A stretch of 38,609 bases of DNA, from assembly GCA_001275005.1 (NCBI GenBank), contig JWZX01003099.1:1-38609 (forward strand), in the 5' to 3' direction. A program made the position numbers and the translations under genes. The notes below the pieces were generated by a model, which searched no databases, was not told the origin of the DNA, and saw only the letters and a list, made by a program, of their open reading frames with translations. The DNA comes from Chrysochromulina tobinii. Lineage: Eukaryota; Haptophyta; Prymnesiales; Chrysochromulinaceae. Each line of letters begins with the position of its first letter. The stretch's first letter is position 1. Of the stretch, positions 1 to 38,609 are shown one piece after another.

Positions 1-1153
1 CGACCGCGCGCACCGCCACGGACACCACGCCCAGGTTCATCTCGAGGTCCAGTACCTTTTTGAGCCCCTGGGCCAACGCGCTGTAGTCTGCTGGCACAAG
101 AGCCTCGCGCCCATCGAGCAGGCTGATCAGCTGCTCGGCGGCGGCCTTGCGCCCCTGCCACCCTTGCGCCTTCGCAGCTCCGATCACGAGGTTGTCGGTG
201 AGCGACTGTAGCCACGTGTCGGGGGCCGTTGAGCCCTTGGAGTGCGGCAGCGCGCGAAGTAGGTCAAACGGGGGAGCCGCCGCCGCCCCTGCCTCTCCTG
301 CGGCCGCGCCGGCCGCCGTCGCCGCCGCGCCGTCGGCCGAGGCGCCTGTGGGCGCCGGTCCCTCGCTGCGCAGCCGGCGGCGTTCGCTCGGCGGCAGCGG
401 CAGTGGCAGAGGCGCCTCCTTGAGCTCCTTGAGCTTTGCGTCAGCCACGCCCTTGATCCCTTTGCACCAGTCCTGCTCCCGGCGGCCGAGGGCGAGGCGC
501 ATCTCCCCGACGAGTGCCGCGGCCGCATCACGCACCTCCTTGTCGCGATGCTCGAGGTTGCCGTCGACGCCCTTGGCGGGCGCGAGCACGAGCGCGAGCG
601 CGCCCAGATCGAAGGCGGATCCTCCGAAGAGGCGCACGGCCTGAGCGAGCGCCTTGAGGGCCGCCGCACGCGTCTTCACGATCTTGCTGGCCGCGCCGAG
701 CGCAAGCGCGATCTGGACGTGCGAGGCGCCGCCCACCTCGACGAGGTACAGGAGCGCCTCGAGCGCCTTGGGCCGTGCCAGGTGCTTGTCGACGATCGTC
801 GTCGCCATGGGCCCCGCTTGCGCTTGCGCGAGCTCAGCAGGCGCTCCGCGCAAGAAGGCGGTCGCTGCGTCGAGCGCCGAGCCCTGCGTGGCCGGCATCT
901 TATCGCACAGGATCTCGACGATGCGAGCGGCGTACTCGTCGAAGACCGACGGCTCGTCGGCCAGCGCAAAGAGCTCTGCCAGCTCGCTGTACGCCGCCTT
1001 GCGCACCTGCGGGTTGCCGTCCGCCAGCCGCTTCGCGAGCGGCCCCGCAGCGGCGCTCACGTCGCTCTCGGCGTGCTCTGCCACGTTGAAGGTGGACTTG
1101 ACCTGCGCGAGCGGTATGTCCTCGAGGCTGTTAGCCGGCGCATTCTCGGCCAT
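1..1153 (-). CDS. CKAP5: XMAP215/CKAP5/MOR1-family microtubule polymerase, N-terminal part (runs off the window)
   Basis: The frame opens at the ATG at 1153 and stays open to base 1, giving 384 codons of N-terminus. It starts MAENAPANSLEDIPL. Residues about 15-225 form a helical TOG domain: the segment KHLARPKALEALLYLVEV corresponds to the conserved turn of XMAP215 TOG1, and RDKEVRDAAAALVGEMRLAL to its last HEAT repeat. A Gly/Ala-rich linker follows. A second TOG starts near PPFDLLRALPHSKG, with GWQGRKAAAEQLISLL matching the TOG2 W-x-x-R-K-x-A motif. The family binds tubulin dimers and speeds plus-end growth at spindles and in the cortical array. No introns are needed in the visible part. The start is supported by an upstream gap of only 119 bp to the next gene. 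The family assignment is firm; the C-terminal TOG array and length are not visible. Confidence 0.9.
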   Translation of the reverse strand, partial: MAENAPANSLEDIPLAQVKSTFNVAEHAESDVSAAAGPLAKRLADGNPQVRKAAYSELAELFALADEPSVFDEYAARIVEILCDKMPATQGSALDAATAFLRGAPAELAQAQAGPMATTIVDKHLARPKALEALLYLVEVGGASHVQIALALGAASKIVKTRAAALKALAQAVRLFGGSAFDLGALALVLAPAKGVDGNLEHRDKEVRDAAAALVGEMRLALGRREQDWCKGIKGVADAKLKELKEAPLPLPLPPSERRRLRSEGPAPTGASADGAAATAAGAAAGEAGAAAAPPFDLLRALPHSKGSTAPDTWLQSLTDNLVIGAAKAQGWQGRKAAAEQLISLLDGREALVPADYSALAQGLKKVLDLEMNLGVVSVAVRAV

Positions 1154-1272
1154 GGTGGTGAACCTGTGACGGGTCGGAGTGGCGCGAGAAGAGAAATGGA
1201 GGTGTGAAACCTCTGTGAAGAATGCGGACGAGAATCACTTTGCGAAAAAGGGATCTATTCTGCTCTGCTCCT
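1154..1272. promoter_or_regulatory. Short tail-to-head gap containing CTTTGCGAAAAAGG
   Basis: These 119 bases separate the XMAP215 start from the UBE2Q stop, so they must hold the XMAP215 5' region and the UBE2Q 3' end. The motif CACTTTGCGAAAAAGGG at about 1236-1252 recurs, on one strand or the other, upstream of other genes (see findings). A regulatory role is inferred. Confidence 0.4.
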
Positions 1273-2193
1273 TTAATCGCGCCGCGGCCCCCACCCCTTC
1301 TTGTCGTGGAAGGCCTTGAGGTTCTCGTACGCGCGCTTGGCCTTCTCCTGCGTCGCCGCGATCGAGGCGGCCGAGGCCTCGTCGTCGCCGGCTCCCGCGG
1401 CGGCGGCGGCGGCGGCGGTCGCCGCCGCGATGGCACCCTTGCCCACGCACGAGGCGACGCGCGCGCTGCTGTGGCTCAAGAAGGCGGTCACCTGCACGAG
1501 CATCGTCTCGACGTTGCCATACGTCGGCTGCCAATCGATGAGCATCTCCATGCAGAGCGCGCCGTCGAAGACGTACTCGGAGTGCAGCGTGGGCGACGCG
1601 CAGAAGACCAGCGGGGGCGTGAACGGGAAGTCGTCCGGGAATCGTATTTGCAGCACGAGCGGCACTAGGTCGTCCTTGGACTCGCTCAGGCTCTGCAGGT
1701 CCTTGTGCAGCGGGCTTTCCTCGTCAAAGGCCCAGTCGAAGAGCGAGACCTGCCACACCTGCAGGTCGTCGTTGACCAGCTCGAGCTCGAGCCCGTTGAC
1801 CGACGAGCACACCTGACGCAGCTCCTTGAGCAGCCGTGTCGCCGCCGGCACGCCCTTGGCCTTGGCAGCGGCAAAGCCGCGCTCCACGCTTTGCATGAGC
1901 CGCTCCGCCGCGGCCTCCGCCTGGTCATCGTCGTCCTCGAGCTCCTCCTCCGCCACCGGCGCCGGCGGCGGAGGAGGAGGCACATTGGCGAACGTGGGCT
2001 GCACCAGCGGTCTGCTGGAAGAGCCGCCGTCAAATGACAGACCGGCCACGGCAGCGGCAGCGTGGATGCTCACGGTGGTGCTGGCGCCGCCCCCCTCGCA
2101 GGATGCGCTGGAGGCGGAGGCGGAGGCGGAGGCGGAGGCGATGCCGGATTGAGGTGGAGAGGCAGAGGCCTCGGCCCTGGCCATGTCCGCCAT
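1273..2193 (-). CDS. UBE2Q: UBE2Q-type ubiquitin-conjugating enzyme E2
   Basis: This is a single-exon gene of 306 residues from the ATG at 2193. Residues 1-95 are low complexity: a Ser-Ala dipeptide run encoded by a GGAGGC microsatellite, a PPPPPPP stretch and an acidic EEELEDDDD block. A UBC core follows. It contains LQIRFPDDFPFTPPLVF (about 181-197), equivalent to the P-x-x-P-P region of E2s, and GALCMEML with the presumptive catalytic Cys214. This GALCME form, rather than the usual HPN-x10-C, is characteristic of the UBE2Q1/Q2 branch. The protein is shorter than animal UBE2Q because the N-terminal RWD-like region is not recognisable. After Cys214 there is a poly-Ala tract (about 255-267) and a helical tail. 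It probably transfers ubiquitin from E1 to substrates or E3s. It shares a 186-bp divergent region with CFAP251. Confidence 0.88.
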   Translation of the reverse strand: MADMARAEASASPPQSGIASASASASASSASCEGGGASTTVSIHAAAAVAGLSFDGGSSSRPLVQPTFANVPPPPPPAPVAEEELEDDDDQAEAAAERLMQSVERGFAAAKAKGVPAATRLLKELRQVCSSVNGLELELVNDDLQVWQVSLFDWAFDEESPLHKDLQSLSESKDDLVPLVLQIRFPDDFPFTPPLVFCASPTLHSEYVFDGALCMEMLIDWQPTYGNVETMLVQVTAFLSHSSARVASCVGKGAIAAATAAAAAAAGAGDDEASAASIAATQEKAKRAYENLKAFHDKKGWGPRRD

Positions 2194-2379
2194 CGCTCAC
2201 CGTGATGTTTTTTCGCTCGGGAACGAGATCTTTTTCGCAAAACACATGTGCGGGGTACCCAAAGCGAGCTGAGCTGTGGCTTGGCCAGGCGCCCCTTGAT
2301 GAGGACCGCAATTCGTCGCGTCGTGTCGGTGATTCTGTTGCAGGACTCTCACCGTGTTGTCAACTCTCTCCCAGCCGTC
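2194..2379. promoter_or_regulatory. Divergent promoter region UBE2Q / CFAP251
   Basis: These 186 bases lie between two head-to-head start codons. They contain AGATCTTTTTCGCAAAAC at 2226-2243, the reverse complement of the TTTGCGAAAAA motif seen at 1236. No clear TATA box is visible. Bidirectional use is inferred from spacing alone. Confidence 0.5.
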
Positions 2380-5255
2380 ATGGCGATGGCGGAGAGCAGC
2401 AACGCGCTGAGCCTGAGCTGGGTCTTCGGCTTCGCGGATCGGTGCCCGGTGACCAACCTGTGCGACGCCAACCGCGCTGCCATCTTCTACGCCTCCGCGC
2501 ACACGGGCATCATCTACGACCTGAACTCGAAGAGCCAGCAGCTGCTGCAGGGGCACTGCAACCCGATCACGTGCACGTGCGCGAGCGCGGACCGGCGGCT
2601 TGTTGCGACGTCCGACCGCGGCGCCGACTCGATGCTCGTCGTCTGGGACTCGTACAGCACGCAGCCGGTCAAGACGATCGCGACGCCGCACCCACACGGC
2701 GTACATGCGATGGACATGTCGCCGGATGGCAAGTACCTGGTGACGCTCTCGGAGCCGGCGCCGGAGGGCGAGGCGGGCGGGCCGCAGGTGATCGCCGTGT
2801 GGGACTGCAGCCCGGCCGGCTCGAGCGACACGCCGATCTACTCGGCGATGGTGACGTCGCCGAGCGGCGAGGCGGCCGAGCTGCAGATCAGCGTGCGTCT
2901 CGACCCGTCCGACCCGACGCAGATCGTGACCAACGGCGCGTCGGTGGTCATCTTCTGGTCCTTTGCCGAGGGCGGCCTCACCTACTACTCTCCGCCGCTC
3001 TCGAGCCACGACTTCAAGCAGTCGATCGGCACACTCACCAAGTCCACTTTCCTCCCGGGCTCGACAAAGGCGGTCACCGCAACGGCCGACGGCGACTGCG
3101 TGCTCTGGGACGTTCTCGACTCGGGGCCGGCGGAGTACACGACCGAGCGGCGCGCGGCCAAGATCGTGCGCCTGCACACGGGCGCGGTCACCAACATTCT
3201 GACCGTCGGCAAGTACCTTGTCTCTGGAGGCGCCGACGGCCACGTGCGCTTCTACGACTTCGAGTTCCGCATCATCGCGTGGTTCGAGGACCTGGACGCT
3301 GGCGCGATCTCGTCGATCTCGTTCGCGGTGCCCACGAGCTCCGGCAAGGCCGCCAAGGCCGCCGCCGACGCCGCTGCATCCGGCGTGCTCAGCTGCCCCG
3401 ACTTTGTCGTTGGCACGTCCAACTCGCTCATCGTGAGCTGCCGGCCGTCGATGTTCGACGAGCTGATGACCGAGAGGAAGCGAGGCACGCTGCTCGTGCA
3501 GGGGCAGGACGCGCCCGTGCACGGGCTCGCCGCGCACCCGTCCCTCACGCGCTTCGCCGTCACCGGCAAGGCCGGCCTGCTGCAGCTATGGGACTATGCG
3601 GAAAAGCGGTTACTCCTCATGCGCATGTTCGACCGTCTCTCAGGGCACACGCTCGCCTTCTCGCCTAGTGGCAAGTTCCTCGCGATCGGCTTCACCTCGG
3701 GGCTGCTCAAGGTGCTCGTGGGCATGACCCTCGAGGAGGTGGCCACCTTCAAGGCCGCCGCCGGCTGCATCACCGCCGCAGCCTTTTCGCATGACTCGAC
3801 CTACCTCGCGACGTCGGACACGGACAACTGCGTGGGAGTCTATCGGCTCGGCAACCCTGGCGATGAGCCGACTGCCAAGAAGGAGTGGATCTTTGTGGGC
3901 AAGTACCGCGGCCACTACAAGCCGATCACGGGGCTGCAGTTCGGCGAGGGCTCGGACGGCTCAGCGCGCCTCTTCTCCTGCGGCGAGGACCGCGCACTGG
4001 TCGAGTACGACCTGGCGCGCTCGTCCGTCCAGGGAGGCATCCAGCTGCGCAACACGTCCAAGATCGAGCAGACGGGCGTGCCGACCGGATGCGTGTACGT
4101 GCCCGCAGGCGCGCAGGACGCCGAGCCGCACGTGGTCACTGCCAACGACCAGTACAAGCTGCGCGTCATCGCGCCCGGCCCCAAGTCCATTCAACGCACC
4201 GTCGTAGGCCCAACGTACGGCGGGCCGTTGACCCGCATGCTGCTCCTCTCCCCGGGCGAATCGCCGCAGCCGGGCGCGCCGCGCTACCTTGCGTACGCGA
4301 CGCACGACAAGGTGGTGGGCCTCGTGCAGATGCCTCTCGATGGCAACCCGAACAAGACGATGGGTCTGATCGCGCACCCCGGGGAGGTGGGCGATTGCAT
4401 GCTGATGACCTCTGATTGCCTCCCTCGTCATCGCGCACCCCGGGGAGGTGGGCGAGCTCGTTTAAGGGCGAGCTCGTTTAAGGGGCTCAATTGCCTCTGA
4501 GTGCCTTTGAGTGCCACACATCGCCGCTCATTGCCACCCATGGCCTCCATCATCAGGTGAGCGATCTCGTAGCGAGCTGGGACGGCCAGTGGCTACTCAC
4601 CGCGGGCGGCCACGATCGCTCCATCCATATGTGGAACGTGCGGCCGGCAGCGCTCGTGGCGACGGCGAAAGCGGGCGGGAGCGGCATCGCGCCCTTTGTG
4701 TCGCAGCTCGACGGCGGCGCGCAGGGCACCGTTTACGAGGAGATCGTCGACCACTTTTACTACGCGCAGCTGCGTGCGCAAGGGGAGGACTCGACTGAGC
4801 CACGGAAGATCACAGGCAAGGTGCCCATGTCTGAATTGGGCAATATGATGCGCTCGCTCGGATTCTACCCGTCAGGTCGCGAGATCGACGAGATGACATC
4901 CGAGGCCAAAGCCGTCGCGCAGGCCGCCGGACGGCCCGCCGACTCATTCACCTTCGACGAGTTCCTCGCCCTGTACGTTAACCACCGTCCCATTCTGGGC
5001 GTCTCCAAGGAGCAGATCGCCGATGCCTTCGCGGTGCTCGCTACGGACGGATCGGGTGTCCTCTCACGCGAGGCCCTCGTACGCGTTCTCAACTCATACG
5101 ATGAGGCCCTGGGCGCCGACGACCTTTCAAAGTGCCTGCAGCTGCTCGTTGGCTCCGAGCGCCCCGAGGTCGCCATCCCCGAGCGCGTGGACGCCAAGGT
5201 CTTCGCCGAGACGCTCCTCGGCTTTCAGGACTACGGCGCCGAGGCGGCCGCGTGA
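2380..5255 (+). CDS. CFAP251: CFAP251 (WDR66) radial-spoke / calmodulin-spoke-complex protein, 2 exons
   Basis: Exons are 2380-4386 and 4557-5255 (2007 + 699 nt, 901 residues). The first ATG at the start of the conserved block gives MAMAESSNALSLSWVFG. Residues about 10-690 are WD40 repeats, for example HMWNVRP just after the junction and VSDLVASWDGQWLLTAGGHD across it. The last ~140 residues carry the CFAP251-specific EF-hand-like tail, including MRSLGFYPSGREIDEM and LALYVNHRPILGVSKEQI. In ciliates and green algae this protein sits at the base of radial spoke 3 and is needed for motility, so the organism should have a motile flagellum. The splice junction GAG|GTGGGC...ATCAG|GTGAGC is phase 0 and restores the WD40 strand. 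Reading through the intron instead ends at a stop at 4500 and loses the diagnostic tail. Confidence 0.92.
4387..4556 (+). repeat. CFAP251 intron: inserted element with exon-edge duplications
   Basis: This 170-nt intron begins GTGGGCGAT and is followed by exon sequence GTGAGCGAT, a 9-bp near-duplication of the exon edge. Inside it, TGATGACCTCTGATTGCCTC is the sense form of the decamer family found in minus-strand genes elsewhere in the window. About 26 bp ending in CACCCCGGGGAGGTGGGCGA occurs at 4368-4393 and again at 4429-4454. A 16-bp unit GCGAGCTCGTTTAAGG is then tandemly doubled (about 4453-4484). The acceptor is CATCATCAG. Confidence 0.8.
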
Positions 5256-5686
5256 GACGAGCACGAGCACGAGGACATGGGCGCCGTCTCGGGCGCCCCG
5301 TCGGGAGGGGGAGCATGCGAGAGGGAGCGCGGCGGTCGCGGGAGCAGGCGTGGGCGCGTCGTTGTGTGACTTGTGGGGGCTGCTGCTGAGAGCACAGGGC
5401 ACATGAGGAAAGCATGCCCATGAATCCGGGGCGTGAATCCTCTCGTTAGGACCACCGGACGGAGCGGATCGGTGCCGCGCGGAGAGGAACGTCTTGCGTG
5501 CCGTGCGGACCTCTCTTTTCGATTTTATTGCGAATTCAAAGCCGTCTCGCGACGCACTCACACAATTCCACAAATCGCCGTCCGGCGCGGTGCGCGTGCC
5601 GCGCGATCCACCGGCCACGGTCAGCCCGCTCGGCTCTCGGGTCTCGGCTGCACGCTCGACGCTGCCCGAGCCCGTCCGCTGCGGCC
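5256..5686. other. Convergent intergenic region, no gene seen
   Basis: This stretch lies between the CFAP251 stop and the stop of the nitrilase/RING gene. Reading frames here have skewed composition and no recognisable family. It should hold both 3' UTRs. I see no convincing poly(A) signal or RNA gene. Confidence 0.5.
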
Positions 5687-8257
5687 CTACACCAGCGTGC
5701 TACGCCCCGCGGCAAGTGCAAGGCCCCGCAAGCGCAAGATCCTCGGGTCGGCGACAGCATGCACCTCGGGCCGCAGCGTGGGCGACGCAGACGACGACGT
5801 GCGCTCCGTGTCCTGCGTTATGTACCTTGGGCTCGCTCTGGATCGCATAATGTGGAACTCGGCGCCACTCCGACACACGGGGCACAGGACCGCTTGAAGG
5901 ACGTCATCCGCCCTCGCCTCCCTCCACTGCTGCGCGCACTCGACACAGAGCCTATGAATCTGGCAGCCCTGCACCTCATAGGGCCGGCCGTTGGGCGTGC
6001 CGTCCTCAAAGGGCTCGAGGCACACAGGGCACTCGATCTGCGTCGCTATGAGCTGCTCGGCCTTGGCTTGTCCTTCGGAGCCAAAGATGCTCCATTTGGG
6101 ACGTCGGATGACAAGCGAATACGTCAAGATGGGGGGAGGGCGTGGGTAATGGGCGAAGCTGCCGCCTCTCCCCGGCCGGACGGCCATCAGGCGGATGGAG
6201 AAGACGATGAAGACGATGAAGCTGAAGCCGTAGAGGCTGACACGGAGTATCTGGACGGCCTCCTCGGTCTTCGAGGGGCCCACGCCGGGGGGGATGTAAG
6301 AGTATTGGTCGCAATAGAGCAATCCGTGCGGGCATATGGGGCGCTGCCCGTGGTAGAGCAAGCGCCCCTCGAGCGTCGTCGAGAGCACTGCGCAGCTCTG
6401 TGAATGTGACAGCACGTGGGACGTGGTGGTGGCGGCGCTGAAAGTCGAGGCACTCGCGCTGGCACTCTCATACTCTATTTGGGATCCTTGGGAGGAAGTG
6501 GTGGTGGGCTCTAGGCTAGGCAGTGGAGGGCGGGGATGTGGAACCGAGCCGTTGGTGCACAGGGCAGTTGACCAGAACACGTTGGTGTAGCGGCTGCGCA
6601 TGGTCACATTCATGGCGATGGGGACCGCCAACGAGGCACTCGCTGCTGCCCTCGCCTTGGCTGCCGCCGCCTCGGCCTCGTCGGTGGCGCACTTGAGCCC
6701 GGAAGGGCAGATCTCCGAGCTCGCCGGTAGTGGGGGGTAGAGGCAATCCTGTGGCGAGGAGGAACGAGGGCAAGCGGAGATCGTGCAAATCTCCACATAG
6801 ACGCCGAGGGGCAGCAGGCCCGCGCCGGCGACCAGCGCGTAACTCGAGCCTAGGGTGCGCAGTTGCGGTGCACGGCCAGTGCACACGATGCCACCTGCAC
6901 TTGCTGTCAGACTGTCGCCACTGCTGTTGCCCATGCCGCCGATGCCACCCGCCGTCGCGTCCCCAAACCAGACCGCCTCAATCGTCCCGGGCTCGCCCAG
7001 AGCGGGTACGTTCAGCTTTGCGCCGAGTGTCGTCACGAGGGGCGCCTCCCCCTCGCCAGCAGCACGGCCGAGCTTCGTCACGAGGGGCGCGCGGCCCCGG
7101 CCCCCAAGACTGCCACCGCTCACAAGGTCAAGCACGCCCAGCCAGGCGCGGGACTCGCCACCCGCCACACACCCGAGCCGCTCGCCCACCACGCCGCAGA
7201 TGGTGGTGGTCGCGCTGCCGTTGGAATGGGCGTCGTATTGGGCCACGCGGGAGGAGGCACCCTCATGCAAGGAGCGGTCGTAGTGCTGAATCGGTGCCAA
7301 GGTCCGGTCCGCCGGCCAGATGCCTGAGCCGCTCACCCACGCACCCATCCGCCCGTTGGCGGCCAACAGGTTGATGCCGTAGCCGCTTGCCAAGGCCGAC
7401 TGGAAGGCCAACGCACCAGGGCCGCTCGCGAAACGGCTCGAGCGCGCGCCCGAGACGGCGCCCGAGAAGCTGCTGTAGCCGGGGTTGAGCAGGCACATAG
7501 GCGCCACGACGTCGCGCACCCCATGCTCGAGCAAGGACAGCATCGGGTCGCCGAAATTCGCATCGTTGTCGATGATGAAACCGAAGCGGACGACGCCCGT
7601 GCTCAGTGGGGCATCGAAAAAGGCTGGTTGCGCGTCGGCCGCTTCCATCCACACGTCGGCATTGCGCCGCCATGTATAGGCGAGGTGCGACTTGGAGTAC
7701 GAGCCCAGCAGCTCACCTTTGCGCCCAAAGGCCGCTGCCCCATCGAACTGGCCCATGTGGCTCCGCTCGTTGCACGGCAGCAGACGGCCGTCGAAGGCGT
7801 TCTGCTTGGGCACGCAGGGAGCGGTGATGCCGAGGCCGACAACGAGGACGAGGTCGTGCTTCTTGGCGATGCACGCGAGAGCGCTCGCCACCGGAGAGTC
7901 CTTAAAGTCGGCGCCGCACATCGTGATGCCCGCCTCTGGCAGCGGCTCCGCAAAGTTGGGCGGCGTGATGTACTTTGAGCGCCAGTGCGGTCCCCCGCCA
8001 CCAAAGGAGCTGATGAAATCTTCGGGAAAGACCACGATCTGCGCGCCCTGCGCAGCGGCCCTGCCTGCCCACTCATCGGCGGTCTTGACGTTCATCATCA
8101 TGAGAGCGACGGCACCTGCGGCAGTGCCGTCCCAGCTGCTGTACGGCGTTGGGTAAATCTCGACGACCGCGGCCCGATACCTCACACCGGGGCTGGGTGC
8201 ATCGGCCGCGTCCGAGTGAGATGCCAGAAGCAGCACTGTAAACAGCAGCGTGTGCAT
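5687..8257 (-). CDS. Vanin/biotinidase-like nitrilase-fold ectodomain + TM + C3HC4 RING finger (fusion)
   Basis: A single open frame encodes about 856 residues from the ATG at 8257. That start gives a clean signal peptide, MHTLLFTVLLLASHSDAADA; the frame extends farther 5' without a better start. Residues ~25-400 resemble vanin/biotinidase amidases. The catalytic Glu is in VVFPEDF (about E79) and the Lys in GSYSKSHLAYTW (about K189). The nucleophile position, normally in CFDI, reads FGFIIDNDANFGDP, so the cysteine is replaced by Ile (about I228). Several N-glycosylation sequons follow. Near residue 685 a hydrophobic helix, LYGFSFIVFIVFSIRLMAV, precedes a C3HC4 RING (CPVCLEPF ... CQIHRLCVECAQQW ... 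LCPVCRSG). The predicted topology is ectodomain outside or in the lumen and RING in the cytosol, as in PA-TM-RING E3s. Hydrolase activity is doubtful; ubiquitin ligase activity is plausible. Confidence 0.83.
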   Translation of the reverse strand: MHTLLFTVLLLASHSDAADAPSPGVRYRAAVVEIYPTPYSSWDGTAAGAVALMMMNVKTADEWAGRAAAQGAQIVVFPEDFISSFGGGGPHWRSKYITPPNFAEPLPEAGITMCGADFKDSPVASALACIAKKHDLVLVVGLGITAPCVPKQNAFDGRLLPCNERSHMGQFDGAAAFGRKGELLGSYSKSHLAYTWRRNADVWMEAADAQPAFFDAPLSTGVVRFGFIIDNDANFGDPMLSLLEHGVRDVVAPMCLLNPGYSSFSGAVSGARSSRFASGPGALAFQSALASGYGINLLAANGRMGAWVSGSGIWPADRTLAPIQHYDRSLHEGASSRVAQYDAHSNGSATTTICGVVGERLGCVAGGESRAWLGVLDLVSGGSLGGRGRAPLVTKLGRAAGEGEAPLVTTLGAKLNVPALGEPGTIEAVWFGDATAGGIGGMGNSSGDSLTASAGGIVCTGRAPQLRTLGSSYALVAGAGLLPLGVYVEICTISACPRSSSPQDCLYPPLPASSEICPSGLKCATDEAEAAAAKARAAASASLAVPIAMNVTMRSRYTNVFWSTALCTNGSVPHPRPPLPSLEPTTTSSQGSQIEYESASASASTFSAATTTSHVLSHSQSCAVLSTTLEGRLLYHGQRPICPHGLLYCDQYSYIPPGVGPSKTEEAVQILRVSLYGFSFIVFIVFSIRLMAVRPGRGGSFAHYPRPPPILTYSLVIRRPKWSIFGSEGQAKAEQLIATQIECPVCLEPFEDGTPNGRPYEVQGCQIHRLCVECAQQWREARADDVLQAVLCPVCRSGAEFHIMRSRASPRYITQDTERTSSSASPTLRPEVHAVADPRILRLRGLALAAGRSTLV

Positions 8258-8425
8258 ATTCCACCGCCACCGCCATCGTCCACACGCTCCTCTTGCAGAC
8301 ACGACCCTGCAACACGACCAACACGGCACCATGGGACTTGGGAAAAGCGAGCGTTTATTTCTGACGAAACAGCTCCGCAATATTGGTTCGTTCGCGCCAT
8401 GTCTCACAGTCAAGGCTCGCCTCGC

Positions 8426-9383
8426 TTACAACAACGTCACTTCGGTTAGGAAAGGAATGGATAACGAGAATGCTTGAAGGTCCCAGCTCAGGCGCCCGCC
8501 ATGGCGCCCGTCGCGACTCACCATGGCGACCGTTGGCAGCAAGGGCTCGACCTTCAGCCCATTCTCACCGGCTGCCTCCTGCCAGTCCTCAAACGCGGAG
8601 TCGAAGAACTGGCCCGTCGACTGCAGCCGAGCGTCGTAGTACTGCTCATGGGAGTGTGAATGGGATCTATTTATACAACCTCCGACGTCGGCTGCGATGG
8701 GCGCGCCGTGCTCCTCACACATGATGACGCGGGTCGATGTACCTCGTCGACGGGATTCCTTGAGGATCGAGGAGATGGTGTGGCAGAGCGGCCTGTGTGC
8801 CTCGTAGTATGGCGTCACTGCGAGCAAATGGGGACACTCAATAATGCGTACCGTGAGCACAGAGAGGAGTTCAGAGAGGAGGAGCAGTGCACTCACGCAT
8901 CAGGCTCGATCGGCAAGGTGGAGACGCGGGTCGCGCACCATCGCTAGCAAGCACCCAATCAAACGGCTCGCTTGGAGCGTCGTCACGGCCCCAGCGTAGC
9001 CGAGCGACGGCAATGCTCCCTTGGGTCGGAAGGAGACTGCGATTGCGCTCCACGTTCGTCTGCATGAGCGTTTGCACTTCATCCGATCCATCTGTCAGAA
9101 TGACACGCGAGGCGTGACAGCCGGCTGCGTACAACCCGACAGCACCCGTGCCGCTGCCAAGCTCAATCACCCGCGTCCCTTCGAACAGTGAGGCGTGAGC
9201 TCTTTGCCACCTGCACAACGCTGCGGCCGACTTCCAGACGCGTCCGCCGAGGGAACCTGAATGCTGCTCGGTCGCAGCCGAGCCACTCGACGCCACGGCC
9301 GCAGCGTTGAGCTCCTGCAGCTCCAAGAACGCGCCCGAGGGCAGCGCGGGCATCTGGGTCGCGCGGGAGCGAATGGCTCGCAT
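8426..9383 (-). CDS. Class I (MTF16/METTL21-like) protein methyltransferase, 2 exons
   Basis: Exons are 9383-8939 and 8817-8426; the product is about 278 residues. The first in-frame ATG is at 9383. The frame opens a little upstream, after a stop at about 9513-9515, without another ATG, so a further 5' exon is possible. SAM-binding motif I is VIELGSGTGAVGLYAAG and motif II is RVILTDGSDEV. The junction GATG|GTGCGC...CTCGCAG|TGACG (phase 1) creates DWVLASDVTPYYEAH, the D-x-x-Y-type motif of the METTL21/FAM86/CaMKMT group of lysine methyltransferases. Spaced histidines occur in the SHSHSHEQYYD stretch. The substrate cannot be read from the sequence. The gene is tandem with the Maf-GNAT gene, 224 bp downstream of its stop. 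METTL22 lies nearby but in a different subgroup. Confidence 0.82.
8818..8938 (-). other. Intron of the METTL21-like gene (ordinary type)
   Basis: A 121-nt GT-AG intron with donor ATG|GTGCGC and acceptor TTTGCTCGCAG|TG. It has no decamer repeats and no exon-edge duplication, so it contrasts with the element-type introns elsewhere in the window. Confidence 0.75.
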
Positions 9384-9607
9384 GAATACTCGTTCGGGGA
9401 ATTTTGTACGCCACGCGGATCCCAAATTTGTCCTTATTGTCCGCGGCTCCGCGAAAATCCACGTACGCGTCAAGGCACCGCAGCCATGCGGACAAGCTCT
9501 CACACGCTCATCTCACGCTAGATTCGCGGGGCGCGTTGGCGCGTGTATGATTGCAATCATCAACATATCCGGATAGAACATACGGATACGTAGCTGTGTA
9601 TACTCCT

Positions 9608-11375
9608 TCAATCCGTTTTCGACAGCTTGAGGGCAAAGCTCGTCGACTTGACGTTTCCGAATAGGGGCTTCACCTTCACAGGCTCGAACCCGAGCGATGG
9701 GTACAGCCGCCCATGCGCGTCCGCCTGCAACGTCGAGGTCTCCAGCACGACCCGATGATAGCCCGCTTGATCGCAGAACCGTTTGAGCTCGGCAAACAGG
9801 GCCTTAGCGACACCCGTGCCTGTGATTGGTGGCGAGCACGAAGAGTGGCACTCAATCGCAATCAGTGGTCATCAGTGGCCATCCGTGGCAATCAATCGCA
9901 ATCAGCGGTCATCCGTGGTCATCCGTGGCAAGAGCATACCCCTTGCCCAGCTCGCAACGCTCATCCGACGAAGCTCAGCATCGGTGCCATCAGCTGCGCC
10001 CCTCCACGGCGCGCTCGCCCGTTGCACGGCCACCGTGCCGCACACCTGATGGCCCGTGGCAATTCGTGGCAATTCGTGGTCATCAGTGGCAATTAGTGGC
10101 AATCAGTGGCAATCAGTGGCAATTGGTGGCAATTAGTGGTCATCAGTGGCGCTCGTCAATTCAGTGGCATCAGCCGCACACCTGCCCCGAGGCATCGTCG
10201 ATCGCCACCCAGAAGCAGGAGCCCGGAGAGCTCAGGTAGTGGGCGTAGGGACTTTTCATGTCGTCCTCCAGACACGAGTTGACGTAGTTGCTCGCGAGCC
10301 TTTGAGGGGCCAGCCAATAGACGAGAGCGCTGCACACAAGGGCGAAGCACAGCCCGAGGGCCGCCGGCATCGCAGCAGCTTCAATCTTGAGGTGGGCCGG
10401 CGACGGGGTCTTGAAGGCTGTGACGGTAGCGGCCTGCGCCATGCCGAGGCCGAAGAGCTGCATCGCCATCGCCCAAACCCAATTGCGCGCAATCACACCG
10501 AGGGCGGCCAGAAGGGCCAGCGAGAGAGCCGCCGCACGTCTACACGGCTGCACAAGCTCGGCACGGAGGCCCGAGATGATCGTCTCGTGCATGCCACTCG
10601 CGAATAGGGCAACTGCCGCCGCCTCGTCGTCGGGTCGCAGCACACGCAGGACTAGACCGGGCACGCGCTGTGAAGGCACGAGCTGTGAAGGTACCGGCTT
10701 GGGCGGTGGCCTCGCATCACCGTCGTCACGGTCGGCCGCCTCGCCAGCGGACGCCGACGATGCCGCCGCCGACGACGAAGATGACGACACCTCGTCCAGC
10801 AGCCGCCGGAGCGTCCTCAAGGGGAGGCCGATGACGGCGTCACGTGCGCCTTCCAACCGAGTCACATATGGAGCAAAGAGCGGATCGTCGATGGCGAACG
10901 CACCCGACGAGTTGTAGATGCGTCCTTGCGCGATGGCCTCGTCGATCGTCGACTCGGGGAAGGAGTCGAAGCTCACCGACGCAATCTCGTTTGCAGCGCG
11001 CCGCTCGCCCGTCTTCAAATTGTGGACCACGCAGCCGTTTACACACTCAGCCTTGGAGCCAGCCTGGTAGCTTGCGAGGAATCGGCGTGCCTCTGCTTCG
11101 GATGTGGGCTTCTCGCGGATGCAACCGTCACACACTACGACTTGGTCCATGCAGATCAGGAGCGCATCAGCCGCCGGATCCTCGCTGAGCATCTGCTCCA
11201 CCAACGCATCCGCCTTGGCATTGGCTATCAGCCGGGTGAGAGTCTGTGCGTCAGTGTGCCGAATAGCATTCTCATCTATGTCGGGCGATCGGAACGAGCT
11301 GCGCTCTAGCGGAAAGTGTTCCTCAAAGAGCGCGCGGCGGAAGGCGGACGAGGAGCCGAGAACAAGTCGTGGCAT
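9608..11375 (-). CDS. Maf-like nucleotide pyrophosphatase fused to NAT8-like GNAT acetyltransferase, 3 exons
   Basis: Exons are 11375-10182, 10045-9940 and 9819-9608 (1512 nt, 503 residues). Residues 1-205 are a Maf/ASMTL-type domain: LGSSSAFRRALFEEHF is the N-terminal loop, CMDQVVVCDG the acidic metal site, VNGCVVHN a conserved strand and GARDAVIGLPL the C-terminal signature. Maf proteins hydrolyse non-canonical nucleoside triphosphates. A Ser/Ala/Asp linker leads to a GNAT domain of the NAT8/CML type with two hydrophobic helices (about 285-360), then SSPGSCFWVAIDDASGQ, joined by splicing to VCGTVAVQRA, ELRRMSVASWARG and TGVAKALF. The R-G-T-G-V-A acetyl-CoA loop is only formed after splicing, which supports the model. 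The gene shares 197 bp of 5' region with METTL22. The fusion order is unusual; ASMTL is a different Maf fusion. Confidence 0.85.
9820..9939 (-). repeat. Maf-GNAT intron 2 with 10-bp repeats
   Basis: This 120-nt phase-1 intron runs AGG G|GTATGC...AATCACAG|GC. Much of it is degenerate decamers of the form CACNGATGAC / CACTGATTGC in the sense direction. No convincing exon-edge duplication remains, so it may be an older copy. Confidence 0.75.
10046..10181 (-). repeat. Maf-GNAT intron 1: decamer array with a perfect 12-bp exon-edge duplication
   Basis: This 136-nt phase-0 intron has CAGGTGTGCGGC at both ends. The donor is CAG|GTGTGCGGC in the upstream copy. The acceptor is ATCAG directly before GTGTGCGGC of the downstream copy. 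The interior is tandem TGATTGCCAC/TAATTGCCAC-type decamers in the sense strand. Joining restores GQ|VCGTV of the GNAT fold. Confidence 0.85.
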
Positions 11376-11572
11376 GTCGCGCCCGGAACAGCGCGTCGGT
11401 TGAGCCGGGAAAGAACACTTAACGGTTCAGCATCGTACAAAACACGCACACAACTTCACACACAACTTCACACACCTCTGAATGCGCATGAAAATGGCAA
11501 GGGAAGGACAGGCGATGGTGTGTGTCTGGTCGAGTGGGCCCTGAACGAACGAACGAACGGACTGGCGTGAAA
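11376..11572. promoter_or_regulatory. Divergent promoter region Maf-GNAT / METTL22
   Basis: These 197 bases lie between opposed ATGs. They contain CACACAACTTCACACACAAC-type short repeats and a GAACGAAC run near 11543-11557. No canonical core element is recognised. Confidence 0.45.
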
Positions 11573-12547
11573 ATGGAGCCTCAAGAGACGATCTTGTCCG
11601 ACATGCACGTCCGCGCGACAAGCGGCACGACAAGTTACACGTGGCTCGACCCCGCCTGCGTCGCCGGCGATGACAGTATCTCGAGCTGCGCCGTTGATGC
11701 GGATGGCGACGTCGCGGTCAAGCGACGGCGGCGCAGCAGATGCTTGCAACTGGCTCACTCTAAGGACGGTACATCGTTGGCGGATGTTGGCTTGCAGGTA
11801 TGGCGCGGCGCGCTGCTACTGTGTGATTATCTCATCCACCACGCAGAGCGCTTTCGAGGGCCTCCTTCCGAGCTGGTCGTTCTCGAGATGGGCAGCGGCT
11901 GCGGCCTCTGCAGCCTGATGGCGGCCCAGCTCGGTGCGAGGCTGGTGTACGCCACCGACGTGGGCGACGGCGTGCTGCACAACCTGAGTGCCAACGTGGA
12001 TGCCAACGGACTCCATGACGTACGCGTGCGCGCATTCGATTGGTGCCTACCATGGGTGCCAGGCGACTGGCGGGAGGACGCAGCTGTTGCCTCGTCGTAC
12101 AACTGGCGAGCGAGCGATCGAGCGGCGCTGAGTCACCCACAGCGCGTTATGATACTCGCTGCAGACGTAGTGTACGATGATGACCTCACGGCCGCCTTCA
12201 TCGTCCGACTCGCCGACGTGTTCCGATGGATGCAATCGAGGGTGGAGGGAGAGGGTTCGGCTGCGCGCGAGGTAACGGCCGTCGTCGCCATCGAGAGGAG
12301 ACTGAATTTCGTCCTCGATAGTCTATCTACGTGCGCGCCGGCTGCTGAGCACTTTGAAGCCCTGCTGGCCACGGCGCTCAAAGCGGGCGGTGCGATGGCG
12401 GCGCTGCGGCTCGACGAGCCGCCCCTCGGCGCGCTGCCACAGGCAATGGCGTACGAGCGATGCCCGCAGCTGGCACTGTACGAGCTGTCGCTGCTACCCG
12501 CGGTCGGTGCGGGCGCGTGTGGCGGAACAGAGCGCGCAACATGCTAG
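11573..12547 (+). CDS. METTL22: METTL22-like protein-lysine methyltransferase
   Basis: A single exon encodes 324 residues from ATG 11573 (A at -3), starting MEPQETILSDMHVRA; ETxLSDxH near the N-terminus is typical of METTL22. The SAM-binding motif is VVLEMGSGCGLCSLMAAQLG, followed by LVYATDVGDGVLHN. RVMILAADVVYDDDLTAAF and AIERRLNFVLDSL match the D-V-x-Y-D-D-D-L-T and E-K/R-R-L-N-F signatures specific to METTL22. The human enzyme methylates the DNA-binding protein KIN17; the same role here is an inference from homology. A lysine/arginine patch (VKRRRRSR) could be a nuclear signal. An AATAAA hexamer lies at about 12634, 87 bp after the stop. Confidence 0.88.
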   Translation: MEPQETILSDMHVRATSGTTSYTWLDPACVAGDDSISSCAVDADGDVAVKRRRRSRCLQLAHSKDGTSLADVGLQVWRGALLLCDYLIHHAERFRGPPSELVVLEMGSGCGLCSLMAAQLGARLVYATDVGDGVLHNLSANVDANGLHDVRVRAFDWCLPWVPGDWREDAAVASSYNWRASDRAALSHPQRVMILAADVVYDDDLTAAFIVRLADVFRWMQSRVEGEGSAAREVTAVVAIERRLNFVLDSLSTCAPAAEHFEALLATALKAGGAMAALRLDEPPLGALPQAMAYERCPQLALYELSLLPAVGAGACGGTERATC

Positions 12548-13001
12548 AACATGCTAGGTGCGAACGATGTCTCGCTCATTTCCGGTCGTCACGTCATGCG
12601 GTATTGGGTATACGTAACTATCGGGAATTTAATAATAAAAATAATATTCGCGGGTATGTTATCCGACTCACACGAGAACCCGCGGCAAGAAAACGGCGGA
12701 AAAGTCAAAAGAAACCCGCAACCGCAATGGGCAATGCCATGGATCACCCGAACACATACGCGCGTGCACGCTCGCGGTCTGGCCAAGGAGCACGGCAAGC
12801 TAGGTCGCGACCGTTCCAGTTGACTTCGGCCCAGTTCGATACATGCCCATCCGCCTCGGCCCGCCTCCGCGACGCCGCGACGGCCTCGATCCTCTCTCTC
12901 ACCTCTCTCTCATGCCATGATTGTGGGAACTCGCCAGCTCCTGCCACGTGCCCCGCGTCTCGCGCTATAGCCTGAGCGGCGGCCCCTGAGCGGCGGCGGC
13001 C

Positions 13002-13185
13002 CGTCATGTTCCCTCCCGTGTCCTGAGTGGCGGCTCGTAGTGCTCCCTTGAGGGCGTTGCATGCAGGCTGATGGGCCTGCATGAACATGCCACGTCATGT
13101 TCCCTCCCGTGTCCTGAGTGGCAGCTCGTAGTGCTCCCTCCTCGGCCGCGTGTGCCGCCCATCAGCCTGCATACAACGCCCTCAA
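13002..13185. repeat. Composite inverted and direct repeat (foldback-like)
   Basis: A 47-bp direct repeat occurs at 13002-13048 and 13093-13139 with one mismatch. Interleaved with it is a 29-bp inverted repeat, 13048-13076 versus 13157-13185, also with one mismatch; the left arm starts TTGAGGGCGTTGCATG. The arms could form a stem with an 80-nt loop. I recognise no transposase or known element. Confidence 0.8.
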
Positions 13186-13333
13186 GCGCGTCGCTTCGAG
13201 CGCGTCGCACGTTCATCTCCATCCTCCTTCCGTTGACGAAACGCGTTCATCGTAACGTCGCTCGTTCATCTCCATCCTCCTTCCGCGCGCACGGTACCGC
13301 TAACGTGCACAGTGCACGGAGTGTGGTGGACTT

Positions 13334-13334
<1 letters not shown>

Positions 13335-13364
<30 letters not shown>
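13335..13364. repeat. (TCG)10 microsatellite
   Basis: Ten uninterrupted TCG triplets lie in the METTL22/SIN3 intergenic region. Confidence 0.95.
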
Positions 13365-13512
13365 GGGCGTTCGATGGGGCGCTCGCTGGGGCGGATATGG
13401 GGCGGTTATGTGGCAGTTGTAGGGCGGTTATGGGGCGGTCGCTGCATTCCGTCCTCTCGGCCGCTGCGATGCTGGTATGCCCATGACGATGAGCGCCACT
13501 GCTCAGGGCTGC

Positions 13513-16500
13513 TCACGACGCCTTGTCCGCCGCGGGGACTGCCGCGGGGGCCAGATCGAGCGGTTTGAGGACGTGATGGCTGGGCAGCGGCGCGCGTTTG
13601 GGCGGCAATCCACCTGCGAGCGCATTGATCGCGCCAGCGCCGTCGCGCGAGAGACGCGTCTCCATGAAGCCACTGAGCTTCTGCCGCTTGGCGCCGCTGC
13701 CGCCCGAGGTGCTGCTCCGCTTGGCGCGCGTGGCCGCCTTGCGCTTCGTGTTCGAAAACCACACGTCCTCGGTCTTGTAGACGAAGCGTAGCTTGCACGT
13801 CGACGTGGCGATTCGACTCTCGAGGCCGTTGCGCAAGACTGTCGCGTCCCATCGACGCTGCTTGGTGCTCGCGGTGCGACGCAGCAGCATGCGAGATCGC
13901 TTCTCGCGCGTGACGAGCACAAAGGACTTGGTCAGCTCCGCGGCCTCAGCCTTGGCCACCTCGTCCTCCTCGTCCTCGTCCTCGTCCTCGCCCTCCTCGA
14001 CGTCGTCGTCGTCCGACAAATCCTCCTTCTCGGGCAAGAAGGAGAGGACGAGCGCGCCGCCATGCACGCCGCCAGCCGCATAGAGCTGGTCCATGCAGAA
14101 GCAGTCGTCACCCTCGAGCACCATGCGCGCGTTCGAGCGGTACGTGCCCTCCGAGAGTGACCCCGGCAGCGCGCGGCATCGCTCGTACGTGTAGAGCTCG
14201 AGCAGTGTCTGTGAGGCTTCCTCCACGAGCAACATCTGGAGCTGCTTGAGCGCCTGCGAGATCACCTTGTGCAGCGTGAAGAGCGAGTACGCATTCGTGC
14301 CGAGCAGCGTGCGCAGCACGTCCTCGTACGCCGAGGCCTCCATCTTACCATCGATGAGCTGGCGCAGGCACGAGATGAAGGCGAGATACATGTCGCCCTT
14401 GCACTCGTCACGAATCCGCTGCAGCTCGCTCGCGCGGTTGAGCGCTTCGGCCGACGCTTCATCGACGCCGTTGGCCGCGCTGCTGCTCGCCGCCGCCGCA
14501 TCGGCCTTGGAGGCCGCCGCCTCCGCGTCCGTGATCTGGCGCGACGCGTACTCCTTGGCCGCCTTGGCCGCCATGTCCTTGGCTGCGTCCAGCCGCATCA
14601 GGATGATATGGTACAGGCGCACGAAGATGTAAAAGTGCGAGTTGCCAATGAACTTCTGGTGGGACGTCTTCGAGTAGCTGAGCGGCATGAGCCAACGACT
14701 CTCGGGCGGCCGCGCGTCACGGGTCGCCGCCTCCTCGCCCACATCCGCCGACACGATCAGGAGGGGCTTGTGCCTCCTGGGCGGAGTCGTCTCCTGCGGA
14801 TCAACGTCCATCGCGTCGGCCGCGGCCGCCGACGAGTCGGAGGCGACGGCGGCCGTGCCGGCGGCCGTGCCGTCGGCGGCGCCGCCCTCGCTCGCCTTGC
14901 GCGCAAGCACCTCGGCGTCCGCGTCGGGGCACACAAAGAACTTTCGCACAAAGTTCTTCCAGAAGGCGCGCAGCTTCTCGTCGATGTCGCCCTCGACGAC
15001 GCTGAAATTGAGCTTGGCGCCGAAGGTCATCAGCGCCAGCGTGTCGTTGTGGAGCTCGGCGAGCGTCGCCGCCTTGACCGTGAACGGCAGCGTGAGCGAC
15101 GTGGGCGGCGCGAGCGGCGGCAGCGAGCCCTCACCGCTCGCGCCTGCCGCCTTGTTGGCCGCGGCCGCGGCCGCCGCGCTCGTCTCTTCGTCCCCAAGGG
15201 TGGCTCGCAACGCGGCGGCGTTCTCGCCGTCGGCATTCTCGCAGAGCGCCTTGAGCTCCATCACCATTTGCTTGCCCGAAAAGTTCTTCTTGTCGCCCTG
15301 CTTGAAGTAAAACGAGCGATGGTCGAGCGCCTTCGTGTAGTTCTTCTCGTACACCTCCTTCCACGTCTTGCCGCACTGGCGGCGCAGCTCCCGCCACTCC
15401 TCGTCCTTTTGCCTCAGCCGAGTCAGGAGAGGCGCGACCGCGGCCGCCGGGCACTTGTGCATCATCTCGATGACCTGCGCGCCCTGCGCGCCGTAGAGCC
15501 GCCGGATAGACTTGCAGTGCATCGCGGAGAGCACCTGCGGCAGTTTGTACCGACGCTTCTCCTGCTCCGAGAAGCGCTCGATCTCGAGCGAGATTGTGGT
15601 CAGGTACGTGAGTGTGCACTGGTTGGTCTCGATGGTCGTGTCGAGCTCGAAGCGCTCGTCCTCGGCGCGGAAGATGCACTCCTCGTACTGGTTCTTGCGC
15701 AACGTCTTGAAGTTGAGATCCTCGGTGCCCGTCGCGACGCTCACCCAGGTGTCGTTGAGCACCAGCGTCTCGAGAGGTCCGCGGCCCGATGAGGGCGGCA
15801 CCGGGTGCGTGTCGGGCAGCTGGCGGTACGAGGTGCCGTGCCGGCGCATCGTCGTGAAGTCGAGCTCGCGGAAGTTGCCGCCCTCAGCCATGGGGGCCGA
15901 AGAGGTCGCCGGCGGCGACGGCACGTCGCGCGTCTGCTGCTCCACACCGCCCGAGTAGCCGAGGAGTTTGCGGAAGGTGCCGAAGAGCTCAAACTGGGAG
16001 CGCTTGAAGAGGTCGTGCACGAGCGTGAGCAGCTCAGACCGGTCGAGCACCTGCTGCGAGTACAAGTTGAGACACTTGAGCAGCTCGAGGTAGAGCGGCT
16101 TGGGCATCCGATTGCGACACTTGGAGAAGAACTCGGCCTCGGGCGAACGAGCGGCGGCGTCCACCCGCTTGCTCTCGTCCTTGCGGCCGGGCGGGGGCGG
16201 CCCGCCGCCGGGGCCATTGCGACGCTTCTGCCAGAAGCGCTCATCCTCCTCCTCCACCGGGCCGACTGGGCGCGGGCCGCCTGGACCGCTCATCGGCGCT
16301 CCGCCCTTGGCGCCAGGCCGCTGCGCCACGGGCTGCTTGAGGCCGCCTCCCATGCCACCCATGGGCGGTCCAAGCAGGCCACCCTTGCCCTTGCCCTTGG
16401 GCCCTCCGAGCAGCCCGCCCGCCTCGGGCGAGCCGTCGGGCAGGAACTGTGAAAACTCGCTGAGCAAGTCGGTATGGCTCTTGAAGAGGTGAGAGACCTG

Positions 16501-17903
16501 CTCGTACACCTCCTTGATGGTCTTCTGCTCCTTTTGGTACGTGTGCAGGATTTCGAGGAAGGCCTTGTACGTCTCGGGCTGCTTGGCGAAGCGCGTCTTA
16601 ATCTTGGTCACGTAGTTGATCGCCTGGTCGAACTCGATGGGGGCCTTCTTGTTGGCAGGGGCCGCGGGCGGGCCAGGCGGAGCGGTGTCCATCGGCTGGC
16701 CACCCATCCGGTCGTACCCGACGGGCCCCACCCCAGCCGCCCCGTGCGGCACCGAGAGCGGCACGGGCTGCTGCACCTGCGCCTGCACCGCCGCCGCCGC
16801 GTGCGCCGCGTTCATCTGCGCAAAGCCCTGCGGCTGTGGTCCTGTCATCCCTGGCGGATACTTGAGCTGCACGCGCGGCTTGTTCTCGTCTTCCGAAAAC
16901 TCGATCTTGTACCCGGGCGGCTGCGAGCGAGACGGCACCAAAGCGCACCACCACACGGTCGGCGGTGCGAGCGTCGCGCGGCGCGCGCCACCGATGCGAA
17001 GTGCCTTTGGGGGGGGAGGCTAGCGAGCAGCTGGGTGCAAAGCTGGGCGCTGTGCAGCGGGGCGCCGTGCAGGGCGCCGTGTTGGGCGCACCAGGAAGGT
17101 GTTGAAGCCGAGAATGAGCTCGCGGTGGCCAAAGAAGAGGTTGAGCACGCGGTCGATGACGCCCGGCGTGTCAATGCTCTGCGCCTTGAACTCCTTCATG
17201 ATGTCGAGGAACTGCCACAGGACGCGCGCGCACGCGAGATTTCGTCAATAAGCCGGCGTGTGCGCGTGCGCGACGCGCGCACGAGAGTGTCCATCACAAT
17301 GGCGCCGGGCGCGACGCGGCTCCGGCGTGCGGCGCACGCGCCATCGAGACAAGGCGCGCGCGCGCAAGCGCATACCTTGTTGTAGATCTGAGGCTGCTTC
17401 TCGAACTTCATCTTGACTTGGTCCAGATACGCGAGGGCGTCCTCAACCTTGAGCTGACGGTAAGGCTGCGGTTGAGCCGCCGGGCCGCCGGGTGCCATGG
17501 GCACGTTGCCACCAGGGAGCGGGCCCTGCGGCTCGTACTTGATTGGCGCGTCGGGCATCGACACACCGCCGCGATCAGGCTGCTGCCCACCCATCACGCC
17601 TGGATTCGGAGCGCCTGGCATGGGGCCAGGCCCGCCCGGGGGACCCTGTCGTCCGGGCTGTTGCATGGGGGGCATTCCCGAGGTGGGTGGGAGCTGGCCC
17701 ATTGGCATTGGCGGCCGCGAATCGCCCTGCGGCGCCGAGATTCCAGCGTGAGGCGCAGAGGATGACAGAGGCGGGAGGATGGGTGCCGACCCCCCGGCCA
17801 TCGCGGGGTTTGGTGGCGCGGCGCTTTCGGCAGGCTTGTCTGACATGGTGGCGGGCTCGGTTGTGGGTGCGGTGTCCATGGACTCGTGCTTGATCTCAGA
17901 CAT
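13513..17903 (-). CDS. SIN3: SIN3 transcriptional corepressor, 3 exons
   Basis: Exons are 17903-17376, 17211-17092 and 16920-13513 (528 + 120 + 3408 nt, 1351 residues). The N-terminus is a Pro/Gly/Met-rich tail. PAH1 begins [18 protein letters not shown] and is completed only by splicing through exon 2 ([25 protein letters not shown]) to [11 protein letters not shown]2 starts [20 protein letters not shown] and PAH3 starts [20 protein letters not shown]. The HDAC-interacting domain is clear: [32 protein letters not shown] and [21 protein letters not shown] long C-terminal SIN3 domain follows, with an acidic [18 protein letters not shown] patch and a basic tail. SIN3 scaffolds class I histone deacetylases onto DNA-bound repressors. 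It is head to head with a CXC-domain DNA-binding protein, a possible functional pairing. Confidence 0.95.
16921..17091 (-). other. SIN3 intron 2 (ordinary type)
   Basis: A 171-nt phase-0 intron, CTG|GTGCGC...TCTCGCTCGCAG|CCG. It is GC-rich with short GGCGCCNTGCA repeats and no decamer family. Joining gives [13 protein letters not shown], the expected end of PAH1. Confidence 0.85.
17212..17375 (-). other. SIN3 intron 1 (ordinary type)
   Basis: A 164-nt phase-0 intron, AAG|GTATGC...CTGTGGCAG|TTC. It contains purine-pyrimidine alternating GCGCGCGC runs that could adopt Z-DNA. Joining gives [14 protein letters not shown] inside PAH1. Confidence 0.88.
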
Positions 17904-18247
17904 CAGGGCCCGTCAAGTGCGTCTTCTCCGCGCCAGAAATCTTGCCAAAGGAAATCCGAGGAAAATAGCGAAGCCGAAGAACGGAAAGCCTACGCCGAGA
18001 CAGCGCGTTTTGCTCAAACGACATTCAGAAACGGAAGTAAGGAAAACGATACTAGCAGAGACGACCAGTACCTACCTAACGGGTGTCGCTCTGATAACTG
18101 TCATCTCGTAACCAAACTTTTGCACTGTGAAAACGGTATGAATCGCGGTTCCGCGTTGGCAAAATACAAACCAGGGCGGAGGATCTGGGTGACCACAAGA
18201 GAGGCCTTACCCACGGAAACGGCGCGCGTCGGCAAGTATTGCTTGCG
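17904..18247. promoter_or_regulatory. Divergent promoter region SIN3 / LIN54-like
   Basis: These 344 bases lie between opposed starts and are less GC-rich than the flanks. Both 5' UTRs must lie here. No TATA box or repeated motif stands out. Confidence 0.5.
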
Positions 18248-20335
18248 ATGGCGGAGCGCGACCTCTTCTCGATGCCCTCGGGGCTCGTGCCCAAGCCCTC
18301 GCCCTCGGCGCAGGGCCGCAAGCCGCCCTCCACGGTTGGAGAGAAGCGCAAGACGTGCAATTGCCGCAACAGCAGATGCCTCAAGCTCTACTGTGAGTGC
18401 TTCGCGTCGGGCCAGTACTGCTACGGGTGCAACTGCCAGAGCTGCTTCAATAATCCCGAGAACGACGAGCTGCGCAAGCAGGCCATCGAGTCCACGCTCG
18501 AGCGCAACCAGCAGGCGTTCCGGCCAAAGATCTCGAGCACCGAGCAGGCATCGAGTGCGCATAACCGCGGCTGCAACTGCAAGAAGTCGGGGTGCCTCAA
18601 GAAATACTGCGAGTGCTTTCAGGCGGGTATCAAGTGCGCGGACACGTGCAAGTGTGTCAACTGCCTCAACCGGAACGAAGGCCAGAAGGTTGTGCTGCCA
18701 TCGCCGGCACCAAAGCGCCAGCGCACTGCGACGGGCGCAGCTGCGGGCGCGACGCCGGCATCGCGCCTGGGCAGCGCGAGCGACGGCTTGATCACGCCAC
18801 GCGCCGCCTCTGAGCACCTCTCGGCCAGCCACCGCCTCGCCATCAGTCGCTCGCTGCTGGCGACGCCCACGGCACCCGCACTCCCGACGCCGCTCCAGCT
18901 CGCGCGAGTGGCAGTTGGGGAGTGCCTGTCGGACGAGCTACTCGAGGGGCTGTACGGCGCGCTGCTCGACCCCGAGATCGCCGCGATGCATCCCGAGCAA
19001 CAGGAGGCCGCCGTCCTCAGCCTCGTCCACAGGGCGCTGCACCAAGCGCTCAGCGCGGCGCGGCGGGCGGCCTCGCACCATCTTCCCACAGCAAGCGCCG
19101 CGCCGAGCGCCTCGCACCATCTTCCCACAGCAAGCGCCGCGCCGAGCGCCTCGCACCATCTTCCCACAGCAAGCGCCGCGCCGAGCGTCATCAGCAGCAG
19201 CAGCGGCGCCGTCGCCGCAATGCCCACGCCCGCGCAAGTGACGGCGCCCGTGCCCATGACAGCGCCCGCGGCAGCGCCTGTCGCCGGGAGCGCAGGCGCC
19301 GTCATGGGTGCCGCCCAGTCAGCGGTTCATTGGCCGCACCCGCGGGCCCCTGCAGCTGAGTTCCGCGCCGCGGTTGCCGCTGCGGCTGCGCCCGTGACGG
19401 CGCCCGCGCCCGTGACAGCGCCTGTGTCGGTTGCCGCTGCGGCTGCGGGCAACGACGCGGCGCCGACTACCGGCAACGGGGGCGCGGCGATGAGCAACGG
19501 GGGCGCGGCGCCTGGCGCGGCTGGCGGTGCGTGCCCCTCGGGTGGACCTTGGAAAGGAGCGCCCACCGCCGCAGCCGCCACCGCAGCCGCAGCCGCCACC
19601 ACCACCACCACCACCACCACCGCAGCCGCAGCCGCCAACGCCACCGCCACCACCACCACCACCACCGCCACCACCACCACCACGAGCGTTGGCGGTCGAC
19701 CTGTGCCTTGGGCGCCGTCTCGGGCGTCGATCGTCCCGCCCGCCACCGTCCCACCCCCGAGCGTCGCACCCGGTGCTACCGCTGCTGCCGCCGGCGGTGG
19801 TTTCGCACCCTTGGCCCTGAGTGGCGCCGCCGTGCCGGGTGCTGGCGCTGTGTCGGGCACAACACGCGGCGCTGTGTCGGGCTCCGTCCATCGCGCTGTG
19901 TCGTGCACAACCTGCGGCGCTGTGTCGGGCACATCCGGCGGCGCTGTGTCGGGCACAGCCAGCGGCGCCAGCTATGCGGGTGGGTCGAGCTGGACGAGCG
20001 TCGTGACGAAACCCGTGCCGAGCGCCGTTCCGAGCGCCATCAAGGGTGGCATCCAGTGGCCCTCGAGCGAGCCAGCAGCCTCCTCAGTAGCCTCGAAGCC
20101 CGGGCGATCTCGACCCAATGAGATTCGCAATCTCGGCAATCTCGTGCCGATGCATCAACTGCCGAGCAGCAAGGTCCCGCCAACCGCGGCCATAGCTGCG
20201 ACCATGCAACAGCCATCAACGCTCTCGTCGTCGGCGGCGCCGACGCACCCGCCGACGCTGGCGGCGGGGCCATCACAGCAGCAGCCTCAGCAGCAGCAGC
20301 CGACGCCGCAGCCGCACCAGCCGCACCGGAAGTAG
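18248..20335 (+). CDS. LIN54/TSO1-like CXC (CRC-domain) DNA-binding protein
   Basis: A single exon encodes 695 residues from ATG 18248. Residues 35-73 and 108-145 are two cysteine-rich CXC motifs ([18 protein letters not shown] and [18 protein letters not shown]). They are joined by a linker with [10 protein letters not shown], a variant of the family's RNPxAFxPK in which Pro is Gln. CRC domains bind the CHR element TTYGAA; LIN54 recruits the MuvB/DREAM complex to cell-cycle promoters, and plant TSO1/TCX proteins act similarly. The C-terminal 500 residues are low complexity: three 13-residue repeats, Thr/Ala tracts, five 8-residue GAVSGTxx repeats and Gln/Pro-rich ends, likely disordered. No LIN54 C-terminal helix (DCHIP) is recognisable. 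The gene is head to head with SIN3. Confidence 0.88.
19070..19186 (+). repeat. Coding 39-bp tandem repeat x3
   Basis: Three near-identical in-frame copies encode [13 protein letters not shown]. Each contains TCTTCCCACAG, which resembles a splice acceptor, but the frame is open and no splicing is needed. Confidence 0.9.
19844..19963 (+). repeat. Coding 24-bp tandem repeat x5
   Basis: Five diverged in-frame units encode GAVSGTTR-like octapeptides. Each begins GGCGCTGTGTCGGGC or a close variant, apart from one unit starting CGC. Confidence 0.85.
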
Positions 20336-20975
20336 AGAGGAAAGAGAGAGTCTCGAAGAGTAGAAGACTACCGAGTACCATACTGTGGGAGGTGTGGGTG
20401 CCTGGCTGCCTGCGCCCCGGCCGTTCGGCTGTTCGCACCGGCCGAGCGCGAGTGGCCCGAGAGCCATGACAGAGATCGCTGATCCTGCATCCTCGCCTCG
20501 GGTGTCGGGATCGGATCCGTCAGCGCGCATCGTCCACGGTCCGGTCTCCCCGGCGGATCCGGTGGATTCCGCTGCACGCGGTTCGGACGCGTCGGCCGTC
20601 GCGGCCGTAATATTCGTTATGTTTATTTTTATTATATTTGGGGATTTTTTGTCCGGTCGTTCGAGGACGCATCATCTCGCATCGGTTTAATAATAATGAA
20701 ATGTAAATTCATACATATGTCGCGGCTTGCCGCGCTTGCGGCTGCGCGCCGCGGCCGCTCGACCGCTTCGATTTCGCTTTTGTCCCGCTCGCGCTCCGCG
20801 CGTGTTACCACGTTCGCTTAAGCCGGCCGGGTGTACACGATTGTATATAACATATGGAACGTTTCCTTAAAAGATAGCGCGCCTACCTTCGGATGCGCCT
20901 CCCGGTCCTCCTACTCATACTACACGGCGCACCACGGTCAGACTCTCTCTGTCTACGAGCTATGTATCAGTATAA
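20336..20975. other. Convergent intergenic region, no gene seen
   Basis: This stretch lies between the CXC-protein stop and the J-protein stop. It contains an AT-rich patch (20605-20720) with TTTATTTTTATTATA and TTTAATAATAATGAAATG, likely 3'-end signals. No conserved frame or RNA gene is recognised. Confidence 0.5.
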
Positions 20976-21701
20976 CTAAGGGCGCACAAAGGCATGTGGG
21001 CTCGCATGCCTCATCGCGTCCGCCAGGGCCTCGGGTATCGCGCCCGGCTTGGCCCAGATCTTGGGTCGCAGGAGCAGCCGGTACACAGTATTGAGCAGCA
21101 GGGCCGTGGGCAACCAAGCCACGACGGACGTGACCGCGCGCCCAAGGTGCCCCCCATTCGCGAGGACGCCAGGAACGACGGCTGCTGCGAGGTGTTCGCC
21201 AAAGGTGGTGGAGAAGCTCACTCGGTGGTAGCGGCCACCGCTCGGAAGCTGTGTGGTCATGCTCATGTAATTGATGAGGAAGCCGATGCGAGAACCGCCC
21301 CAGAAGACGTGCTGCTGCTCATCCATCGATCCGTCCGGATGGATGGTGACTGTCACACGCCTCCCCTCACTGATGATTGTGCCGCGCAAAGTGAATCCCG
21401 GCCGCCACTGCCGCAACAAAGCCTGGCTGAGATGAGCGTTGAACGCTTTGCTGGCCTTGTCAAAGTCAAAGCCGCCGAGAATGTCCGCGTCGCTGCTGCA
21501 TCCGCCTTGGTCGTAGAGAGCTCTCTTAGACTCGTTGCCGAGCACGTCATAGGCTGCAGCCACCTTGCGAAAGAAACTCGCGGCAACCTCGTCGCCGGGA
21601 TTCTTGTCTGGGTGGCTCAGCAACGCTTGCTTGCGATACGCCTTCTTGATCTCCGCGGCCGAGGCACATCGATCCACTCCGAGGACCTCGTACAGGGACA
21701 T
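20976..21701 (-). CDS. J-domain (DnaJ/HSP40 type C) protein, probably membrane-associated
   Basis: A single exon encodes 241 residues from ATG 21701. The J domain occupies residues 2-68: [20 protein letters not shown], the diagnostic HPD at 30-32 in [12 protein letters not shown], and ALYDQGG at its end. There is no G/F-rich region, zinc finger or classical CTD, so it is a type C J-protein that would stimulate an Hsp70. The remainder has a beta-like segment ([20 protein letters not shown]) and a hydrophobic stretch [20 protein letters not shown] near residue 200 that may insert in a membrane. Its organelle and client are unknown. Confidence 0.85.
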
Positions 21702-22349
21702 GTACGTGGGCACTCGTCGAAGAGTGGTGAAAGGGTTTGATGACGTGTTCACGTTCTCTCTGAAATTGCTGACCAATTTTCACGTGAACGTTATTTTGCC
21801 ATCGCGGCAAGACGCACACGCACCGGTCCCGTGGAGACACACCGTGGGAGGCGCAGACCAATTATCCTGTGGAAAGCCCACGCAGCGAGACTCGACGAAA
21901 GTGTGACATAGTGTCAAGTGTGGAAAGCTCATTAAAAGCTCAGCGAGACTCGACTCGACACTGCGTGGGTCGAAACGGCGTCCGTCGAGGGTGCGATTCA
22001 AATTCACGAGACAAGATGACGTGGCGCGAGCCGGGACCGGCGAGGAGAAGCAGCCCCCATACAGCCCGCGAGCGCGGTAAACAACCCGACTTAATAATGT
22101 ATTATACCTGATGACTGAACCGGCGCTCACAACCTCACAAAAGAACCGTTTCGCGACTCGGTGACTGTCCTAAACGCGAGCTAAATGCAATTGTCTAATA
22201 GACGTAAGAGACGATCATGTGTCTGAGATGCCCGCACCCTGCGTCTCTGGCGTAAGTGGTAAGTCGTCTCTTAAAGGTTGAAGCCCAAGACTCTTGGTCT
22301 AAGACCAGGACTTGCAAGCACTACGGAACTAGGATGGCGGCGGGGACGA
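21702..22349. other. Intergenic region with a structured segment
   Basis: This stretch lies upstream of the J-protein and downstream of the cysteine-rich gene. AGCGAGACTCGAC is duplicated (21884 and 21942). A possible RNA-like stem-loop lies at 22205-22273 (separate entry). No coding gene is supported. Confidence 0.5.
22205..22307. other. Inverted-repeat cluster, possible structured RNA
   Basis: TAAGAGACGA (22205-22214) pairs perfectly with TCGTCTCTTA (22264-22273). Inside, GAGATGC (22225-22231) can pair with GCGTCTC (22241-22247) with one G-U, leaving a 9-nt loop. Just downstream, TGGTCTAAGACCA (22295-22307) is palindromic. No RNA family is recognised; it could be a 3'-UTR structure of the gene ending at 22350. 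Confidence 0.4.
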
Positions 22350-25300
22350 TCACCCAATCCGGACCGACGGGAGGGAGGCCTTGCCCGGAGGAGGTAAAAT
22401 GATCCGTGGCGGCGGCGGCGGGCGTGGCGGAGCTGGAGATGACGGAGGTGGTGGAGGCACCAACCTGGACTCGAAGCCCCAGTCAACGCCGATCATGTAC
22501 GTTCGAATGTATTGACGGTCGACGTAATACCCACCGAGCCACCTCATAATCGATTCGACATCGCGATCTGGGAACAGCACAATGGCGTGCTGGAAGAACG
22601 TGCAAGGAATGGGGACCCTTTGATTCGCGTATGCCCAATTCGTGAGGAACGTCTGCCTGGCGACCGGGTCCGCATAGGTAGCGAATGGAACGTACATGTT
22701 GCACGTGTAGCCGGTGGGCAGTGGGTCGACAAAGAAACGCATGGCGTCGAGCCCCTTGAAAGCCACGAGCACGTCCAGGTCTCGAAAGTCGGGCGTGTCT
22801 GTGTGGCAGATGTTGTCATCTGTGTGCGTGTTATGGGAGGAACGTCCAACACACAGGCGCGCCTTGGGGCATGTGACGGGGTCGTCGGGGTCGAGGCATT
22901 GTGTCCCAAAACGGTCGGTGACGACATTGGGGTTGCAATCAATGCGAAGCTGGACGGCTGCTTCTTCAATCTCACTCTCGTAGAGCGAAAACTCGCTGCA
23001 GGGGAACCTTCGGCTGAAGTCCCAGTTCTCGAACATTGGCCGGAACGCGTCTGGCCCGTCCAAGCGGCACGTCTGGCCCGGCTGCATGAGATCCGCCTCC
23101 GTGTAGTAGTGTCGAGAGCTCGAAAAAGTGGTGGACCTCTTGCAGTAGCGCAAGCCACCAGCCATGTTGTGACCCACGATGTCAAGATTTGGCGGCACGA
23201 TGCCGCGAATACGCTTCTCGACGGAGCCGATGCGCGTGCCTCGAAAGTAGGAGCCCATTTTCGAGACTTGCTTCTCGCGCGCCCTACCACCCTGCGGCAG
23301 CACCGAACCTTCTCGGGCGAACCAATCCCCGCAGTAGTTGCAAATTCGCTGCGCCCACGCGTCCTCCTGCCGTTGGCAAAATCTGAGCATGATCTTCGGG
23401 TCGCACGACTTTGAAAACGTCTCCATGCGCACAAGCTCCAAGGTCTGCGACTGGCCCACGCGCGCCAAGCACTTGATGCACGCGGTAGATGCGTACCCGT
23501 TCTCAGGCCGGCCAACAAAATTCGGTGTGCCGGATACAGACCGGTTTCCTCGCATGTGTCCCGCTTGCCCACACTGGACCACCGTGAGTCCCTGGTTGAG
23601 GCACACCTGAGGCAGCCCATCTTGAGACTGGACGTTGCCGCAAAAATAGAGCTTGTAGCGAATCCGTTGGCAGTAGTCGTGGTCTGGAAAGCCCGCACAG
23701 GTCACGTCGTTGAGGATCATGCTCGAGCAGTCGTCCCCGCCGAACCATGGGTGGCAACGGCATGTGCCATTCTGATCATAGCCGATGATGGGATGGCCGC
23801 TAATGTTGAGGCACGTGCCGCGCAAGTCGTCGCAGTTGTGCGTCGCGTTGCAGCGGGGGCCAAAGCGCAGGGAGAGCGCCGCCTGGAGTCGCGCCCACAT
23901 GTCGACGCCGGCAATGGACGGGCCCGCGAGGATTCGCTGCGCGGACGGGATGCGATCCCATGCGGTGATCTGTTGAGTCAGCACCAGCAGCTGCGTCCGC
24001 CGTCTCGTAGGGGCGCGCATGTACGCATCAGCAGACTCCAGAGCTTCCCGCGGACCCATCTGAATGACCGGTGGAGCGACCTGAGTGAGTGGCCGGTACG
24101 TAGTGTCGAGCGGATCATCGACAAGCCCGGGTGTATCTTGCTGCTGTCCGTGCTCCGCGTCGGTACCGAGTTCGTCATGGTGTAAACGGGGACGCCCAGG
24201 GCGGCCTGCACTGGACGAAGGGTCGCGCACCACCGTCTCAAACGAAAAATCCAAGGATGGATCGAGCGCAGGAAAGTCTAAAGAGGGCAGCTCCGAAAGG
24301 CGCCGAGAGCCGGTTTGAGAGACGTTCTGAGTGACGTTCTGGGAAGGCCGGGGCGGCGGGTACAGGGGATTCACCACAGGCACGGGCAGGTCGGGCTTCG
24401 ACCAGGAGGTCATGAGGTGATCATAGCACATGAAGAACTCGTTGAGCCGCGGTCGATTGGGCCTCTCGATGCCATGGACTCGGTTCTTGGGAGGCTGTGC
24501 GGGGAAGTCAGAACAATTCTCGGCGGCGCGGTTGCGCTTGTATGCGATGCAAGAAGTGCTGCTCAGTGGGTCAAAGTAGGTCGGCACCTCCGAATCGAGA
24601 ATCTTGCGCGGGACGCGGCGGATGGGTGGCCATGGAAACCAGGCGACGATGTTGGAGGCCGTCCGAAGATCGTACCCTTCCATGTAACGGGCGCCCTGGT
24701 ACTCGCGCCCTTGAACAAACGGGAGACTAATGACGACATAACTATCAAGAGGTAGGTTGGTTGCCGGGTTGCGCTCCATGCACTTGTTTGATCCCGGGCA
24801 CCATATGCACTGGGAGTACAGTTCGCACGTCATGCAATCCGCGTACGTACTGCAATTGTACGCCTTGACCTCGATGCGCCCTGTGAAGTCGCCCTGCCAC
24901 ACTTCGACCTCGGCGTTGCGATAGTCGTGCACACCCTCCTGATCGAACACATGGACGTACCTGGGCATCCAGTTGCGGTTGATCGGGCCCGAATTGAATG
25001 CACCGCCATCATCATCGCTGCGGATGAGGACAGTCTCAAACGTTTGCAGCAGCCAGGTAACGGTCGTGTTGGGCATGACCGAGACGCGTTGAGGCGTGAA
25101 GTGGGTGTCGTTCACGAGAATCGTCACGTTCAAGCCGACGTACGCGGAGGCCCCGTCCTCGTTTACGTAGGCCTCGGGTGCTCGGTAAGACTCCGGCGGC
25201 AGCTGAAGTCCACCTGTGTAATCGACGACAAATCCCTCGGGCAGCAGCCACCGAGTTTGAGTGATCGGGTTACTGGTCCCTAAGTACCCCTCATTGACAA

Positions 25301-25580
25301 CTGGGTCGGGCCTTGTGACCGTCCGCGCAGGAAATTCGGCCGCATTTATGAAGGTTCCCATCAGGCACGCGATGTTGTTTGAGGGACAGAGCGAACGGTC
25401 CTCTGGAAAGTTCGCGGTCAAAGTCTGTGCAGGCGGCGAGACCGCTGTCGGCGCTGGCGGCGGCTGCCCAGTTAGCGGCACCACTAATGTCCCGAGAAGC
25501 AGGACGAGCAGGCGCGCGGCACCCGCCATCTGCGAGATCGGAAGCTGGACGTGGCAGGGAGGACGCACTGCAAGCTTCAT
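22350..25580 (-). CDS. Large secreted cysteine-rich protein with cupredoxin-like, PSI-like and EGF-like modules
   Basis: A single exon encodes 1076 residues from ATG 25580; an in-frame ATG at 25529 gives the tighter signal peptide MAGAARLLVLLLGTLVVPLTG and is equally possible. Residues ~130-245 resemble a cupredoxin: VSVMPNTTVTWLLQTFE and FDQEGVHDYRNAEVEVWQGD mirror the F-x-x-x-G-x-Y-x-Y-C region of plastocyanin. The copper-binding Cys and His positions are not conserved. Next is a PSI-like knot (CMTCELYSQCIWCPGSNKC). Near residue 600 an EGF-like motif (NGTCRCHPWFGGDDC) follows a Cys-pair cluster. More Cys-rich sequence continues to a Pro-rich C-terminus (PPPPPSSPAPPRPPPPP), which recalls algal wall or scale glycoproteins. 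There are many N-x-S/T sequons and no membrane anchor at the C-terminus. A cell-covering or adhesive role is inferred only. Confidence 0.75.
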   Translation of the reverse strand: MKLAVRPPCHVQLPISQMAGAARLLVLLLGTLVVPLTGQPPPAPTAVSPPAQTLTANFPEDRSLCPSNNIACLMGTFINAAEFPARTVTRPDPVVNEGYLGTSNPITQTRWLLPEGFVVDYTGGLQLPPESYRAPEAYVNEDGASAYVGLNVTILVNDTHFTPQRVSVMPNTTVTWLLQTFETVLIRSDDDGGAFNSGPINRNWMPRYVHVFDQEGVHDYRNAEVEVWQGDFTGRIEVKAYNCSTYADCMTCELYSQCIWCPGSNKCMERNPATNLPLDSYVVISLPFVQGREYQGARYMEGYDLRTASNIVAWFPWPPIRRVPRKILDSEVPTYFDPLSSTSCIAYKRNRAAENCSDFPAQPPKNRVHGIERPNRPRLNEFFMCYDHLMTSWSKPDLPVPVVNPLYPPPRPSQNVTQNVSQTGSRRLSELPSLDFPALDPSLDFSFETVVRDPSSSAGRPGRPRLHHDELGTDAEHGQQQDTPGLVDDPLDTTYRPLTQVAPPVIQMGPREALESADAYMRAPTRRRTQLLVLTQQITAWDRIPSAQRILAGPSIAGVDMWARLQAALSLRFGPRCNATHNCDDLRGTCLNISGHPIIGYDQNGTCRCHPWFGGDDCSSMILNDVTCAGFPDHDYCQRIRYKLYFCGNVQSQDGLPQVCLNQGLTVVQCGQAGHMRGNRSVSGTPNFVGRPENGYASTACIKCLARVGQSQTLELVRMETFSKSCDPKIMLRFCQRQEDAWAQRICNYCGDWFAREGSVLPQGGRAREKQVSKMGSYFRGTRIGSVEKRIRGIVPPNLDIVGHNMAGGLRYCKRSTTFSSSRHYYTEADLMQPGQTCRLDGPDAFRPMFENWDFSRRFPCSEFSLYESEIEEAAVQLRIDCNPNVVTDRFGTQCLDPDDPVTCPKARLCVGRSSHNTHTDDNICHTDTPDFRDLDVLVAFKGLDAMRFFVDPLPTGYTCNMYVPFATYADPVARQTFLTNWAYANQRVPIPCTFFQHAIVLFPDRDVESIMRWLGGYYVDRQYIRTYMIGVDWGFESRLVPPPPPSSPAPPRPPPPPRIILPPPGKASLPSVRIG

Positions 25581-25605
25581 GACATTTGGTTGGAGAGGTT
25601 GCTTC

Positions 25606-25659
25606 ACCGGTAAGAGTACCGGTAACTGTACCGGTAGTCTTACCGGTACCGGTACCGGT
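25606..25659. promoter_or_regulatory. Phased ACCGGT array upstream of the cysteine-rich gene
   Basis: Six copies of the palindrome ACCGGT start at 25606, 25618, 25630, 25642, 25648 and 25654, that is at 12, 12, 12, 6 and 6 bp spacing. The array ends 26 bp before the ATG at 25580. It looks like a clustered binding site or a young 12-bp/6-bp tandem repeat; its function is unknown. Confidence 0.7.
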
Positions 25660-25767
25660 TTCTGCTGGCGCCCGCCGCAACGCCGCGAGGTGACACTACT
25701 ACTACTGCGAAACTAGACAGAATGACGCTGATTAACTGTGTGACGATATGGGAGCGCCAAAGGAGCG

Positions 25768-26904
25768 TTAGTCCATCCACTTAACATACCGATACCAGGA
25801 GGCTGGGTAGTGGGCACGCTCTATGAGCAGCGGGGGTGGCAGGTCTGAAGTCGAACTCATCGTCGTGAGCATTTTGCCAGGCACGAGGGCGTCGCAACCT
25901 GTTGCGGGCCGCCCTTTGCAGCTGGGCTCGCCTCTGCAGGTGCGATTCTGAATTCCTCTGAGATCAAGGCAGTGGCGCGAGCAGCGCTCGAGACGCGCCA
26001 AATCGGTCAGGTTGCTGCGAAGGAAGATGCCGTGGTGACTCCACGTTCGCAACTTGCGCGCGAGGTCCCAAGGCTCGCCGAATGAGGTGAAGTGCCAACC
26101 TGCGTTCGGTATGGTCGGGTAGCTCTCGTGAAGAGGAGCCGACCATACGCGCTCGCGATACCCGGTGAAGCCCGTGCTCATCTCACCGAGAGCCGCGGGT
26201 GTGGCGTTTTCATATTGCCCATACATTGCCTGGAGGGTGGCGGCGCTGAAGGCTCGCGTGCCATGCTTCCAATCGTTGCCAATCTGGCAATGCACTCCAT
26301 ATTGGTAGAGCGACAGCTTCAGAATGTAGAAGAACGGCCTCTCCTTCGAGGCAGCATCACCGTCAAAGGGATAGCACTGAGCGAGCATGCGCACGACGTC
26401 TGGCTTGGCAATCTCGTCCGTGTCGCCAAAGAGGGCTAGGTCTCCTGGCGACGCGAGCTCGATGACCGTCTCGACCAATACGAAGCGCTGAAAGGCTTCG
26501 AAGCACATCACTCTGTTGTGCACCCACCTGCCGCCTTGGCAGTAACGAGCACTGCCCTGATGAAAGTCGACGACCCGCACTGTCATCTTGGTTGCCAAGC
26601 TTTGCCAAGCTTTAGGCACGGAGCCGTTGGCCAACAGCGATGTGAGCACCAACGGTTTCGCGGACCTGGCCGTGTGCGTGGTGCTCGATTCTGCGATGAC
26701 AAAACGATCGACGACCTCACCAAGCGTTTGCAGGTGCAACCAAAGCATATCGAGCTCGAAGCCAAATGGGATGCAGTCCCAAATCCTACGGTGCTTTGTC
26801 GGCGAGTCGGGCACGATAGGGTGCTGATCGCGCGTGTGGTTTACAAACCTGCTTGACCGCGGCCCAAACGAGACTCTGCGCAGCGCCGCGGCGCAGCTTT
26901 CCAT
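25768..26904 (-). CDS. GT17-family (MGAT3-like) N-acetylglucosaminyltransferase
   Basis: A single exon encodes 378 residues from ATG 26904. The GT17 signature is clear: RRIWDCIPFGFELDMLWLHL followed by VVDRFVIAESSTTHT matches the family's F-x-x-E-L-D-x-L and FVI-x-E-S blocks. LALFGDTDEIAKPDVV is the D-x-D-E-I metal/nucleotide site, and GWHFTSFGEPWDLARKL is the conserved late motif. Animal MGAT3 adds the bisecting GlcNAc to N-glycans in the Golgi; GT17 members are widespread in algae and fungi with untested substrates. No N-terminal membrane anchor is visible, so either a 5' exon is missing or targeting differs. It lies near a large predicted glycosyltransferase gene on the same strand, with no evidence of joint regulation. 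Confidence 0.87.
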   Translation of the reverse strand: MESCAAALRRVSFGPRSSRFVNHTRDQHPIVPDSPTKHRRIWDCIPFGFELDMLWLHLQTLGEVVDRFVIAESSTTHTARSAKPLVLTSLLANGSVPKAWQSLATKMTVRVVDFHQGSARYCQGGRWVHNRVMCFEAFQRFVLVETVIELASPGDLALFGDTDEIAKPDVVRMLAQCYPFDGDAASKERPFFYILKLSLYQYGVHCQIGNDWKHGTRAFSAATLQAMYGQYENATPAALGEMSTGFTGYRERVWSAPLHESYPTIPNAGWHFTSFGEPWDLARKLRTWSHHGIFLRSNLTDLARLERCSRHCLDLRGIQNRTCRGEPSCKGRPATGCDALVPGKMLTTMSSTSDLPPPLLIERAHYPASWYRYVKWMD

Positions 26905-27895
26905 CGCGTATAAATACACACTTTGCGAAAAGGCCGGATTTGGACACGGGGGACAACTACCGTTACCGCGTTAGAATGTTACCACTTCCGTGTATACATG
27001 TTAGCCGAACGCGTACCAAGACCGTGCGAAAATATCCAAATAACATCTTCCAGAAGGTTGCTTCTGCTTCAGAATTTAGAAAATTGATTTCCGCGACAAG
27101 AGTCGACTAGGCTCTAGGGCCCAGAGGCCTGCAGCGGCACCGCGTCCGCGACACCGTTCTCGGTTCTCAAGGTGACGAGGTCTCCGCGGTCCAGCCCCGA
27201 ACCCGTCACGGTAGTTGGATCTAAAAAAAATACAGTTACATAACGATTCGCGGTTTGTACCGTCGACGACGTACATTATAGATATAGTAGCAGTGAGCAG
27301 AATGGCACATGTGTAACGTAAGGCCGGCCGATCGATGGTGAATAGATGGAGAATGCTTGCCGTTCGGTCCCGGCGTAGTCCCGGCGCTCATGCCTTCGGC
27401 TGCGACTCCGCGCCTGAGGTTGAGCGTGTCTGGACGTGGGCACCCGGCGGGCAGTGCGGCACGCCTCCGCTGCCCGCCGTGGTCCTCTCTCTCTCGCTCT
27501 CTCTCTCTCAGACCTGCAATGAACGGCCGCCGCCGCGGCGGGCGGCGCTCGTACGCCCCCCCGGGCGCACGTGCTTGAGCGCGGGGAGTCACCCAAGCGT
27601 CCGCGGGGCTTGTGGAGTAGCTCACCTGATGAGGGAGGCCATCACAGGTCATCAGTGATCATCAGTAGCAATCACAAGCGTCCGCGGGGCTTATGGAGTA
27701 GCTCGCTTGATGAGGGAAGCCATCAGTCGCTTGATGAGGGAAGCCATCAGTCGCTTGATGAGGGAAGCCATCAGTCGCTTGATGAGGGAAGCCATCAGTC
27801 GCTTGATGAGGGAAGCCATCAGTCAGGATAAGTCGCAAACAGAGGCCATCAGTGGCAATCACCCCCATCGCAGTCCTCGGTGATGAGGGAGGCCA
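26905..27895. other. Intergenic region, possibly with a 3' exon of the large glycosyltransferase gene
   Basis: It begins with the GT17 5' region, which holds TATAAATA and CTTTGCGAAAAGG at 26910-26933. It then has an AT-rich stretch and CT microsatellite (27483-27511). From 27570 it is filled with decamer-family repeats and a 24-bp tandem repeat. An alternative terminal exon of the downstream-ending glycosyltransferase gene could run 27625-27236 (phase 0, CATCAG|GTGAGC, 129 residues). Its Arg/Pro-rich composition makes me doubt it is coding. Confidence 0.4.
27704..27823 (-). repeat. 24-bp tandem repeat x5 related to the intron family
   Basis: Five identical 24-bp units contain CTTGATGAGGGAAGCCATCA (sense strand TGATGGCTTCCCTCATCAAG). 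The unit is a compound of the decamer family with its CCCTCATCA terminus. It lies in the 3' region of the large minus-strand gene, within a probable last intron or 3' UTR. Confidence 0.9.
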
Positions 27896-30800
27896 TCAGT
27901 GGCAATCAGTGGCAATCACCCCCATCGCAGTCCTCGGTGACCGTGGCCGAGTCGACCACACCGGCGGCTCGGCAGGTAGCTCCGCCTCCTTGTCCACCTC
28001 GTGCATCGAGTCTTGCGGGGGGGGATGCGAGGGACCATTGCAGCTTCGTGCTGGCCGGTGTTTCTTCGAGTTGCTGCCGATATCTGCATCGGCGCCGGCG
28101 CCGCCGCCGGCGCCGCCGCCGCTGCTGCTGCTCCCACCGCGGTGCTTGACACTGTGAATGACGAGGATGAAGATAAACCCCACGACAGAGAGAAAGAACA
28201 TCAACCCTAAGATCGCCCGCCGTTGCGCCCGCTGCATCTCCGGTCGGGGCGCCGTACCGAGCACGTCCTGCCTAATTAGGAGCGCCTCGTTCTCAGGGCG
28301 CACGCTACCGGGTAGCGGCTCGTCCTCGTGCAATACGTCGCGAGATTCGCGCTCCGTCGGAAGCTCCGCCTGATGAGGGAGGCAATCAGAGGTCATCAGT
28401 GGTCATCGGTGGAAATACGTCGCGAGATTCGCGCTCCGTCGGAAGATTCGCGCTCCGTTGGAAGCTCCGCCTGATGAGAGGAGCCATCAGGCGCACTCTG
28501 GCGCACTCAGCGATTCGCTCACCGGGGCAGTGAGGGTGGCGATCAGCGATACGCTCACCGGGGCAGTGATGAGGGTGGCACTCAGCGATTCGCTCACCGG
28601 GGCAGTGAGGAGGGTGGCACTCAGCGATTCGCTCACCGGGGCAGTGATGAGGGAGGCGAAGAAACCGGTAGGGGCGCGATCCGTGCCCACCAGAAGCTTA
28701 TCAGTGAGGTCAATCTCGCGGCACATGCGATGATCGCTGCCCGTGTCGGCCTGAACTCTCTTTCCATGCGCTCCCTTGCCCTTAGCAGCACTGAAGCGAG
28801 TCGCCTTGTAGGAGCGGGTCGAGCGTACGTACCTATGTGGGGAGGAGGGGGCGCCGTGGTGAGCACGTGCATGCAAGCAGCGCCCTGTGGGTCGAGCGCA
28901 CGTACACGTTGCGGATGCGAATGTAGTCGCCACGCCGCTGTTTGGGCGACGGGGACGAGTAGTAGAGCTCGAGGCGGTCCATGCTGTCCCAGGGAGTGAG
29001 CCCGGGGTAGTAGTAGTATGCGTCCTAATTTGGGAGGTGCGCATGATGAGGTGATGATGAGGTCATCAGAGGTCATCAGAGGTCATCAGAGTTCATCAGA
29101 GGTCATCAGCGGCCCTCGTGGCACCTGGATTGGGATGCTGAACGAATGCCACGTGGCCGCCCGCCACCCCCCCGGAGGCTGCGGAATCAAGAACTGCACT
29201 CCCTTGACATTATTCTCCTTCGTGTACTCAAACACGTGCAGCACGTGCGACGTGTTCGAGACGAAGACCTCCATCTCAATGGAGGCATTCGCGAGCAGCC
29301 GGCCGTCCCAGCCCACGATGGCGCTCAGGTTGGTCGTCAGCAGTTGCAGCTTGCGATCGGGTCCGAATTGGCCGAGGATGCCGTACCTGATGCAATCAGA
29401 CGCAATCAGACGCAATCAGAGGCAATCAGAGGCAATCAGATGAAATCATATTCAATCATATTATTCAATCGGATGCAATCAGACGCAATCAGACGCAATC
29501 CTACGCAATTTGACGCAATCTGACGCAATCTGACGCAATCTGACGCAATCATATGCAATCACACGCAATCATATGCAATCATACGCAATCATATGCACTC
29601 AGACGCAATCATACGCAATCAGACCGCAATCCTACCGGTTGGGTAGGATGTCAAAGCGAGCAATCCGACGGAAGAGAGGCAAGCACGAGTCCGAGCCCTT
29701 GCGTGTGTAGTGCATCGTCTGCGGGCTGGCGCGCCCCGCGCTCGAGGCGCTCTCGACGGCGCGTGCATGCAGCGCGTGTGAGAGAGGAGAGTACGAGTTG
29801 AGTAAGAGCACATCCGCGCCCGTGCACACCGCATGCGCGATCAGTAGATGCGCCTGGCTCTCTCCAACTGGACGGCCCCCGAGCATCACCTGCATGCAAT
29901 CGGTCGCAATCAGTCGCAATCAGTCGCACTCAGTCGCAATCGGTAGCAATCAGTCGCAATCAGGCGCAATCAGGCCTCCGAGCATCACCTCGGCCGCCTC
30001 GGCCGCCTCCGCAAGAGTGTAGAAGGTGGATCCCATCGCGAGGGTCGCTCCGCTTGCGAGGGTGCGCGGTAAAGTACGCACGCCGTCAGAGAGGATGAAG
30101 ACTGGATCTTCCATCGGAAGTCGCGGCAGATTGGCAGCGAGCACGTCGTGGTTGACGTGGCATGCCATGCCTGATGAGGGGGGCAATCGGAGCTCATCGG
30201 AGCTCATCGGAGCTCATCGGAGCTCATCGGAGCTCATCGGAGCTCATCGGAGCTCATCAGCGATGCTCAGCGGCTCCATGTGGCATTGCATGCCTGAGTC
30301 GAACCGCTGATTGCCTCAATCAGATGCACTCAGATGCACTCAGATGCACTCAGATGCAATCAGATGGAACATGTGGCAGGGCATGCCTGAGTCGAACATG
30401 GTGCGGACCCACTGTCGACCATAGGATGAGGAGCCCGCCTCGGCGTCGTACCTGATGCACGGGGCAATCGGAGGCGATCAGAAGGACCTCCGATGTCGGC
30501 AGGCAGAGGTCATCATGGGCTTTGTACCTGATGAGGGGGGCAATCCGTTGCAAACAGTTGCAATCAGACTGATGAGGGGGGCCATCCGTTGCAATCCGTT
30601 GCGATCCATCACACTCCGAGGCCATCCTCGCTCATCAGAGGTCATCCTCGCTCATCAGAGGTCATCAGTGGTCATCAGAGGTGTCATCAGAGGTCATCAG
30701 TGGCCATCCTCGCTCATCAGAGGTCGCTCATCATCAGTGCTCATCAGAGCTCGGCTTCGGCAGCGTACCCGATGAGGGATGCAATCAGAGGTCATCAGAG

Positions 30801-33800
30801 CTCATCAGAGCTCGGCGTCGGCAGCGTACCCGTCGCACACAGACGAGGGCAGTCGGCCATGGTACGGATCCGAAGAGACGAAACTCGATGAGGCGCCGTC
30901 ATGGCCCAATTGACGAACCTCGATGGCCATCTCTCCGTTCTCGAGGACCTCGGCCGAAAACGGGCGCGACTGCGCCGCTGGCTGCGCGAGGTCGGTGAGC
31001 GCCTCGAGTTTCGTCCACGCCGATGTGGTGAGCACGGCCGCGTCCAAGTCGGACAGATGCACGCACGAGTACCGGCGGGTGGCGAGTCGTAACTGCTTGG
31101 TCACCGCCGCTGCGGCAGCGTGCACCTCGGCGGTTTCGCTCCATAGAAGGGTGCCGATGCTTGCCCACCATGCGAGATCCGCCCGAGATCGTGCGGAGAT
31201 CCGCATGAGTTGGTCACGAGATGCAACCTCGTCCCCAATCGTGCGCCCGTCCGAGATGGAGGCTGATGGCGTCTGATTACCAACCTCATCCCCCATCGTG
31301 CGCCCGTCCAAGCTGTGGAACCCATCGAAGGCGGCGTAGAAGTGCGAGATTGCGAGCACCCGATCTCGGCACGCGCCGTACAGGCGCTGGTAGTCGAACG
31401 AGGAGCCCATCTGTGAAGACACGTGCACCTCGCTCACCTGTGAAAACGAGGGACGGGGCGCGCCGTGGTGAGCACGTGCATGCTGGGCGAGGAGGCCATC
31501 TGTGACGACACGTGGAGCGTGCACACATTCGCCCAGCCGAGGACGTTGTCAAAGTAGGTGCGCGAGGGCAGCAGGCGAGGGTCCTTGGCGTGCAGCATCA
31601 CCAAGCGCGTGGGGCGCAGCCCGAGCGCGAGGAATTCGGCCATCTCGAGCGCCCCAGGAGAGAGCGCGAGCAGCGAGCCCATCTCGAACAATCTCGAGTA
31701 GCGCGCGAGCTGCTGCAGGCTGCCGTCGAGGAGCAGGTGGGGCACCACGAGTGCGCGCCCAAGACTACGCGCGATCGCGAGCGCATTTTTGAGGCTGACG
31801 AACCATTCGCCGAGCCCGCTGTGAGGCTGGTAGACAAGGTAACGGCGAGCCGAGCTGCCCGTGACGGCGCCCGTGGCGGCGCCCGTGGCGGCGCCTGTTA
31901 CGGGCGGGCGACGCAAGCCACCGAGCGTCGTCCCGAGCGCCGCGCCGTCACGGGCGCCGCCGCCCGCGCCGTCGCGCGCGCCGTCTCGGGCGCGGCTCGA
32001 GGGCAAAAGGGCGATCTGGGCATCGAGATCATCCAATGCGCAGCCGACGCCGCCGAGGGCGATGGACGCGCTGCCGCGGGCGCTGGCGCTGCTGGTACTG
32101 CTGCTGCTGCTGCTACTGCTGCTGCTACTGCTGCTGCTACTGCTACTGCTGCTACTGCTGCTGCTGCTGGTACTCCTGCTGCTGCTGCTGGTACTGCTGC
32201 TGCTTCCGCGACCGCCGCCCACGACGGCGCCTCGGCTGGCGACGGCGCCGTCGCCGGACACGTCGCGGGCGGTGGAGTACTCAAGTTGCGGTGTGTACTC
32301 AAGTTGCATCCCTGACCAGAGGGCGGCGAGGGCCGCGTATTCCTCGACGATGCGCTCCTTCTCGGCGGGCGTCGGCGCGCTCGTCGCGTACCGTGCGCCC
32401 CACCATCGGATATTCTCCGAAAAGGAGAAGCCCTGCGTGATGAGAGCTGGGAGGGTACGGCGCTGGTGGTGCAGATCGAAGGTTGGCAGCTCTTCGTGCG
32501 CGGGCATTTGACGAAGCACGTTGGCCACCTGTGGGGAGAGGGGCGGGGCGCTATGGTGAGCACTTGCATGCGAGCGGGCATTTCACGAAGCACGTTGGCA
32601 TTTGACGAACCTCGACGAGCTCGAGCTCGGAGAGTAGAGGCGTCGTCTTGAGCTCGTCCAGGTCGGTGCGCAGCGCGTCGGTGATCGCCTGCCTCACCCC
32701 ATCTGTGCCGGTATGGTCCCCTCGTTCCATGTAGGTCGTCGAGAAGGCCTGCGGCAGAACGTCCAGCCGACTCTCAACGGTGAAGAGTAATCAAGGGCAC
32801 TCCAGGGAGATCAAGGGAGATCAAGGGAGATCCAGGGAGATCAAGGGCGATCCAGGGAGATCAAAGGCGATCCAGGGAGATCAAAGGAGATCAAAGGAGA
32901 TCAAGGGCGATCCAGGGAGAGCCCACCTGCTGGTGCCTCATGTTCGGGTAGAGCATCACATAGCCTCGGCCGTACATGTAGTCAACCATGAAGCGCTTCC
33001 ACGAGCGCGGCCACACGTTGGAGCGCGAGCGCGGCAGCAGCACCGCCGGGTCTCCGAGCGGCTCGCGGTTCTTACCCACGCCACGCTGATGGGCCTCCTG
33101 CGTGAAGTTGAAAAAGGGCGGGCGCGCGCGCGCGCGGTAGAAGCGCACGAAGTCGCGCCACATCGAGCCGAGGTACAGAGCGCCCCACGAGCACGGCACC
33201 TGCAGCAGAAAGGCGTTCGCCGCGGTCGCCTTGTCGGGCAGCCATCGCACCTGCGGGTAGACGATCTCATTGAGGCGCGGCGTGTACAGGCTGACGCCCA
33301 CGAGGCGCTTCGCGCGCATCGCGCGCCCGTCGTCGAAGTCGCCGTACGCGCTCGCCGCCCGCAGCAGCCACCAGTAGAAGAGCGGAGAGACTTCGATGTC
33401 ATCCTCGAGCGGAAGCACGTGCTCGTCGTCTCGTAGGTCGTCCGCGCGCGAGCTGTTGATCCACATGCCACGGATGCCCATCGGGCGGTCGAACTCGACC
33501 ACCTCCTTCGGGCCGTACGGCCAGTCCAGTCCGCGCACGAAGTCGACCACCTCCGGCAGCGCGCCGCTGTCAAGGACCATGCGGAGCGGCACCGTCCGGT
33601 TGCAGTAGCGCGCGCGCTTGAGCGACGTGATGAGGCGCACCAGGGAGGGCATCCGGCGCCACGCGAAGGCGATTATGGTCACGTTGAGCTGCAGCGCACC
33701 CGGCGCGAATTCGGGCGTATCGCACACGTCTGCGTATTGCACCAGCGGCTCGGAAGGGTTATTGTCGTCGTAGACGGTGGTGAAACTGCCATCGGTATCT

Positions 33801-33952
33801 CCGATCGTAGCACGTGCCGGACGCGTTGACCAGCTCTGTGAGCTACCTAGTGACGAGGAGAAGCCCAGCAGCAGCAGCAGCAGCAGCATCGTGAGCACGA
33901 GCAGTGCGACGAGGCGATGTAGCCGGCTTAGGCCTGGCGCTCGTGGCCGCAT
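27896..33952 (-). CDS. Two-domain glycosyltransferase (GT-A-like + O-fucosyltransferase-like), 11 exons, membrane anchored
   Basis: Exons: 33952-32927, 32772-32611, 32528-31527, 31437-30830, 30451-30387, 30170-29989, 29889-29636, 29386-29125, 29024-28906, 28832-28637, 28369-27896. They sum to 4350 nt, a continuous frame of 1449 residues. Residues 12-35 are a signal anchor (VALLVLTMLLLLLLL). Residues ~70-340 look like a GT-A domain with LPLEDDIEVSPLFYWWL as the acidic D-x-D-type site, VGVSLYTPRLNEIVYP and LLQVPCSWGALYL. A poly-Ser stretch follows. Residues ~626-1100 resemble GDP-fucose protein O-fucosyltransferases (RYLVYQPHSGLGEWF, LAIARSLGRALVVPHLL, RYSCVHLSDLD, late GADVLLLNSYS). A beta-sandwich-like region (DRLELYYSSPSP) and a second hydrophobic helix (1344-1366, AILGLMFFLSVVGFIFILVI) end the protein. 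The 3' end, intron 1 acceptor and intron 10 donor are the weakest junctions. A Golgi role is inferred. Confidence 0.72.
28370..28636 (-). repeat. GT-fusion intron 10 with tandem donor sites and a decamer element
   Basis: This 267-nt phase-0 intron has donor CCG|GTGAGC at 28636. The same GGTGAGCG donor recurs at 28597, 28558 and 28522 in 39/39/36-nt tandem units, all in frame. The 3' half contains two copies of the downstream exon edge (CATCAG|GCGGAGCTTCC) around a TGATGACCTCTGATTGCCTC element. An alternative donor CTG|GTGGGC at about 28685 is also in phase. Confidence 0.6.
28833..28905 (-). repeat. GT-fusion intron 9, GCATGC-core family
   Basis: A 73-nt phase-2 intron. Its first bases GTACGTGCGCTCGACC repeat as exon 10 start GTACGTACGCTCGACC (1 mismatch in 16). 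The interior core is GCATGCACGTGCTCACCACG and the acceptor is CCCACATAG. Confidence 0.82.
29025..29124 (-). repeat. GT-fusion intron 8, TGATGACCTC decamers
   Basis: A 100-nt phase-0 intron, CAG|GTGCCA...CAAATTAG|GAC, with tandem TGATGACCTC units (29069-29109). No clear exon-edge duplication remains. Confidence 0.72.
29387..29635 (-). repeat. GT-fusion intron 7, long TGATTGCGTC decamer array
   Basis: A 249-nt phase-2 intron, CCG|GTAGGATTG...GCATCAG|GTACGGC, consisting almost entirely of about 24 decamers such as TGATTGCGTC and TGATTGCATA. Joining gives PNR-YGILGQFG. Confidence 0.85.
29890..29988 (-). repeat. GT-fusion intron 6, decamers with 16-bp exon-edge duplication
   Basis: A 99-nt phase-0 intron. 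GTGATGCTCGGAGGCC at its 5' end is repeated as GTGATGCTCGGGGGCC at the start of exon 7. The interior is TGATTGCGAC-type decamers and the acceptor is GCATGCAG. Confidence 0.87.
30171..30386 (-). repeat. GT-fusion intron 5, GC-AG intron with two element insertions
   Basis: A 216-nt phase-1 intron with a GC donor, CTCAG|GCATGCCC, and acceptor CATCAG|GCATGGC. The exon-edge sequence (ACTCAG)GCATGC..TGCCACATG occurs again in the middle (about 30275-30300). Two separate arrays flank that copy: TGCATCTGAG decamers (30321-30360) and GATGAGCTCC decamers x7 (30191-30260). Confidence 0.8.
30452..30829 (-). repeat. GT-fusion intron 4, repeatedly invaded 378-nt decamer intron
   Basis: Phase 2, GG|GTACGCTGCC...GCATCAG|GTACGACGCC. 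Further exon-edge-like copies GTACGCTGCCGAAGCC and GTACAAAGCC lie inside, each directly after (C)CTCATC(A)G. This looks like at least three successive insertions. Joining gives VCDG-YDAEAGSSSYG. Confidence 0.82.
31224..31309 (-). repeat. 29-bp exon duplication around a 28-bp insert (in frame)
   Basis: Positions 31224-31252 and 31281-31309 are near-identical 29-mers (sense start GGACGGGCGCACGAT). They flank a 28-bp insert containing GTAATCAGACGCCATCAG in the sense strand. The 57-nt period keeps the frame open, so it may be coding or a mini-intron GAG|GTTGGT...GACGAG|GTTGCA. Confidence 0.75.
31438..31526 (-). repeat. GT-fusion intron 3, GCATGC-core family
   Basis: An 89-nt phase-0 intron, AAT|GTGTGC...TTTTCACAG|GTGAGC. 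GTGTCGTCACAGATGGCCTC inside it is repeated as GTGTCTTCACAGATGGGCTC in exon 4. The core is GCATGCACGTGCTCACCACG. Confidence 0.82.
32088..32205 (-). repeat. CAG/CTG-type microsatellite encoding poly-Ser
   Basis: An imperfect CTG/CTA triplet run on the plus strand is read on the minus strand as AGC/AGT codons. It gives about 35 serines between the two glycosyltransferase domains. Confidence 0.9.
32529..32610 (-). repeat. GT-fusion intron 2, GCATGC-core family
   Basis: An 82-nt phase-0 intron, GAG|GTTCGT...CCCCACAG|GTGGCC. AACGTGCTTCGTGAAATGCC inside it duplicates exon 3 AACGTGCTTCGTCAAATGCC. The core is GCATGCAAGTGCTCACCATA. Confidence 0.82.
32773..32926 (-). repeat. GT-fusion intron 1, TTGATCTCCC decamers
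   Basis: A 154-nt intron from CAG|GTGGGC, made of about 12 TTGATCTCCC / TGGATCGCCC decamers. The acceptor is tentative (GTTGAG|AGTCGG), chosen for frame. The same decamer fills the Myb-gene intron at 37121-37352. Confidence 0.65.
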
Positions 33953-34119
33953 CGAGAAGTCCTACAGCTACTCGTCTACAGCTTCGAACAAAGCTCGCCT
34001 TTTTATCTCCGACGCTCACCGAGCGCAAGGAGCCTGCGCTGCGCGTGTCAGGTTTGAAACGGGACGGAAGAGGAATCCGCTTATTACTTGACTTGACTTG
34101 TCTTGCATATCGCTCTTCT
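33953..34119. promoter_or_regulatory. Divergent promoter region GT-fusion / BLOC1S2
   Basis: These 167 bases lie between opposed ATGs. TTGACTTGACTTG is a short tandem near 34086-34100. No known core motif is seen. Confidence 0.45.
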
Positions 34120-34530
34120 ATGGAGCGCCCGCCCACGAGCAGCTCGACGACCGTGCCGCCGGCCTCCGAGGCGTCGTCGGGGTCACATCACACGCCGCCT
34201 CCGGCAGAGTTCGCAACGGCCCCCATCGAGGAGATGCTCAACAAGCTTGCTGCCTACGTGGCGGGCGAGGCGGAGATGTCAATCGAGGACTACCGCCTGC
34301 TCGAGTCGATGAATCTCGCGGCCGCCGCGCGATACAGGGAGATGGCCGAGTATTCATCAGGTTTGGTCGCGTTTGCGGAGCGCTTACAGTCCAAGACGAA
34401 CGACATCCAGCCGCAGCTCGCGCAGATCGACGTGCTCGAGGCCCAGGTGGGCGAGCTCGAATGCGCTGTGGAGCAGCTTGATGCGTACACGCTGCGGCTC
34501 GAACGAAAATTTGTTGAGCTTGTGAGTTGA
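34120..34530 (+). CDS. BLOC1S2: BLOC1S2, subunit of the BLOC-1/BORC complexes
   Basis: A single exon encodes 136 residues from ATG 34120. After a Ser/Thr/Pro-rich tail, residues ~38-136 are one helical coiled coil. It contains EEMLNKLAAYVAGEAEMSIE, DYRLLESMNLAAAARY and QPQLAQIDVLEAQVGELECA, ending in LDAYTLRLERKFVELVS. These line up with BLOC1S2 (sequence order: ...Y.TGE....EDY.LLE.MN...., then QP.L.QI..IE.QV..LE.A...LDAYS..LE.K). BLOC1S2 is a small subunit of the endo-lysosomal BLOC-1 and BORC complexes that control organelle biogenesis and positioning. Length matches the family. It is head to head with the glycosyltransferase fusion gene. Confidence 0.9.
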   Translation: MERPPTSSSTTVPPASEASSGSHHTPPPAEFATAPIEEMLNKLAAYVAGEAEMSIEDYRLLESMNLAAAARYREMAEYSSGLVAFAERLQSKTNDIQPQLAQIDVLEAQVGELECAVEQLDAYTLRLERKFVELVS

Positions 34531-34786
34531 TATGTATAAGAGACTCACGGCTTACAAGCACTGCACCGCGAACATTCCCTCGAGCACGCGCTTGCACTCC
34601 GATGCCAGACGAGTCATAGCACCTCACAAGCGTCAGAACCGATCACGCCACGATTGACGATACACCGCACACGCGCGACAGGAGACCCCGGACCCTGACG
34701 ACACGCCACGTCGCGCTGTGGGCTGTGTGGACGGAACGCAGGACACACGACCGCGACTGAATGGTTGAGCGAGCTCCGGGGCACGC

Positions 34787-35956
34787 TCACGAACGCTTCG
34801 CGACCGCCGCCACTGCACTCCGCACCGACTGTCCATGCAACCGCCGCTCGAGCTCACCCAAGCCCCCACAGCACTGCGTCACCGTCGCCCAGCCCGCACA
34901 GCCAACGGCAATGAGCCCGAACCCGAGAAGAGGCGCCGTGGCGAGCGCGTAGGCGAGTAAGAGCGCGACAACCGCCCAGCCCACCACGGCGCCCGCCAAC
35001 TCCATCACCACGCCGTGCGAGATTGACGAAGCGGCGAGTGGCGGAAGTGGCGCCGTTCCGGGCGCCGCGCTTGCCTTGGCGAGCCGCGCCTCCTTTGCCG
35101 CCCACGCGCGCCGCAGCCAGGCACCGAGCGCTTCGTCTGTGTCGCCGTCGCGGAGCAGCTCAGCTACGGGTGTTCGCTCCACATGGAAGGTCACCGCACG
35201 TGGCCAGTACCCATTCATGAAGATGGCCTTCTCATTGGGCCGAGGGTCGGAGCCCCATTTCGAGCCCATCGCCTCGTGGCTCGTGTAGGTGATGGTGACG
35301 TCGTAGACCGCGTCGAGTTGGGCACCGAGCGCACGTACGGTCGATGCAAAGCCCGCGGTTCTCGGGTTGAGCAAATGCTCCATCACAGGAAGCCCCTTAC
35401 TCGCGGCGAAAGTCTTCGAGCGCGCCACGTTCTCCGGCGAAAGGTCGGTACCCTCTGGGAAGCAGAGCACGACGGGCGGGTCGCCTCCGAGCGCCACGAG
35501 GTGCTGGCACACATGCTCGATCGTCGACAGGTCGCCCTGCCGGTCGTTGCGCGAGAGGAAGATGAAGTGGAACGCCTGGCATGCCCAGCCGAAGAGGGGA
35601 ACCTTCTTGAGCGGACCTTTGAGCATGATCGTGAGCGCCCGAAGCCAGCGCATGCGCGCGCAGAGGCACCACAGGAACAGCCAGTCGACGCGGCAGTGGT
35701 GGTTGCAGATGATGATCGTGGCGCGCTCGCTACTCGGAGGCTGCAGCGTCCCGCTCACGGTCACTTGCACGCGTCCCATCAGCTCGATGAGTGCGACGGC
35801 CAGCGTGAGCCAGCTGCGCTGCACGATGGCCACGATGGTGCGGTAGAGTTTGAGCGTGAAGCGAGTGGGCCATGGGAGCAGCACGGCTGCCGCAACGATC
35901 ATCACGAGCGTGCCGACGAGTGCGGAGAGAGCAAACAAGACAACTACGATCATCAT
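34787..35956 (-). CDS. LCLAT1: LCLAT1/AGPAT5-like lysophospholipid acyltransferase (PlsC domain)
   Basis: A single exon encodes 389 residues from ATG 35956, followed by a second ATG. An N-terminal membrane helix (VVVLFALSALVGTLVMIVAA) precedes the acyltransferase motifs. Motif I is NHHCRVD (N85-D91), LKGPLKKVPLFGWACQAFHF is the K-x-x-P-x-x-G-W block, and FPEGTDLSPEN (EGT 168-170) is motif III. LLNPRTAGFASTVRAL and YDVTITYTSHEA are typical of LCLAT1/lysocardiolipin and LPIAT-like enzymes rather than bacterial PlsC. Two C-terminal helices (about 330-375) suggest ER membrane topology. It would transfer acyl chains from acyl-CoA to lysophospholipids (lysocardiolipin, lyso-PI or LPA; not distinguishable here). 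A (TTC) repeat lies 16 bp upstream of the start codon. Confidence 0.88.
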   Translation of the reverse strand: MMIVVVLFALSALVGTLVMIVAAAVLLPWPTRFTLKLYRTIVAIVQRSWLTLAVALIELMGRVQVTVSGTLQPPSSERATIIICNHHCRVDWLFLWCLCARMRWLRALTIMLKGPLKKVPLFGWACQAFHFIFLSRNDRQGDLSTIEHVCQHLVALGGDPPVVLCFPEGTDLSPENVARSKTFAASKGLPVMEHLLNPRTAGFASTVRALGAQLDAVYDVTITYTSHEAMGSKWGSDPRPNEKAIFMNGYWPRAVTFHVERTPVAELLRDGDTDEALGAWLRRAWAAKEARLAKASAAPGTAPLPPLAASSISHGVVMELAGAVVGWAVVALLLAYALATAPLLGFGLIAVGCAGWATVTQCCGGLGELERRLHGQSVRSAVAAVAKRS

Positions 35957-36538
35957 CGCCGCACGAGGCCGTTCTTCTTCTACTTCTTCTTCTTCTTCTT
36001 CTTCTTCTTGACGAGCGAAGGGTAATCAGTTTTGTCGTCGCGCATGAACACAAGCGACGTCATCACACCGCGAAAACGAATCTTCACACCCCAAAAAGAA
36101 CCATGAAGGAACGGCGAACAACGGGCGTTTATGTAAACGGCAACATAAAACCGGACGAATGAGGGCGGCCCAACACCGTCCGAAGGATGCAACATCCAAT
36201 TGGCAAACATCAGGCGAGGATATATTACAGAACTCAGAACTTGAAACTTACTGAGGATATATTACAGCCTAACGGGTAACGCGGAACCGACATCGCAGAG
36301 GTACAATGTAATCATGCATCCGATCAATACCATCAACAACCTAACTGTAACGCGTAATACATACACATGCGCCACGTCAGAGGTCAGTCGTCACAGTGGC
36401 ATATGCCACACGCCCGTAACACATGCCATCTGTGGTACATTATGCCTTTGGCTGTTCCATCCAGCCTGATCGCCCCGGTCCATCGTACGCCCGGTGCAAA
36501 GTGTGCATCCCGGAAGGTCCCAAGCCATGCGCGCGAGT
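35957..36538. other. Intergenic region, no gene seen
   Basis: This is the upstream region of the acyltransferase and downstream region of the Myb gene. A (TTC)n run (35972-36009) lies in the acyltransferase 5' region. GAGGATATATTACAG occurs twice (36215 and 36254). CCGCGAAAACGA at 36068-36079 resembles the GCGAAAA promoter motif. No conserved frame is seen. Confidence 0.5.
35972..36009. repeat. (TTC)n microsatellite in a 5' region
   Basis: An almost pure TTC/GAA triplet run, with one TAC interruption near 35981, lies 16 bp from the acyltransferase ATG. It is read as GAA repeats on the sense strand. Confidence 0.9.
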
Positions 36539-38489
36539 TCAATGGTTGTACTGGCTGCCAGTAGAGGCGGCAAAGGCGCCGCCCAATGGCGAATCAAAGC
36601 CCGCGGTCGTGAAGCCGTCGGTCGTCGAGGGCGAGTCGCCATAAGACCACGCGCCCGTCATCCCAGGGACGTAGTTCAACGGTCGGCCGGGCGCGAGGAC
36701 CAGCTGCTGCCGCCGCTGCCGGTCCTCGTAAATGTTCTGTAGCCGATGAAAGCGGTTGCGGATGGCGTGCTCAGTGCGACCAGGTAGCCGATCGGCGAGT
36801 TTACTCCATTTATGGCCTAGCTCCGCGACTAAGCTCAGGATGGCGTCATCTTCGGCCTTGGACCAAGAGACCCGGGGCTCGGCGGCTCGGATGGCGACAC
36901 TCTCCGCTACGTGGCCACGGCGCGCTGATGCCGAGGGCAAGCTCGCACCGAGGGTCGCGCCATGGTGGGCGCCCATTGTCGCGCCGCTGGCGATGCCAGG
37001 CGCCATCGTGGGCGCCATCGCCATGCCGCCCGCCTCGGCCGGTGCCTCGGCAGCGGGCGCCGGCGCGGCGACGCCGTCGTCGGCCACCTCGACGAGCACG
37101 CTCCCACCGACGTCGCCGGCCTGGCGGGGGGAGATAGCGAATCGGGGGAGGGAGGTCAAGGGAGATCAAGGGAGATCAAGGGAGGGAGGTCACGAGGGAG
37201 ATCAAGGGAGATCAAGGGAGGGAGGTCAAGGGCGGTAGAGCGTCGGGCAGCGCCATGGTGGGCGCCATCGTCTGCCCGCCGACCTTCTCTCTGCAGCCTG
37301 CAGATCGTCGGGGGGAGATCAAGGGAGATCAAGGGAGATCAAGGGAGCCGACCTTCTCTCTGCAGCCTGCAGGGGTGTCTCTGGGGGCGGCGTCTCTGGT
37401 AGAGGCGGCCTGTTGAAGACGGAACCAGCGGTTACGCACAGCGTCGTCCGAGCGACCAGGCAGTTCGACGGCAATCTTGCGCCAGCAGCACCCGTGCTCC
37501 TGCACCGCGCGCTGGATGATGCAGTCCTCGAGGTCTGACCACTCTTTGCGCTCGGCGCCGTTTCGAGCGGGTTTGAGGCCCAACGCCAGCTGCCTATTTA
37601 GGAGACTGCCCTGTGGGGTTGCGCCGAACGAGGGGGCGGTCGAGGGCGGAGCGGTGGCGGCTGGCGGCAGCTGTAGCGAGGCATAGGGCGCCGTGGTTGG
37701 CGCGAGCACTTGCCCGGGGAGATAGCTGCAGCTGTGAGCAATCGGCAGGGCGTCGTATGAGGCGTCGTATTTGTTACGGGGATTGTGCGGCCCATACCCG
37801 TCATGACGGGGATTGTGCGGCCCATACCCGTCATGACGGGGATTGTGCGGCCCATACCCGTCATGACGGGGATTGTGCGGCCCATACCCGTCATGAGCGC
37901 CGTGCGGCACGCCCAGCGCGAGATCGAGCGGGAGATCGAGCGGGAGATCGAACGCGAGATCGAGGTTGGCTTCGTCAGGCTCGTCTTCATCGGGGCGCCC
38001 GTTCAACGGCTGCCCGATGGTGAGCCCGGGACGGCGATGGAGCATGGCAGGGGTCGGGTGCGTGAATGCACCCGCGAGGTGCACGGGCGGCGCCCCGAGC
38101 GCCGCTCCGCTCTGCGTGGGCGCCGCGGCCGGCAGAGCCACGCCAGCGTCCTCATCCATGCCATGGCAGACCCATTCAAATGCTGGCATGGCATACAAAG
38201 CCTCGGAGGTCGTGCCAGCATGGGGTCTGTAGGGATTCGTGCCGGCATGGGGTCTGTGGGGATTCTTCGCCGGGGGGGCGGCGGCGGCCGACATCAAGTG
38301 CGCCGGCCGCAGCGGCGGGTACATCGACTGTTGTTGGAAGGCGCGCGGTTGGGCGGCCTTTGCCTTCGCCTTGGCCGCCTCCGCGCGCCTCGTGGCCTCG
38401 TGCGCCTCGACCTCGGCCGCCGCGGCCGCCTCGTCAGCGGCGATGGCCTCCAGCAAAGCGAGCTCGTTAGCCGTTGGCTTGCGCCTCAT
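36539..38489 (-). CDS. Myb/SANT transcription factor with two separated repeats, 2 exons (N-terminus may extend beyond the window)
   Basis: Exons are 38489-37353 and 37120-36539 (1137 + 582 nt, 572 residues from ATG 38489). The frame stays open 5' of that ATG to the window end as Ala/Pro-rich sequence, so the true start may lie outside. The N-terminus has an Ala/Lys-rich helix. Then there are four 10-residue repeats (GYGPHNPRHD) after a DLPLDLPLDL run. Myb repeat A is at ~315-362 (KEWSDLEDCIIQRAVQ ... LPGRSDDAVRNRWFRLQ) and repeat B at ~463-512 (VSWSKAEDDAILSLVAELGH ... LPGRTEHAIRNRFHRLQ). Both keep the first two aromatic anchors and the recognition-helix NR. About 100 Ala/Gly/Met-rich residues separate them, unlike classical adjacent R2R3 repeats. 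DNA binding is likely; targets are unknown. Confidence 0.78.
37121..37352 (-). repeat. Myb-gene intron of TTGATCTCCC decamers
   Basis: A 232-nt phase-0 intron, AAG|GTCGGC...CCGCCAG|GCCGGC. Two arrays of TTGATCTCCC-type decamers surround a copy of the upstream exon edge (CTGCAGGCTGCAGAGAGAAG, repeated about 70 bp apart). A cryptic middle exon is possible. The decamer matches intron 1 of the glycosyltransferase gene. Confidence 0.72.
37771..37890 (-). repeat. Coding 30-bp tandem repeat x4
   Basis: Four in-frame copies (three identical, one with a changed edge) encode HDGYGPHNPR in the Myb gene. The near-identity suggests recent expansion. Confidence 0.93.
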
Positions 38490-38609
38490 CGCGAAAGCTG
38501 CCGCCGGCTTGGACGGAGCGGCGAGCGTGGCGGGCGCGGTGGACGTGGCGGACGTGGCGGGCGCGGCGGGCGCGGCGGGCGCGGCGGGCGCGGCGGGCGC
38601 GGCGGGCGC

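Follow-up and report, generated by a model that had tools for sequence, protein, structure and literature searches.

The bulk origin of new spliceosomal introns is a long-standing question, and several described systems resemble the one analyzed here. The closest are the introners. The survey of Gozashti et al. 2022 (PMC9860276) covers introner families of Chrysochromulina sp. and Symbiodinium, gives duplications of 3-9 bp for earlier families and 4 bp for Chrysochromulina sp., and interprets most families as DNA transposons. The inserts that we describe in Chrysochromulina tobinii share with these introners the occurrence of similar introns at many sites, the target duplication, an mRNA length that is mostly restored, and the supply of one splice site by the element and of the other by the target-site duplication (TSD), in either polarity. 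They differ in that the duplications are variable and of ~12-44 bp, both polarities occur around one core, and the spread is partly local. What is new relative to reported introners, with their 3-9 bp, is the greater length and variability of the duplications. The duplication amounts to about a third of the intron here and supplies a complete splice site, in either polarity.

Four other systems are comparable. The new introns of Daphnia pulex (PMC4202315) are similar in the direct repeat of the exon end at the opposite side, in their population polymorphism and in the staggered-break model proposed for them. However, their repeats measure 4-12 bp, and the Daphnia type implies that the insert is not one recurring element, whereas the 25-bp core found here has 1,958 matches. 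The introner elements of Amoebophrya (PMC7789003) are also repeated introns of a protist with direct repeats at the exon borders. Those direct repeats are 3-5 nt long, inverted repeats of 8-20 nt accompany them, and the splice sites are non-canonical; here the borders are GY-AG and no inverted repeats were seen. The gain of introns in Cryptococcus through expansion of a repeat (PMC2395259) resembles our case in its local, polymorphic intron copies inside a gene, but it multiplied existing introns within a repeat, while here the positions are new and each has its own exon duplication. Finally, in a set of 213 introns every one was reported to have direct repeats of 4-30 bp at its borders or close to them (PMC11782384); their mean length is 11.4 bp, and the abstract describes no inserted element shared by these introns. 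Our search of the open-access literature found no description of recurring elements with such long variable duplications in haptophytes.

Introns of the host gene

We rebuilt on the minus strand a gene model proposed in a preliminary description of the window (the whole stretch of 38,609 nt that was analyzed), said to keep a frame of 4350 nt open over 11 exons. The rebuilt model has these 11 exons and 4350 nt, with the start at 33952 and the stop at 27896, and was amended in one place. At intron 1 it includes eight residues that are absent from all 11 haptophyte-type homologs. We therefore moved the acceptor 24 nt downstream (exon 2 now starts at 32748), which leaves 4326 nt and 1441 aa (Table 1). 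The spliced protein aligns without gaps, or at most one residue off, at introns 3, 4, 5, 7, 8 and 9, in the homologs that cover each position (P0012 is absent there from intron 5 onward). Its O-FucT match is weak, under the Pfam cut-off, while relatives have PF10250. Since the stop codon sits within a family B array with a duplication on its flanks, the 3' end of the gene is uncertain. No tRNA or known RNA family was found in the window.

Table 1. Features of the host gene, in window coordinates
Feature	Position	Strand	Description
Host gene	27896..33952	-	11 exons, 1441 aa once intron 1 is corrected
Intron 1	32749..32926	-	Corrected acceptor; 10-bp array; no exon-edge copy
Intron 2	32529..32610	-	Family A element, core from 32571; 26-nt next-exon copy out of register
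Intron 3	31438..31526	-	Family A element, core from 31483; in-register exon-edge duplication, 39 nt
Intron 4	30452..30829	-	Family B arrays, CCCTCATCAG-like ends; duplication weak
Intron 5	30171..30386	-	Family B; GC donor; in-register duplication, 14 nt
Intron 6	29890..29988	-	Family B array; duplication GTGATGCTCGG(A/G)GGCC
Intron 7	29387..29635	-	Family B array, long; no exon-edge copy
Intron 8	29025..29124	-	B-like array, short; acceptor TTAG; no exon-edge copy
Intron 9	28833..28905	-	Family A element, exact core 28850-28874; duplication GTACGT(G/A)CGCTCGACC
Intron 10	28370..28636	-	39-bp tandem units, B element and internal next-exon-start copy (by eye)
B arrays and duplications around and past the stop codon	27600..27945	-	24-bp units, two direct duplications (by eye)

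Introns 2, 3, 4, 5, 6 and 9 had been described as opening with a near copy of the next exon. All six do, with the qualification that the copy in intron 2 is out of register and that in intron 4 is weak. In-register copies have runs of 39, 15, 14, 16 and 17 nt in introns 3, 4, 5, 6 and 9, respectively; no such copy exists in introns 1, 7, 8 or 10. When exon partners were permuted 20,000 times, the observed sum of 74 exceeded the mean of 25.8 (p ~1e-4). Of the single introns, 3, 5, 6 and 9 score above 8.0, the highest value among 90 wrong pairings, and intron 4 (7.5) does not. The gene carries three minus-strand copies of the family A element (32571, 31483 and 28874), as well as 10-bp arrays with CCCTCATCAG-like ends.

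Element families and flanking duplications across the genome

Both families are abundant in the 53-Mb genome, which the homologs of its proteins place among the haptophytes. The 25-bp core of family A has 1,958 matches with up to 3 mismatches (929+1029), and the end motif of family B has 2,927 with 1 mismatch (1408+1519); the same two patterns read backwards gave 0 matches. In the sampled set, 110 acceptor-bearing copies of the A core lie at least 150 bp apart, and putative introns of similar sequence are thus present at many non-homologous positions of one genome. The families differ in their ends and share one insertion anatomy. As the head of A contains two B-like 10-bp units, they may be one lineage. 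The A core includes CTCAC, which we take to be a possible branch site. Some inserts consist of the core only, end ahead of the acceptor and occur in both orientations within one open stretch; the sharpness of their 25-bp core suggests that the element is a discrete unit and not an arbitrary fragment.

We write the inserts as T-E-T, where T is the duplicated target and E the element. Among the family A copies with an acceptor, 90 of 123 (73%) are flanked by a duplication with a score of at least 12, against 5.05% of 2435 shuffled pairs, and the remaining 33 have none at this threshold. Nearly all of the 90 duplications measure 13-44 bp, and 66 of them begin immediately behind the AG, exactly at the splice junction. 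The end of the adjacent exon is directly repeated at the opposite end of the intron. In what we call mode 1, the acceptor comes from the element and the donor from the duplicated exon. The 73 donor-anchored introns of this mode, a set that had no null of its own, have a median T of 26, and 58 of them are 65-84 nt long (lengths modulo 3: 30/15/28). Mismatch-free runs of T range from 15 to 36, and the gap between T and core from 0 to 36 nt. In mode 2 the roles are exchanged: the donor comes from the element and the acceptor from the duplicated exon, with duplications in 15 of 24 copies (63%, T of 12-35) against 1.7% in the control.

Other copies have neither splice-site arrangement. Automatic classification placed several mode-1 copies in mode 3, as alignments drifted over polypyrimidine stretches or nested units, and we therefore rely on mode 3 for the cases seen by eye only. 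The periods of the 65 rows so classed are not limited to multiples of 3 (27/11/27, and 11/4/5 for the 20 non-nested ones). In family B, 29 of 68 ends score at least 20 (4.5% in the control), and rates overall are 43-65% against 4.5-17% in shuffled partners. Only 12 of the 26 in-register B duplications begin with GT or GC, so many of them are either not splice-site donors or nested units.

These results bear on several earlier claims. The genome-wide search for elements and measurement of duplication length that had been proposed retrieved repeated elements at many places, mostly with a target duplication in the sampled A copies, and the duplications are indeed longer than usual TSDs (~12-44 bp genome-wide, against the 3-9 bp reported for introners). 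The proposed anatomy, with the donor in the upstream copy and an element ending in the acceptor, describes mode 1 and is reversed in mode 2. The existence of an introner system is borne out in that repeated elements make intron-like inserts with target duplications; its description has to be widened to two families, two polarities and a variable duplication length.

An empty site and local spread

At one insertion site, a close allele from a metagenome lacks the insert and holds one T and no core. The difference is of 75 bp, a 25-bp duplication plus a 50-bp element, bounded by GT...AG. This clean empty allele indicates that at least one insertion is recent, in line with the earlier suggestion of an active or recently active system, and, with the allele in hand, population sequencing could measure the insertion step. 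Since the 75 nt are open in frame, the insert may alternatively be retained as 25 codons. The allele comes from L139, the only match of the core in IMG/VR, a sequence that looks phage-like by eye to ~4180 and matches the C. tobinii genome beyond. It is most likely a chimeric assembly and hence no evidence for viral transfer; we rejected viral carriage, and one B pattern searched in IMG/VR had no match.

Judging from homology and frame, the elements are probably spliced out as introns. Excision of the element and one duplication would restore the coding sequence, as indicated by the homologs of the host gene and by Pfam domains above the cut-off that span 4 of the 7 junctions tested (DSPc, ferrochelatase, JmjC and RRM, the latter extending only 3 residues beyond its junction). 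The other three have no spanning domain above the cut-off.

The spread of the elements is partly local. The nearest neighbour lies within the copy's own contig in 16.9 of 70 cases (permutation mean 1.55, maximum 6.1), and a 5' linker of at least 8 nt, one mismatch allowed, is common to 26 of the 259 pairs on one contig and to 280 of the 17,995 other pairs. Copies on the same contig have private variants in common. The mean core+tail distance is not lower within contigs (8.94, against 8.23 between them, p 0.84); the signal is confined to nearest neighbours and to the 8 nt preceding the core. At least one pair (C783) is part of a single tandem array, and an appearance of locality could also arise by gene conversion. 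Some copies carry pieces of other introns at their left end, and some can be traced to other introns, often on the same contig.

Origin of the inserts

We consider it somewhat probable (about 60%) that this is an introner-like system in which intron-derived pieces are inserted in the staggered form T-E-T and share their splice sites with the duplicated exon. Short pieces of existing introns (E, ~25-70 bp) would be copied into new sites, with duplication of ~12-44 bp of target (T). In mode 1, T would begin with GT or GC and E end with AG; in mode 2, T would end with AG and E begin with GT or GC. In either case the spliceosome would remove E and one T, restoring the exact mRNA, and an element that fits neither mode would persist only if harmless, e.g., in frame. 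We favour templated insertion at staggered breaks, which is unproven: an intron fragment would be inserted at breaks or nicks whose ends, staggered by tens of bases, are then filled in. The template may be DNA, through template switching, or the RNA of an excised intron, and selection would lie behind the exact junctions and the intron lengths of ~65-85 nt. A bolder version, which we put forward tentatively, is that introns multiply from introns: fragments around the 25-nt core would be pasted nearby across staggered breaks of ~12-44 bp, and a gene with one such intron would act as a local seed for further ones. As the duplicated exon may replace either half, such an intron would be mobile although only one splice site has to come with it, and it would do without its own transposase.

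A classical introner, i.e., a non-autonomous DNA transposon mobilised by a transposase and leaving T as its TSD, would fit the many near-identical cores, the T-E-T form and the supply of a splice site by the duplication, as in published introners, and the B-like units in the head of A would fit a single lineage. We nevertheless find it unlikely. T varies widely rather than having a constant short length of 3-9 bp: next to near-identical cores of 25 bp, mismatch-free copies measure 16, 20, 29 and 35 bp (L053, L015 and L043, where the duplications sit in tandem arrays and slippage may have acted), mismatch-free runs in mode 1 cover 15-36, and the empty site has 25. No terminal inverted repeats were seen by eye, and the core and its parts fold no better than shuffles (four strings, z of 0.26, -0.56, 1.17 and -1.50). 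Given the two families with different ends, the variable T, mode 2 and the lack of visible terminal inverted repeats, there is no support for the proposed equation with the introners of DNA-transposon type in Micromonas or Aureococcus. Slightly less likely still is retroposition, in which reverse transcription at a nick in the target would copy either the RNA of an excised intron or an RNA of SINE type; inserts formed in this way would have duplications of varying length and be truncated at the 5' end. The duplications are variable, the right end of mode-1 inserts is mostly exactly at AG with a variable left end, sequence of other introns lies at that left end, and reverse transcriptase domains are present (26 matches, 22 above the cut-off). 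However, exact AG ends are also explained by selection for a restored mRNA, mode 2 is anchored at the opposite end, core-only inserts stop ahead of the acceptor and occur in both orientations, and the sampled A copies terminate in polypyrimidine-AG or close to the core end, with neither poly-A nor a tandem 3' tail seen.

Exon pieces with splice signals might instead have been multiplied without any insertion, by tandem duplication or replication slippage. This would account for the iterated [T+core] units at L022, L024, L034, L043 and L053, and remains as a secondary amplification only. As a general explanation it is very improbable, since the same core occurs at well over a hundred sampled places and the polymorphic site has an empty allele with one T and no core. 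Least probable of all is that these are ordinary satellite-rich introns whose similarity reflects splice-signal consensus and low complexity. Arrays of 10 bp are indeed many, and the donor consensus GTRCG raises the agreement where the matches begin, but shuffles that preserve consensus and composition reach 5% (A), 1.7% (mode 2) and 4.5-17% (B) where the data give 73%, 63% and 43-65%. Chance and consensus as the source of the duplications are rejected on the basis of these shuffled-partner controls for A, B and mode 2 and by that of the host gene.

Gene model and exon-edge copies

We reproduced the 11-exon frame of the preliminary description (4350 nt, start at 33952 and stop at 27896), which lies on contig C1940 (the window) of a genome of 53.15 Mb in 2253 contigs. 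Homologs of the gene, with identity and query coverage in parentheses, occur in Prymnesium parvum (59%, 27%), a Prymnesium sp. MAG (55%, 28%) and Emiliania huxleyi (37%, 42%), and the genome is probably that of a haptophyte close to Prymnesiales. When 11 homologs were aligned, the rows covering each junction showed the spliced protein to be colinear with them, gapless or at most one residue off, at introns 3, 4, 5, 7, 8 and 9 (for example, RIRN^VYVRSTRS and ILPN^RYGILGQ); at junctions 2, 6 and 10 the protein is poorly conserved. At intron 1, all 11 homologs lack eight residues that the model has there. Moving its acceptor 24 nt downstream, to CCGCAG, makes the protein colinear again, with 4326 nt and 1441 aa. 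The 3' end of the gene is uncertain, because the stop codon lies inside an array of family B, one of the two repeated elements that form intron-like inserts.

To score exon-edge copies, the start of each intron was compared in register with the next exon over 60 nt. The summed score of 74 has a p of about 1e-4 (20,000 permutations), and 90 wrong intron/exon pairings gave a mean of 2.0 and a maximum of 8.0. Copies had been described in introns 2, 3, 4, 5, 6 and 9. Those in 3, 5, 6 and 9 are borne out (see table); intron 4 scores below the wrong-pairing maximum and is thus not significant singly, and the strong copy in intron 2 is out of register (local score 23.5 vs at most 10.5 in wrong pairings). 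Introns 1, 7, 8 and 10 have no in-register copy of the next exon start in the 60-nt comparison.

Features of the window, exon-edge copies, and protein domains spanning splice junctions
Feature	Location	In-register score	Run (nt)	Junction (residue)	Remark
Intron 3	focal gene	21.5	39		
Intron 4	focal gene	7.5	15		
Intron 5	focal gene	9.0	14		
Intron 6	focal gene	13.5	16		
Intron 9	focal gene	14.5	17		
DSPc	residues 115-247			207	above Pfam cut-off
Ferrochelatase	residues 74-314			227	above Pfam cut-off
RRM	residues 165-231			228	above Pfam cut-off
JmjC	residues 155-268			235	above Pfam cut-off
Glycosyltransferase family 17 (PF04724)	window 25768-26970, minus				neighbour gene, long open frame
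SIN3 co-repressor (PF02671, PF08295, PF16879)	window 13513-17019, minus				neighbour gene, long open frame
B-like 10-bp arrays	window 9845-9931, 10056-10150, 37146-37232, 37313-37347				outside focal gene; ATCAGTGGCC, GTGGCAATTA, AGGGAGATCA
Antisense A core (example)	window 28850-28874, plus				contains donor-like GGTGAGCAC

Two families and their duplications

Genome figures for the two families count motifs, proven introns being a different matter. Family A is built around a 25-bp core, GCATGCANGTGCTCACCACGGCGCC; allowing at most 3 mismatches of the C form, one strand yields 929 matches and the other 1029, and the reversed pattern yields 0 in the genome. In 274 cases an exact core has CCCCACAGG 5-20 nt behind it. 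With up to 3 mismatches allowed, the A head, ending GATTGCCACTGATGACCTGCCTT ahead of GCATGCA, is matched 197 times. Family B consists of arrays of ~10 bp (GATTGCNNCT and kin) with the end motif GATNGCCTCCCTCATCAG, which is matched 1408 and 1519 times when 1 mismatch is allowed (control, 0). As the A head holds two B-like units, the families are not wholly unrelated. The donor-like motif of the antisense core means that cores in the opposite orientation might form introns too.

We collected 190 distinct A copies (at most 4 mismatches) from 88 loci and the window, a sample that is biased, since loci were picked by core match and from among the first matches. A polypyrimidine-AG follows the core in 123, and 90 of these have a duplication score of at least 12, a level reached by 5.05% of 2435 shuffled pairs; among the 67 acceptor-less copies, 52 also have a duplication. 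In 66/90 the duplication starts at the first base after AG, with a mean identity of 95% and lengths of 13-44, plus one of 59 across nested units. A donor-anchored search, which has no null, gave 73 introns whose donor comes from the duplication and acceptor from the element (mode 1). Their median duplication is 26, mismatch-free in 23 (15-36 nt), and 58 of them are 65-84 nt long. Lengths modulo 3 are 30/15/28, so that 43 would shift the frame if retained. The longer the duplication, the shorter the remainder tends to be (rho -0.59, partly built in, as both are cut from one length), which is what selection on intron length would give.

In mode 2, head-bearing copies bring their own donor and the duplication, ending in AG, forms the 3' end of the intron. 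Head and core occur together in 35 copies; AG precedes a GY donor in 24 of these, and 15 of the 24 have a duplication (1.7% in shuffled pairs), two being units of one array (L128); duplications are 12-35 nt and introns 66-86 nt. One core thus serves introns of both polarities. Other A copies have no splice signal (mode 3), so insertion with duplication is independent of splicing. At one locus (L015, 850-1900), nine such cores in six places, oriented 8 vs 1, have duplications of ~17-35 bp and periods that are all multiples of 3 (9/9). They are apparently translated inserts, read through by an 875-codon minus-strand frame; a 594-codon plus-strand frame also spans the stretch, and we infer which is the gene. 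Tandem units of duplication plus core also occur, which we read as later amplification.

The case for B is weaker. Among 68 distinct ends, 44 score at least 12 (17.4% in shuffled pairs) and 29 at least 20 (4.5%). Of 40 duplications of at least 13, 26 start exactly after the end motif, only 12 of these with GT or GC, and several of the rows come from the iterated units of a single locus (e.g., L102).

An empty allele and spliced proteins

In IMG/VR, the A core occurs in one record, IMGVR_UViG_3300027760_000958, which aligns from 4181 to its end (4181-4554) to contig C608. It is probably a chimeric assembly of sequence that is phage-like by eye and DNA matching this genome. In C608, GTGCGAGCTCGTGGCGAGCGTTACC and GTGCGAGCTCGTGGCGAGAGTTACC enclose 50 bp that contain an A core and end in CACAG (intron 11516-11590); the record has a single duplication copy and nothing more. 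The empty and spliced forms are identical at 223/229 nt and keep one frame. However, the length of the insert, 75 nt, is divisible by 3 and its sequence stays open in that frame, so the empty site alone is no proof of splicing. Nearby, the record has fewer 10-bp units (TGACGAACCC) than C608 (11690-11880), and shows a 14-nt gap relative to C608 within the next A intron's duplicated copy.

Seven frames, picked by eye from 64 spliced ones, were sent to Pfam. Domains above the cut-off span the junction in four (see table), RedAm-like_C spans its junction below the cut-off in another, an mTERF domain stops short of the junction in one, and one has no domain. By eye, splicing also makes whole what we take to be the SNF2 motif TGTPLQN (L039) and, presumably, a biotin-carboxylase-like stretch (L005).

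Mechanism and spread

Earlier introner families have published duplications of 3-9 bp, and the figure for Chrysochromulina sp. is 4 bp (PMC9860276); duplications are 4-12 bp in Daphnia (PMC4202315) and 3-5 nt in Amoebophrya (PMC7789003). Introners are also reported in Mirusvirus (PMC12768974), with no link to A or B in the present data.

Since the duplications vary in length, a fixed-stagger transposase does not fit. We favour a model in which staggered breaks or nicks are repaired and take up an insert that would derive from an intron, with either DNA or excised intron RNA as a possible template. An RNA template would account for the exact AG ends of mode 1, but selection for restored mRNA explains them as well. 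Reverse transcriptase domains (26 matches, 22 above cut-off) show only that such activity may be available.

The spread of copies was studied in 110 acceptor-bearing A copies with a spacing of 150 bp or more; 25 multi-copy contigs hold 70 of them. By core plus tail, the nearest neighbour is in the same contig for 16.9/70 (permutation mean 1.55, maximum 6.1 of 1000). The tail alone gives 14.8 (maximum 7.2) and the 8-nt segment preceding the core 18.3 (7.1), while nt -16 to -9 (5.5) and the 8-nt segment following the acceptor (5.2) stay below their maxima (6.9 and 7.3). Mean distance within contigs is smaller than between for the 8 nt before the core (p 0 of 1000), and no smaller for core plus tail (p 0.84). 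Linkers of at least 8 are common to 26/259 same-contig pairs vs 280/17,995 others, the common head accounting for many of these other cases. Two cases suggest the direction of copying: from C1665:3538 to another contig, C124:4167 (20 nt, one mismatch, mainly the first site's duplicated exon), and from C665:2690 to C665:6650, 4 kb apart (24 nt, 15 within the first site's own exon copy). These results indicate that new copies are templated by intron pieces, frequently but not always from close by. An identical stretch with two A copies in C692 (7451-7516) and C760 (18888-18953) represents haplotigs or a duplication.
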